Shown one piece after another: positions 1-38,348 of a DNA stretch of 38,348 nucleotides. The position numbers were made by a program, and so were the translations under genes. A model generated the notes under the pieces. It searched no databases. It had not been told where the DNA came from and saw only the letters and a list, made by a program, of their open reading frames with translations. Source of the DNA: a virus; IMG/VR virus record IMGVR_UViG_3300035181_000817, positions 1 to 38,348 of that record; one strand, 5' to 3'. How positions within the stretch are numbered: position 1 is the stretch's first letter; each line of letters begins with the position of its first letter.

Positions 1-146
1 ACTCTCCTACATCTTTGCGCATCGGCATCCAGACGAGACGCCTGCGTTCCATAAGCAGATCGTTGCTGCGTGGGATGACCCGCACCCCCGCGTGCTCATC
101 GAAGTGTTCCGAGGCGGCGGGAAATCAACGCTCGCAGAGGAATACC
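1..146. repeat. Contig-end overlap, left copy
   Basis: Matches 38203-38348 except at position 127 (A versus G) and 145 (C versus T). Both differences are third-codon synonymous in terL. The match supports a circular map or circularly permuted molecules, with a unique length of about 38,202 bp. Confidence 0.9.
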
Positions 147-1909
147 TCACGCTTGCTGCGCTGTTCCAAGAGGCGCAATACATCCTGCTTGTCGGCAACA
201 CATACAGCAGTGCGTGTGACCGGCTGGCGAGTATCAAGCATGAGCTAGAAAACAACGAGAAGATCGGCGCAATGTTCGGCTCGGTGCGCGGGGCGACGTG
301 GACGGAGAACGACATCACCCTGTCCAACGGCGTGCGCGTGCAGGCGTTCGGTGCCGGACAGAGCGTGCGCGGGGCGAAGGAAGTGACGCGCAACATGCGC
401 CCTGACCTGGTGCTGATCGACGATCTGGAGGATCGGGAGTCGGTGGCCACGCCAGAAGCGCGGCGCAAGGTGTGGCAGTGGTTCACTCGTGAGCTTGTCC
501 CCGCGTGCGACCCCAAGGCGCGTATCCGCGTCAACGGCACGCCGCTGCACGAGAACTCCATGATTGAGGAACTCAAGCGCAATGCAAACTGGAAGTGCTT
601 GAGCTTCCCCATCTACACCGGAGTAGAACCTGACCGGGTGCCCATGTGGCCTGCGCGGTTCTCGCTGGAGAAGATCAACGAGCTTTATGAGCAGTTCAGG
701 ACGGACGGCGACCTTGCGGGGTTCAGCCAGGAATACCTGCTCAAGCCTATGGACGCGGTAGCCAGCATCTTCGACCGCAACGACATTATCTACGCTGCGC
801 CGTCCCCTGCGCATCTTTACATCCCGCGCATCTTGATCGTTGACCCGGCGCGGACGACAAACCGCTCCACAAGTGCGCGGACGGGCTACGTCGTGGGGTC
901 GTGGGTTGGCAACGAGCTACACGTCCATGAGGCGGTCGGTGGGTTCCACACGCCGTCAGAGCAGATCGAGTATCTCTTCCGGCTCAACGATGCGCATCAC
1001 CCGATGACGGTGGCCGTCGAAGAAGATGGCCTCAACCAGTGGCTCTTGCAGCCCATTCGGGCGGAAATGGTGCGCAGGGCGGACATCTTGCCGTTGCAGC
1101 CGGTCAAGGCCCCGCGTGACAAGATCAGCTTCATCAAGGGGTTGCAGCCGTTCTTCAGGGCGCATGAGGTCAAGTTTCTCAAGCCGCTGCCTGACCTTGA
1201 GGCGGAGCTTGCCAGTTTCCCCCTCGGGCGCGTCGATATTGTCAACGCGCTGGCCTACATGCTTAGGCTTCGGCCAGGGATGCCGGTCTACGCGGCGTTC
1301 AGTTCGGACCACATTCAGCACCGCGTGCCCAACGCCCGAGCAGACTGGTATGTGTTCGTGAACGCCACGCCGGGGATGCTATTTGCAACCCTCGCGTTTG
1401 TGCAGGACGGCCTGTTGAGCGTCGTCAAGGACTGGGTGATCGAGGGGTCGCTCGACGATAGCTTGCGGGCCGTGCTCATGTCCGTCAGCCACGAGATTCC
1501 CACAGGCAAGGTGCCGCAGATTGTGGTGCCGTATGACCGCACGCTCATCAACGACGCGTCGAACTTGCCCGCAACGCTTAAGCGGCTGCGGCTGCAATTC
1601 CGCACCGGGAAGCGGATTGTTGACGCACAGGAAAGCCTCGACTCGGCGTTGCGGCTCCGGCGTAACAATGCGCCTACATTCACCGTCAGCCCCGAGGCGA
1701 CGTGGACGCTCAATGCTCTGGCTGGTGGATATTGCCGCGAAGCAGGGACAGCATCGTTCGCGGTGCGAGAAAACGTTTACAAACACGTTGCGCAGGCGTT
1801 AGAGTCTGGCTATGCGAGTTTGAGCGGTTACGCGCTGGACTCCGAGCGAGACGATCTCGTTTATAGTTACACCAGCACCGGGCGGCCTTACATTTCGATG
1901 CGACGGTAA
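2..1909 (+). CDS. terL: Terminase large subunit, 3' portion (gene continues from 38141 across the contig ends)
   Basis: ATP-driven DNA-packaging motor and nuclease. The window opens inside the gene; joined to the piece at 38141-38348 it gives about 656 residues. The Walker A motif RGGGKST is at nt 110-130, and a Walker B-like LVLIDDLED lies further on. The nuclease domain begins at ILIVDPART, followed by VAVEEDG and an IVNALAYML segment. A typical TerL would end there, but about 200 residues follow (from about nt 1340). These again look like an RNase H-type terminase domain: a VFVNATPG strand, IVVPYDRT, and a terminal ENVYKHVAQALESGY helix like the usual end of TerL. The expected first acidic residue of that copy is Asn. 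Portal follows 45 bp downstream. The family call is firm; the second-domain reading is inference from fold-like spacing. Confidence 0.93.
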   Translation, partial: LSYIFAHRHPDETPAFHKQIVAAWDDPHPRVLIEVFRGGGKSTLAEEYLTLAALFQEAQYILLVGNTYSSACDRLASIKHELENNEKIGAMFGSVRGATWTENDITLSNGVRVQAFGAGQSVRGAKEVTRNMRPDLVLIDDLEDRESVATPEARRKVWQWFTRELVPACDPKARIRVNGTPLHENSMIEELKRNANWKCLSFPIYTGVEPDRVPMWPARFSLEKINELYEQFRTDGDLAGFSQEYLLKPMDAVASIFDRNDIIYAAPSPAHLYIPRILIVDPARTTNRSTSARTGYVVGSWVGNELHVHEAVGGFHTPSEQIEYLFRLNDAHHPMTVAVEEDGLNQWLLQPIRAEMVRRADILPLQPVKAPRDKISFIKGLQPFFRAHEVKFLKPLPDLEAELASFPLGRVDIVNALAYMLRLRPGMPVYAAFSSDHIQHRVPNARADWYVFVNATPGMLFATLAFVQDGLLSVVKDWVIEGSLDDSLRAVLMSVSHEIPTGKVPQIVVPYDRTLINDASNLPATLKRLRLQFRTGKRIVDAQESLDSALRLRRNNAPTFTVSPEATWTLNALAGGYCREAGTASFAVRENVYKHVAQALESGYASLSGYALDSERDDLVYSYTSTGRPYISMRR

Positions 1910-1954
1910 ATGCTTAAGCCGCCAGCCCCAATTACATTCTTGCATGGCCGATAA

Positions 1955-4057
1955 ATGACTGAAGATGACCGCGATCTAGAGCAGGAGCAAGAACGAGATT
2001 ACGTCACCAAAAAAGACGTGCTCGAACAAGCTAAAGAGGTCTACCGAGACGTGATCGAGGCATACCTTGCCCGCGAGGATCGTGATCGGGACATTGAGAA
2101 GTTTTGGGACATTTACAACTGCAAGCTGGGCGACGATCAGGCTTACGCTGGTAAGTCGAAGGTATTTGTGCCCATTGTGCGTGACGCGGTGGAAGCGCGG
2201 ACGCTGCGGTTTAGCAACGCCCTCTTCCCGAGTAATGGGCGATACGTCGAGTGCATTTCCAGCACGCAAGATACGGCACGGGCGCTGACGGCGCTACAAA
2301 ACCACTATGTGCGTGCGAGCCGACTGCGCGAAGTAATTACGTCACTGTTGCGTGCTGGCGACATTACGGGCCAATACAGCCTGTATGTGGACTGGCAGAC
2401 GCGAGCACGCACCGTCACTGAGCGGCAGCTAGAGGAAGTGCTGACTCCTGAGGGGCTGCCGACCGGCGTGCAGATCGAGACGGAAAAGGAAGTCGAGGTT
2501 GAAGTAGGCCTGCCGGATGTGTGGGTGATCGCCGACCAAGACCTGGCGGTCATCCCGGCGACGGTGGACAACATCGACGACGCGGACGTGGTAGCCGTCA
2601 CTTTGCGGGCGACGAAGTCTTGGCTGCGCGAGCGCAAGGATCAGTTCTCGCCGAAGCAATACAAGCGGGCGATGGAGCTGTTCTCCGTCTCGTCGGACCG
2701 CAAGGAGAACCCCAACCATCCCGACGACCCTAAGCGGCAGGCCAAGGAAGCCGGGGTTAAGAGCGACAAAGGCACAAAACACTTGATGCTGCATCAGGTG
2801 TGGTGCAATCTGAAAATTGACGGGGAATACACACCTTGTTACTTTGTCGCCTTCGGGCCGGACGAGTTCTTGACGATCAAGAAAAACCCGTTTTGGGGGC
2901 AACGCCCGCCCATTATTTCGGCGCCGGTCAAAAAACTGCCGGGGAGTTTTTGGGGCGTCAGCCCGATCAAGGCCGTTGCCCAGTTGCAGTATCAAGCGAA
3001 CGATGCGGTCAATATGGGGATGGACGCTGCGCAGTATGCTCTTGCGCCTATCGTCATGACGAACCCAGAGCGCAACCCTCGCGTGGGGTCGATGGTGCTG
3101 GAAATGGCCGCCGTGTGGGAAACCAGCCCGCAGGACACGCAGATTTTGCAGTTCCCGAAGCTGTGGCAGGACGCTTTGCAACTGGTCGCAGCCACAAAGT
3201 CGCAGATTCAGGAGAGTTTCGGCCTCAACCCGGCCATGATGCCGATGGGTGGGTCGCCGTCACGCAAGCCGACGCAAGCCCAGGTGGCACTGGAACAGCA
3301 AGTGACGATAGAAGGGATCAGCGACGCTGTTCGCGTGCTGGAGTCGTTCATTTTGACGCCTCTGGTTGAGCGGATCTTTGAGTATGACCAGCAGTTTCGC
3401 GATAAAGACGCCAGCATTGAGCACTTTGGCGAGCTAGGCTATGAGGCAGAACTGGAGCGCGTGCCTCCGGTGCAGTGGGGAACGCGGTATCGGTTCGTGT
3501 GGAACGGCGTGCAGCGGATGCAGAACACGCAAAACGTCCAGCAAATGATCGCTGCGATGAACGTGCTGCGCGGGATTCCACCCGCACAACTCGGCGGGCG
3601 CACGCTCGACATTGGGCCGATCCTGGATGTGCTGACCGACACCGTGTTTGGCCCCAGGTTGGCAAGCCGTATTCTCAAGTCGCCGCGAGAAACGTTGAGT
3701 ATCGACCCGCGCCTGGAAAACGAAATGCTGATCCAGAACATGCCGGTTGTTCCAAGCCCGATGGACAACGACGCCGAGCACATTCAGATGCACCACATGG
3801 CCGCCATGCAGACTGGCGACCCGACGCACCAGATTGCGTCGCACATTCAGCTTCACAACCGCCAGATGCAGCAGAAAGCCGCTGCCCAAGCCCCGCAAGG
3901 CGCACCAGGAATTCCTGGCGGTGCGGGGCCGGGTGTGCCGGGGACGCCACGCATTGGCGGGCAAGCAGTTGGGCCGCGCGGTGTAGCGCAGCAGCCCCCT
4001 GGTGCAGTTCACCCCGACCAGATGCACGCGCCGGGGGCTATGCCTCGGAAAATGTAA
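1955..4057 (+). CDS. Portal protein (head-tail connector)
   Basis: A 700-residue protein between terL and the scaffold/capsid pair, the position and size of P22-like portal proteins, which form the dodecameric DNA channel at one head vertex. The N-terminus is highly charged (a DDRDLEQEQERD stretch) and predicted helical. The middle alternates mixed beta and helical segments. The last ~90 residues are Met/His/Gln-rich and then Pro/Gly-rich, plausibly a disordered tail. The ATG at 1955 is the first start after terL; no strong Shine-Dalgarno sequence is visible, so coupling to terL is possible. Assignment rests on size, order and general resemblance; no short diagnostic motif exists. Confidence 0.85.
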   Translation: MTEDDRDLEQEQERDYVTKKDVLEQAKEVYRDVIEAYLAREDRDRDIEKFWDIYNCKLGDDQAYAGKSKVFVPIVRDAVEARTLRFSNALFPSNGRYVECISSTQDTARALTALQNHYVRASRLREVITSLLRAGDITGQYSLYVDWQTRARTVTERQLEEVLTPEGLPTGVQIETEKEVEVEVGLPDVWVIADQDLAVIPATVDNIDDADVVAVTLRATKSWLRERKDQFSPKQYKRAMELFSVSSDRKENPNHPDDPKRQAKEAGVKSDKGTKHLMLHQVWCNLKIDGEYTPCYFVAFGPDEFLTIKKNPFWGQRPPIISAPVKKLPGSFWGVSPIKAVAQLQYQANDAVNMGMDAAQYALAPIVMTNPERNPRVGSMVLEMAAVWETSPQDTQILQFPKLWQDALQLVAATKSQIQESFGLNPAMMPMGGSPSRKPTQAQVALEQQVTIEGISDAVRVLESFILTPLVERIFEYDQQFRDKDASIEHFGELGYEAELERVPPVQWGTRYRFVWNGVQRMQNTQNVQQMIAAMNVLRGIPPAQLGGRTLDIGPILDVLTDTVFGPRLASRILKSPRETLSIDPRLENEMLIQNMPVVPSPMDNDAEHIQMHHMAAMQTGDPTHQIASHIQLHNRQMQQKAAAQAPQGAPGIPGGAGPGVPGTPRIGGQAVGPRGVAQQPPGAVHPDQMHAPGAMPRKM

Positions 4058-4197
4058 TGCTCACTCAGGAGGCTGTTATGCTGCATTGACAGGTTGAGTG
4101 TTGCAATTTGTTTGGTTTGCTGTAGTATTTGCACAGCATCGACTGACGTCCGTAAGACGTTGTTCGACTTGTGGCCGTAAGCACACTAGAGGTAAGC
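4058..4197 (+). other. Intergenic gap between portal and scaffold, possible weak promoter
   Basis: This is the longest gap in the head-gene block (140 bp). It is more AT-rich than its surroundings and holds a TTGCAA (4101-4106), a 16-bp spacer and TAGTAT (4123-4128), a weak sigma70-like match. A TTGACA at 4086 has no partner at normal spacing. An internal promoter boosting scaffold and capsid expression is possible but unproven. The AGAGGT ribosome site of the scaffold gene sits at the right edge. Confidence 0.3.
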
Positions 4198-4965
4198 ATG
4201 AACGACGATCAAGAATTTGAAGGTGGCTTGGATGAAATCGACACGGAGCAAATCACTCCCAACGGTGACGAAAATGGCGACGCACAGCAAGGCGCTGATG
4301 AGAATGCCGAAGTCGTCGGCCAAGATGGAAGTGAAGACGCCGACGCCGATGACGAAGCCATTGCCGAGGCTGCTCGCGCCGCGCAAGCGGAGCAAGTAAG
4401 CCGTTCTTCAAGAGCACAAGACCGGATTCGCCGGCAACAGGAGGAATTGCAACGCGAGCGTCAAGCACGCGAATCGGCAGAACGAGAACGTCAGCTATTG
4501 CTGCAACAGCTTGAGCAACAGCGTGCCGCGCTGGAACAGGCTCGACAGCAGCAATATCTTGAAACGCTCGACCCCGCCGAACGCCAAGCGTATTTGCTTC
4601 AGCAACGCATGGAGCAAATGCAGCGTGAGATGCAGCAACAGCAGTTCAGCCAGCAGGACATGATGGACAAGATGGCGTTTCAGCAGCGTGCGCTGCAAAA
4701 CCCGATGATTGGCAAGTATGTCGATCGGGTTGAGCAGACGCTGATGCAGATGCGTGCAAAAGGCCAGACTGCCCCCCGCGAGTCGATTTTGAAATTTTTG
4801 GTCGGTGAAGATGTGCTTACCAAGGCTCCGGCGTCTATCGCCAAAGCCGCTAAAGCCGCTTCTAAGTCTACGTCCAAGCCGCTACGCGCTCGTGGCAATG
4901 CCGCCCCAGGCGCAGCGGATGAAGATGCAGATCTGGAAGAACGCCTCTCTCGGATCACCTTTTAA
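4198..4965 (+). CDS. Putative capsid scaffolding protein
   Basis: A 255-residue protein immediately before the major capsid gene, the usual place of a podovirus scaffold, which guides procapsid assembly and is lost from the mature head. The first ~65 residues are strongly acidic (Asp/Glu/Asn). Residues ~80-165 are Gln/Arg/Glu-rich and read as a long coiled coil. The C-terminus is Ala/Lys-rich, ending in an acidic-basic helix, consistent with a capsid-binding tail. The ATG at 4198 is preferred over a GTG at 4171 because AGAGGT lies just upstream of it. No family motif is recognised; the call relies on composition and synteny. Confidence 0.7.
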   Translation: MNDDQEFEGGLDEIDTEQITPNGDENGDAQQGADENAEVVGQDGSEDADADDEAIAEAARAAQAEQVSRSSRAQDRIRRQQEELQRERQARESAERERQLLLQQLEQQRAALEQARQQQYLETLDPAERQAYLLQQRMEQMQREMQQQQFSQQDMMDKMAFQQRALQNPMIGKYVDRVEQTLMQMRAKGQTAPRESILKFLVGEDVLTKAPASIAKAAKAASKSTSKPLRARGNAAPGAADEDADLEERLSRITF

Positions 4966-4977
4966 GGACTTTGCATC

Positions 4978-6315
4978 ATGGCAACAAACAACGCCGCCAA
5001 CTTTGCCGCAGACGTCGGTAAATATATTCAGAAAAAGACGCTGGAGTTGACTCAGCGCCAGATTGTTGTGTCTCAACTCGCGGAGCGGGTTGAGCTGCCG
5101 AAAGGCATGGGCACAACCTACTATGCGTTCCGTTACGAGCGCGTCCCCCTGCCCTACACCACCTTGTCGGAAGGCGTGCCCTCCGCTGGCGAGACGATGA
5201 CGATTACGCAAGTGACCGGCACCGTGGCGCAGTGGGGCGACCTGATCCGCATCACGGACGTTGCTGAACTGACCATTAACCACCCGGTCTTTAAGAAGGC
5301 CGTGGAGCTGATCGGTTTGCAGGCGACGGAAACCATTGAACGCAACACGTTCAATGCGATCATGGGCGGCACGCAGGTCAACTACGTTGGCGCTGTGGGC
5401 GCACGGGCTAGCCTGACGAACAGCTCCGTCCTGACCCCGCACGAGCTTAACCGTGCAATGGGCACGCTGTTCACCAACGGCGCACGGTATTACATGGGCG
5501 GCGGCGAGACGGACATCAAGATGAAGCCCGCCGCAAACCCCAAGGGCGTCACCGCTGCGACTGCTCCGCACTACGTGGCCGTCATTCACCCGCTGGTCGA
5601 GCAAGACTTGCGCGAGAACTCGACGGTTGTGACCGCATGGCAATACAGCGACGTTGGCAAGCTGTATAACAACGAGATCGGCCAGTGGTCCGGTGTGCGG
5701 TTTACCCGCTCCAACCTTGTCCCGGCGTGGACGGGTGCGGCGGCTGTCTCCGGCACGGCAGGCACTGCGGGTTCGCTGGCGACGGGCACCTACTACGTCC
5801 AGGTTACGGCCTCGGATATCAACACCAACTACGAGCGGGTGATCTACCAGCCGTCTACGGGCATCAGCGTGACGGGGCCGACCGGCTCCATTAGCGTTAC
5901 GGTGCCGAGCACGGCAGGCTACACCTACAACGTGTATGTTGGCACGTCGTCTCCCCCGACGAACCTCGGCTTGTCCGCTTCCGGCCCGACGACTGGCCCG
6001 CTGTCTGGCAACGCGACGCAAATCGCCCCCGGATCGACGGTTGTCATCACTGGCCTTGGCGTGTCGCAAACCGCGCCTGCGGCTCCCGCAACCGGCGTGA
6101 CGGTCTATCCTACCTTCATCTTTGGTAAGGAAGCGTTCGCGCAAGTCGAGCTTGACTCGCTCAAGACGTTCTACCTGACTGGCGCGGACAAGTTTGACCC
6201 GCAAAACCAAACCCGCGTGGTGTCTTGGAAGGTCTTTTACGGCACGATGATCATGAACAACCAGTTCTTCATGCGCATCGAGTCTGGATCGGCCTTCTCG
6301 CCCACCTTTGGCTAA
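4978..6315 (+). CDS. Major capsid protein, N4-gp56 family, with inserted Ig-like region
   Basis: The main head-shell subunit, 445 residues. The N-terminal part (YIQKKTLELTQRQIVVSQLA, then the KGMGTTYYAFRYERV strand and TLSEGVPSAGETM loop) and the C-terminal TRVVSWKVFYG segment match the N4-gp56-type HK97-fold capsid pattern. Residues ~252-373 are different: Gly/Ser/Thr-rich, with GTYYVQVTAS, YNVYVGT and VVITGLGV strands, resembling an Ig or fibronectin-like beta domain inserted between the LVPAW and FIFGKEAFAQV segments of the core. A good ribosome site (AAGGA) precedes the ATG at 4978. A strong terminator follows. Confidence 0.9.
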   Translation: MATNNAANFAADVGKYIQKKTLELTQRQIVVSQLAERVELPKGMGTTYYAFRYERVPLPYTTLSEGVPSAGETMTITQVTGTVAQWGDLIRITDVAELTINHPVFKKAVELIGLQATETIERNTFNAIMGGTQVNYVGAVGARASLTNSSVLTPHELNRAMGTLFTNGARYYMGGGETDIKMKPAANPKGVTAATAPHYVAVIHPLVEQDLRENSTVVTAWQYSDVGKLYNNEIGQWSGVRFTRSNLVPAWTGAAAVSGTAGTAGSLATGTYYVQVTASDINTNYERVIYQPSTGISVTGPTGSISVTVPSTAGYTYNVYVGTSSPPTNLGLSASGPTTGPLSGNATQIAPGSTVVITGLGVSQTAPAAPATGVTVYPTFIFGKEAFAQVELDSLKTFYLTGADKFDPQNQTRVVSWKVFYGTMIMNNQFFMRIESGSAFSPTFG

Positions 6316-6323
6316 TGGTTAAC

Positions 6324-6355
6324 CTGACGGGGCTAAGTGCCCCGTCAGTTTCTTT
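6324..6355 (+). terminator. Rho-independent terminator after the major capsid gene
   Basis: A perfect 10-bp stem (6324-6333 paired with 6339-6348), a 5-nt loop and a TTTCTTT tract. It lies between the capsid stop codon and the ribosome site of the next gene, so it probably reduces transcription of downstream tail genes relative to capsid. Confidence 0.85.
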
Positions 6356-6364
6356 GGAGCAAGC

Positions 6365-6673
6365 ATGAACGACAAACTTGAAGCACAAATTCGCGAAGCC
6401 GCGGCAGCCGTCAAGGCGAAAAAAGAGGACAAGCCGGTCGAGATCGAAGTCGAGTATGAGGAAGTGTTCATCGACCTTCCTCCGCATAGCAGCCATCTCT
6501 CGATTGACGGGCGGCATTTTCACCAAGGCGCGTCTTACAAGGTCACGAAGGCGCAGGCTGCATCAATGCGTGATATCATGAGCCGCGCTTGGGCGCACGA
6601 GCAAGAAGTTCGCGGCCAGCGCAAGCCCTTCGACGCATATCGTCGTCAACGTGAGTTCAGCCTGAGAGGTTAA
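6365..6673 (+). CDS. Conserved-looking small protein downstream of capsid, function unknown
   Basis: A 102-residue protein preceded by GGAG. The N-terminus is a charged Ala/Lys/Glu helix (to ~residue 25), then a VEIEVEYEEVFIDLP acidic strand and a compact region with the LSIDGRHFHQGASYKV motif, then a basic Arg-rich tail. The middle resembles small head proteins that recognise a short beta module, but I do not recognise a named family. Its place between capsid and adaptor suggests a head decoration or completion role; this is inference. Confidence 0.7.
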   Translation: MNDKLEAQIREAAAAVKAKKEDKPVEIEVEYEEVFIDLPPHSSHLSIDGRHFHQGASYKVTKAQAASMRDIMSRAWAHEQEVRGQRKPFDAYRRQREFSLRG

Positions 6674-6676
6674 TCT

Positions 6677-7045
6677 ATGAGTGAAAAAAGCAGCGTTGGG
6701 TATGTCTATCAGTTTGCGGCAACTGTCGCAGACGGGATGAGCGTCACCTTCAACGGGAACTTTCCGATCGGTGTATCGACTGAAGCGATCAACGCTGAGA
6801 TCGACCGTTTTCGTGCCGTGGCCGAGCGGCAACGCGCCAAGAACGAAGTCAAGATGCTTGAAGCGATGCTGATCGAGAAAGAGTCGATGATTCGTAACGC
6901 CGAACTGGATTTGAGCCAGTATCTCAAGAAGCACAAGGACGGCGACGACTTTTCTGACCGGCTCAAGGCGAAGATCGAGGAGCTGTCGCTCGACTACAAG
7001 CGCGGCGTCAAACAGCTCGAAGAAACGCGGGCCAAGGCGGTTTAA
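6677..7045 (+). CDS. Coiled-coil protein of the head region, function unknown
   Basis: 122 residues with a GAGAGG ribosome site. Residues 1-35 form a short beta-like segment (VYQFAATVADGMSVTFNG). The remainder is a nearly continuous charged helix likely to form a coiled coil. Its stop codon overlaps the start of the adaptor gene (TAATG), implying translational coupling. A structural or assembly role is plausible; no family is recognised. Confidence 0.7.
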   Translation: MSEKSSVGYVYQFAATVADGMSVTFNGNFPIGVSTEAINAEIDRFRAVAERQRAKNEVKMLEAMLIEKESMIRNAELDLSQYLKKHKDGDDFSDRLKAKIEELSLDYKRGVKQLEETRAKAV

Positions 7046-7713
7046 TGCTTACGGCGCAGCAGATCATTACTTACGCTTTGCAGATTGCAAAAGCGCCTGG
7101 GTATACCGTGCAGGCGGGTGATCTGCTCAACATGCGCCTTGCGACGCTGGCGCGCACCTATGACCTGGACGTGCTGCTCAAAACAGCCCAGTTCTCGGTG
7201 GCCGCTGGCGTTCAAACTTACACCCTCCCTGCGGACTACGTTCGCGGGCACGAACTCTGGTATTACATTGGCGGCCTGCCGCAGCCGATGCGGCAGATTA
7301 GCTTGCCCGACTACGACCGGATCAACGTCGGCAATGTCGCGATGGCGTATCCGACGATGTGGGCAAGCAATCCGGCAGCCGGGACGCTGCACTTGTATCC
7401 CATGCCGAACAGCACAATCGCGTTCACGCTGCGGTATTGGAGCCAGCCGTCAGATATTGCAAGCCCCGCAACGTCCAGCGTTGTGCCGTGGTTTCCTGAC
7501 AGCGACTATCTGCTCACGGCGCTTGCCGCAGACGTGATGCGCTTGACCGATGACACACGCCAGCCTCAATACGCGGCTGAAGCGCAAAACAAGTTGCAAG
7601 CGTTCTTGAAGATGCAAGGCGACCGCGAGAACCATGCCCGCACTGTCAAGCTCGGCAACTCGTTCGCGGGTGGATCAGGCCGGCTGCCGCCGTCTAAAGT
7701 TACGGGGTTCTAA
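7045..7713 (+). CDS. Head-tail adaptor protein (P22 gp4 / tail-tubular A-like)
   Basis: 222 residues. The N-terminal helices (TAQQIITYALQIAKAPGY) followed by a YTLPADYVRGHELWYY region, a beta-rich middle and a helical C-terminus with LTALAADVMRLTDD are characteristic of the podovirus ring that docks on the portal and carries the tail nozzle. It is coupled to the gene before it and sits directly upstream of the nozzle gene, the order seen in P22-like and T7-like tails. Family call by pattern and synteny. Confidence 0.75.
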   Translation: MLTAQQIITYALQIAKAPGYTVQAGDLLNMRLATLARTYDLDVLLKTAQFSVAAGVQTYTLPADYVRGHELWYYIGGLPQPMRQISLPDYDRINVGNVAMAYPTMWASNPAAGTLHLYPMPNSTIAFTLRYWSQPSDIASPATSSVVPWFPDSDYLLTALAADVMRLTDDTRQPQYAAEAQNKLQAFLKMQGDRENHARTVKLGNSFAGGSGRLPPSKVTGF

Positions 7714-9333
7714 ATGCTCCGCACCCCGGCAATCTACCAGTGGCGCCCGGTAGGTCTATCTGATGCGCGGGACGGTAAGCTGTCGTTCCCCGGCGCTTGT
7801 AAACTGCTGACGAACCTGATTCACGATCCGGTCAGTAACAACATGCTGGCCCCGCGCCCTGCCAGCACGAGCATCACAACGTTCAGCGGGTTTACATCCC
7901 CCGGCGTTGTGTCTGTCATGATTTCCGTCGGCACGCGCGTCTTTGGCATGGTCGCCAGCGGGCTTAACCCCGGCTTTGACCAACCGTTTTGCTACGACAC
8001 GGCAACTAATGCGTTTGTGTCCATTAGCGGCGTCGCCAGCAACAATGTGCCTGTAACGCAAGGCACGAGCGGCGCGTGGACGCCCCCTTGCATGGCGGTG
8101 GTGGGCAACTATATCGTCATCACGCATCCGGGCTATACGCTGTCCAGTGGCCCAATCGGGACGATCAACCTGACGACGCTGGCCTACAGCACTGGCAACA
8201 TGATGAACGGCTCGACCGCCGTGTTGAGCGCCGTGCCCACGGCAGTTGCGCAGTTCTACGGGCGTGCGTGGTATGCAGTGGGCAACCAAGCCTACTTCAG
8301 CGACTCACTTTACCCGTTGCGGCAGACTAACGCGGGGCAAGTGTTGACGCTTGGCGCAAGCACCGAGGCAATCACCGTTTTTGTGCCGCAAGGTATCTCG
8401 ACTGCGACGCAGGGCATTTTGTCTGCGCTGATCGCATTCAAGGCGAACTCAATTTGGCAGATTACGGGCGACTGGAACTATGGCGGGTCAACGAGCGGCG
8501 GCAACCTTGCGCTGAACCAGATCACCGCCAGCGTCGGCTGTTCTGCGCCTCGCACGGCAGTTCCAACGCCTACGGGTATCATGTTCATGGCTGTGGACGG
8601 CATCCGCACCATCCCGACGATGAGCATGGCTGTGACGGAGCCAAACCCTGACGTGGTGTATCCGTTCTTCAACTGCACGCAGCCGACACGCGCTTGCGCG
8701 GCCTACAGTGCTGACACGTATCGCATTTCTCTTGATACGGTGACGACAACGGACGTGCTCGGGCGGTTTGAGTATTGGTTCCCGCTCAAAGTCGGCAAGT
8801 GGAGCGGGCCGCACACATTTCCAGCCGACGTAATCACGCCGCTTGGCAACTCGTTCATCGTTGCGGTTAACAGCATTGGCGCGCAACTGTTTCAAAGCAA
8901 CGCTTACACTACAGCCGGCGACTCCTTTACGGAGAACGGCGCTCCGCTGACGATCAACATGACCAGCGCCCTGATTGATCCAGCCCCGCCGATGGCGGAA
9001 AAGGCGTCTGTCGAAATGATCGTCTCCGCTGTTTATGGTGCGCAGTCCTACACGGTGCAGGTTCTTGACAGCCAAGGAAACCTAATCAACCAAGCACAGC
9101 TGTCGCCTATCAATACCCCGTCTACTTGGGGCGGTGCTGGCATTGTGTGGGGCAACCCAGGAACCGTATGGGCACCGTCGCCCTACAACTCCAGCGCGTC
9201 GCCGTTGGCGTTCCCTGCGCCACTCGTGTTCAAAACGTGTCAAATTGTTCTTTCTGGTAACAGCGGTTACTATTTCCGTCTAGGGCGGTTTGATTTCCGC
9301 TACGAGGCGCTTCAATACACTGGGGCGGGCTAA
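7714..9333 (+). CDS. Tail nozzle / DNA stabilisation protein (P22 gp10 or tail-tubular B-like)
   Basis: 539 residues, almost entirely beta-strand with repeated short Gly/Ser/Thr blades, fitting the beta-propeller nozzle that plugs a short tail. Hallmark-like segments include LLTNLIHDPVSN near the N-terminus, FYGRAWYAVGNQAYFSDS in the middle, and SIWQITGDW. It starts just after the adaptor stop and its own stop overlaps the fibre start (TAATG at 9331-9335). Homologues form hexamers in the tail. Confidence 0.75.
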   Translation: MLRTPAIYQWRPVGLSDARDGKLSFPGACKLLTNLIHDPVSNNMLAPRPASTSITTFSGFTSPGVVSVMISVGTRVFGMVASGLNPGFDQPFCYDTATNAFVSISGVASNNVPVTQGTSGAWTPPCMAVVGNYIVITHPGYTLSSGPIGTINLTTLAYSTGNMMNGSTAVLSAVPTAVAQFYGRAWYAVGNQAYFSDSLYPLRQTNAGQVLTLGASTEAITVFVPQGISTATQGILSALIAFKANSIWQITGDWNYGGSTSGGNLALNQITASVGCSAPRTAVPTPTGIMFMAVDGIRTIPTMSMAVTEPNPDVVYPFFNCTQPTRACAAYSADTYRISLDTVTTTDVLGRFEYWFPLKVGKWSGPHTFPADVITPLGNSFIVAVNSIGAQLFQSNAYTTAGDSFTENGAPLTINMTSALIDPAPPMAEKASVEMIVSAVYGAQSYTVQVLDSQGNLINQAQLSPINTPSTWGGAGIVWGNPGTVWAPSPYNSSASPLAFPAPLVFKTCQIVLSGNSGYYFRLGRFDFRYEALQYTGAG

Positions 9334-10382
9334 TGGCAATCATCAACCCATTGACCTACACGATCTCAAACGGCGATCCGGTTGACGCGACGCCGGTTCA
9401 AGCAAACTTCACGCAGATCGTGCAGGATGTTAACGCGAACGCCGCCTCTGTAGACGGCGACCCTTCGCAGCAGTTTCTTGTCGCTACTACGAGTAACCCG
9501 GCAGGGGCGGTGCCGCTCGCTCAGGCGCAGCAACAGTTTGCCGCGTTGAACGGCTCTGCAAGCAACCAGTTTGCAGTAGCGAACGCGACGGCAGCGAGCC
9601 AAGCGGTTAATTGGGCGCAGGCCGGAACGCAGGTCTTGGCTCCTGCAACAAGCGCCGCAATTACGCCGGTTGCGTTTAGCACTTTAGTTCTGCCGGGCTT
9701 CTCGGCTGCGGGGACGATCACCGTTAACCCAGGGTCGTTCACCGGCCAACGGGTTCGTGTGTATGGCTGCGCCTATACGGTTACAGTGCAAACCAACGTA
9801 TCCAGCGGCTTCCCTGCGCTCTTTTTCCCGGACGGAAGCTCAAGCTACGCGTGGAACAATTACGGCACTAATCAGGCCATCGAGATGGTTTGGGACGGCG
9901 TTAACTGGCGATCCACGACTGTTGGTCAGGTCGTCGCTGCGGCGGCAAGCGCGTCAAACCAAGTCGTTACTTTGGGGCAAGCGAACGGCCTTTACGCTCC
10001 CGTTGCAGGCAACGCTGCGCAGACTTTTGCGGTGGCGAATGCGTCAGCGAGCAACCAGGCAGTGAATTTAGGACAACTGCAATCCGCAGGTGTTAACACT
10101 GCTGGGCACCTCACAAATGTCCAGCTAACTGCGCCTAACCGTGCGTTAAGCACAACTTACTACAACACCACAGGTTACACAATGTGGGTGTGGGTGACTT
10201 GTCAAACATACAACAGCGCGGCGGTCTATTCTGTTGTTAATGGATACACTATAAACAACGGTGTTGCGCCCAACGGTAGTGACGTGTCGGCCTTTTTTGT
10301 TGTTCCTAATGGCGGCAGCTACCAAGTGTATATAGGGCAAAGCAACAACGGTTCTATATCGTCTTGGGTTGAGTGGTATTAA
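9333..10382 (+). CDS. Tail fibre protein 1 (paralogue of the protein at 10939)
   Basis: 349 residues. The N-terminus (NPLTYTISNGDPVDATPVQA, then NFTQI) is a typical podovirus fibre anchor. Residues ~81-216 form a module nearly identical to residues ~49-184 of tail fibre 2, including LVLPGFSAAGTITVNPGSF and the DGSSSYAW-TNQAIE-VWDGVNWR series. The C-terminal ~130 residues are unrelated to fibre 2 except for the final aromatic-Glu-Tyr ending, and likely form the receptor-contacting tip. Translation is coupled to the nozzle gene. Confidence 0.8.
   Translation: MAIINPLTYTISNGDPVDATPVQANFTQIVQDVNANAASVDGDPSQQFLVATTSNPAGAVPLAQAQQQFAALNGSASNQFAVANATAASQAVNWAQAGTQVLAPATSAAITPVAFSTLVLPGFSAAGTITVNPGSFTGQRVRVYGCAYTVTVQTNVSSGFPALFFPDGSSSYAWNNYGTNQAIEMVWDGVNWRSTTVGQVVAAAASASNQVVTLGQANGLYAPVAGNAAQTFAVANASASNQAVNLGQLQSAGVNTAGHLTNVQLTAPNRALSTTYYNTTGYTMWVWVTCQTYNSAAVYSVVNGYTINNGVAPNGSDVSAFFVVPNGGSYQVYIGQSNNGSISSWVEWY
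9573..9980 (+). repeat. Shared fibre module, copy A
   Basis: About 408 bp in tail fibre 1 that aligns without gaps at an offset of 1,510 bp with 11083-11490 in tail fibre 2. Differences are scattered, many at third positions. It marks a gene duplication with later exchange of the distal tips. Confidence 0.85.
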
Positions 10383-10392
10383 GGGGTCAACT

Positions 10393-10923
10393 ATGCAATT
10401 CTTTATAGACACTGTAACGAACGCGGTTCATGCGTTTGAGGACAACGTTGTCGTCAAAGAGGCGGACGGCGTTTATTCGTTCGCCGCTCCAAACGGCGAC
10501 ATTCTAAATGTGCCAGCAACGCTGCAGCCTTACACTCCGCCCGCTCCGACGAGTGAGGAGTTGACCGCGCAGGCGCAAGACAAACAGATCGCTGCGCTCT
10601 ACGCCGCCTACCAACAGGCTGTCCAGCAGCCGGTGAGCTACACCAGCGAGGGCGGCGCGGCCAAGACTTATCAAGCCGATCCAGACAGCGTAGCAAACTT
10701 GACGCGGATGCTTCTGGCTTTTGGCGCAACGCAGGCTGTTCCACCGGGCTTTTACTGGGTGGCGGCTGACAACGCGAAGGTGCCGTTTACCTATGCCGAC
10801 CTACAGGGCTTGGCGCAAGCAATCGGCACACAAGGCGAAGCGGCGTTCCAGCACTTGCAGGCGCTTAAAGATCAAGTGCGTGCGGCTACGTCTGTCGCGG
10901 CGGTTGAAGCTATTACGTGGTGA
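10393..10923 (+). CDS. DUF4376-type protein between the two fibres (probable fibre chaperone or accessory)
   Basis: 176 residues. It has the features of DUF4376-type phage proteins: a short beta N-terminus, a PYTPPAPTSEELTAQAQDKQ linker and helix, GGAAKTYQADPDSVANLTRM, a VPPGFYWVAADNAKVPFTYA segment, then a Gln/Ala-rich helix ending in AVEAITW. Such genes commonly sit beside tail fibre genes and are thought to assist fibre assembly. The ATG at 10393 is chosen over one at 10369 because AAGGGG lies just upstream of it and the upstream start overlaps fibre 1. Confidence 0.75.
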   Translation: MQFFIDTVTNAVHAFEDNVVVKEADGVYSFAAPNGDILNVPATLQPYTPPAPTSEELTAQAQDKQIAALYAAYQQAVQQPVSYTSEGGAAKTYQADPDSVANLTRMLLAFGATQAVPPGFYWVAADNAKVPFTYADLQGLAQAIGTQGEAAFQHLQALKDQVRAATSVAAVEAITW

Positions 10924-10938
10924 GTTGAGGATTAAGTC

Positions 10939-11784
10939 ATGGCCGTCGTTAATCCACTTCCATACACGATTCAGAACGGGCAGGCGGTTGATGCCGTCCC
11001 GGTCATGGCGAACTTCAACCAGATTGTCAGCAATGTCAACGCCAACGCCGCCCCCGTTGCAGGCAACGCCTCGCAGACCTTCGCAGTAGCGAACGCGACG
11101 GCGGCGAGCCAAGCGGTTAATTGGGCGCAGGCCGGAACGCAAGTTTTGACCCCCGCGGCAAGCAGCACAATTACGCCGGTTGCGTTCAACACCCTGGTTC
11201 TGCCGGGTTTCTCGGCTGCGGGGACGATCACCGTCAACCCCGGTTCGTTCACCGGCCAACGGGTTCGCGTGTATGGTTGCGGCTATACGGTCACAGTGCA
11301 GACCAACGTAGCCAGCGGCTTCCCTGCGCTCTTTTTCCCGGATGGGAGCTCAAGCTATGCCTGGGCCAACTACAACACTAACCAGGCTATCGAGGTGGTT
11401 TGGGACGGCGTTAACTGGCGGGCCACAACTACGGGCAAGACCGTCGCTGCGTCAGCAAGCGCGTCAAACCAAGTCGTTACTTTGGGGCAAGTCGCAACAC
11501 CATCCAATCTTGGATACAGCAACGTCACAGGCTCTCGTGCCATTGGGACGACCTACACCAATTCCACCGGTCGCCCCTTGCTCGTCCAAGTTGAGGTTTA
11601 TACGGCGGCGACTGCTGGTGCCGGCACGCGGATTCTTGTCAACGGCACTGAAGTTTCGTGCTTCTATACCCCCGTAGCGGTATCGACATACGGTGTGATG
11701 ACGGCAGTTGTGCCGCCCGGCCAGACTTATCAGGTTGCAAACGCATCTGGCTCCAACTCAATTGCCGTCTGGCAGGAATACTAA
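10939..11784 (+). CDS. Tail fibre protein 2 (paralogue of the protein at 9333)
   Basis: 281 residues with the same anchor pattern as fibre 1 (NPLPYTIQNGQAVDAVPVMA) and the shared module at residues ~49-184. The tip (residues 185-281) differs: it contains RAIGTTYTNSTGRPLLVQVE, a VNGTEV turn, VVPPGQTYQV and a terminal WQEY, a pattern seen in many phage fibre tips. Ribosome site GAGG. Two fibres with a common stalk and different tips suggest that two receptors, or alternative fibres, are used on one virion. Confidence 0.8.
   Translation: MAVVNPLPYTIQNGQAVDAVPVMANFNQIVSNVNANAAPVAGNASQTFAVANATAASQAVNWAQAGTQVLTPAASSTITPVAFNTLVLPGFSAAGTITVNPGSFTGQRVRVYGCGYTVTVQTNVASGFPALFFPDGSSSYAWANYNTNQAIEVVWDGVNWRATTTGKTVAASASASNQVVTLGQVATPSNLGYSNVTGSRAIGTTYTNSTGRPLLVQVEVYTAATAGAGTRILVNGTEVSCFYTPVAVSTYGVMTAVVPPGQTYQVANASGSNSIAVWQEY
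11083..11490 (+). repeat. Shared fibre module, copy B
   Basis: Second copy of the fibre module at 9573-9980. The copies diverge at the same codon position, just after the VVTLGQ segment, where the tip domains begin. Confidence 0.85.
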
Positions 11785-11847
11785 AATGCGCACATTTCGA
11801 GGTGCAGCAACAGTTTCAGCAGCGCGGGCAGCCACATGGTGAGTGTA

Positions 11848-12213
11848 ATGATGTATCTCAAACTTATCGCCCTCTACCTTGGCCTTGCTTACGCCACTTG
11901 GTTCGCTTTCCTCGCGGTCATGGCGCTTCTTGCAGCACGTAATAGCGGCAAGCTAACTAAAGCAAGTGAAGTGCTTGCCATGCCAATCCTCATCGTCGGG
12001 CAGTTGCTTGACATCAGCCTCAACGTGGCGTCCACTGCCCTGTTCCTCGACTTGCCGCAGGAGTGGATGCTGACCTTCCGATGCGACAGGTATCTTTCTA
12101 TTGCGAATCCTAGTGGGATGGACAGGTATCGTCAGCGTGTTGCCCGTGCGCTGTGTCAGAACCTGCTTGACCCTTTCCAGTCTGGCGGGCACTGCAGAGG
12201 AATCGACCCATGA
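11848..12213 (+). CDS. Phage membrane protein with two transmembrane segments
   Basis: 121 residues from the ATG at 11848 (an in-frame ATG also exists at 11836; a GGTGA motif favours 11848). Two hydrophobic segments, LIALYLGLAYATWFAFLAVM and MPILIVGQLLDISLNVASTA, are followed by a cytoplasmic-like C-terminus with RVARALCQNLLDPFQSGGHC. It starts the run of coupled small genes that leads to the holin, so a lysis-related role is plausible. It resembles conserved small membrane proteins of phages, function unknown. Confidence 0.7.
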   Translation: MMYLKLIALYLGLAYATWFAFLAVMALLAARNSGKLTKASEVLAMPILIVGQLLDISLNVASTALFLDLPQEWMLTFRCDRYLSIANPSGMDRYRQRVARALCQNLLDPFQSGGHCRGIDP

Positions 12214-12389
12214 GCAAGTCTGGTATTAAAATCAACCCTGCCAACAAAGGCAAGCTGCACAAGCCGCTTCACGTCCCCAAAGGCGAGAAAATTCCCGTGG
12301 CGAAGCTAGAAAAAGCAAAACATTCCCCTAGCCCCGTAACGCGCAAGCGGGCCACTTTCGCGCTCAACGCAAAGAAGTGGGCAAAATGA
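12210..12389 (+). CDS. Small basic conserved phage protein
   Basis: 59 residues, starting at an ATG that overlaps the previous stop (ATGA). Sequence features: IKINPANKGKLHKPLHVPKG, then alternating Lys/Pro, and an RKRATFALNAKKW ending. Small proteins with this NPxNKGKLH...GEKIP...RKRATFA pattern recur in many phage genomes, usually near structural or lysis genes, with no known function. Its strong basic charge suggests nucleic acid binding, which is inference. Confidence 0.8.
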   Translation: MSKSGIKINPANKGKLHKPLHVPKGEKIPVAKLEKAKHSPSPVTRKRATFALNAKKWAK

Positions 12390-12493
12390 TCGGCGATCTG
12401 TTCTACGTTCTCTTGCTGGCGGCGGTTTTTATTGCGGGCGAGCTTGTTCTTCGACGATACCTAAAACGCCGCTATGGATCACGACAAGATTGA
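12386..12493 (+). CDS. Small single-span membrane protein of the lysis region
   Basis: 35 residues. One hydrophobic span, LFYVLLLAAVFIAGELVL, is followed by a short basic tail RRYLKRRYGSRQ. It overlaps the genes on both sides (ATGA with the previous one, 20 bp into the holin), typical of a tightly coupled lysis cassette. It could be a small holin partner or regulator; it lacks the features of a spanin. Named function not assigned. Confidence 0.6.
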   Translation: MIGDLFYVLLLAAVFIAGELVLRRYLKRRYGSRQD

Positions 12494-12761
12494 TTTTTCG
12501 TTTTTTGCTTGGTCGTCCGTCCTCGGCGCGTTGATCGGGCTAGGCCAAATCCTCGACTCCGCCGAGCAACTATCCTGGCGTGTCGTCGTGGGGCGTGCGC
12601 TCGTGTCGGCAGGGCTGGCGTCAACCGCCCCGGCGCTTCTGGCGTGGTTCCCTCAGATGCCTCGCATGGCCGAGTTTGCGTTTGCAGCAGTGCTTGCCAG
12701 CCTCGGCACTTCTGCGCTTCAATCTCTCGTGCGCCGGTTACTGCTCGGGCGCAATAACTAG
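12474..12761 (+). CDS. Putative holin (LydA-like)
   Basis: 95 residues with FFAWSSVLGALIGLGQILDS and VVVGRALVSAGLASTAPALL hydrophobic segments, then AEFAFAAVLASLGTSALQSL and a basic RRLLLGRN tail: three spans, as in the LydA-like phage holin family. Holins permeabilise the inner membrane to release or activate the endolysin. The start lies inside the preceding small membrane gene. The endolysin is 2.6 kb downstream, after two virion genes and a fibre, an unusual separation. Confidence 0.7.
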   Translation: MDHDKIDFSFFAWSSVLGALIGLGQILDSAEQLSWRVVVGRALVSAGLASTAPALLAWFPQMPRMAEFAFAAVLASLGTSALQSLVRRLLLGRNN

Positions 12762-12769
12762 GAGCTACT

Positions 12770-13168
12770 ATGGCCGTCCAATACTCGACCACACACCGCA
12801 CCAACGCTATGACTGATTTGGTCACGCAGTTGGGGTCTACAGGCTATTTGCTGATCTACACTGGCTCACCGCCCGCCAACTGCGCAGCGTCCGCTACAGG
12901 CACGCTGCTCGTGTCGTTGCCTATGTCGTCAACGGCGGGCACGGTGTCGAACGGCGTTCTGACGTTTAATGCGTTTACAACCACAAACGCCGCCGCGTCT
13001 GGCACCGCAGGTTACTATCGTCTTTGCACTTCTTCGGCGGGCACAACGTGCGTCAGCCAAGGCGTTTGTGGCACCAGCGGCGCGGACTTGAACCTGACTT
13101 CGACGTCCATCACGGCGGGCCAACCGGTTAGTGTCACAAGCTGGACGATTACGGCTTACGGCGCATAA
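12770..13168 (+). CDS. Putative minor virion protein
   Basis: 132 residues with an AGGAG ribosome site. Begins with STTHRTNAMTDLV, then GYLLIYTGSPPANCAASATG, followed by Ser/Thr/Ala-rich beta strands and a terminal VTSWTITAYGA. This pattern resembles small beta-sandwich proteins that recur in phage tail regions. A virion role is inferred from composition and position between holin and fibre. Confidence 0.65.
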   Translation: MAVQYSTTHRTNAMTDLVTQLGSTGYLLIYTGSPPANCAASATGTLLVSLPMSSTAGTVSNGVLTFNAFTTTNAAASGTAGYYRLCTSSAGTTCVSQGVCGTSGADLNLTSTSITAGQPVSVTSWTITAYGA

Positions 13169-13180
13169 TCGGGGCCGGTC

Positions 13181-13987
13181 ATGGCGATCACCACACTCGA
13201 CCAACTGCTGGCGGGGATGTTGCCGCCCGCGTCCATCGCAAAGGCCGCAACACCTACGCTGGTCGCGGGCCGCCCGCAGAGTTTGTTCTACCTCGCCGGC
13301 GCACCGGGCGCGGCTGTTGCGCCGTCCCCTGGTATGTCCGGCGCTGCGCTCACCAGCTATGGCGGCCAAATCCCGTTCCCTGCCGCAGTCGCCGGGAAGA
13401 ACGTCTATCTGGCACGCTTTCAGGCCCAAGCTACCATCGCGGGCACGCTCGTCTTGTGCGACCGGCTCTGGCATAACTCGGGCCTGAACCTGACCGCAAC
13501 AACCGCGCAGACCATCAACTCCGTGGCATGGCCAGCACGCGACGCCAACGGTGCCAGCAGCGGCAGTCAGGTTCTGATCGGCCTTGAGGTTACGACGGCG
13601 ACCGGCTCCGGCACGCCAACCTTTACCATGTCCTACACCAATCAGGCGGGCACGGCTGGTCAGACAGGAACGGGCATTCTGGCCGGCGTAGCATCGTCCG
13701 CCATCGGTTCGTTCTACCCTATGGGCCTAGCCGCTGGCGATACCGGCGTGCAATCGGTGCAGTCGTTCACGCTCTCGGCGACATGGACCTCCGGGGCCGC
13801 CTCGCTAGTCGCCTACCGTGAGGTTGCGCGGCTGGAAATCACGGGGTCGAACGTGCCAGCAGCCGTTGACGCAATCACATCCGGTATGCCGCGCATGTAT
13901 GACGGCAGTGTCCCATTCCTGCTGTTCGTTCCTTCTACCACGACGGCGAGCAATATCAGCGGGCAGGTGGTGTACTCGCAAGGGTAA
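13181..13987 (+). CDS. Putative virion structural protein
   Basis: 268 residues, beta-rich, with SLFYLAGAPGAAVAPSPGMS, GQIPFPAAVAGKNVYLARFQ and a LCDRLWHNSGL segment, then Thr-rich strands and a VPFLLFVPSTTTAS near the end. Similar proteins occur beside fibre genes in other phages; I know no function for them. It follows closely on the previous gene. Confidence 0.65.
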   Translation: MAITTLDQLLAGMLPPASIAKAATPTLVAGRPQSLFYLAGAPGAAVAPSPGMSGAALTSYGGQIPFPAAVAGKNVYLARFQAQATIAGTLVLCDRLWHNSGLNLTATTAQTINSVAWPARDANGASSGSQVLIGLEVTTATGSGTPTFTMSYTNQAGTAGQTGTGILAGVASSAIGSFYPMGLAAGDTGVQSVQSFTLSATWTSGAASLVAYREVARLEITGSNVPAAVDAITSGMPRMYDGSVPFLLFVPSTTTASNISGQVVYSQG

Positions 13988-13990
13988 TCC

Positions 13991-15400
13991 ATGACCGCCG
14001 CCGCGCAGATCAACGGCTGGCTCAAGGCGCGGTATGTCAAACGCAGTGCCGCGCAGGTCTACGCACGCATTGCCTGGGGCGACCTAGACAAAACAGAGGC
14101 GCAGGTTTGGGACGCGTGGATATTCGGCACGACCACAAGCGGCGTCTCCGCAACCGCTGCTCAGACTGACCGCGCAGACACGCAGGCCGCGTCCGGCACG
14201 CTGACTGTTGTTACCCAGGCCGCCCAGACTGACGCCGCAGACACGCAGGCCGCGTCCGGCACGCTGACTGTTGTTACCCAGGCCGCCCAGACTGACGCCG
14301 CAGACACGCAGGCCGCATCGGGCACGCCGACTGTCGTCACCCAGACTGCTCAGGCCGACGCCGCAGACGCTCAGGCCGCATCGGGCACGCTGACTGTCGT
14401 CACCCAGGCCGCTCAGGCTGACGCCGCAGACGCTCAGGCCGCGTCCGGCACGCTGCCTGTATCCGCCCAGGCCGCTCAGGCCGACGCCGCAGACACGCAG
14501 GCCGCATCGGGCACGCTGACTGTCGTCGCCCAAGCCGCCCAGGCTGACGCCGCAGACACGCAGGCCGCATCGGGCACGTTACCTGTATCCGCCCAAGCCG
14601 CCCAGGCCGACGCCGCAGACACGCAGGCCGCGTCAGGCACGCTGACTGTCGTCACCCAGGCCGCCCAGGCCGACGCCGCAGACACGCAGGCCGCGTCCGG
14701 CACGCTGACTGTCGTCGCCCAGGCCGCCCAGGCCGACGCCGCAGACGCTCAGGCCGCGTCCGGCACGCTGGCTGTCGTCACCCAGGCCGCTCAGACTGAC
14801 GCCGCAGACACTCAGCTTACAAGCGGAGTTCTCGGAACCGGCATTGTTGCGGTGCAGGTGGACGCCACGGACACGCAATCCGCGTCGGTTGTTCCTAACC
14901 CGCCCATTGTCATTACGGCGGCACAAGTCAACGGCGCTGACGTTCAGCTTGCGTCCATTAACTTCAGATACAACACGCTGAACGCGGCATACTTGTACGC
15001 TGCGCAACAGGCTGCGCCGCAAAAGTTCTACGCTATATCGCCCCCGCCGCAAGAAAGCACAGCGGTCTATACGCAGTCTGGCGCGTTCACCGTTCCGTCG
15101 TATTCAAATTACTTCCTCGTAAGCGCAACGGCTGCGGGCGGTTCGCCCTACGGCGCGGCAGGACGGCAAACGTCACGGCAACAGTTGCCTGTTGTTGCTG
15201 GCGACGTGCTGACAGTAGCTATTTCGCCGAACGTCACCGTTCAGCGTGGGGGCCAAACACTACTGTCGTTGCTGGATGGTGCAGCGTATGCAAAAGGCAC
15301 GCAAGGCGGCCTACCGCAAGACTCTGGAATTGTCGGGCTTGGCAGTGGGGTCGATCAGGGCGACCCGTTTCCAGCGGCGCTCGTTTTTATTTGGAGTTGA
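13991..15400 (+). CDS. Tail fibre or appendage protein with ten 21-residue repeats
   Basis: 469 residues, ATG preceded by AAGGG. Residues 1-55 are a compact, tryptophan-containing head (WLKARYVKRSAAQVYARIAW). Residues 56-265 are ten tandem copies of a 21-residue unit with consensus AAQxDAADTQAASGTLTVVT followed by Gln, and two degenerate copies follow. Residues ~360-469 form a beta-rich, Gly/Ser-containing tip. The repeat has alternating polar and small residues with few hydrophobics, suiting a trimeric stalk or shaft. Copy number may vary between strains. The gene ends at the endolysin ribosome site. Confidence 0.7.
   Translation: MTAAAQINGWLKARYVKRSAAQVYARIAWGDLDKTEAQVWDAWIFGTTTSGVSATAAQTDRADTQAASGTLTVVTQAAQTDAADTQAASGTLTVVTQAAQTDAADTQAASGTPTVVTQTAQADAADAQAASGTLTVVTQAAQADAADAQAASGTLPVSAQAAQADAADTQAASGTLTVVAQAAQADAADTQAASGTLPVSAQAAQADAADTQAASGTLTVVTQAAQADAADTQAASGTLTVVAQAAQADAADAQAASGTLAVVTQAAQTDAADTQLTSGVLGTGIVAVQVDATDTQSASVVPNPPIVITAAQVNGADVQLASINFRYNTLNAAYLYAAQQAAPQKFYAISPPPQESTAVYTQSGAFTVPSYSNYFLVSATAAGGSPYGAAGRQTSRQQLPVVAGDVLTVAISPNVTVQRGGQTLLSLLDGAAYAKGTQGGLPQDSGIVGLGSGVDQGDPFPAALVFIWS
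14156..14785 (+). repeat. 63-bp tandem repeat array, ten copies
   Basis: In-frame repeat within the fibre gene. Units are highly similar, differing mainly in ACT/GCC (Thr or Ala) and the LTVVTQ versus LPVSAQ endings, which alternate between units. That pattern suggests unequal exchange between units. Partial units continue to about 14817. Confidence 0.9.
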
Positions 15401-15401
15401 T

Positions 15402-15884
15402 ATGTCAACCTTCGACGACGCATTTACTGCCCTCATCGGCAACGAGGGGGGCTACAGCAACAACCCCGCCGACCCTGGCGGTGAGACGATGTGGGGCATC
15501 ACGCAGCGCGTGGCGCGAGCGTATGGATACACGGGCGCGATGGAGGATTTGCCGTTGGAGACGGCGAAGGCTATCGCCAAGGCGAAATACTGGGACGCAT
15601 ACTCGTGCGATAACTTCGACCCGCGTATTGCATTCCAAGTGTTTGATGCGGCGTATAATGGCGGCCAGCCGGCCCTATGGCTACAAAAAGCAGTCGGCGT
15701 GCCGGAGGACGGCATCATTGGCCCTGTAACGATTGCCGCCGTGAACGCTGCCAACCCGTTGCAGGTCATCATGCGGTTCAACAGCTACCGGCTCAGTTAC
15801 TTGACATCGCTTAGTTCGTGGCAGTTCTTTGGGCGCGGGTGGGCGAACCGGATTGCTCGCAATCTTTTACAAGGGGCGCAATGA
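15402..15884 (+). CDS. Endolysin, glycoside hydrolase family 108 (N-acetylmuramidase-type)
   Basis: 160 residues. The NEGGYSNNPADPGGETMWGI signature with catalytic Glu15 is diagnostic of GH108 lysozyme-like endolysins, which cut the peptidoglycan glycan strand. The C-terminal half (ALWLQKAVGVPEDGIIGPVT) is the small peptidoglycan-binding module usually paired with it. No signal peptide or anchor is visible, so export should depend on a holin. The ATG at 15402 sits 5 nt after GGAG. Its stop overlaps the next start (ATGA). Confidence 0.92.
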   Translation: MSTFDDAFTALIGNEGGYSNNPADPGGETMWGITQRVARAYGYTGAMEDLPLETAKAIAKAKYWDAYSCDNFDPRIAFQVFDAAYNGGQPALWLQKAVGVPEDGIIGPVTIAAVNAANPLQVIMRFNSYRLSYLTSLSSWQFFGRGWANRIARNLLQGAQ

Positions 15885-16396
15885 TGAATATCACATGGGC
15901 AGACGTTGGGCGAGCAGTGGGCAGCATCGCCCCGGCTCTTGGCACGGCGCTCGGTGGCCCTGCGGGCGCCGTAGTGGGCAGCTTGGTCGCTTCGGCGCTC
16001 GGGACGAACAATGACCCCGCGTCAGTAAACGCCGCCATCGCCGCAGATCCGACCAATGCGGCCAAAATCATCCAGCTTCAGGCGGAGCACGAAGAAGCCC
16101 TCGCCAAGATGAACCTGGAGTATGAGACTGCGGTCGTCAACGCCCAGGCAGGCGACATTCAGGCCGAAGCGAGGTCAGAGTCCTGGCTTGCGGCGAACTG
16201 GCGGCCCATCCTGATGTTGTCGTTTACGGCGATCATCGTCGTGAACTACCTTGTGCTGCCCGTTGCGCAGTGGTTTGGTGTGACCGAGCCTCCCTTGGTG
16301 CTACCGCCTGATATGTGGGCACTATTAAAAATCGGCGTAGGCGGGTATATTGTGGGCAGGTCTGGAGAAAAAATCGCACGGAGCTTGAAACCATGA
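15881..16396 (+). CDS. Second holin-like membrane protein (GTA_holin_3TM-like)
   Basis: 171 residues. Residues ~8-45 are Gly/Ala-rich and hydrophobic (ALGTALGGPAGAVVGSLVAS), followed by an amphipathic Glu/Ala/Lys helix, then WRPILMLSFTAIIVVNYLVL and LLKIGVGGYIVGRSGEKI. This layout matches the 3TM holin family found with endolysins in phages and gene transfer agents. It overlaps the endolysin by the ATGA junction. It is distinct from the LydA-like protein at 12474, so the phage has two candidate holins. Confidence 0.75.
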   Translation: MMNITWADVGRAVGSIAPALGTALGGPAGAVVGSLVASALGTNNDPASVNAAIAADPTNAAKIIQLQAEHEEALAKMNLEYETAVVNAQAGDIQAEARSESWLAANWRPILMLSFTAIIVVNYLVLPVAQWFGVTEPPLVLPPDMWALLKIGVGGYIVGRSGEKIARSLKP

Positions 16397-16716
16397 TGTC
16401 GCTCAAGGAACAAATCGACCGGGACACGATCCATCATTTTTCGTCGGGGGTCTACGCAAAGCAAATGCTCCTGCCGAAAGGAGCGATTGCGCTGACGCAC
16501 AAGCACAAGTATGACCACTTGAGCATTCTGGCGCAGGGTGCGGTAGTGCTGGAGACGCCCGAAGGGCGGCAACTACTCCGCGCCCCGGTCGCCGTGACCA
16601 TCCGCGCAGGGGTTGCCCACGGCATCATAGCGCTCGAAGATTCTGTTTGGTTTTGCATCCACGCCACGGACGAGACCGACCCCGCCAAGGTTGACGAAGT
16701 CGTCATCCAGAAATAA
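16393..16716 (+). CDS. Small cupin-fold protein
   Basis: 107 residues. The THKHKYDH segment (His36, His38, His42) and GVAHG (His76), separated by a beta-rich stretch, form the two cupin metal-binding motifs. Cupin proteins of this size occur in several phages, with unknown substrate. The start overlaps the holin stop (ATGATG). It sits between lysis and ejection genes, giving no functional hint. An enzymatic or sugar-binding role is possible; neither is shown. Confidence 0.65.
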   Translation: MMSLKEQIDRDTIHHFSSGVYAKQMLLPKGAIALTHKHKYDHLSILAQGAVVLETPEGRQLLRAPVAVTIRAGVAHGIIALEDSVWFCIHATDETDPAKVDEVVIQK

Positions 16717-16734
16717 TCGAACAAGGAGACTGAC

Positions 16735-17721
16735 ATGCCATTTGCCAGCATTATCGGCGCGGTTGCGGGGCCACTTATTGGGGACGCCCTGTTCGGCGGC
16801 AGTTCGTCTAACAGCCAAGGCGGATACCAAGGCGGGTCATACCTGCCCCCTAACCTGACTCAAGCGGCGAACGCCGAACTGGGTTTGATCCCGCAAATCA
16901 GCGCGAACAACCTCTACCAGCAGACGTTGCCAGCCGCGCAAAACGCCGTAAACGGAGCAATCTACAGCCCCTACTACGGCCAAGCACTCTCCGGTGCGCA
17001 GCAAGCGTCGCAGACCGGGATGTGGCAAGGCTCGCAGGCAGCCAACGCGGCGAACCAGCTTTACGGCCAAATGGGCCAGATTCCGTGGCTGCAAAACCAA
17101 CTCGTCCAATCCGCGTTTGACCCACAGAGCCAGCTTTACAACTACCTACGCTCGCAGAACGCAAACCAAGTCAACGCAGACCTCGCTGCGCGAGGGTTGA
17201 ACATGAGCGGGGCCGGGGCGCAGATTGCGGCGCAGCAGAACCAGTTATTCAACCAAAACTGGCAGAACGACCTACTGAACCGGCAACTAGCCGGGGTGCG
17301 CGGGGTTGGCGCACTCAATCAGTCTGCGGGGCAACTGGGATCGGTTGGGGCAAGCATCGGCACGCAAGGGGCGAATTTGATGGCCCAGTCTGCGGTGATG
17401 CCCTACCAGACGCAGCTCAATGCGGCAAACTCGCAGCTCGGGATGATGAACAGCCTTGGGCAAATGGGCCAGCAAGCCAACGTGCCGATCCAGCAGCAGA
17501 TTGCTGACTACAACGCCTACCAAGGGCTTGGAGACCCAAGGTCGCAGCTTGGGCAGCAAGACCAACTTAACAAGGCGGCGCAAGGCTTTGGCGCTACGCT
17601 TGTCAAACCGATTAGTAACGCCGTTGGCGACGCAATCAAAAATTGGGGGTCGGGCGTGAGCGGAAGCAGCGGAAGCAGCGGAAGCGGCTTCTCGGGCGAT
17701 CCCCTCGCCTACATGGGCTAA
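16735..17721 (+). CDS. Putative internal virion / DNA ejection protein 1
   Basis: 328 residues, first of three consecutive genes that look like podovirus ejection proteins. The N-terminus is a Gly/Ala hydrophobic segment (IIGAVAGPLIGDALFGG). The rest is Gln/Asn/Ala-rich and helical, with long amphipathic stretches and a Gly/Ser repeat near the end. Such proteins leave the virion with the DNA and form a conduit across the periplasm. Ribosome site AAGGAG. Confidence 0.6.
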   Translation: MPFASIIGAVAGPLIGDALFGGSSSNSQGGYQGGSYLPPNLTQAANAELGLIPQISANNLYQQTLPAAQNAVNGAIYSPYYGQALSGAQQASQTGMWQGSQAANAANQLYGQMGQIPWLQNQLVQSAFDPQSQLYNYLRSQNANQVNADLAARGLNMSGAGAQIAAQQNQLFNQNWQNDLLNRQLAGVRGVGALNQSAGQLGSVGASIGTQGANLMAQSAVMPYQTQLNAANSQLGMMNSLGQMGQQANVPIQQQIADYNAYQGLGDPRSQLGQQDQLNKAAQGFGATLVKPISNAVGDAIKNWGSGVSGSSGSSGSGFSGDPLAYMG

Positions 17722-17730
17722 GGACGAAAT

Positions 17731-19437
17731 ATGAACATCGGCAGCTACTTGCGGTTTGGCAACATGCTGACAGGCGCATATAACGCCGATCAGAAAGATA
17801 TTGCTAACCGGCAACGCCAGCAGCAGATCGACAACTTGCTGGCGACCAGCGCGCTGGCGCGTCAGATTGACAGCCAGAATTTCCGAGACCAGCAGACCGC
17901 CCTCGGTGGGTTAGGGGCGTTTTACCGAAACCTTACAAGCGACCCGCCGCCCCCTGAGACCATTGCCCCCGCTCCAACGCCAGGGCAAAACAGCGCGCGG
18001 CAGCCGCTTCCGCCAGTAGACACAGCGCAGTCGTTCCCCGTTCCGCCTCGAAGCATACAAACCGTGCAGCTACCGGGCGCAGAGTCAGTCCCTACGTTCG
18101 GCCCGAAGCAGCAGTTCGATCACATTTCGACCCCGGAGCAGGTCGCTGCTGCGGTTGACGCTAAGAAGATGAGTCCGAACGCTGCGGCGAGCATTTTGCT
18201 CGACATGGCGCGGCGCGGTGTGGGGCAAACGCCCGCGCCTGCGGCGTCGCCAGCCATGCCGCCCGCTCAGCAAGGCCAAGATGCTGATTCGCCGCTTTCG
18301 CCCGGAACTTATGGGCGCACGATGGCGCTCATTCAGAACAACCAGCCCCTTAACCTCGCTGCTCGGACTGCTGCGGACTTGCTCAAGGCGCACCCAAACA
18401 TGAGCAACCGAGAGCTTGCCCTCACCATGAGCATGGTCAACCCGGTGATAACAAAGCAAGCCGACGCCGCGCTCCGCGATGCAAGATTGAGTGACACGGA
18501 CTTTTTCAAGACCGTGAACGCGCTTTTGCAGCAGGACAGAAATCGACGTGCCGACGCATTGCTTCCGTCGCAGATTGATAAAAACGAATCGCAAGCAGCC
18601 AAAAATGCTGCTACGGCAGGTTACTATTCTGGTGGCAGCGGCGCTGGTGGCGGTGCTGCCCCGCAGGCGACCGATGCAGGTTATGACCTTGCGTTGGCTT
18701 ACTTGAACGGAAAATTGGGGGCAACAGGTGGCCCTACCGGAGCAGCGCGGCAAAAGCAAGCGTTTGATCAGCTCAAGGAAATAGGGCTACGCCCCTCTGA
18801 TGAAAAGCCGTATCAAAACGATTTGGCGGCGGCGCGTAGCGCACAAACGCAATTGACCCAACGCGCAACCACGTTGCAAGCAACGGCCGAAGCTATTGAC
18901 ACACAGCTAAGCCAAGCTGTTGCCCTCGCTAAGCAACTTAACTTGGACGGCCCCGTTACGTGGAACAGCGGCAAGCTCTACGTCGGCAACAAGGCAATAC
19001 CCACGGATTCGCCAATCTATGAAGCGATTCAGAAGTACGACACTCTTGTAAAAGACGCCTCCCGCGAGGCTGGCGCACAGCAGATGTTTGGTAGAGCTAC
19101 CGTCGCGGGCCTTAGACTCGCCGAGAAAGTTGTCGATGCAAACAAAGGCGCAGGGTTGGCCGGCGTGGTGCAGGGGCTAAAAGCCGGCGCTCAGGCGTCT
19201 GTTGAGGCGATAAACCACACTATCGCTGCAACACGAGTGATGCCAGAGTTACGCCTTATTTCGCGGGCGAGCAAACCTGAAGTAGCGGCACAGGCGCTTG
19301 GGTTTACCCCCATCAGCATGGACAAGCTGAAAGAGTATGCGAAACAGCACAAGATAACTGAAGATCAAGCGGCAATGGCGCTCAGCACGCAGCCCAACCA
19401 TCCCTATTACGTTGTTGGCTACCCCTATGGACAATAA
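17731..19437 (+). CDS. Putative internal virion / DNA ejection protein 2
   Basis: 568 residues. Predicted mostly helical, Ala/Gln-rich, with a proline-rich linker (residues ~70-175) and helical segments such as ASILLDMARRGVGQ and AADLLKAHPNMSNRELALTM. No membrane span or catalytic motif is clear. Position between two similar proteins suggests a common virion-internal role. Its last codons overlap the start of the next gene by 11 bp. Confidence 0.6.
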   Translation: MNIGSYLRFGNMLTGAYNADQKDIANRQRQQQIDNLLATSALARQIDSQNFRDQQTALGGLGAFYRNLTSDPPPPETIAPAPTPGQNSARQPLPPVDTAQSFPVPPRSIQTVQLPGAESVPTFGPKQQFDHISTPEQVAAAVDAKKMSPNAAASILLDMARRGVGQTPAPAASPAMPPAQQGQDADSPLSPGTYGRTMALIQNNQPLNLAARTAADLLKAHPNMSNRELALTMSMVNPVITKQADAALRDARLSDTDFFKTVNALLQQDRNRRADALLPSQIDKNESQAAKNAATAGYYSGGSGAGGGAAPQATDAGYDLALAYLNGKLGATGGPTGAARQKQAFDQLKEIGLRPSDEKPYQNDLAAARSAQTQLTQRATTLQATAEAIDTQLSQAVALAKQLNLDGPVTWNSGKLYVGNKAIPTDSPIYEAIQKYDTLVKDASREAGAQQMFGRATVAGLRLAEKVVDANKGAGLAGVVQGLKAGAQASVEAINHTIAATRVMPELRLISRASKPEVAAQALGFTPISMDKLKEYAKQHKITEDQAAMALSTQPNHPYYVVGYPYGQ

Positions 19438-21103
19438 CATCGACGTTAAAGACCTGCCACCCCCGCCTACCTGGATGACGGGCGGCAAACCGCCAGCGTC
19501 GCCACAAACGTCTAAAGGTTCTACTGACGTCGACGTTAAAGACCTGCCGCCCCCGCCTGCCTGGATGACGCAAACCACGAAGTCGAGCGGCAACCCAGTC
19601 GCGCCTGAACCGGAAACGCCGCAATCCGCAGGGCACAACTGGTTGGACACTGCAATACAAGGCGCTAAAGGCGTTGTAGGCGGCATGAACGTGCCCTTCT
19701 GGAACGCTGTAGGGTCAATCCCTATCCCGGCAGTGCAGCAATACGCGCAAAAAGAGGCGCAAACTGCGGGCAATTTGGGTTCGCCGACTGGACAGGCGCT
19801 CGGCCAAGGGACGACACAAGCCCTCACTATGCTGGCGCAACCTGAAATCAAGGGGGCCATGTGGATGCGAGCGGCAGGCCAAGCCGCTCTTAGCGGGTTG
19901 CAGTCTTACCTAACAGCGCCGCAAGGTGAGAAAACCAAGGCCGCCGAAGTTGGTGCAGCAGCCGGCGGCGTACTAAGCAGCGCCGGGGCAGGACTGGCCA
20001 AATGGTTAGGGGGAAAAGCAGCAACACCTGCCGCCGAACGTGCCATCCAAGAGGCTAAAGGGCAAGGCTACAAGATCATGCCGAGTGCGGCAACGGGCTT
20101 CGGCAAAAGTGCGCAGGAGCTTATCAACGCGGGGAAAGGTTCTGCCGCCGCGCACAACTACAACCTCTATGAGCAGACGCTCGCAGAGTTGGCTGGCATC
20201 CCCAAAGGCGTCAAAATCGATAGCGACTCTTTGGCGCAGGCAAACAGCGCCATCTCGAACGCATTTGCGTCAAAGCTCGCCGGAAAGACGGTCAAAATTC
20301 CAGCGACAACAGCGTCTGCTGTGCGCGGCTTGGTGGAAAAGCAGCCGGCTATTGCCGAAGAAGTTGTCGGGGCTACGGGGCTATCAAAAGCGTTCGAGGC
20401 CGCCGCGCACGGAGAGCCTATCCCTGCAAAAGATTGGTTCGCCATTGTGCGGCAGCTTAAAGCCATGCGCTACGCTCAGAAAGAACCGAATGTCCAGCGC
20501 CAGCTAAGCTCAGTCATCGACGCGCTAGAGCTACCTGTCCAGCAGTTTAGCCCCGACATTAACAAGGCGTACCGAAACTTTAACAACCAATACCGCGCCA
20601 ATGCGTTGCTCCTTGATGCAACGGCCAACGACCTAAATTTTTTGCAGACCGGCAAGATCAACCCTGTCAAAGTGTGGGCAGCGGCGATGAACGACGCAAA
20701 ATCTACAAGTGCGCAGGCAAAGACACTCATCACCGACGACCCGTTGACACAGACCGTGCGACGCGCTGCGCAGTTAGACCTTGTTCCACAAGCACGAGAG
20801 GCAGGCGACGCTGAAATGCTGAACTTGCTCCTGGCCGGCGCACATACGGCGGGTGCGCCAGTGCATTTGTCTTTGGGGTCTTTCAACGTTCTCCCAAAAA
20901 TTGGCACTGCAATGGGGTTCGGCGCAGCCGGACGCGCATTGTATGGCTCGCCAATGGGACAAAGACTACTAGAATCGGGCCAGATGGTTGACCCCTTAAC
21001 CGGGAAGCTCATTCAGGCAGGAAGCCGAGCGATGGTGTCTACCTTGCCCGGCGCACTTCCGTCCTTTTCTTCATACGATCCGTCACCTGCGCCTTCCCAA
21101 TGA
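19427..21103 (+). CDS. Putative internal virion / DNA ejection protein 3
   Basis: 558 residues from the ATG at 19427. The N-terminus has two copies of a DVKDLPPPPxWMT motif, 30 residues apart (90 bp), each encoded by a nearly identical 40-bp sequence. A Gly/Ala-rich hydrophobic region with LSSAGAGLAKWLGGKAA follows (residues ~160-200), then a large helical domain. The repeated proline motif may be a peptide that binds a partner in the virion. The stop overlaps the next start. Confidence 0.6.
   Translation: MDNNIDVKDLPPPPTWMTGGKPPASPQTSKGSTDVDVKDLPPPPAWMTQTTKSSGNPVAPEPETPQSAGHNWLDTAIQGAKGVVGGMNVPFWNAVGSIPIPAVQQYAQKEAQTAGNLGSPTGQALGQGTTQALTMLAQPEIKGAMWMRAAGQAALSGLQSYLTAPQGEKTKAAEVGAAAGGVLSSAGAGLAKWLGGKAATPAAERAIQEAKGQGYKIMPSAATGFGKSAQELINAGKGSAAAHNYNLYEQTLAELAGIPKGVKIDSDSLAQANSAISNAFASKLAGKTVKIPATTASAVRGLVEKQPAIAEEVVGATGLSKAFEAAAHGEPIPAKDWFAIVRQLKAMRYAQKEPNVQRQLSSVIDALELPVQQFSPDINKAYRNFNNQYRANALLLDATANDLNFLQTGKINPVKVWAAAMNDAKSTSAQAKTLITDDPLTQTVRRAAQLDLVPQAREAGDAEMLNLLLAGAHTAGAPVHLSLGSFNVLPKIGTAMGFGAAGRALYGSPMGQRLLESGQMVDPLTGKLIQAGSRAMVSTLPGALPSFSSYDPSPAPSQ
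19441..19570 (+). repeat. 40-bp direct repeat pair in ejection protein 3
   Basis: Copies at 19441-19480 and 19531-19570 differ at two positions, both A/G changes. They encode the duplicated DVKDLPPPPxWMT motif. Confidence 0.85.
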
Positions 21104-22410
21104 AAATTCTCGTCATCGACCCGTCGGCGTTGGCGCTCGACTTTTGCCTGCGCAGCATGGCCGAGGGCGCACAAGTCCGGTGGTTCATCCGCAACAAGCC
21201 CGATGGGTTAATCACCGTCGGGGATCATCTTGTCCAGAAAGTGCAGCATTGGGAGCAGCACATGAACTGGGCAGACTTGGTGTTCTTGCCCGACAATGCG
21301 GTCTACATGGCCGACTTGGACAAGTGGCGGCAGCGCGGGTATCCGATCTACGGGGCCAACAGCTTCACTGCGCAGTGGGAGCTAAACCGGCAGGTCGGCA
21401 TGGATGTGCTCAAAGCGCATGGCGTGCCGCTCATCGAGGGCGAGACGTTCACCAGCTACGACAAGGCCATTGCCTACGTCAAGGCCAACATGGGGCGCTA
21501 CGTTTCCAAGCCGTTCGGAGACGCAGACCGCAGCCTGTCCTACGTCAGCAAAGGGCCGGCAGATATGGTCTACATGCTGGAAAAGTGGAAAAAGACCGGC
21601 AGGCACGTCCCCGCGTTCATCATGCAGAAGTTCCAACCCGGCATCGAGATGGCCGTGGGCGCATGGGTCGGGCCTGCCGGGTTCGCAAGCCCTTGGTGCG
21701 AGAACTTCGAGCACAAGAAGCTGATGAACGACGACAAAGGTCCGAACACAGGGGAGATGGGCACCGTCGTCACTTACACCGAGAAGTCCAAACTGGCCGA
21801 CAAAGTGCTCAAGCCGCTGGAGGAGTATCTAGTGCGCAGTGGGCACATTGGGTTCGTGGATGTTGCAGTCATCATTGACAACAAAGGCAATCCGTGGCCG
21901 CTAGAGTTTACGATGCGCCCAGGTTGGCCGATCTTCAACATTCAGCAGCAACTACACCGGAGCACAGCAAAATGGATGCTCGAAAGCCTAAACGGATCAT
22001 CGATCTGGACGAACTTCTTGACGGGCCTGTCGGCGACGGGGGTCGTGCTGGCGATCCCGGACTTTCCTTACAACAAACTGAGCCGCAAAGAAGTGTCGGG
22101 CACGCCGATCTACAACCTGGACGCGGTGAGCAGCCACATCCACCCCTGCGAGCTGAAGGCGGCGAAGGTGCCAGTGGAGCGCGGGAACAAGATCGTGGAG
22201 GAAATGCACCTCGTGAGCGCCGGGACGTATCTACTCATCGCAGCGGCGGCAGCGCCGACAGTGGACGCAAGTCGGGAGCAAGCCTACAAAGCCTTGGACT
22301 CGTTGTCGGTGCCGAACTCCCCGATATATCGGACGGACATTGGCAAGCGCCTCAGCTCCCAGTTGCCCAAGTTGCAGAAGATGGGCTATGCAACGAGCCT
22401 GAAACTGTAA
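21100..22410 (+). CDS. PurD-like ATP-grasp ligase family protein
   Basis: 436 residues. A short Rossmann-like N-terminus (KILVIDPSALALDF) is followed by ATP-grasp features: KPFGDADRSLSYVSKG, an IMQKFQPGIEMAVGAWV strand, and KKLMNDDKGPNTGEMGT, closely recalling the GPNTGGMG signature of phosphoribosylamine-glycine ligase (PurD). In PurD the metal-binding segment reads ExNxRFGDPE; here it is LEFTMRPGWP, so the Asn and the FGDPE are lost. The protein is probably an ATP-dependent carboxylate-amine ligase with a different substrate, unlikely to make GAR. It sits in the late gene block, overlapping the ejection gene by ATGA. Confidence 0.75.
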   Translation: MKILVIDPSALALDFCLRSMAEGAQVRWFIRNKPDGLITVGDHLVQKVQHWEQHMNWADLVFLPDNAVYMADLDKWRQRGYPIYGANSFTAQWELNRQVGMDVLKAHGVPLIEGETFTSYDKAIAYVKANMGRYVSKPFGDADRSLSYVSKGPADMVYMLEKWKKTGRHVPAFIMQKFQPGIEMAVGAWVGPAGFASPWCENFEHKKLMNDDKGPNTGEMGTVVTYTEKSKLADKVLKPLEEYLVRSGHIGFVDVAVIIDNKGNPWPLEFTMRPGWPIFNIQQQLHRSTAKWMLESLNGSSIWTNFLTGLSATGVVLAIPDFPYNKLSRKEVSGTPIYNLDAVSSHIHPCELKAAKVPVERGNKIVEEMHLVSAGTYLLIAAAAAPTVDASREQAYKALDSLSVPNSPIYRTDIGKRLSSQLPKLQKMGYATSLKL

Positions 22411-22688
22411 ACAACGAGCAGACCAATCACCTCAACCGGATCGTCAACAAGGCGCTGCGCAAGATCGAGGACATTCTTGACCTCAACCCTGCGCCTTGGG
22501 ACAACGACTATGCGCGGCTGCTATCCATCCAGAAGGACGCAGCCGCCAGCGCGATCAATATGGCGATCAAGGCCGACGAAAGCCGGTTCCGTGCGCAGTC
22601 GGACGCGGCTATTGCAGTGATCCTAGATGAAGTGCGCAGGCTCAAGGCCGGGCGCGCGCAAGCGGTGATTGAGAATCACGCCACTTGA
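22386..22688 (+). CDS. Conserved-looking small helical frame with no normal start codon
   Basis: An open frame in the -1 phase relative to the PurD-like gene, ending at 22688. Its visible protein is coherent: LNRIVNKALRKIEDILDLNP, then YARLLSIQKDAAASAINMAI and ADESRFRAQSDAAIAVILDE, a helical, charged small protein of about 90 residues. No ATG, GTG or TTG occurs in frame from about 22,225 to 22,559. It must begin at a rare codon (ATC, ATT or CTG), arise by -1 frameshifting from the upstream gene, or be affected by a sequencing error. Helical content recalls small terminase subunits, but that is a weak guess. Its end overlaps the opposing PrimPol gene. Confidence 0.5.
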   Translation, partial: LCNEPETVNNEQTNHLNRIVNKALRKIEDILDLNPAPWDNDYARLLSIQKDAAASAINMAIKADESRFRAQSDAAIAVILDEVRRLKAGRAQAVIENHAT

Positions 22689-25144
22689 GCTTCGTCCTCT
22701 TGCTTGAACTCGAAGCCGAGCCTATCAGTGTCGATTTCGAGGCATTGCGTCTGCCCTTGCGGGGGAACGCCCGTCATGCCCTTGGTCAGCGTCACCTTAC
22801 GCAAGCCGCGCAAAACGCCGATCTTGCGCAGTTCGCGCTGCGCGTCAGCCCAGTCTAGCCGCCGCTGCAACGCATAGCGGCGCATGAGCGTGTAAGAGAC
22901 ATAGAGCGTGCGGCTAGGCGCTTCATAGCGCATGGTGTAGGGCGGCGTGGTGCGGATCAGGTCGAACACCACGTTCTGCATGTTGGTCTGCACGCAATGC
23001 GCGATGTTCTCGTTGATGAAGTCTGTAAGCGTTTGTGTCGCGTCTGACTCGTAGGCGCTGCGGTGCTCCCGTTCAGCCAGGATCAGTTCGCGGCCAAATT
23101 CCAGCACGGCGTTCGCATCGACGGGGATGCCGAGCGCGGCCTTCACGACGCGGGCCATCATGGCTGCGCCAGCGACCATGTTGACGCGGATGCGTTCTTC
23201 AGTCGGTGCCTGAATCGCCGCTTGCAGTGCGCTTTTGACTTTTTCCAGCCCCTGCGCGATCAAGTCTTTGTGGTCGACCAAGTATTGCGCCAGGACGTGT
23301 CCGGCAGATCCGGCGTTCGCCATCAGCAGGCGCTTCATCATGTCGCCATCCTGCAAGCGGGCGTTGGGCGGCAACACCACGCGCATTTCCAGCACGCGGA
23401 AAGCCTCCGGGATTGCGCCCAAATCCATTAGTTTTTCGATGATGGATGTGTTGCTGCTCGATGTGAGGATGGTGTGCCATTCCGGGGCCATCTCGCGCAT
23501 GTGGCCCGAGCGGTCAAGCCGCCGCTTGTCCCGGCCTTCGGACACGTCGTAGGCGAGCACGGCGAGCTTTTGGCCGTCGAGTTTCGTCAGTTCTTCGGCC
23601 TGCACCGGAAGGTTGTGCATGATGGAGAGGAACGCCACCCGCGCGTTCTCGGTGTCCTGGGCCTTGCTGAACGCGGACTCTTGCGTCCCGAATACGCTCG
23701 TAATGGCGCTCTGCACAGTGGACTTGCCTTGCCCTGAAGGGCCGACCAGCGACAGGATGCCGCCACGCTCGCCCGACAGCTTCATCAACGGCGCGGCCAG
23801 CGAGCACATGAACGCGAAGGTCTGCTTGGGGCTGTCGCCGCACAGCAGGGGCAACACCGCCTCGCGCCACGCGTTCACGTCCCCGACCAGGGGCATATAC
23901 CGCGCCAGTTGCGCAGCGTGCGGTTCCAGATGCACCAGCACCGGCACTTGGCCTGCGCGATAAAGCCGGTTGCCGACAAGGAAACTGCCGTCCGCTTGCC
24001 AGCCGAATTGTTTGTATGAGTCCGTCACTTTTTGCTCCCGCTCCAGTTTCTCTTTCGACGCAATCAGAAACGCCTTAACTCCAGTCGCACGCTTGCCGAA
24101 CACGCTCACGCCGATGTTGTTCAGCGCCTGCTCGAACTCCCGGCTCAGTTGCGCCATCGTTAAGTGGTGCTTGGCCTCATGCGGGTTGAGCACTGTCACT
24201 TCGATGTATCGCTGCTCCTGCACGCCGGGGATGCGGATGACGTTCGTCACGGCAACCGGGTAGTGCAGCAGTGTGTCCCATGTCGCCTCGCCGCTTTCTT
24301 CGTCTTTTACCTTGACCTGCAAGGTGCCTGCATGAATGCGGTAGCCATCGGGGATGAACGGTGCCAGTGCCTTCCACTGCTCAACTTCTGGCGCTGGCTC
24401 AATGCCGCGCCGTTCTTTGCCACGAATGATTGCCAACACCTCAGCCTCGGGCAGCGGCGGCACGCACTTGGACTCGTTCAGCGCCAGCACTTCGGCCACC
24501 AAGTCATCGCCCTCAACGCCAGCCTTGATCTTGGCGTAGCAAGCTTGGCTCAGATAGTCGTTGCGCCCGCCGTGCGGGATGACGCCCAAGGCCGCCGCCA
24601 ACATCCCCGTAGGTGCGTCCAGCGGGCTTTGCTGTCGCGGGGTTGCCTGCGCCTTGGCAAGCAGCTTCGCGGGCAGCATCGGCATATCGTCCAGCGACGG
24701 CGGCAGGCCGTTAATCCAACGGTATTGCCACGGCGTGCCTTCGTCGTCAACGACGACCGATGGAGGCAACACGTCCTGGCCGCCAGCGGCTCGCAGTTCA
24801 AACCCATGCTGGTGCAAGGCGACTGTGCGCATACCCTCTGGTGCGCGGAATAGCGCCTTCCAGCGGCGCGGCCTGCCGCTCGTCCAGACGGGGCACGCAG
24901 CGACGATTTGCTTGAGCGCATCGGGCGAGAGCCCCTGCGCAGCCCACCACGCCTTAAACAGCGTGGAGTCGTCAACATCAAGACAACAGGTGCCAGAAAG
25001 CGCATGGTTGACGCCCACATTGCCGCGTTCGAGACGCGCAACGTCCTCGCATCTTCGCTCCACCCACCCCTGCTCTCTCGGCCCTTTTTCGTCTCGCGGG
25101 ATAGCGACAAGTGCTAACCCTAACCGTAGATAGTCTTGGATCAT
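22676..25144 (-). CDS. PrimPol-helicase replication protein (AEP primase + DUF927-like helicase)
   Basis: 822 residues, the likely replication initiator. The N-terminal ~150 residues form an archaeo-eukaryotic primase-polymerase domain with the LDVDD catalytic motif (residues 55-59) and VWTSGRPRRWKALFR. Residues ~185-245 resemble the primase C-terminal module (GGRNDYLSQACYAKIKAG). A superfamily 3 or DUF927-like ATPase follows, with Walker A GPSGQGKST at 468-476 and QAEEL further on. It lies at the far end of the leftward early arm, with no clear ribosome site, and converges with the forward arm by 13 bp. Confidence 0.85.
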   Translation of the reverse strand: MIQDYLRLGLALVAIPRDEKGPREQGWVERRCEDVARLERGNVGVNHALSGTCCLDVDDSTLFKAWWAAQGLSPDALKQIVAACPVWTSGRPRRWKALFRAPEGMRTVALHQHGFELRAAGGQDVLPPSVVVDDEGTPWQYRWINGLPPSLDDMPMLPAKLLAKAQATPRQQSPLDAPTGMLAAALGVIPHGGRNDYLSQACYAKIKAGVEGDDLVAEVLALNESKCVPPLPEAEVLAIIRGKERRGIEPAPEVEQWKALAPFIPDGYRIHAGTLQVKVKDEESGEATWDTLLHYPVAVTNVIRIPGVQEQRYIEVTVLNPHEAKHHLTMAQLSREFEQALNNIGVSVFGKRATGVKAFLIASKEKLEREQKVTDSYKQFGWQADGSFLVGNRLYRAGQVPVLVHLEPHAAQLARYMPLVGDVNAWREAVLPLLCGDSPKQTFAFMCSLAAPLMKLSGERGGILSLVGPSGQGKSTVQSAITSVFGTQESAFSKAQDTENARVAFLSIMHNLPVQAEELTKLDGQKLAVLAYDVSEGRDKRRLDRSGHMREMAPEWHTILTSSSNTSIIEKLMDLGAIPEAFRVLEMRVVLPPNARLQDGDMMKRLLMANAGSAGHVLAQYLVDHKDLIAQGLEKVKSALQAAIQAPTEERIRVNMVAGAAMMARVVKAALGIPVDANAVLEFGRELILAEREHRSAYESDATQTLTDFINENIAHCVQTNMQNVVFDLIRTTPPYTMRYEAPSRTLYVSYTLMRRYALQRRLDWADAQRELRKIGVLRGLRKVTLTKGMTGVPPQGQTQCLEIDTDRLGFEFKQEDEAQVA

Positions 25145-25164
25145 TTTGAAAGGGGAAAAGGATC

Positions 25165-25179
25165 GGGGCGGGGAGCCCC
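25165..25179 (-). terminator. Weak hairpin between ssDNA-binding candidate and PrimPol gene
   Basis: On the transcribed strand a GGGGC stem, TCCCC loop and GCCCC stem, followed by GATCCTTTTCCCC rather than a clean T tract. It may attenuate transcription into the PrimPol gene. Confidence is low. Confidence 0.3.
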
Positions 25180-25193
25180 AATCCTATACTCGA

Positions 25194-26045
25194 TCAGTCG
25201 CCGAGCAAAGCGTCCAGGTCAACTTTTTCAGCCACCCCCGTCTTGGCCTTGGAAAGCGGTGTCACCTTCTTCTCCGGCGCGGCGATAGGCGCTTCTTCCA
25301 CCGCAGGAGCTTCCATCACGACCTCCCGAACGGGCGCAGCGACCATCGGCGCACCCATGCCAACCGCAGCCTTCGCGCCCTCGCTCTGACGCAGTTGCAC
25401 CGCAGCGTGCAGTTCTTCCTCGGTCAACGGGCGCTTGATCGTAAAGATCACACGCGGGTAGTCGCTCTTAGCATCGAACGACGCATCGAACACCACACGC
25501 TCAAGGTCGATGTTCTGGCGAACAGCGTCCTTGACCGCATCGGCAAACGCCAGCATGTTCATGGGCGAGAGCCGCCACGCAAAAATTTGCGCGTCGGGAT
25601 CGCCCACCAGCATGACGGCGATGCGCTTGGAGTCCTTGCACCGTTTGTTTTTCTTGCCCGACACCGGGTTGATGTCGCTGCCCCAAACGTTATGCGGGCA
25701 GTTTGCGCACGAGGGCGACTGCGGGTGCTCAACACCGTCGTTGGGGCGGATGCCGTTGTCCGAGGCGCAGTCCGGGGCGCGGGGTTCGCCGTCCGGGTCA
25801 TACTTGCTCAGGTAGAACGTCTTGCTCTTGGCCGGGTTTGCAGCGATCAGCGCAAACTGGATGTTGAACGAGTTCAGCACATGCTCCTCGCCATCGAGCA
25901 TACGCAAGCGCCAGCGTGCGCCCTTGATGCTGATCTCGGGGAACGTGCGGCCTTCGCCGGACATTCCGCTGATTACGTCAGCCGCAAGGCTAGACAGCCC
26001 TGCAACGGTCGGCAGGTTCGTGGTTTTAGTGGTCAGGTTACTCAT
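25194..26045 (-). CDS. Putative ssDNA-binding protein with zinc-binding cysteines
   Basis: 283 residues. Four cysteines (C93, C113, C116, C136) in a CxxxxxG ... CxxC ... C layout around residues 93-136 suggest a zinc site. The flanking beta-rich segments and an acidic C-terminal tail ending VDLDALLGD resemble phage single-stranded-DNA-binding proteins, whose acidic tails recruit partners. Its place between PrimPol and helicase genes supports a replication role. No exact family is recognised; the ssDNA-binding call is inference. Ribosome site AAGGAG; its start overlaps the upstream stop (ATGA). Confidence 0.55.
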   Translation of the reverse strand: MSNLTTKTTNLPTVAGLSSLAADVISGMSGEGRTFPEISIKGARWRLRMLDGEEHVLNSFNIQFALIAANPAKSKTFYLSKYDPDGEPRAPDCASDNGIRPNDGVEHPQSPSCANCPHNVWGSDINPVSGKKNKRCKDSKRIAVMLVGDPDAQIFAWRLSPMNMLAFADAVKDAVRQNIDLERVVFDASFDAKSDYPRVIFTIKRPLTEEELHAAVQLRQSEGAKAAVGMGAPMVAAPVREVVMEAPAVEEAPIAAPEKKVTPLSKAKTGVAEKVDLDALLGD

Positions 26046-26230
26046 GTTTCGCTCCTTTTCGCAGGCTCAATAAAACGGCGTAGCGCCGCGGCTCGACTCA
26101 GAACAATCCGAGTCTTTCTTCCGATGACGCGGCAATGCACCTCGTCACGGTTGATCTGTTCGACGCGCACCCGTCCTAGCGTGAGGGTGCGGATCACTGC
26201 TCCGACACGGAGAATCTCGCGCGGGTTCAT
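26042..26230 (-). CDS. Small basic protein of the replication operon
   Basis: 62 residues, rich in Arg (ILRVGAVIRTLTLGRVRVEQ) with a short beta-like core. It overlaps both neighbours by a few bases (ATGA junctions), so it is translated as part of the same unit. Fold resembles a small SH3-like or KOW-like beta barrel, which is a guess. Unknown function. Confidence 0.65.
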   Translation of the reverse strand: MNPREILRVGAVIRTLTLGRVRVEQINRDEVHCRVIGRKTRIVLSRAAALRRFIEPAKRSET

Positions 26231-26571
26231 TTGACACTCAGCACGGTCGTGCCGCTCACCTCAACGCCGGGGATGACCTCGCCGTCCTCGATCAGCCGCA
26301 AGGCTTCGGTTGAGTCGATCGACTGCTTGACCAGCGCGGGGTTGGACTCTGCAAACTGCGCGAAGGCGTTCCAGTCTGTCACCTTGACGTTGCGCCGCAC
26401 GTAGGTCGTCACCAAGCCAGCATCAGTGCGTGCCGACTTCAACCCTTCCTCGGCCAGCTTTGCTTCAATCTGGCGACTCAGATCGTCAAGTATTGCGCTG
26501 TAGCTCTTGACGGCAGCATCTTTTTCCTCGCGGGCGCGTTTATACGCCGCGATCAAGTCGTTAAGTTCCAT
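26227..26571 (-). CDS. Conserved early phage protein with N-terminal coiled coil
   Basis: 114 residues. The N-terminal ~45 residues (YKRAREEKDAAVKSYSAILD) form a charged helix, followed by a small mixed domain with TYVRRNVKVTDWNAFAQFAE and IPGVEVSGTTVLSVK. Proteins with this plan are common in phage replication blocks beside helicases and nucleases, without a known role. Ribosome site GGAGAG. Confidence 0.7.
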   Translation of the reverse strand: MELNDLIAAYKRAREEKDAAVKSYSAILDDLSRQIEAKLAEEGLKSARTDAGLVTTYVRRNVKVTDWNAFAQFAESNPALVKQSIDSTEALRLIEDGEVIPGVEVSGTTVLSVK

Positions 26572-28132
26572 AGCTCTCTCCGTTTATCCACGCCATGACT
26601 AGGTTCTGTAGGGACTGGCGTGCTTGGTTCCTACTGTAAATTGCCCGCTCTAGGGCGTCAACAAAAATGTGTAAGATTCTCGTGTGAGATGTTTGCGAGG
26701 GCCGCTGGATGCGGGCGTTGGCCTGCACGTAGGCGTCCCCGCCGTCCGTGGGCGCATACCAAACGATCGTATTGGCCGCCGTGAGCGTCAGGCCGTGGCT
26801 CATGGTGCGCGGGTCAGCGACGATGATGCGCGGTTCGGGCTTCTTTTGGAAGTCTGCGAAAATCTGCGTGCGGTCGCTCAGGCTCGTCTCGCCCGACACT
26901 ACGGCCACCGAGTAGTCGCCCTTGAGCGCGTCTGCAACCCGCTTGACGATGCTCTGAAACGGCGCGAACACAATGATCTTCCGGTCGCACTCGTCCACAA
27001 TGTCGCGCAGCAGGGCCAGCCGGGGCGAAGCGTCCACGTCATGCGCCTGATGGTCTTTGTCATAGACCGCGCCAGCCAGAATCTGCAAAATCTTGATGCG
27101 CAGCGCCCCCTCATGCACCGCCGTAATCTCTGCGCCGTTATCGAGCGCCCACTGCATCTTTTTGCGTAGCTCATCGAGCGCCTTGCGCTGCGCAGGCGTC
27201 ATCTCCGCTTTGCGATGCTCGTAGGTCGTCGGCGGCAAGTCGATGCAGTCATCGCGCCGGAACCGGATCGCGGGCTGCATGAACTCGCCGACGAGCTTCT
27301 CCGCGCTCGGGACCGGCTCCCACTTGAAGTTTGATACCTGCCGCATCACGGTGTTGCGGAATGCCCGGTAACTCAGCTTGGGCTTGTCGATCAGTGCCTG
27401 CTGGCCGTAGGCGTCGGTCGGCTCTTGTGGCGTTGGCGTGCCCGTATTCAGCCAGACCAGCGGGTTCGGCAACCCACGGATCAAGTCACGCAGGGCTTTC
27501 CATCGCGCAGTTGTCGGGTGCCGGTATTTGTGACTCTCGTCCACAATGATTAGCCACGACGTTTGCTTCGCCATGATCGCTTCGCGCACGGCGGGGATGG
27601 TCAACCCCTCATTGTTGATGATGTAGTAGTCCGCGTCATCCTCCAATGCTTCGAGCCGCTGCTTCACGCTTCCGTGCAGCACGCTCGACCGCCGACGCCC
27701 TGGGAAGTGCTCGCCAATCGCATCACGCCAGACACTGTAGACCGTGGTCAGCGGGGCGACGATCAGCACTTTCGTAACGACATTCAGCCCCAACAAGTAG
27801 TCGCTGGCCCACAGGTTGCCGAGCGTCTTACCCGTCCCTGGCTCGGACAGGTTATGGCAGCGCGGGTGCGTGGTCAGGAACCGCGCCATCTCGATCTGGT
27901 GTGCCATCGGTTTGTCAATCGACGGCGAGCGCGGCCAGTCGTAGCTCGTCTCGATGGGCGACTTGACTGGCAAGCCAATATGCGCGGCGGCGATCATCGC
28001 CAGCAGGTTGACGGGCGCGACCACAACATCCTTGACGACCCGCGCACCAGGAATCGCACGCGCAACCCGCTCAGGCTCGGACAGTCCGGGCCAGCCGACC
28101 ACGTTATGCTTTGCACTGTAAGCTAATTGCAT
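26561..28132 (-). CDS. SNF2-like superfamily 2 helicase
   Basis: 523 residues. Walker A EPGTGKT (97-103), Walker B-like IIVDESH (DESH at 198-201), a WLNTGTPTPQ motif III, and the C-terminal lobe with VADPRTMSHGLTLTAANT and QANARIQRPSQ (motif VI, near residue 470). This is an SNF2/DEAD-like ATPase of the kind found in phage recombination and replication modules beside VRR-NUC and Cas4-like nucleases. It likely remodels DNA or forks. It overlaps the VRR-NUC gene by 29 bp. Confidence 0.88.
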   Translation of the reverse strand: MQLAYSAKHNVVGWPGLSEPERVARAIPGARVVKDVVVAPVNLLAMIAAAHIGLPVKSPIETSYDWPRSPSIDKPMAHQIEMARFLTTHPRCHNLSEPGTGKTLGNLWASDYLLGLNVVTKVLIVAPLTTVYSVWRDAIGEHFPGRRRSSVLHGSVKQRLEALEDDADYYIINNEGLTIPAVREAIMAKQTSWLIIVDESHKYRHPTTARWKALRDLIRGLPNPLVWLNTGTPTPQEPTDAYGQQALIDKPKLSYRAFRNTVMRQVSNFKWEPVPSAEKLVGEFMQPAIRFRRDDCIDLPPTTYEHRKAEMTPAQRKALDELRKKMQWALDNGAEITAVHEGALRIKILQILAGAVYDKDHQAHDVDASPRLALLRDIVDECDRKIIVFAPFQSIVKRVADALKGDYSVAVVSGETSLSDRTQIFADFQKKPEPRIIVADPRTMSHGLTLTAANTIVWYAPTDGGDAYVQANARIQRPSQTSHTRILHIFVDALERAIYSRNQARQSLQNLVMAWINGESYGT

Positions 28133-28400
28133 CCAACATCCCCCTTACGTCGTCCCCACTGTAAGCAACGGTTACATAGCCGTGCGCTTGCCGAATAGCG
28201 GCGACCTCACGCTCCTGGTTCGGCGTCAGCTTGCCGTTCGCACTTTTCGCTTCGACCGCAAAGAACGCGCCTTTGTAGCAACCGACAAAATCCGGTATCC
28301 CAGACCGCCCATAGCCGTTCATGGCGGGCATGAAATACCAGCACCCATACTCGGCCAAGACTTTCTTGACCTCGGCCTTCACTTTCGCTTCGGGCGTCAT
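28104..28400 (-). CDS. VRR-NUC domain nuclease
   Basis: 98 residues. The SGIPDFVGCYKGAFFAVEAK motif gives catalytic D37, E50 and K52 of the PD-(D/E)xK fold. Stand-alone VRR-NUC proteins cut branched or Holliday-junction-like DNA and are typically encoded next to an SNF2-like helicase, as here. The start overlaps the tiny gene before it (ATGA). Confidence 0.9.
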   Translation of the reverse strand: MTPEAKVKAEVKKVLAEYGCWYFMPAMNGYGRSGIPDFVGCYKGAFFAVEAKSANGKLTPNQEREVAAIRQAHGYVTVAYSGDDVRGMLDAISLQCKA

Positions 28401-28489
28401 GGAAGGAGCATATACAACAAGAAAGAAACGACGGCGTAGGCAGCTAGGAACGCAATCCCGCCCACAGCAAGCGCAAAAAACTCGTCCAC
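28397..28489 (-). CDS. Tiny membrane protein with GTG start
   Basis: 30 residues, start GTG with an ideal AAGGAGG site six bases upstream. The sequence is almost one membrane span (FFALAVGGIAFLAAYAVVSF). It lies between the Cas4-like and VRR-NUC genes and shares its ATGA stop with the latter. A coding role is suggested by the ribosome site and tight packing; the function is unknown. Confidence 0.6.
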   Translation of the reverse strand: MDEFFALAVGGIAFLAAYAVVSFLLYMLLP

Positions 28490-28490
28490 G

Positions 28491-29141
28491 TCAAGCCTCC
28501 TTCTTCGGGTAAAGCACGCACTTATTCGCACTGCACCAGTTGCAAAGCGGCGAGGGCTTGGGCGCCCATCGCTCGTCGGCCTCAATCTGCGCAATGATGC
28601 GGGCAATCTTGTCCTCGACGGCTTGCAGGTTGCATCGCTCATGCACCACTTCTGCGCCGACCTTGCCGTGCTTCAGGTAGACGTTGAACCCGGTCACTAT
28701 CTCCACGGCAGGGAACGCTTTGAGGACAGCGAGCGCGTAGCAGTCGTGTTGCAGCGTGTCCTCATAGGGCTTGCCACTTTTCCAATCGCACACCACCGCA
28801 CGCTTGCCGTCGTCGCTGATGAGCAGCACGTCCAGCTTCGCCACAAACCCCTTTGGCGGCTTTGTCACGGCGTAATCGAACTTGTCATCAAGGAAGATCG
28901 TCTGCTCGATCCGCGCGTTGTCGATGCGGTTGCGCACGCTGCTGATGCTTTCCTCGTAGATCGTCAGCGGCTCGGGGAGCGGCGTGCGCGTCTTGAGCGC
29001 AGTCTCGATGGCCTCGTGAATCTCAACGCCGCTCGACGCCTCTTTGCTCTGGTAGGGCAGCGTATCCCGCGCTTTGTATTTCCGGTAGAACTGCTGCGGG
29101 CACTTCAGGTAGCAGCTCAGGCTGGAGTAGGAGTAGATCAT
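28491..29141 (-). CDS. Cas4/RecB-like PD-(D/E)xK nuclease with candidate Fe-S cysteines
   Basis: 216 residues. SYSSLSCYLKCPQQFYRKY at the N-terminus, an active-site D104, then VVCDWKSGK (D119-x-K121) and the QHDCY motif (Q131, Y135) are the hallmarks of the RecB-type nuclease fold. Three C-terminal cysteines (C200, C203, C208) plus an N-terminal cysteine (C10 or C14) could bind a 4Fe-4S cluster, as in Cas4 and AddB. No CRISPR array or Cas1 is nearby, so this is a replication/recombination exonuclease. Ribosome site AAGGAG. Confidence 0.87.
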   Translation of the reverse strand: MIYSYSSLSCYLKCPQQFYRKYKARDTLPYQSKEASSGVEIHEAIETALKTRTPLPEPLTIYEESISSVRNRIDNARIEQTIFLDDKFDYAVTKPPKGFVAKLDVLLISDDGKRAVVCDWKSGKPYEDTLQHDCYALAVLKAFPAVEIVTGFNVYLKHGKVGAEVVHERCNLQAVEDKIARIIAQIEADERWAPKPSPLCNWCSANKCVLYPKKEA

Positions 29142-29467
29142 TCTCGCTGCTCCTTCACGCTCACCAGCTTCTCAAGGTAGTGCAGAGCCTTCTTCAAGTC
29201 TTGCAGACCGTCGCCCTTCCGGCCTGCGCGTGAGAGATACTTGATCGCGTTCCCGCGCAAAAAGCCTTCAAACTCGGCCTCGCTCATCCAAGATTCCATC
29301 GCCGCCCACGGTTGAACTGCCAGTTCCTTGTAGTGGTCGCCGCCGATCTGGTAGCTATCAGCAAGCCGGCTTTTGTTCGCGGTGTATACCGTCCCGGCGA
29401 AACGGCATGTGTCATGATGCCGTTCACCGTCTTTTGCTCCGCACTTCACACAATACAAACTGCTCAT
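29138..29467 (-). CDS. DUF3310 domain protein (nucleotide kinase-like annotation)
   Basis: 109 residues from an ATG at 29467 that overlaps the polymerase stop (ATGA). An N-terminal pair of CxxC-like cysteines (YCVKCGAKDGERHHDTC) is followed by the DUF3310 signature GGDHYKELAVQPWAAME with GNAIKYLSRAGRKG. DUF3310 proteins are widespread in phages and often annotated as SaV-like; no activity is established for this type. The Cys/His N-terminus looks like a small zinc knuckle. Confidence 0.85.
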   Translation of the reverse strand: MSSLYCVKCGAKDGERHHDTCRFAGTVYTANKSRLADSYQIGGDHYKELAVQPWAAMESWMSEAEFEGFLRGNAIKYLSRAGRKGDGLQDLKKALHYLEKLVSVKEQRE

Positions 29468-32085
29468 TTTGAATAGTTCCTTGCATATCCGCCTGCACAA
29501 TTGAGCGGCACACCTTCCGCATAGCTCGGTGCCGCACGCATCACGCACTTCGCAAACTCGAACGCCTCGTCCGCCTCGCCTTCCCGCGCCAAAAAGACAA
29601 TCTCATCGTGCGTCATAGTGACCACGCGATACTTGCTCCTGATGGCAAGCATCTGGTCGGCCACAATGTCGCGGGCGATGGCCTGAACGATGTTCTCAAC
29701 CAGCGCCGCGCCGTAGAGTCTGCGCTTGTTCGCCCCCACACCATACTCATACCCATCCGGCGTCAAGCGTAGGCTAGGATAGCGCAGCACACGGCCAGAC
29801 GGCAAGCGAAGTGTCTCGAACTCGGTCATGATGAGACGCATCCACTGGATGCGGTCGTCCTGCATCATCGCTCGCAGCATACCATCGGCACGCTTCCAAA
29901 GTCGCGTAATCGCGCCGTATGTGTTACGGTATGTAGCAACATACTGCTGCGCGTCCTCAAGAGTTGTGTCGGGCTGCTTGGTGACGATCTGCGCGTGGAG
30001 CTTGGCATGGCCGACCCCATAGCCAAGCCCCAAGATACAATTATGAACAATTATTGGCCCTTGATTCGTCATCACCATGAACCGGTTGTTCGGTCCGCAA
30101 TTGAGCAAGTCGTAGACTGGCAAGTTCTCTTTCGAGGGCGAGGATTCTTTGTGATAAATCGTTCGCCTTTCTTCGGTTTGCAACGTTTTGCTTCCGAGTA
30201 ACGAACCTGATATTCCCTGGCGCATAGGGGCCGTCAACGTCAATCCTGTCAAGCTCAAGCGTTGGATTGTCCCATCCAGGTACAGTCTGAACGTACCGGA
30301 GAAACGCTGCGCGATCCTCGCGCCATGCTGGATCAACGTAAATGCCCCTCCCACCATAACTGGGGAACGCTGCGCTCTTCGGATTGTGGCATCTACTAAT
30401 GCACGACGACAATCTGCTAAGTAGCCGCGACCTATGCGCGTCGTCTGAAAGCGCGGCTTTATATTTCCACCATCGTTTCGCCCCCGCAGCGACTTTTGCG
30501 CACGCATTGCAGCGCGTTGAACGCCCTGCAAGAATGTTTTCACGGCTAACAATACCTTCCCACCCGCATGAGCACCGGCAAACAGGGTGCCACCCTGCCG
30601 CCCGCCCAGTGCGCGACCGATGCGGCTCAAACCGGAGCACGGTAAGCTCGCCAAATCGAGCGCCGACCGGAAAAGGCCACGGTTTGACTGGACCTCTGAC
30701 CACTCCCGCCATCCAAGTCCCGTCAGGATTTCGTGGTCCTCCGTCGCGGCGATCCCGAAACGCCGGAGCGTCGGTTTGTATCCCTGAAATTGCAGCCCAC
30801 TGTGTTTTACCCATGATTCACCATCCCATACCAAGTCCATAACCGAAACTTGAACTATAGGCTTCCACCCTTTGTCAGTCAAGACTTTAGTGTCGGCTGC
30901 CAAGCAGGTTTTCCCTACGAAGCGTTTGATCTCGTCAATCTCTTCCCCCGGCCATATCCGCTCCGCGAACTTGACGTAAACGTCCTCACCTGCGGCAAAC
31001 TGCGCCAGCAAGTCATCCTGGCCAGCCAGCCACGCGAGCACGCGGGCCTCGATCTGGCTTGAGTCCACGACGACCAGCACATACCCGTCCGGGGCCGTCA
31101 AGCACTTGCGCAATGCCGAGCCTCGGTTCAGGTTCTGCATGTTCAAGCCGTCCGCGCCCGACCAGCGGCCCGTGTGTGCGCCGTAATATTTGAGCGGCAC
31201 TGGCATCGACCCGCGCCCGCTTACACCAAGAAACTTCGTCGTCCGCCGTAGCTCTGAGACGCTCTTAGCGGCCAGCCGGCCTTGGATGAGCACAGCCGCA
31301 CGCGGATCGGCTTTGAGCGCCAGCATGTCGGGATCATCCTTGCGCAGCGTCTCGGGAACCTGAACCCCACGCGCCGCGAGCACTGCGGCAAACTGCGGGT
31401 TGCTCATCAGCACGTCGAGGCTCACCCCGGATGCTGCGACAGCCGCGTCGCGCTGCGCCTCCAGCTCCGCCAGCCGCGCTTGAAGTAGCGCCGCGTCGAT
31501 CGTCAACACTGGCTCAGTGAACATGCGCACTGTGCAGTCGATCAGCGCCAGCTCACGCTTGTAGCGAATTTCTGGCAGCTCCGACCGAAGGGCGGCATCG
31601 AGCGCGTGATGCAGCTTGCGCAGCAGCTCCACGTCCTGCCTGCAATACTCGGCCAACCGCGTCTCTAGCATGGGGTCGAGGTCGCGCACACCGAGGGTTT
31701 TTACCAGCGCGTCACCCTTCGCGCCCAAGCCATATCGCTCACTCAGCGCTGCCAGGGAATGCTTACCATGCACATCAGCTAGCCGCGCCATGCTCAGTGT
31801 GTCCACGATGCGCCGCGGCCTGACGTTGTAGTGCCAGGACAGGATTGCCATATCGAACGCAGCATTGTGGGCGCACCAATATGCGTGTGAAAATCTCTCC
31901 GCGAGTTGGAGCAAGGCCGTAGACGCCGACGGGCCGGACCGCCACCAGACAGAACCATCATCGATGCAATAGGCGAACCCATGCACCTTGAACCGCGCAT
32001 CACGGATATATTCTTCCGTGGACATTTTCGACAAAGTGTAACTTTTGTCATAGTATGTTTCAAAGTCGATGTAGATTGTTGTCAA
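29464..32085 (-). CDS. Family A DNA polymerase precursor with an intein in motif B
   Basis: 873-residue precursor; after splicing about 584 residues. Proofreading exonuclease: DFET (D7, E9), HNAAFDMA (N74, D78), AEYCRQD (Y147, D151). Polymerase: motif A VVVDSSQIEAR (D341, E346), motif B EIKRFVGK joined across the intein to ILGLGYG, motif C MTHDEI (H826, D827). The intein occupies residues 394-682 and splits the fingers O-helix, so polymerase activity should require splicing. The start is TTG at 32085 with a GGAGAG site. No thioredoxin-type insert is obvious; a sliding clamp is encoded upstream at 34076. Confidence 0.93.
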   Translation of the reverse strand: MTTIYIDFETYYDKSYTLSKMSTEEYIRDARFKVHGFAYCIDDGSVWWRSGPSASTALLQLAERFSHAYWCAHNAAFDMAILSWHYNVRPRRIVDTLSMARLADVHGKHSLAALSERYGLGAKGDALVKTLGVRDLDPMLETRLAEYCRQDVELLRKLHHALDAALRSELPEIRYKRELALIDCTVRMFTEPVLTIDAALLQARLAELEAQRDAAVAASGVSLDVLMSNPQFAAVLAARGVQVPETLRKDDPDMLALKADPRAAVLIQGRLAAKSVSELRRTTKFLGVSGRGSMPVPLKYYGAHTGRWSGADGLNMQNLNRGSALRKCLTAPDGYVLVVVDSSQIEARVLAWLAGQDDLLAQFAAGEDVYVKFAERIWPGEEIDEIKRFVGKTCLAADTKVLTDKGWKPIVQVSVMDLVWDGESWVKHSGLQFQGYKPTLRRFGIAATEDHEILTGLGWREWSEVQSNRGLFRSALDLASLPCSGLSRIGRALGGRQGGTLFAGAHAGGKVLLAVKTFLQGVQRAAMRAQKSLRGRNDGGNIKPRFQTTRIGRGYLADCRRALVDATIRRAQRSPVMVGGAFTLIQHGARIAQRFSGTFRLYLDGTIQRLSLTGLTLTAPMRQGISGSLLGSKTLQTEERRTIYHKESSPSKENLPVYDLLNCGPNNRFMVMTNQGPIIVHNCILGLGYGVGHAKLHAQIVTKQPDTTLEDAQQYVATYRNTYGAITRLWKRADGMLRAMMQDDRIQWMRLIMTEFETLRLPSGRVLRYPSLRLTPDGYEYGVGANKRRLYGAALVENIVQAIARDIVADQMLAIRSKYRVVTMTHDEIVFLAREGEADEAFEFAKCVMRAAPSYAEGVPLNCAGGYARNYSK
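30040..30906 (-). mobile_element. Intein (289 residues) in the DNA polymerase gene
   Basis: First residue Cys (block A, LAADTKVLTDKGWKP), block B ATEDHEILTGLGWREW with the TxxH motif, C-terminal block F VYDLLNCGPNNRF and block G GPIIVHN, followed by Cys at the +1 extein position. All residues for protein splicing are present. In the polymerase frame the ~180 residues between blocks B and F have no recognisable domain; that DNA instead encodes an HNH endonuclease in another frame. Confidence 0.93.
30041..30814 (-). CDS. HNH homing endonuclease nested out of frame within the intein
   Basis: 257 residues, same strand as the polymerase but shifted in phase; entirely inside the intein. Residues ~45-110 (GARFGELTVLRFE..., CRCSCGWEGIV, RCNAC) are a DNA-binding and zinc-type module seen before phage HNH domains. 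The catalytic HNH region contains SSCISRCHNP, YGGRGIYVDPAWR, LDRIDVDGPYAPGNIRFVTR and QNVANRR. The ATG at 30814 has a GGTGA site; an alternative start is ATG at 30712. Its stop codon TAA (30041-30043) overlaps the intein's final His-Asn codons. It would be made as a free protein. Confidence 0.88.
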   Translation of the reverse strand: MGKTQWAAISGIQTDAPAFRDRRDGGPRNPDGTWMAGVVRGPVKPWPFPVGARFGELTVLRFEPHRSRTGRAAGWHPVCRCSCGWEGIVSRENILAGRSTRCNACAKVAAGAKRWWKYKAALSDDAHRSRLLSRLSSCISRCHNPKSAAFPSYGGRGIYVDPAWREDRAAFLRYVQTVPGWDNPTLELDRIDVDGPYAPGNIRFVTRKQNVANRRKANDLSQRILALERELASLRLAQLRTEQPVHGDDESRANNCS

Positions 32086-32143
32086 TTGGCTCTCTCCGTG
32101 CGTTTACTATGGCAGGGCACGCGCTGTATAAGAAACGTAGCGT

Positions 32144-32377
32144 TCATTGTGCTTCCTCTGGAAATTTCGACAGCGCCGGTTGCGCCTCAGCCTTCGCGCT
32201 GTAGAACCCGCGCTCGTAACCTTCCCGGTATGCATCACGCAGCGCTATATGCACAAGGTTCGCAGGCCGAGGGGTTGGGAACCGTATCGTATAGGTTGAC
32301 GCGCCGACCTCGTAAACGGCAATCCCGGCCTCATGCTTGGAGCCGCCGTCCCACTTGAATTTAACTGCGTCTTTCAT
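32144..32377 (-). CDS. Small conserved phage protein upstream of polymerase
   Basis: 77 residues, start at an ATG with GGAGGAAAC upstream (an in-frame upstream ATG is not preferred). Contains TIRFPTPRPANLVHIALRDA and a REGYERGFYSAKAEAQPAL helix. No function known to me. It lies in the early operon between the winged-helix gene and polymerase. Confidence 0.65.
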   Translation of the reverse strand: MKDAVKFKWDGGSKHEAGIAVYEVGASTYTIRFPTPRPANLVHIALRDAYREGYERGFYSAKAEAQPALSKFPEEAQ

Positions 32378-32388
32378 GTTTCCTCCAT

Positions 32389-32601
32389 TTATGCCGCCCA
32401 TCGATACAGCGCCACGCGCCGGGTTCCGAGCGGCTTGATGACTTCAGCCACTTCGACCAGGCCAGCGCGGCGTAGGCGCAGCACGACGTTCGACACGCTG
32501 CGCACGGGTCGGCAAATTTCGGTTGCAATCTGCCGAATGCTGCGCGGCTCAGGCGCGTGCATCAGCAGATCGGCGACAAGGTAGACAGTTCGAGGGGTCA
32601 T
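32389..32601 (-). CDS. Small winged-helix DNA-binding protein
   Basis: 70 residues, start at ATG (ATGA overlap with the repeat protein upstream). SIRQIATEICRPVRSVSNVV is a helix-turn-helix and LRRAGLVEVAEVIKPLGTRR the wing, as in MarR-like or small phage regulators. It could control the early-to-late switch; there is no direct evidence. Function is inferred from the fold pattern. Confidence 0.7.
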   Translation of the reverse strand: MTPRTVYLVADLLMHAPEPRSIRQIATEICRPVRSVSNVVLRLRRAGLVEVAEVIKPLGTRRVALYRWAA

Positions 32602-33677
32602 CGCTCGATCCTCTTCGGACACCACGTCGCGGCCACGATGTTAGCAAACCCTAGGTATTGCAGACACTTAAGCTCGTTACCATCGGCGCGAACCTTTGCG
32701 CGGAACGCATCCAGATCGCCCGAAAAGCACCCGGCCTCAACCCAGGGGCCGCCCTCGACGTTGAACGCGTAGACCGTTCGATTGCCGCTGCCAGCGCCGG
32801 ACAGGGCCAGCAGCGGATAGCCCGGTTTTGCGCGTTTCCCACCGAAGAAACACCCACTGCCGAAGGTGCAACGCCCGCCGAAGCGGCAAGCCTTGCCGAA
32901 GCTGCAAGACCCGCCGAAGCTGCAAGACCCGCCGAATCTGCACCCAAACCCGAAGCTGCAAGACTTGCCGAAGATGCAAGACTTGCCGAAACTGCAATAC
33001 TCCTCAAAGGCGCAAGCCGTGTCGAAGCTGCACCACTCTCCGAAACTGCAAGACGCGCCGAAACTGCAAGACTCGCCAAAACTGCAACGCCCGCCGAAGC
33101 TGCAATAATCGCCGAAGCTGACCCCACTACCGAAGTGGCACGCACCATCGAAGTTGCACCCACGGTCGAACTCGCATTCGCTGCCGAAGCTGCAACGCCT
33201 ACCGAAATAGCACTCATCGCCGAAGCTGCAAGACTCGCCAAAACTGCAATCCTTGCCGAAACTGCATAAATAGCCGAAACCGCAAGACTTTCCGAAACTG
33301 CAAGACTCGCCAAAACTGCAAGACTCGCCAAAACTGCACTCGTCTCTAAAACTGCAACGCTTACCGAAACTGCAAGACTCATCAAAGCTGCAAGACTCGC
33401 CGAAGACGCAATACTCGCCGAAACTGCAATACTCGCCGAAGATGCAAGAATTACCGAAACAGCAATACTCGCCGAAACTGCAACGCTTACCAAGGTTGCA
33501 ACGATCACCGAAGTTGCATTGCTCGCCGAATTTGCAATCCTCGCCAAAAGTACAAGACGCGCCGAAACTGCAAGACGCGCCGAAACTTTGTACTTGCGAG
33601 TAGTCGCCAGTCGGGCACTGCCGAACTCCGTCCACCATCGGCAGGGCGTCAAACTCTGCTTGCGTAAAAACTCTCAT
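32598..33677 (-). CDS. Hexapeptide-repeat protein with cysteine ladder (predicted left-handed beta-helix)
   Basis: 359 residues, preceded by GAGGA. After a 30-residue N-terminus (MRVFTQAEFDALPMVDG), residues 31-282 consist of 42 consecutive six-residue units of consensus CSFGES, with Phe-Gly at fixed positions and Cys at the sixth. Forty units have Cys, one has Val (GSGV), and the last breaks off. The periodicity fits the left-handed beta-helix (three units per turn, so 14 turns); Phe and Cys would stack inside. A distinct C-terminal domain (YPLLALSGAGSGNRTVYAFN, GCFSGDLDAFRAKV) follows. Function unknown. I do not recognise a named family. Confidence 0.8.
   Translation of the reverse strand: MRVFTQAEFDALPMVDGVRQCPTGDYSQVQSFGASCSFGASCTFGEDCKFGEQCNFGDRCNLGKRCSFGEYCCFGNSCIFGEYCSFGEYCVFGESCSFDESCSFGKRCSFRDECSFGESCSFGESCSFGKSCGFGYLCSFGKDCSFGESCSFGDECYFGRRCSFGSECEFDRGCNFDGACHFGSGVSFGDYCSFGGRCSFGESCSFGASCSFGEWCSFDTACAFEEYCSFGKSCIFGKSCSFGFGCRFGGSCSFGGSCSFGKACRFGGRCTFGSGCFFGGKRAKPGYPLLALSGAGSGNRTVYAFNVEGGPWVEAGCFSGDLDAFRAKVRADGNELKCLQYLGFANIVAATWCPKRIER
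32832..33587 (-). repeat. 18-bp coding repeat array, 42 units
   Basis: The DNA behind the hexapeptide domain. Units share the codons for Cys-Ser-Phe-Gly. Units vary too much for slipped-strand identity, so they look old and under coding constraint. Confidence 0.88.
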
Positions 33678-33687
33678 GGGTCGTTCC

Positions 33688-33900
33688 TCACGTAGTCAAG
33701 TCAAGAACAGCGAACAGCATCAAAACTGCCCACAGCGCCCACGCGATGCCGATGGCGATCTCGAATGCTGATAGCCGCTCGGGCCGGGGCAGGTCCGGGT
33801 ACGGAGCCGGAGTCAAGTTGTCCAAGTCTGAGCACTTGCCGATGCCTGGGTACAGCCGCGCAGGGCAGCGGCGGCCTTGATGACAATCTCGATCACACAT
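33688..33900 (-). CDS. Small membrane protein with cysteine-rich N-terminus
   Basis: 70 residues. The N-terminus CDRDCHQGRRCPARLYPGIG with four or five cysteines resembles a recurring small phage protein with a CxxxCxQGRxCPxR pattern. A single membrane span AFEIAIGIAWALWAVLMLFA ends the protein. Its start is overlapped by the previous small gene. Ribosome site GGGGAAA is moderate. Function unknown. Confidence 0.65.
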   Translation of the reverse strand: MCDRDCHQGRRCPARLYPGIGKCSDLDNLTPAPYPDLPRPERLSAFEIAIGIAWALWAVLMLFAVLDLTT

Positions 33901-34066
33901 ATCTGTTTCCCCACTTAGGATCAGCGCCTTCGAGCAGCAGGCCGCCATTTTTGCGTGCGGTGAGCCATGCCCGCAGCCAGCGGCGGCGCATAGCCGGGTC
34001 AGTCCATAGCCGCCGCGCCATGCGCCGCAGTTCGAGCAGGGCATAAGGGGTTGAGCGTTGACGCAT
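33893..34066 (-). CDS. Small basic protein, not covered by longer frames
   Basis: 57 residues, found by reading the strand directly: ATG at 34066 with AAGGTG five bases upstream, stop overlapping the next gene (ATGTGTGA). Composition is Arg/Trp-rich (LRRMARRLWTDPAMRRRWLR). A long shadow frame on the same strand hides it. It has all marks of a translated small gene; the function is unknown. Confidence 0.6.
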   Translation of the reverse strand: MRQRSTPYALLELRRMARRLWTDPAMRRRWLRAWLTARKNGGLLLEGADPKWGNRYV

Positions 34067-34075
34067 GGCGGCACC

Positions 34076-34627
34076 TTAGGGGCGGAACGGCATGATGACG
34101 CCGAGGAACGCATCGCGGGACAGATGCACCAGCGCACCGCGCTCGCCGTTATGGTCGAGCTTGATGCGCCCGGGATACTTAGCGCCGAACGCCTTGTTGA
34201 CCTGGGCAAAGAGGGACAGCAGGTCAACGTCAAACTGCGCCGCTTCGCCGCTCGTTTCAGCCGGGATGACTTTTGTATAGTCGGGGTACTTGCCATCGAG
34301 CGGGGTAAAGCCGAAGTCCTGGCCAGCGCCGGGGTTGATGATGCGGGCGGTATTCGCCTCGGGGTTAAAGGTCAAGTCGCCCCACTTCGCCGTTCCGCGC
34401 TTAGGCTTGAGTTGTTTCACCACGTCGGCTGGGATGATGACGCTGAACGTATGCTCGTTCTCAACCGCTTCAGTATACATACCGAGCGCATGGCTGTTCG
34501 TGGCAACGTAGACTGTTTTGTCGCGCTGAAAGTCAACGTAGATGCCGTTCAGGTAAAAACGAACGTCATTTTTAGCAGCCAGGGGCAGCAAGACGCGGAC
34601 AACTTCGAGGTTGATGGTGTTTTCCAT
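34076..34627 (-). CDS. Half-length DNA sliding-clamp-like protein (DnaN domains 2-3)
   Basis: 183 residues. Segments typical of beta-clamp domain 2: LNGIYVDFQRDKTVYVATNS followed by HALG, then FSVIIPADVVKQL; LDGKYPDYTKVIP; and a C-terminal VIMPFRP, equivalent to the VMPMR ending of DnaN. Only about half of a bacterial clamp (about 366 residues) is present, so the ring may be made of more subunits, or it may act with the host clamp loader. Encoded upstream of the polymerase in the same strand block. Ribosome site AAGGAGAG. Confidence 0.72.
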   Translation of the reverse strand: MENTINLEVVRVLLPLAAKNDVRFYLNGIYVDFQRDKTVYVATNSHALGMYTEAVENEHTFSVIIPADVVKQLKPKRGTAKWGDLTFNPEANTARIINPGAGQDFGFTPLDGKYPDYTKVIPAETSGEAAQFDVDLLSLFAQVNKAFGAKYPGRIKLDHNGERGALVHLSRDAFLGVIMPFRP

Positions 34628-34642
34628 GATTTTCTCTCCTTG

Positions 34643-35083
34643 TTAAACAGTAGCGGGAAGCTTGTAATACGACATGCCGCGAAGCCGGGCGCAGTTGGCG
34701 CACCCTACGCAGTCAACGCATTTAGCGCAGTCTGCGCACGCTACGCAGTCAGCGCAGTTAATGCAGCCGGCGCATCTCGCGCAGTTGGTGCATCTCGCGC
34801 AGCCGGTGCAGCCGGTGCAGCCGGTGCAGCTTGCGCAGTCGAGGCACTCGGTGCAGCCGGTGCAGCTTGCGCAGTCGAGGCAGGCAATGCACCCGGCGCA
34901 GTCGATACAGTCTGCGCATCCAATGCAGTCAACACAGCCGGCGCATCCAGCGCAGTCGATGCAGCCGATGCAGTCAACACAGCCGGCCTCATCGAGCGCC
35001 TTGCAGCGGGCTTCGGCGTCGGCCTGGCTCGCGTCGCTCCATGAGCGGTTGCCACGCGGGGACACACTAGATTCATAACGCAT
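34643..35083 (-). CDS. Cysteine-triplet repeat protein (33 Cys at every third residue)
   Basis: 146 residues with an ordinary N-terminus (MRYESSVSPRGNRSWSDASQ), then residues 35-131 in which every third residue is cysteine: 33 in unbroken register, with pattern [small or aliphatic]-[Asp, Gly, Ser, Asn]-Cys. Total cysteines are 34 (about 23%). The C-terminus is a short ordinary tail. A metal-binding or redox polymer, or a narrow solenoid, is possible; I recognise no named family. AAGGAGAGAG site and a candidate promoter lie upstream. Confidence 0.8.
   Translation of the reverse strand: MRYESSVSPRGNRSWSDASQADAEARCKALDEAGCVDCIGCIDCAGCAGCVDCIGCADCIDCAGCIACLDCASCTGCTECLDCASCTGCTGCTGCARCTNCARCAGCINCADCVACADCAKCVDCVGCANCARLRGMSYYKLPATV
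34691..34981 (-). repeat. 9-bp coding repeat array in the cysteine-triplet gene
   Basis: About 33 units of three codons ending in TGC or TGT. Sub-blocks recur (for example Cys-Leu-Asp-Cys-Ala-Ser-Cys-Thr twice), suggesting local duplication of 27-54 bp pieces. Confidence 0.85.
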
Positions 35084-35108
35084 GATGGCTCTCTCCTTGT
35101 TTGATGGT

Positions 35109-35123
35109 GCAGCGTGATGCTGC
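35109..35123. promoter_or_regulatory. Inverted repeat near the cysteine-triplet gene promoter
   Basis: GCAGC - 5-nt loop - GCTGC, about 7 bases downstream of the -10 of the promoter at 35131-35158. It would form a 5' stem-loop in the transcript or an operator at the start site. Confidence 0.45.
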
Positions 35124-35130
35124 GGTGTGA

Positions 35131-35158
35131 ACTATAAATGAAAATGTGCGGGATGCAA
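35131..35158 (-). promoter_or_regulatory. Candidate sigma70-like promoter for the cysteine-triplet and clamp genes
   Basis: On the minus strand TTGCAT (35153-35158), 16-bp spacer, TATAGT (35131-35136, five of six). The -35 is weak. Position fits a start about 45 nt before the ATG at 35083. Confidence 0.45.
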
Positions 35159-35178
35159 ATTGATTTTTTCTATCGGGT

Positions 35179-35970
35179 TTAGGCGGTCGATTTCCTGGCG
35201 CGGTAGGCGGCCTGGGCACGGCGCAGCGCGGCCTTGCCCTTGTCAGACTGAGCATACCGAGCGCGGGCGGCCTTGCCTTTGTCAGACTGGGCATAGCGGG
35301 CGCGGGCGGCCTTGCCTTTCTCGCTCTGCAAGTATTGCTTGCGCGCGGCCCGGCCTTTCTCGCTCTGTAGGTATTGCTTGCGAGCGGCCTTGCGCTGCGC
35401 TTGCCATGCGTGGATGGAGCCATCGAGCCGGCGCAGGTGCTTTTCCCAGTAATACTCGGAGCGGGCCTCGACCGGCGCGGTCGGGTCGGGCGCATGGTAT
35501 AGCGGGCCAGGGGCGGACGGCATCGGCGGCGGGGCGATCGGGGCGAGCTTAGGAAGCGCCGGGGCGGAGGGGGATGGCGGCGGCGCGTTGCGCTTGAGCG
35601 CGTCGATGCGGCGCACTAGACGCATAGCAATGCTCGCATCCTCGCGCATACGCAAGCGCATTGCGTCGGCTGCGGGTGAGCCTGCACACTTATACGCAAG
35701 GCTGCGAACAAGATCGACAGCATGACGGAGGCCAGCGCCGAGCGCCAGCGCAGTCGGGACGGACGCAACGGCGGGATGCAGGATGCAAGCGCGGTGTTCC
35801 GCGTCGGCGCGTGCGTAGAGCTTGAGCATTGCGCGATGCGCACGGCCAGCGGCCAGCACGTCGGGGCGGCGGTCTTTGCGCACGACAGATTTTGCTCGAT
35901 CACGCGCATGACGCGCAGCATTGCGGCGGCGGGCGGCCTCGAGCATGGGGGAGAGTTTATCGGGTAGCAT
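35179..35970 (-). CDS. Basic protein with 13-residue Lys/Arg repeats
   Basis: 263 residues, first gene after the AT-rich gap. N-terminus Arg/Ala-rich; a proline-rich linker with APPPSPSAPALPKLAPI at ~130-165. Residues 195-246 are four tandem 13-residue units (two AARKQYLQSEKGK/R, two AARARYAQSDKGK), a pattern YxQSxKGKAA that recurs in environmental phage and bacterial proteins and may bind nucleic acid. Start is uncertain: no strong ribosome site at 35970, and a second ATG lies eight codons downstream. Function unknown. Confidence 0.65.
   Translation of the reverse strand: MLPDKLSPMLEAARRRNAARHARDRAKSVVRKDRRPDVLAAGRAHRAMLKLYARADAEHRACILHPAVASVPTALALGAGLRHAVDLVRSLAYKCAGSPAADAMRLRMREDASIAMRLVRRIDALKRNAPPPSPSAPALPKLAPIAPPPMPSAPGPLYHAPDPTAPVEARSEYYWEKHLRRLDGSIHAWQAQRKAARKQYLQSEKGRAARKQYLQSEKGKAARARYAQSDKGKAARARYAQSDKGKAALRRAQAAYRARKSTA
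35233..35388 (-). repeat. 39-bp coding repeats, four units
   Basis: Four units of 39 bp encoding the YxQSxKGKAA repeat. The two left-hand units and the two right-hand units are more alike within each pair, so the array grew by pair duplication. A degenerate fifth unit extends to 35194. Confidence 0.8.
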
Positions 35971-36080
35971 GGCAAGGATGGAGGGTAGATTTTTATAAGT
36001 AGTTGATTTTGCAGGGGAATTTAGGGTTTAGCGGGTAGATCAGCGCCCGGGGATAGGGGCGTGGGGCTTTACATGCCACT

Positions 36081-36110
36081 ACTATAACATGCAGTGCTAT
36101 ATATTAACAA
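36081..36110 (-). promoter_or_regulatory. Second candidate leftward promoter
   Basis: Minus strand TTGTTA (36105-36110), 18-bp spacer, TATAGT (36081-36086). Downstream of the stronger promoter at 36134; either may serve the basic-repeat gene. Confidence 0.4.
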
Positions 36111-36133
36111 TGTAATGCTAGTTTTTGTTAGTT

Positions 36134-36162
36134 TTTATAGTGGCTAGATAAATAAAGGTCAA
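36134..36162 (-). promoter_or_regulatory. Strong candidate leftward sigma70 promoter
   Basis: Minus strand TTGACC (36157-36162), 17-bp spacer, TATAAA (36134-36139). Both boxes match five of six and the spacing is ideal. It likely drives the basic-repeat, cysteine-triplet, clamp and polymerase block. Confidence 0.7.
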
Positions 36163-36352
36163 AAACACTATGCAAATCAAGTACTTGCGATAGGTGGGGG
36201 GCTTCAAGCCGGTGGGCGCGTTTCCCGGCCGCCCGCTGCGCCGATCCCGGGCGATATAGGTAGAATGTAAAGCGATCCGGCCCTATCCTTTTTCTGTGTC
36301 TAGCAGGATAACGGGCAAAAATGATAAGCAAGTCAAACACTTAGCGGTTTCC

Positions 36353-36367
36353 GCACCAGAATGGTGC
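36353..36367. promoter_or_regulatory. Perfect 6-bp inverted repeat
   Basis: GCACCA - GAA - TGGTGC. No T tract on either side, so it is not a normal terminator. It shares AATGGTGC with the inverted repeat at 37666-37683 and may be a regulator site. Confidence 0.4.
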
Positions 36368-36446
36368 AGGATAGTAGATGCTGGCGCGCGCGCCGCTGCG
36401 CCGACTGCTCAAGGATTAAGCGGCCGATGTGAGTGCCCACTAACTT

Positions 36447-36617
36447 TTATCCCCTAACCGCGAGCAGCACGCCCATGAACACCCCGAGCATGACGGCGCC
36501 GGGGATTTCCCGGCCCCGGCTGGTGCGCGGTTCGGGCCTGTAGATTTCCCTGTAGCGATCGAGCGCTTTCGCCCCACGCACCATCTCGATGTTTGCGGTG
36601 TATTCAGACTCTCTCAT
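36447..36617 (-). CDS. Small protein with C-terminal membrane span
   Basis: 56 residues from the ATG at 36617, with GAGGGG upstream. Charged N-terminus (YTANIEMVRGAKALDRYREI), then the hydrophobic PGAVMLGVFMGVLLAVRG. Last gene of the first leftward early unit. Unknown function. Confidence 0.55.
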   Translation of the reverse strand: MRESEYTANIEMVRGAKALDRYREIYRPEPRTSRGREIPGAVMLGVFMGVLLAVRG

Positions 36618-36627
36618 GTTCAGCCCC

Positions 36628-36957
36628 TCAGAACTGCCGGAACAGGAACTTGTCGCCATCCGACCAAATGACGGTCGTGCGCTCGCTCAGGAACTTTTCG
36701 ACCATCTCGCGCCGCGCTTCGTCGTCCTCACAGCCCGATGCGTCTAGGCCATAGTCGCTGATGATCTCGTCTACGCTTGACTCTTGGAAGTCGCAGCAAA
36801 GCGCGATTACGTCAAGCTCGATTTGCTCGCCGGTTTCTTCCTCAAGCTGCTCAAGGTACTCGAAGAGCGCCCGCAGCGCCTCGTCGCTGAATTGATTCCC
36901 GCGCCCGGCGCGGCGGAAGGCGTCGATGAAATCGAAAAAGGTGACGCGTTGGAACAT
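36628..36957 (-). CDS. Conserved acidic early phage protein
   Basis: 109 residues from the ATG at 36957, AGGAGAG site. Acidic, with RVTFFDFIDAFRRAGRGNQF, ALRALFEYLEQLEEETGEQI and ELDVIALCCDFQES. Proteins with this FxDFxxAFxxxGRxxQFS ... EYLEELEEDTGExIELDVIALCC layout occur in many phages and plasmids, often near anti-defence or early genes. Function not established; its strong acidity could suit DNA mimicry, which is speculation. Confidence 0.75.
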   Translation of the reverse strand: MFQRVTFFDFIDAFRRAGRGNQFSDEALRALFEYLEQLEEETGEQIELDVIALCCDFQESSVDEIISDYGLDASGCEDDEARREMVEKFLSERTTVIWSDGDKFLFRQF

Positions 36958-36988
36958 GATGCTCTCTCTCTCTCCTGGGGCAGATTGA

Positions 36989-37207
36989 TTACAGGGCGCG
37001 GACAATTTGAACTTCGCCGCTGGCTTTCAGGGAAGCGGCCAGGGCTGCGGCCTCTTCGACAGTGTTAGCGTGGATAAATCGCATCGTCTCCGACCGAGAC
37101 CATCCGGGGTTATCCGCGCTCCGATAGTCTTTTGTGACCATCACTGTGGGGCGGCCGGCTGTGTCGGTGCCGTAGTAGGCGGCTTTGATTGTGGTGGTAG
37201 CAGTCAT
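36989..37207 (-). CDS. Small early protein, first gene of leftward unit
   Basis: 72 residues with an AGGAGAG ribosome site directly before the ATG at 37207. Contains KAAYYGTDTAGRPTVMVTKD and EEAAALAASLKASGEVQIVR. Immediately downstream of a promoter with a perfect -10. Unknown function; possibly a host take-over protein by position. Confidence 0.65.
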   Translation of the reverse strand: MTATTTIKAAYYGTDTAGRPTVMVTKDYRSADNPGWSRSETMRFIHANTVEEAAALAASLKASGEVQIVRAL

Positions 37208-37225
37208 CGTTTACTCTCCTAGTTA

Positions 37226-37245
37226 GCATCGCGGTGTTGCGATGC
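37226..37245. promoter_or_regulatory. Inverted repeat at the leftward early start site
   Basis: GCATCGC - 6 nt - GCGATGC, beginning 4 bases downstream of the -10 at 37250-37255. It could be an operator or a protective 5' stem-loop of the transcript. Confidence 0.55.
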
Positions 37246-37249
37246 CTGT

Positions 37250-37278
37250 ATTATAACAAACGAGTTCACGACAAAGTC
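37250..37278 (-). promoter_or_regulatory. Leftward early promoter
   Basis: Minus-strand perfect TATAAT (37250-37255); a GACTTT lies at 17-bp spacing as a poor -35. The weak -35 suggests an activator or strong extended contacts. It drives the unit from 37207. Confidence 0.6.
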
Positions 37279-37321
37279 ATTCCGTTGCAAACTTTTACAC
37301 TTTTATTTTTTCTGGCGGGAA

Positions 37322-37428
37322 AGCAAGAAACGTGCCAGGATGTCGCAAGCAAGATGCGTGCCAGGTTACGAACGGTTGCAGGGGTTACATTCGGTTACAG
37401 TCTCGGGTAGCAAGAAACGTGCCAGGAT
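37322..37428 (+). repeat. Three iteron-like 20-bp direct repeats
   Basis: Copies at 37322-37341, 37348-37367 and 37409-37428; consensus AGCAAGAwrCGTGCCAGGwT. Copies 1 and 3 are identical. Between copies 2 and 3 lie short GGTTAC direct repeats. Spacing is 26 and 61 bp. Likely a binding site for an initiator or regulator. Confidence 0.75.
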
Positions 37429-37534
37429 TGGAACTCTGGAATCCACCCGGACGGACGGGGTGAAATTTTATAACTCCGGGGTGCCGCCCATTCCGCGTTC
37501 AAGTTTCAAAATTCCCCCGCGTTGCTACTACTTG

Positions 37535-37604
37535 CGGACGCTTGCGCCCGTCCAGCGCCTGCTTGCTCCCGCTTGCTCTCCGCCTACGGACGCTTACGCC
37601 CGTC
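37535..37604 (+). repeat. Pair of 18-bp direct repeats with internal symmetry
   Basis: Copies at 37535-37552 and 37587-37604 (CGGACGCTTrCGCCCGTC), period 52, flanking tandem CTTGCTC units. Each copy carries a GGACG/CGTCC-like dyad. Function unknown. Confidence 0.65.
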
Positions 37605-37628
37605 AAGCACCCACACAATAAACGTGAC

Positions 37629-37657
37629 TTGACAACGTTGCGCCGCTGCCGAATAAT
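37629..37657 (+). promoter_or_regulatory. Strong rightward promoter for the regulator gene
   Basis: Perfect TTGACA (37629-37634), 17-bp spacer, AATAAT (37652-37657, five of six). Start site near 37664, upstream of the inverted repeat and the AGGAGT ribosome site. Confidence 0.75.
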
Positions 37658-37665
37658 TCCGCCCA

Positions 37666-37683
37666 GCACGCAATGGTGCGTGC
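37666..37683. promoter_or_regulatory. Inverted repeat at the rightward start site
   Basis: GCACGCA - ATGG - TGCGTGC, perfect 7-bp arms, starting 8 bases after the -10. Possible operator (autoregulation by the gene product) or 5' stem-loop. Confidence 0.55.
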
Positions 37684-37703
37684 CCGTCACTAGGAGTAAC
37701 TAA

Positions 37704-37898
37704 ATGGACATTGACCCGATCTTGAGAACGCGAGACGTCATGCGGATCACGGGGCAGGCACGCTCAACTATTTATGACAAGCTCAGCCGCGGCGAATTTC
37801 CCAAGCCGGTGAAGCTCGGACAGCGGGCCATCGGCTGGTACACATCAGACATCGCCAAGTGGCTGGAATCGCTCAAAGGCGGGCCGAAACATGAGTGA
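37704..37898 (+). CDS. AlpA/excisionase-like helix-turn-helix regulator
   Basis: 64 residues with an AGGAGT site. RTRDVMRITGQARSTIYDKL, GEFPKPVKLGQRAIGWYTSD and IAKWLESLK are the AlpA-type winged-helix pattern (tyrosine in the recognition helix, then PKPVKLG wing). No integrase is in the window, so the protein is more likely a transcriptional regulator than an excisionase. It lies next to the divergent control region, the natural place for it to act. Confidence 0.85.
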   Translation: MDIDPILRTRDVMRITGQARSTIYDKLSRGEFPKPVKLGQRAIGWYTSDIAKWLESLKGGPKHE

Positions 37899-38079
37899 TG
37901 CTCATGCACATACGGGCGGCCCGGATTCCTCTGGCGCGGTCAAAATCATCATCGAGGTGAGCGAGGCCGGCGTGCTAAAAATCCATGCATCCGCTCCAGA
38001 CGAGAGTGCAGTGGTCGTTGCACTGGCTACTGCACTGGCCGCCGTCAAAAATGTTGACAGCGAGCAGTTTTTGCACTAA
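37891..38079 (+). CDS. Small acidic protein after the regulator
   Basis: 62 residues, ATG overlapping the regulator stop by 8 bp, so co-translated. VKIIIEVSEAGVLKIHASAP then AVVVALATALAAVKNVDSEQ: a short beta-beta-helix. Unknown function. No clear relation to small terminases, though its position before terL would allow one. Confidence 0.65.
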   Translation: MSDAHAHTGGPDSSGAVKIIIEVSEAGVLKIHASAPDESAVVVALATALAAVKNVDSEQFLH

Positions 38080-38082
38080 TCT
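38054..38082 (+). promoter_or_regulatory. Candidate promoter before terL
   Basis: Perfect TTGACA (38054-38059), 17-bp spacer, TAATCT (38077-38082, weak). Lies at the end of the preceding gene and upstream of the hairpin, so a transcript from here would carry the hairpin in its leader. Confidence 0.4.
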
Positions 38083-38115
38083 ACCCACACTCTCTCCTCC
38101 TCCCCCTGGAGCTTG

Positions 38116-38140
38116 CGGCCCACTTGTGGGCCGTCTTTTT
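38116..38140 (+). terminator. Terminator hairpin directly abutting the terL start
   Basis: CGGCCCAC/GTGGGCCG stem with T-rich TCTTTTT tail ending at 38140; the terL ATG is the very next base. A classic intrinsic terminator that closes the regulator unit. It can also act as an attenuator for late transcription. Confidence 0.8.
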
Positions 38141-38348
38141 ATGTCTCAGACATCGCCTCTAGTCGAATTGATCGCGGAGTTGCAAGCAGACAAGCAGTTT
38201 GCACTCTCCTACATCTTTGCGCATCGGCATCCAGACGAGACGCCTGCGTTCCATAAGCAGATCGTTGCTGCGTGGGATGACCCGCACCCCCGCGTGCTCA
38301 TCGAAGTGTTCCGAGGCGGCGGGAAATCGACGCTCGCAGAGGAATATC
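38141..38348 (+). CDS. terL: Terminase large subunit, 5' portion (continues at position 2)
   Basis: Starts MSQTSPLVELIAELQADKQF and, read across the contig ends, continues in frame into the gene at position 2; it contains the Walker A RGGGKST near its right end. No ribosome site precedes the ATG because the terminator T tract is immediately upstream. Alternative in-frame starts (GTG at 38126 inside the hairpin, ATG at 38051) are less convincing. Translation may start from read-through RNA or in a leaderless manner. Confidence 0.85.
   Translation, partial: MSQTSPLVELIAELQADKQFALSYIFAHRHPDETPAFHKQIVAAWDDPHPRVLIEVFRGGGKSTLAEEY
38203..38348. repeat. Contig-end overlap, right copy
   Basis: Right-hand copy of the 146-bp overlap described at positions 1-146. 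A physical terminal repeat of the virion cannot be told apart from an assembly overlap here. Confidence 0.9.

Follow-up and report, generated by a model that had tools for sequence, protein, structure and literature searches.

The window analysed here is an IMG/VR virus record of 38,348 bases, and all features described below lie on its minus strand. A polA gene (29464-32085) encodes in one open frame a family A DNA polymerase with exonuclease and polymerase parts, recognized by Pfam (DNA_pol_A, 1e-21; exo1, 4e-9) as well as by PHROG (DNA polymerase, 2.5e-87). This frame includes an intein of 289 codons (30040-30906; polA residues 394-682), which separates an N-extein ending with ...RFVGKT (30907-32085) from a C-extein starting with CILGLGYG in the polymerase motif B region (29464-30039). 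The junctions were derived from comparison of homologous polymerases with and without the insertion: three intein-free relatives, two of them about 91% identical in the polymerase (L007, L008) and one 61-64% identical (L010), lack precisely 867 bp, ...GKT being followed directly by CILGLGYG. The intein sequence runs in the order CLAADTKVLT...GIAATEDHEILT...VYDLLNCGPNNRF...GPIIVHN, beginning with Cys1, ending with His288-Asn289 and followed by a +1 Cys. Its N-terminal splicing half (residues 1-88; 30643-30906), which has a predicted Hint fold and a profile match to the Mtu RecA intein, contains block A (30877-30906) and block B with T55 and H58 (30721-30756), while blocks F and G occupy 30040-30117; between the two halves stretches a spacer (residues 89-254; 30145-30642) that is open in the intein frame and not conserved as a protein.

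The intact splicing blocks ascribed to the polymerase frame in the preliminary description, which had been made from the sequence of the window alone, were confirmed by the alignment of relatives. Residues C1, T6, T10, G13, W27, D28, G29, G37, G42, T55, H58, W66, D266, G271 and N289, together with one central Gly, are invariant, H288 is near-invariant (at least 90% across the aligned loci), and the residue following the intein is Cys or Ser among all the loci listed. By sequence, the insertion meets the criteria of an intein, namely in-frame insertion with an exact empty site, a nucleophile at position 1, TxxH, His-Asn, and Cys, Ser or Thr at position +1. The Hint fold criterion was met as well, by AlphaFold2 and by Foldseek, the intein model being matched to the mini-inteins Ssp DnaB, Mtu RecA and gp41-1 with a probability of 1.0. 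Pfam named neither the intein nor the HNH in the window.

In the +2 frame relative to polA lies an ORF of 257 amino acids (30041-30814), matching the HNH endonuclease family PHROG_374 over its residues 51-217 (E=9.7e-33) and conserved in four related contigs (L001-L004); because it is nested within the intein coding DNA, the intein and the putative enzyme share the same letters. Three nucleotides upstream of its ATG there is a Shine-Dalgarno-like GGTGA (30818-30822), which falls within the intein codons for DGE, and its stop codon TAA (30041-30043) consists of the final base of the His288 codon (CAT) and the first two bases of the Asn289 codon (AAT), an offset of 1 bp shared with many relatives. 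Thus, a complete out-of-frame HNH gene with its own ATG and GGTGA site, and a stop overlapping the last two intein codons, is present as had been proposed; so is the dual reading of blocks B and F/G, which are overlapped by the HNH leader and the HNH C-terminus, respectively. The coherent HNH motif needs one refinement, as the core (DRID...N201...N210) is a DRxD...N...N variant that fails the test of literal H-N-H residues, the first catalytic His of the canonical HNH being replaced. A Pfam search of the window HNH gave no convincing match, and no significant nuclease fold match was found when its predicted fold was compared with the PDB. In the AlphaFold2 model the protein is weak or disordered before residue 50 and folded from residue 51 to 245 (30080-30664), the folded part comprising zinc-ribbon cysteines (C81, C83, C102 and C105) followed by D189, R190, N201 and N210 in invariant columns. 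Nuclease activity remains unproven given the missing first His; a functional protein is suggested by the zinc cysteines and by the residues kept invariant, although the activity itself is only inferred.

The nested arrangement is not confined to the window. Four metagenomes contributed contigs L001-L004, in which the intein is present together with the nested HNH in the same register and both frames are open, and in one metagenome (3300037010) both intein-containing and intein-free kinds occur. Nesting in the +2 register was also found in MR14, Vibrio 97.13, EBPR siphovirus 2, Shigella EP23, Sodalis SO-1, Salmonella LDDK01 and UPWr_S2, and in the +1 register in APSE-7, Gardnerella AB1 and Streptococcus Javan255; cultured phages with such a gene belong to Jerseyvirus and Dhillonvirus or are represented by MR14. 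The nested HNH of SO-1 is annotated in GenBank (gp39), within a 'type I self-splicing intron' (gp38/gp39), and the annotation of SS3e reads pol-HNH-pol. A scan led by the HNH alignment yielded 80 viral and 17 genome loci, with the host frame open across the HNH in all 80 of the former and 16 of the latter, the register being +2 or, in a more distant group mostly on Clostridia-type contigs, +1. Phage records with an HNH over 80% identical to that of LDDK01 numbered 163.

A complementary survey was led by the intein motif and followed by an HNH profile scan of all three frames. It returned 123 distinct complete inteins with an HNH, 90 of them in the +2 and 33 in the +1 register, and none of the 123 had the HNH in frame, although frame 0 was included in the scan; the criterion of a canonical bifunctional intein, an endonuclease in frame, was thus not met in any of them (123/123 out of frame). 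The HNH was intact in 121 of the distinct copies and contained a stop in two. Loci L165, L227 and L299 have a broken HNH and an open intein frame. The same intein family contains five HNH-less mini-inteins of 125-151 amino acids (L275, L316, L321, L345, L381), the +1 class extends to SNF2/Helicase_C helicases (L277, L310, L378), and one polymerase (L214) bears two nested-HNH inteins, one per register. Because a single intein motif guided the search, its scope is restricted to the clade with WDGxxWVxH, other inteins being outside it, and some motif matches end at a contig edge or are unrelated proteins. Within these limits, out-of-frame HNH inteins are a widespread class with two registers, several insertion sites and hundreds of related phage sequences, and the initial proposal of an out-of-frame HNH gene in a polymerase intein is supported but underestimated the extent of the phenomenon.

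How the two overlapping frames are maintained was inferred from stop codons and substitution patterns. Over the HNH domain of 73 non-redundant loci no host-frame stop was seen, whereas synonymous shuffling of the HNH codons predicts about 255 (199 in the 65 loci of the +2 register and 55 in the eight of the +1 register); in the third frame, which is not used, the mean is 9-11 stops. In the reverse shuffle, of host codons, 2-7 HNH-frame stops were expected per locus. The absence of stops holds across GC contents of 39-62%; it should be noted that related loci were taken as independent in the codon tests, and kinship inflates the significance. A chance shadow ORF is ruled out by homology (PHROG), conservation and codon shuffling.

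The substitution test by codon position, which had been suggested as a means of verification, was performed on 19 close pairs. In the HNH domain 559 of 864 substitutions fell at HNH position 3, and since this is host position 2, such changes alter the host residue. On the other hand, 284 of 416 substitutions in the intein N region, and 69 of 105 in blocks F/G, fell at host position 3. The overlap of block B with the HNH leader had the lowest substitution rate of all regions (0.056, versus 0.123 and 0.086). These patterns show, as far as can be judged from codon positions, that constraint acts in the centre on the HNH frame and within the splicing blocks on the intein frame; the central intein frame is merely kept open, the HNH protein being the only conserved sequence there. 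The double constraint assumed in the preliminary description therefore holds for the splicing blocks, but elsewhere openness is all that is conserved of the intein frame. Structure prediction points in the same direction: pLDDT is about 96 at both intein ends (residues 1-88 and 255-289) and about 30 between them (residues 89-254). This is complementary to the HNH model, suggesting that the DNA is divided between the two proteins, the folded part of one mostly corresponding to an unfolded part of the other. No support was obtained for selection towards hydrophilicity of the spacer, whose hydrophobicity lies slightly above expectation (0.276 versus 0.225).

The start codon of the nested gene appears to be kept as well. 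In the +2 register an ATG in the HNH frame is present in 64 of 65 loci, compared with 27.7 expected from host codon usage. It arises from an A-ending codon preceding a conserved TGG (Trp), or from a GTA-TGC pair, and an A immediately precedes the first conserved TGG in 38 of 65 loci, as opposed to 123 of 815 control TGG codons (P=4e-14). For the eight +1 loci the excess (8 versus 6.7 expected) was not significant. A Shine-Dalgarno match of at least 4 nt was found in 43 of 65 loci, typical start sites being GGTGA-N3-ATG and AGGAGTGGGTATG; such a match upstream of an ATG is absent in about a third of loci. Many loci have an in-frame stop 1-3 codons upstream of the HNH ATG, and the GGTGA of the window itself contains TGA, a stop in the HNH frame, at which a product of upstream frameshifting would end. 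Internal initiation is for this reason the preferred route, and the HNH is probably translated from its own ATG, which is inferred from these features of the start region.

Comparison of relatives also indicates that the element moves. The N-extein of L002 differs by 9.6% from that of the intein-free L007 and by 14.6% from that of the window, whereas its intein is only 3.9% different from the intein of the window. HNH domains up to 71-72% identical reside in polymerases whose exteins are only 30-33% identical, and related HNHs occupy insertion points a few residues apart. In Dhillonvirus, nine records cover at least 80% of an intein-plus query, and most Escherichia records align to it in two pieces flanking a gap; cultured HK578 lacks, relative to SO-1, exactly 299 codons, the exteins being 92% identical. 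The criterion of a homing element, presence/absence polymorphism together with horizontal transfer between homologous sites, is met by these data; the polymorphism and the discordance between extein and intein indicate putative homing, the cleavage step being inferred.

Several other explanations of this locus have to be considered. An endonuclease in frame is the textbook arrangement, and HNH domains and inteins can shuffle, hence one could suppose that an ordinary in-frame HNH intein was shifted by two indels, through mutation or assembly error, only in this contig. Such an origin, which retains practically no credibility, is refuted by independent copies: the register recurs in four more contigs and in isolate genomes, and no in-frame case occurs among the 123 distinct inteins. 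Of the two observations named in advance as capable of overturning the proposal, the first, relatives in which the HNH is normally in frame, was not encountered among the relatives found, and the second, a local frame error, is excluded by the independent contigs and isolate genomes. The annotation of SO-1 raises the possibility that the insertion is a group I intron with an HNH ORF. We consider it scarcely tenable and rejected it, as the criterion of a conserved ribozyme core was not met (a search of Rfam was negative for the window region at E<=1 and for seven related loci at gathering scores), while no locus has the polymerase frame interrupted within the insertion, the intein blocks are conserved and a Hint fold is predicted. 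It is also conceivable that the insertion is retained as a non-splicing loop, as proposed for the ShiLan domain, the HNH alone being functional; splicing is indeed inferred here, and an out-of-frame HNH in a non-splicing insertion has a precedent (PMC11855218). However, the host frame constrains the evolution of Cys1, TxxH of block B, His-Asn and the +1 Cys, all of which are conserved, and a loop of 289 residues in the essential motif B region should, by inference, kill the polymerase, which makes this reading very improbable.

The two remaining alternatives concern the HNH product. Instead of being initiated at its own ATG, it might be made as a polymerase-intein-HNH fusion through programmed ribosomal frameshifting, given that the +2 register is equivalent to -1 and that some of the HNH ORFs open well upstream of the ATG. 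Yet the +1 register exists too, the ATG in the HNH frame is kept beyond codon expectation, and the stops preceding it, including the one inside GGTGA in the window, stand in the way of a fusion, so that we find frameshifting improbable. Finally, the HNH could be a degenerate passenger, or one not homing to polA, with the intein persisting through splicing alone. The replaced catalytic His and the broken copies with an open intein frame speak for this possibility, but the predominance of intact copies, the bias of substitutions towards HNH position 3, and the presence/absence polymorphism with discordant divergence speak against it, and it seems unlikely, though not negligible.

The interpretation that we favour, with a high but not complete degree of confidence, is that of a mobile polymerase intein with a homing endonuclease gene nested out of frame and translated separately. 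The architecture, the openness of both frames, the conservation pattern, the conservation of the start codon, the exact empty sites and the horizontal movement are established at the level of sequence; there are no transcript, protein or activity data, and splicing, HNH translation and cleavage remain inferences. According to this model, the polymerase frame would be translated into a single precursor, from which the Hint domain, formed by the first ~88 and the last ~35 intein residues, would excise itself and restore the polymerase, while the ~166 residues between the Hint halves would serve as a translated spacer that need only lack stops. The same mRNA would be read in the +2 frame from the internal ATG, with the Shine-Dalgarno-like site placed inside the conserved intein motif (L/V)WDGxxWV, and give a separate zinc-ribbon/HNH endonuclease. 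The presumed target of this enzyme is motif B of polA alleles without the intein, and after the cut the whole unit of intein and HNH would be copied in.

The element thus appears to function as a homing intein and, with splicing inferred, satisfies the sequence and predicted-fold criteria for an intein, yet it falls outside the canonical bifunctional type. With the latter (LAGLIDADG or HNH) it shares the combination of a Hint splicing domain and a homing endonuclease in one mobile element; there, however, the endonuclease is in frame and forms part of the spliced intein, whereas the HNH of the window would be a separate product of another frame. Mini-inteins such as Ssp DnaB M86 and the Mtu RecA splicing domain have the same predicted Hint fold and likewise no in-frame endonuclease, but their linker is short, while that of the window, of ~166 codons, is the shadow frame of an endonuclease gene. 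Fractured genes combine split genes and split inteins with an intervening free-standing endonuclease. The endonuclease is there also translated separately between two intein halves, but the host gene is broken in two, unlike the single uninterrupted ORF overlapping the endonuclease in the window. In group I introns with HNH ORFs, for example I-PfoP3I in a phage DNA polymerase gene, an endonuclease ORF similarly lies inside a self-removing insertion (PMC3428280). Their removal takes place at the RNA level, in contrast to the protein splicing proposed here, which requires that the host frame remain open.

The closest resemblance is to the ShiLan domain and the insertion in Pacc40 gp60, described in phage methylases by Arsenault, Gosselin and Gogarten (2025), where an HNH lies out of frame in a phage-gene insertion with an open host frame and moves between phages (PMC11855218). 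The ShiLan insertion lacks splicing motifs, the intein fold and a detectable ribosome-binding site, resides in a dispensable methylase and is explicitly not an intein (PMC11855218), whereas the window contains a true intein with splicing blocks, an embedded start and a DNA polymerase as the host. Judged by the features of the ShiLan type, an out-of-frame HNH in a host-open insertion is present here, but the absence of intein motifs and fold is not, both the motifs and the Hint fold being found. In open-licence papers, out-of-frame HNH genes were encountered only in the ShiLan methylase work and in a 2025 genome announcement of the same kind. We found in this literature no earlier description of an endonuclease gene in a second frame inside a genuine intein, although a prior description cannot be excluded.

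A broader proposal, towards which we lean only slightly, is that these elements form an obligately nested class of inteins. The HNH would always be out of frame, the two registers would have arisen or switched independently, several polA sites and SNF2-type helicases would be occupied, and the WDGxxWV motif, while belonging to the splicing domain, would also supply the HNH gene with its ribosome-binding site and start codon. Their origin may lie in the invasion of a mini-intein loop by a free-standing HNH gene, with the host frame kept open by selection, in which case in-frame fusion would not be a required stage in intein evolution. In models of intein evolution, a mini-intein is assumed to result from the loss of a homing endonuclease that had been fused in frame. 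The nested inteins represent a common and transferable alternative, present in well-studied phage genera, in which the splicing domain and the endonuclease share DNA but not protein, and, with constraint cleanly divided between the frames, they make dual-coding evolution tractable to study. Because annotation tends to drop nested ORFs, endonucleases of this kind are being missed. Homing can be tested directly in E. coli, whose Dhillonviruses include paired intein-plus and intein-minus members, and the arrangement reveals a route by which a selfish nuclease may be expressed independently of the protein that it interrupts.

The match of the window polymerase to PHROG_93, a family labelled 'endonuclease', covers residues 413-746, at the intein (30040-30906, minus strand), and it falls in the intein frame, not in that of the nested HNH gene. 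The label itself may derive from intein proteins. In public annotation of related loci, the nested HNH was taken as a group I intron in the Sodalis phage record SO-1 (L089), and in SS3e (L387) the polymerase was split around it. Elsewhere in the window, a 359-residue protein (32598-33677, minus strand) consists mostly of six-residue repeats of the CSFGES type, with weak matches to PHROGs of unknown function.

Among the related loci, two (L153 and L157) carry longer inteins, of 364 residues, with an HNH reading frame of 287 residues in unchanged register, which suggests that coordinated insertions were tolerated by both frames. The intein terminus is Ser-Asn in place of His-Asn in L128 and L150, and also in several inteins with the HNH in register +1. 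In three further loci (L165, L227 and L299), a stop breaks the HNH frame while the intein and host frame is still open; apparently, the endonuclease alone is in decay. Mini-inteins of the same family, 125-151 residues long and devoid of HNH, were found in L275, L316, L321, L345 and L381.

A single polymerase of the related locus L214 (2411-6403) bears two inteins, each with a nested HNH, the first at about residues 530-819 in register +2 and the second at about residues 945-1253 in register +1. Inteins with a nested out-of-frame HNH are also hosted by SNF2/Helicase_C helicases of L277, L310 and L378, and the arrangement therefore extends beyond polymerases.

Follow-up and report, generated by a model that had tools for sequence, protein, structure and literature searches.

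We find that a minus-strand gene of the window, a virus record of 38,348 bases that is possibly a fragment, encodes a small protein (the CXX protein) in which every third residue of a long array is cysteine. Selection keeps these cysteines while the intervening x residues vary, and the protein belongs to a family spread widely among phages, some members of which share a C-terminal domain with other repeat proteins and which varies strongly in one phage group. Its fold, coil length, intracellular site and binding role we infer, tentatively, as follows: CXX would be a phage accessory protein whose array winds into a slender beta-helix, right-handed and four-sided, like that of TmAFP (the antifreeze protein of the beetle Tenebrio molitor), acting as an easily diversified binding rod inside the infected cell.

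The layout of the gene and its neighbors is given in Table 1. The original prediction had counted 33 cysteines in perfect period-3 register over 97 residues, and this is exact (residues 35-131 of the open reading frame at 34643-35083); the 34th cysteine of the protein, residue 27, is out of register. In the N-terminal cap, GN..W is followed by E/D-A and then by a helix that runs up to the first cysteine of the array (alignment A1). The 15-residue tail is alike in six close relatives (alignment A1), and the Shine-Dalgarno-like sequence AAGGAGAG lies on the coding strand seven bases 5' of the ATG. When the codons of the gene were shuffled 20,000 times, the longest in-phase cysteine run was nine (mean 3.1), compared with 33 in the real gene. 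Since 23 of the 32 nine-base units in the array are distinct, its DNA is no simple microsatellite.

Table 1. Features of the CXX gene and neighboring genes in the window.
Feature	Position	Strand	Details
CXX (cysteine-triplet) protein gene	34643..35083	minus	146 aa, ATG start, stop codon included
N-terminal cap, residues 1-34	34982..35083	minus	alignment A1, 30 proteins
CXX array, residues 35-131	34691..34981	minus	33 Cys, period 3
C-terminal tail, residues 132-146, ARLRGMSYYKLPATV	34646..34690	minus	alignment A1
Putative Shine-Dalgarno-like sequence AAGGAGAG	35091..35098	minus	read from the sequence
Sliding-clamp-like neighbor	34076..34627	minus	DNA_pol3_beta_2 1.5e-8; best PHROG family named RusA-like resolvase
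Companion hexapeptide gene, 359 aa	32598..33677	minus	Pfam Hexapep 3.1e-9; C-terminal GCF domain

The window gene and six relatives, aligned as proteins, were compared codon by codon in 21 pairs, with two contigs supplying two sequences each. In 464 comparisons of cysteine codons, 118 differences were synonymous and 11 non-synonymous, versus 359 synonymous and 670 non-synonymous among 1839 comparisons of other codons; the pairs share history and the counts are not independent. The contrast is large despite this shared history, and the open reading frame is a protein under selection, in which cysteine is kept while the x residues vary. The possibility raised at the outset, that the frame is untranslated or a degenerate repeat free of constraint, is therefore answered in the negative by the cysteine codons. 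A neutral, expanding DNA repeat that is open by accident would account for the nine-base unit and for the near-perfect repeats in some relatives, but it is refuted, in our view, by the codon data; the conserved caps (alignment A1) and members that mix TGC and TGT freely (16 and 16 in L151, 13 and 22 in L210) also speak against it, and we give it next to no credence. In most of the 83 related open reading frames described below, the cysteine codon fits the third-base composition of the gene, with exceptions such as L274, L262 and L285; codon usage and the shuffles together reject a chance or microsatellite origin.

The search for similar triplet-cysteine proteins that the original prediction had proposed was productive. 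A protein search found seven loci and a second protein query 49, and a degenerate pattern requiring eleven TGY spaced nine bases apart found at least 120 stretches in viral contigs, many of them artefacts (frames overlapping collagen-like genes, CxGC microsatellites). An HMM of the cap matched 89 of 13,448 open reading frames, 86 of which have at least eight in-phase cysteines (84 after removal of copies), a result that is partly circular because the HMM includes the first cysteine columns. One candidate (L148) was dropped by eye as an artefact, and the 83 open reading frames with at least ten in-phase cysteines were analyzed; one of the 83 arrays is contained in another. We define the family by the N-terminal cap followed by at least ten cysteines at period 3, an arrangement that the window protein has (alignment A1). 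Nearly all members come from viral contigs and three from bacterial genome contigs (L151, L205 and L210). A single set of related contigs, the L119 group, supplies 43 of the 83.

The cap consensus is approximately W.D..GN......EEA......L.NC (alignment A1). Cysteine occupies 2041 of the 2059 register positions in the 83 members, a proportion biased upward because members were chosen by in-phase cysteines. The exceptions fall in 16 unique contexts, of which the L007 cap accounts for two, and are Ser (seven), Phe (three), Arg (two) and Lys, Ala, Gly and Tyr (one each), never His, Asp or Glu. The first x is most often Ser (43%), followed by Arg (11%), Ile (9%) and Thr (9%); the second x is mainly Asp (30%), Gly (17%), Asn (17%), Tyr (9%) and Ser (9%), so that D, G, N or S fills it in 73% of cases.

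A genome scan gave at least 117 stretches, and among those listed, seven of 16 filtered open reading frames (six loci) look genuine: two in L151 and the others in L176, L205, L210 and the Patescibacteria-type contigs L159 and L180. In the latter two (L159:1814-2698 and L180:3461-4771, both minus strand), CXX stretches of 14 and 13 cysteines, respectively, are followed by a tail motif (Y.I.NK.YSKE.Y). A similar tail occurs in the phage CXX protein L290 (phmmer, E 5e-5 among tails) and, by eye, in L099. A second C-terminal domain (WHTC.TTHCRAGW) follows the array in L124, also in L316 and, by eye, in L017, L038, L279, L286 and L292; phrog_31265 was checked for this domain in L124 only, and the match in Flavobacterium phage FL-1 is in two pieces.

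As far as our searches show, this widespread family is without description, although a cluster number exists. The window protein matches phrog_15341 of PHROGs v4 (unknown function) with E 7.9e-19 (protein 22-133, profile 23-132 of 276), a score of the kind that low-complexity matches inflate, and in a further scan the same profile matched nine of ten proteins. The tenth (L057:863-1759, minus strand of a viral contig) is a CEGNLN-type hexapeptide protein (Bactofilin 3.9e-16) of solenoid type, with cysteine at every sixth residue. No Pfam family, Hexapep and the pentapeptide repeats (A(D/N)LXX) included, matches the window protein up to E 1, and NCBIfam gave no match. Thus the earlier remark that no standard fold is known holds for Pfam and NCBIfam, but the family itself already exists as the uncharacterized PHROG 15341. 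Literature searches with cysteine-triplet wording returned nothing relevant, and other wording could hide a description.

Members also occur in named phages. Campylobacter phage IBB_35 carries a CXX open reading frame of 183 aa (AEI88196) with 46 cysteines in register when single gaps are allowed, CP220 carries two (CPT_0032 and CPT_0154, with 27 and 26 cysteines in register), and that of CP20 has 12 and is ended early by a stop. The IBB_35 and CP220 proteins have the same type of cap and array as the window protein and are annotated as hypothetical. In Flavobacterium phage FL-1 the CXX frame has 36 cysteines and corrects the annotation, since the database entry for the gene (APZ82901) uses a different frame. 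A tblastn search of the whole protein and cap pieces against named phages returned no CXX relative and two weak matches (E 5 and 10), in our view because the arrays are masked by low-complexity filtering; the relatives that it missed came to light through structure and pattern searches. A predicted model of the CXX protein L084 had as its best match in a library of viral models the IBB_35 entry H6SUK4 (E 2e-5, 141 aa, 33% identity), which is named 'Caib/baif family protein' and is known here by model match and name rather than by sequence. For the model of the window protein the same entry was the one match worth naming (E 6.3e-3). A literature search for 'baif' with Campylobacter and phage found only one unrelated paper, and by word search the main texts of two papers on Campylobacter phages (PMC3322345 and PMC4546147) do not mention cysteines.

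Within the window, genes for the large terminase, portal and major head proteins lie on the plus strand, and genes for a primase-helicase, a helicase, an exonuclease and a family A DNA polymerase on the minus strand. The CXX gene is placed among the replication-type genes, away from the structural genes, between the sliding-clamp-like gene and a gene with 12-residue repeats. The latter (35179-35970, minus) encodes a 263-aa protein with several tandem units (KGKAARxRYAQSD-like) and matches nothing in Pfam or PHROG up to E 1. The companion hexapeptide gene, about 1 kb from the CXX gene, encodes FGxxCx hexapeptides (left-handed beta-helix type) followed by the GCF domain, which in other phages is joined to CXX arrays. 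Zinc-finger profiles also match this protein, matches that we think are driven by composition. Elsewhere in the window, the family A polymerase gene (29464-32085, minus) holds an in-frame insert with ends that look intein-like by eye, and a 257-aa HNH endonuclease frame (30041-30814, minus; phrog_374, E 9.7e-33) lies wholly within this insert in another frame; the polymerase has 873 aa, versus 584 and 597 in the relatives L003 and L006. The plus strand also encodes an ATP-grasp protein resembling phosphoribosylglycinamide synthetase (21100-22410; GARS_A 9.4e-9) and a 469-aa protein with many near-identical repeats (13991-15400; AADTQAASGTLTVVxQAAQ). A nucleotide search of window positions 29000-38348 against named phages gave no match.

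The GCF domain (consensus approximately IGSRN..T.YW....V.CGCF.G.L..F) is common to some CXX proteins and two other kinds of repeat protein. An HMM built from four domains, three of CXX proteins and one of a hexapeptide protein, matched 34 open reading frames: 27 in our loci and seven in named phages, where seven of the ten matching records were covered. Repeats precede the domain in all 34 (7 CXX, 19 hexapeptide and 8 pentapeptide), as classed by eye, with several frames cut by contig ends, only two repeat units in L310 and a weak match in L315 (E 1.6e-4). The CXX proteins are L084, L063, L101, L274, L285, L289 and L262; the others differ from them in having repeats of five or six residues and other core rules. 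The corresponding clusters, phrog_20532 and phrog_7964, were tested for L084 and the window hexapeptide protein. The window CXX protein itself ends 15 residues after the array, with no GCF domain and no match to phrog_20532; in the window phage the domain belongs to the hexapeptide gene, which accompanies the CXX gene. A plasmid search with the GCF domain found no match.

The original prediction had offered a polyproline-like or three-sided solenoid, or a chain of metal clusters. Among these options a beta-solenoid with a cysteine core appears best supported; a three-sided form seems less likely than a four-sided coil of 12 residues, and the polyproline-like form found no support. We favor four sides because the inner residues of TmAFP (C2, S5, C8 and A11) recur at every third position (PMC8038014) and because exact internal duplications spanning at least four triplets are most frequent at a four-triplet lag (8 seen versus 0.9 expected, six loci). 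This duplication peak would fit 12-residue coils. The lag-four peak in triplet autocorrelation is gone once duplicated blocks are removed, leaving a flat profile, and cysteine counts modulo 4 are only weakly uneven among related sequences. Coil length taken from cysteine counts modulo n or from same-tail pairs was set aside as not decisive, with a few events dominating the pairs.

Structure prediction, which had been suggested as a check, placed bridges at every third residue, but neither model is confident in its repeat part. In the model of the window protein (mean pLDDT 51.8; blocks 35-59, cap residues 1-30 65-76), single-residue bridges occur at the first x of each triplet over residues 42-66; the second half of the array has few bridges, two short helices and little order. 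The L084 model is better overall (mean pLDDT 73.7; 86-92 in the first 30 residues, 82-95 in the C-terminal domain) and has the same bridges at the first x over residues 62-95, within a repeat (residues 41-100) at pLDDT 42-54. With VIA-align, the top match of the window model was TmAFP (1ezg; Z 3.5, rmsd 3.7, 67 residues), followed by SV2C luminal domains at Z 2; a Z of 3.5 is weak, under the level that the tool calls informative. With phmmer, TmAFP was matched largely through composition (E 0.0076), and the top hit, a repeat of 9e5c, aligns without cysteines. For the L084 model, the PDB matches listed are almost only to the C-terminal domain (best Z 4.9, a ribosomal protein), with no solenoid for the array among them, an absence from the list that carries no weight against one. 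Since these scores are weak and AlphaFold2 tends to produce false beta-solenoids from perfect repeats (PMC11795689), the solenoid reading rests more on the shared domain and the register than on the models.

CXX and TmAFP are alike in having a conserved residue at every third position and a tiny repeat, and a cysteine-rich core, known in TmAFP, is predicted for CXX. They differ in that the TmAFP core is C-S-C-A rather than all cysteine as CXX would have it, and TmAFP carries TCT ice-binding rows, whereas Thr precedes Cys in only 0.8% of cases in the 83 open reading frames; ice binding of the beetle antifreeze type was rejected on this ground. The sequences give no evidence of common descent.

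In the mechanism we propose, the CXX gene would yield a small accessory protein made of an N-terminal cap, the array and a short tail. Each coil would comprise 12 residues in four triplets, with the cysteines, by analogy with TmAFP, pointing inward and both x residues outward, the second x lying at the turn; D, G, N and S are usual in tight turns. Each triplet would be a self-contained brick, so that units could be gained, lost or swapped by recombination with the register kept, and the outer residues would be free to change. Such a rod would provide a cheap, easily diversified binding surface, akin to the pentapeptide and hexapeptide repeats to which the GCF domain is joined in other phages, and would be used within the infected cell against a target of the host or of a rival phage.

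The strict retention of cysteine favors a chemical role of the thiols. Because this retention is near-absolute, a thiol role in metal or redox chemistry must be weighed seriously against a pure scaffold. The foremost alternative, although an unlikely one, is a protein that binds metal ions or clusters: its array would fold around Cu(I), Zn(II) or Fe-S and serve, in the infected cell, to buffer metal or pass electrons, as a metallothionein-like store or a line of thiolate sites. It would explain why cysteine makes up one third of the array in a set that was itself selected by cysteine, and free x residues are likewise a feature of metallothioneins; the radical-SAM genes found in Campylobacter phages with CXX genes are a weak link in the same direction. 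However, CxC and CC motifs define metallothioneins, and the window array has neither of them and no CP. Aromatic residues and His (Tyr, Trp, Phe and His together) make up about 7% of the first x and 13% of the second, and to our knowledge metallothioneins mostly lack aromatics. The replacement of cysteine mostly by Ser and Phe, rather than by His, Asp or Glu, also argues against metal, as does the shared C-terminal domain, which points to solenoids. A 4Fe-4S ferredoxin (CxxCxxCxxxCP) was rejected given that the window array has no proline and no Pfam match.

Less probable still is a disulfide-laddered rod, in which the same 12-residue beta-helix would have its cysteines oxidized in pairs across the core and would sit outside the reducing cytoplasm, in the virion or on the cell surface. 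TmAFP-type proteins have C2-C8 disulfides in each coil (PMC8038014), and the CXX pattern would permit two per coil. The virion proteome of IBB_35 is given as 38 proteins (PMC3322345). Against an extracytoplasmic rod, no signal peptide is evident by eye in the window protein, and the gene's position on the minus strand, apart from the structural genes, argues the same way.

Polyproline-II and 3-10 conformations both repeat about every three residues, which would place the cysteines of such a chain on one face without a solenoid core. We consider this very unlikely given the proline-free window array and an L084 model that has, at low confidence, bridges rather than helix at residues 62-95.

Variation of the CXX genes was compared in two groups of phages. 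Those of the L119 group are clustered in banks, with 14 along a record of 85.7 kb, 11 along one of 16.5 kb and 9 along one of 41 kb (our own approximate counts, with pieces of one open frame counted once), among small genes whose stops and starts often overlap. Between L256 and L254 of this group, 14 matched non-CXX genes are 97.2-100% identical and three are without match. Of seven comparable CXX genes, one is 100% and one 93.1% identical to its best match and five are at 61-77%, where the best match is not always at the same site in L254 and assembly chimeras in the repeats are possible; L256 has ten CXX genes, and the three beyond the end of L254 were left out. By eye, the banks in L256, L254, G001, G003 and G004 share tails and have exchanged array segments that look like segmental recombination. 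In the group to which the window belongs, L003 and L006 share 72% identity in the CXX gene, 67-78% in three neighboring accessory genes (the clamp-like gene, the hexapeptide gene and one more) and 90-98% in core genes; the accessory genes are equally diverged, and no special variability of CXX is seen there. The variation in the L119 group may be read as hinting that diversifying pressure acts on a surface, and no more. A broader proposal, which we regard as possible but doubtful, is that an undescribed class of beta-solenoid, its core consisting of cysteine alone and each 12-residue coil contributing four thiols, is kept by some phages as recombining paralogue banks (about 14 in the largest record) that supply a diversifying binding surface in infection; its column of thiols might also hold metal.

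If the predicted fold is right, CXX would be a beta-solenoid repeat protein and, among natural protein rods, a very narrow one, built from three-residue bricks with thiols filling the entire core; such a rod would be useful for design. Should an arms race lie behind the variation in the one phage group, the family would mark a point of contact between the phage and a target of its host or of a rival.
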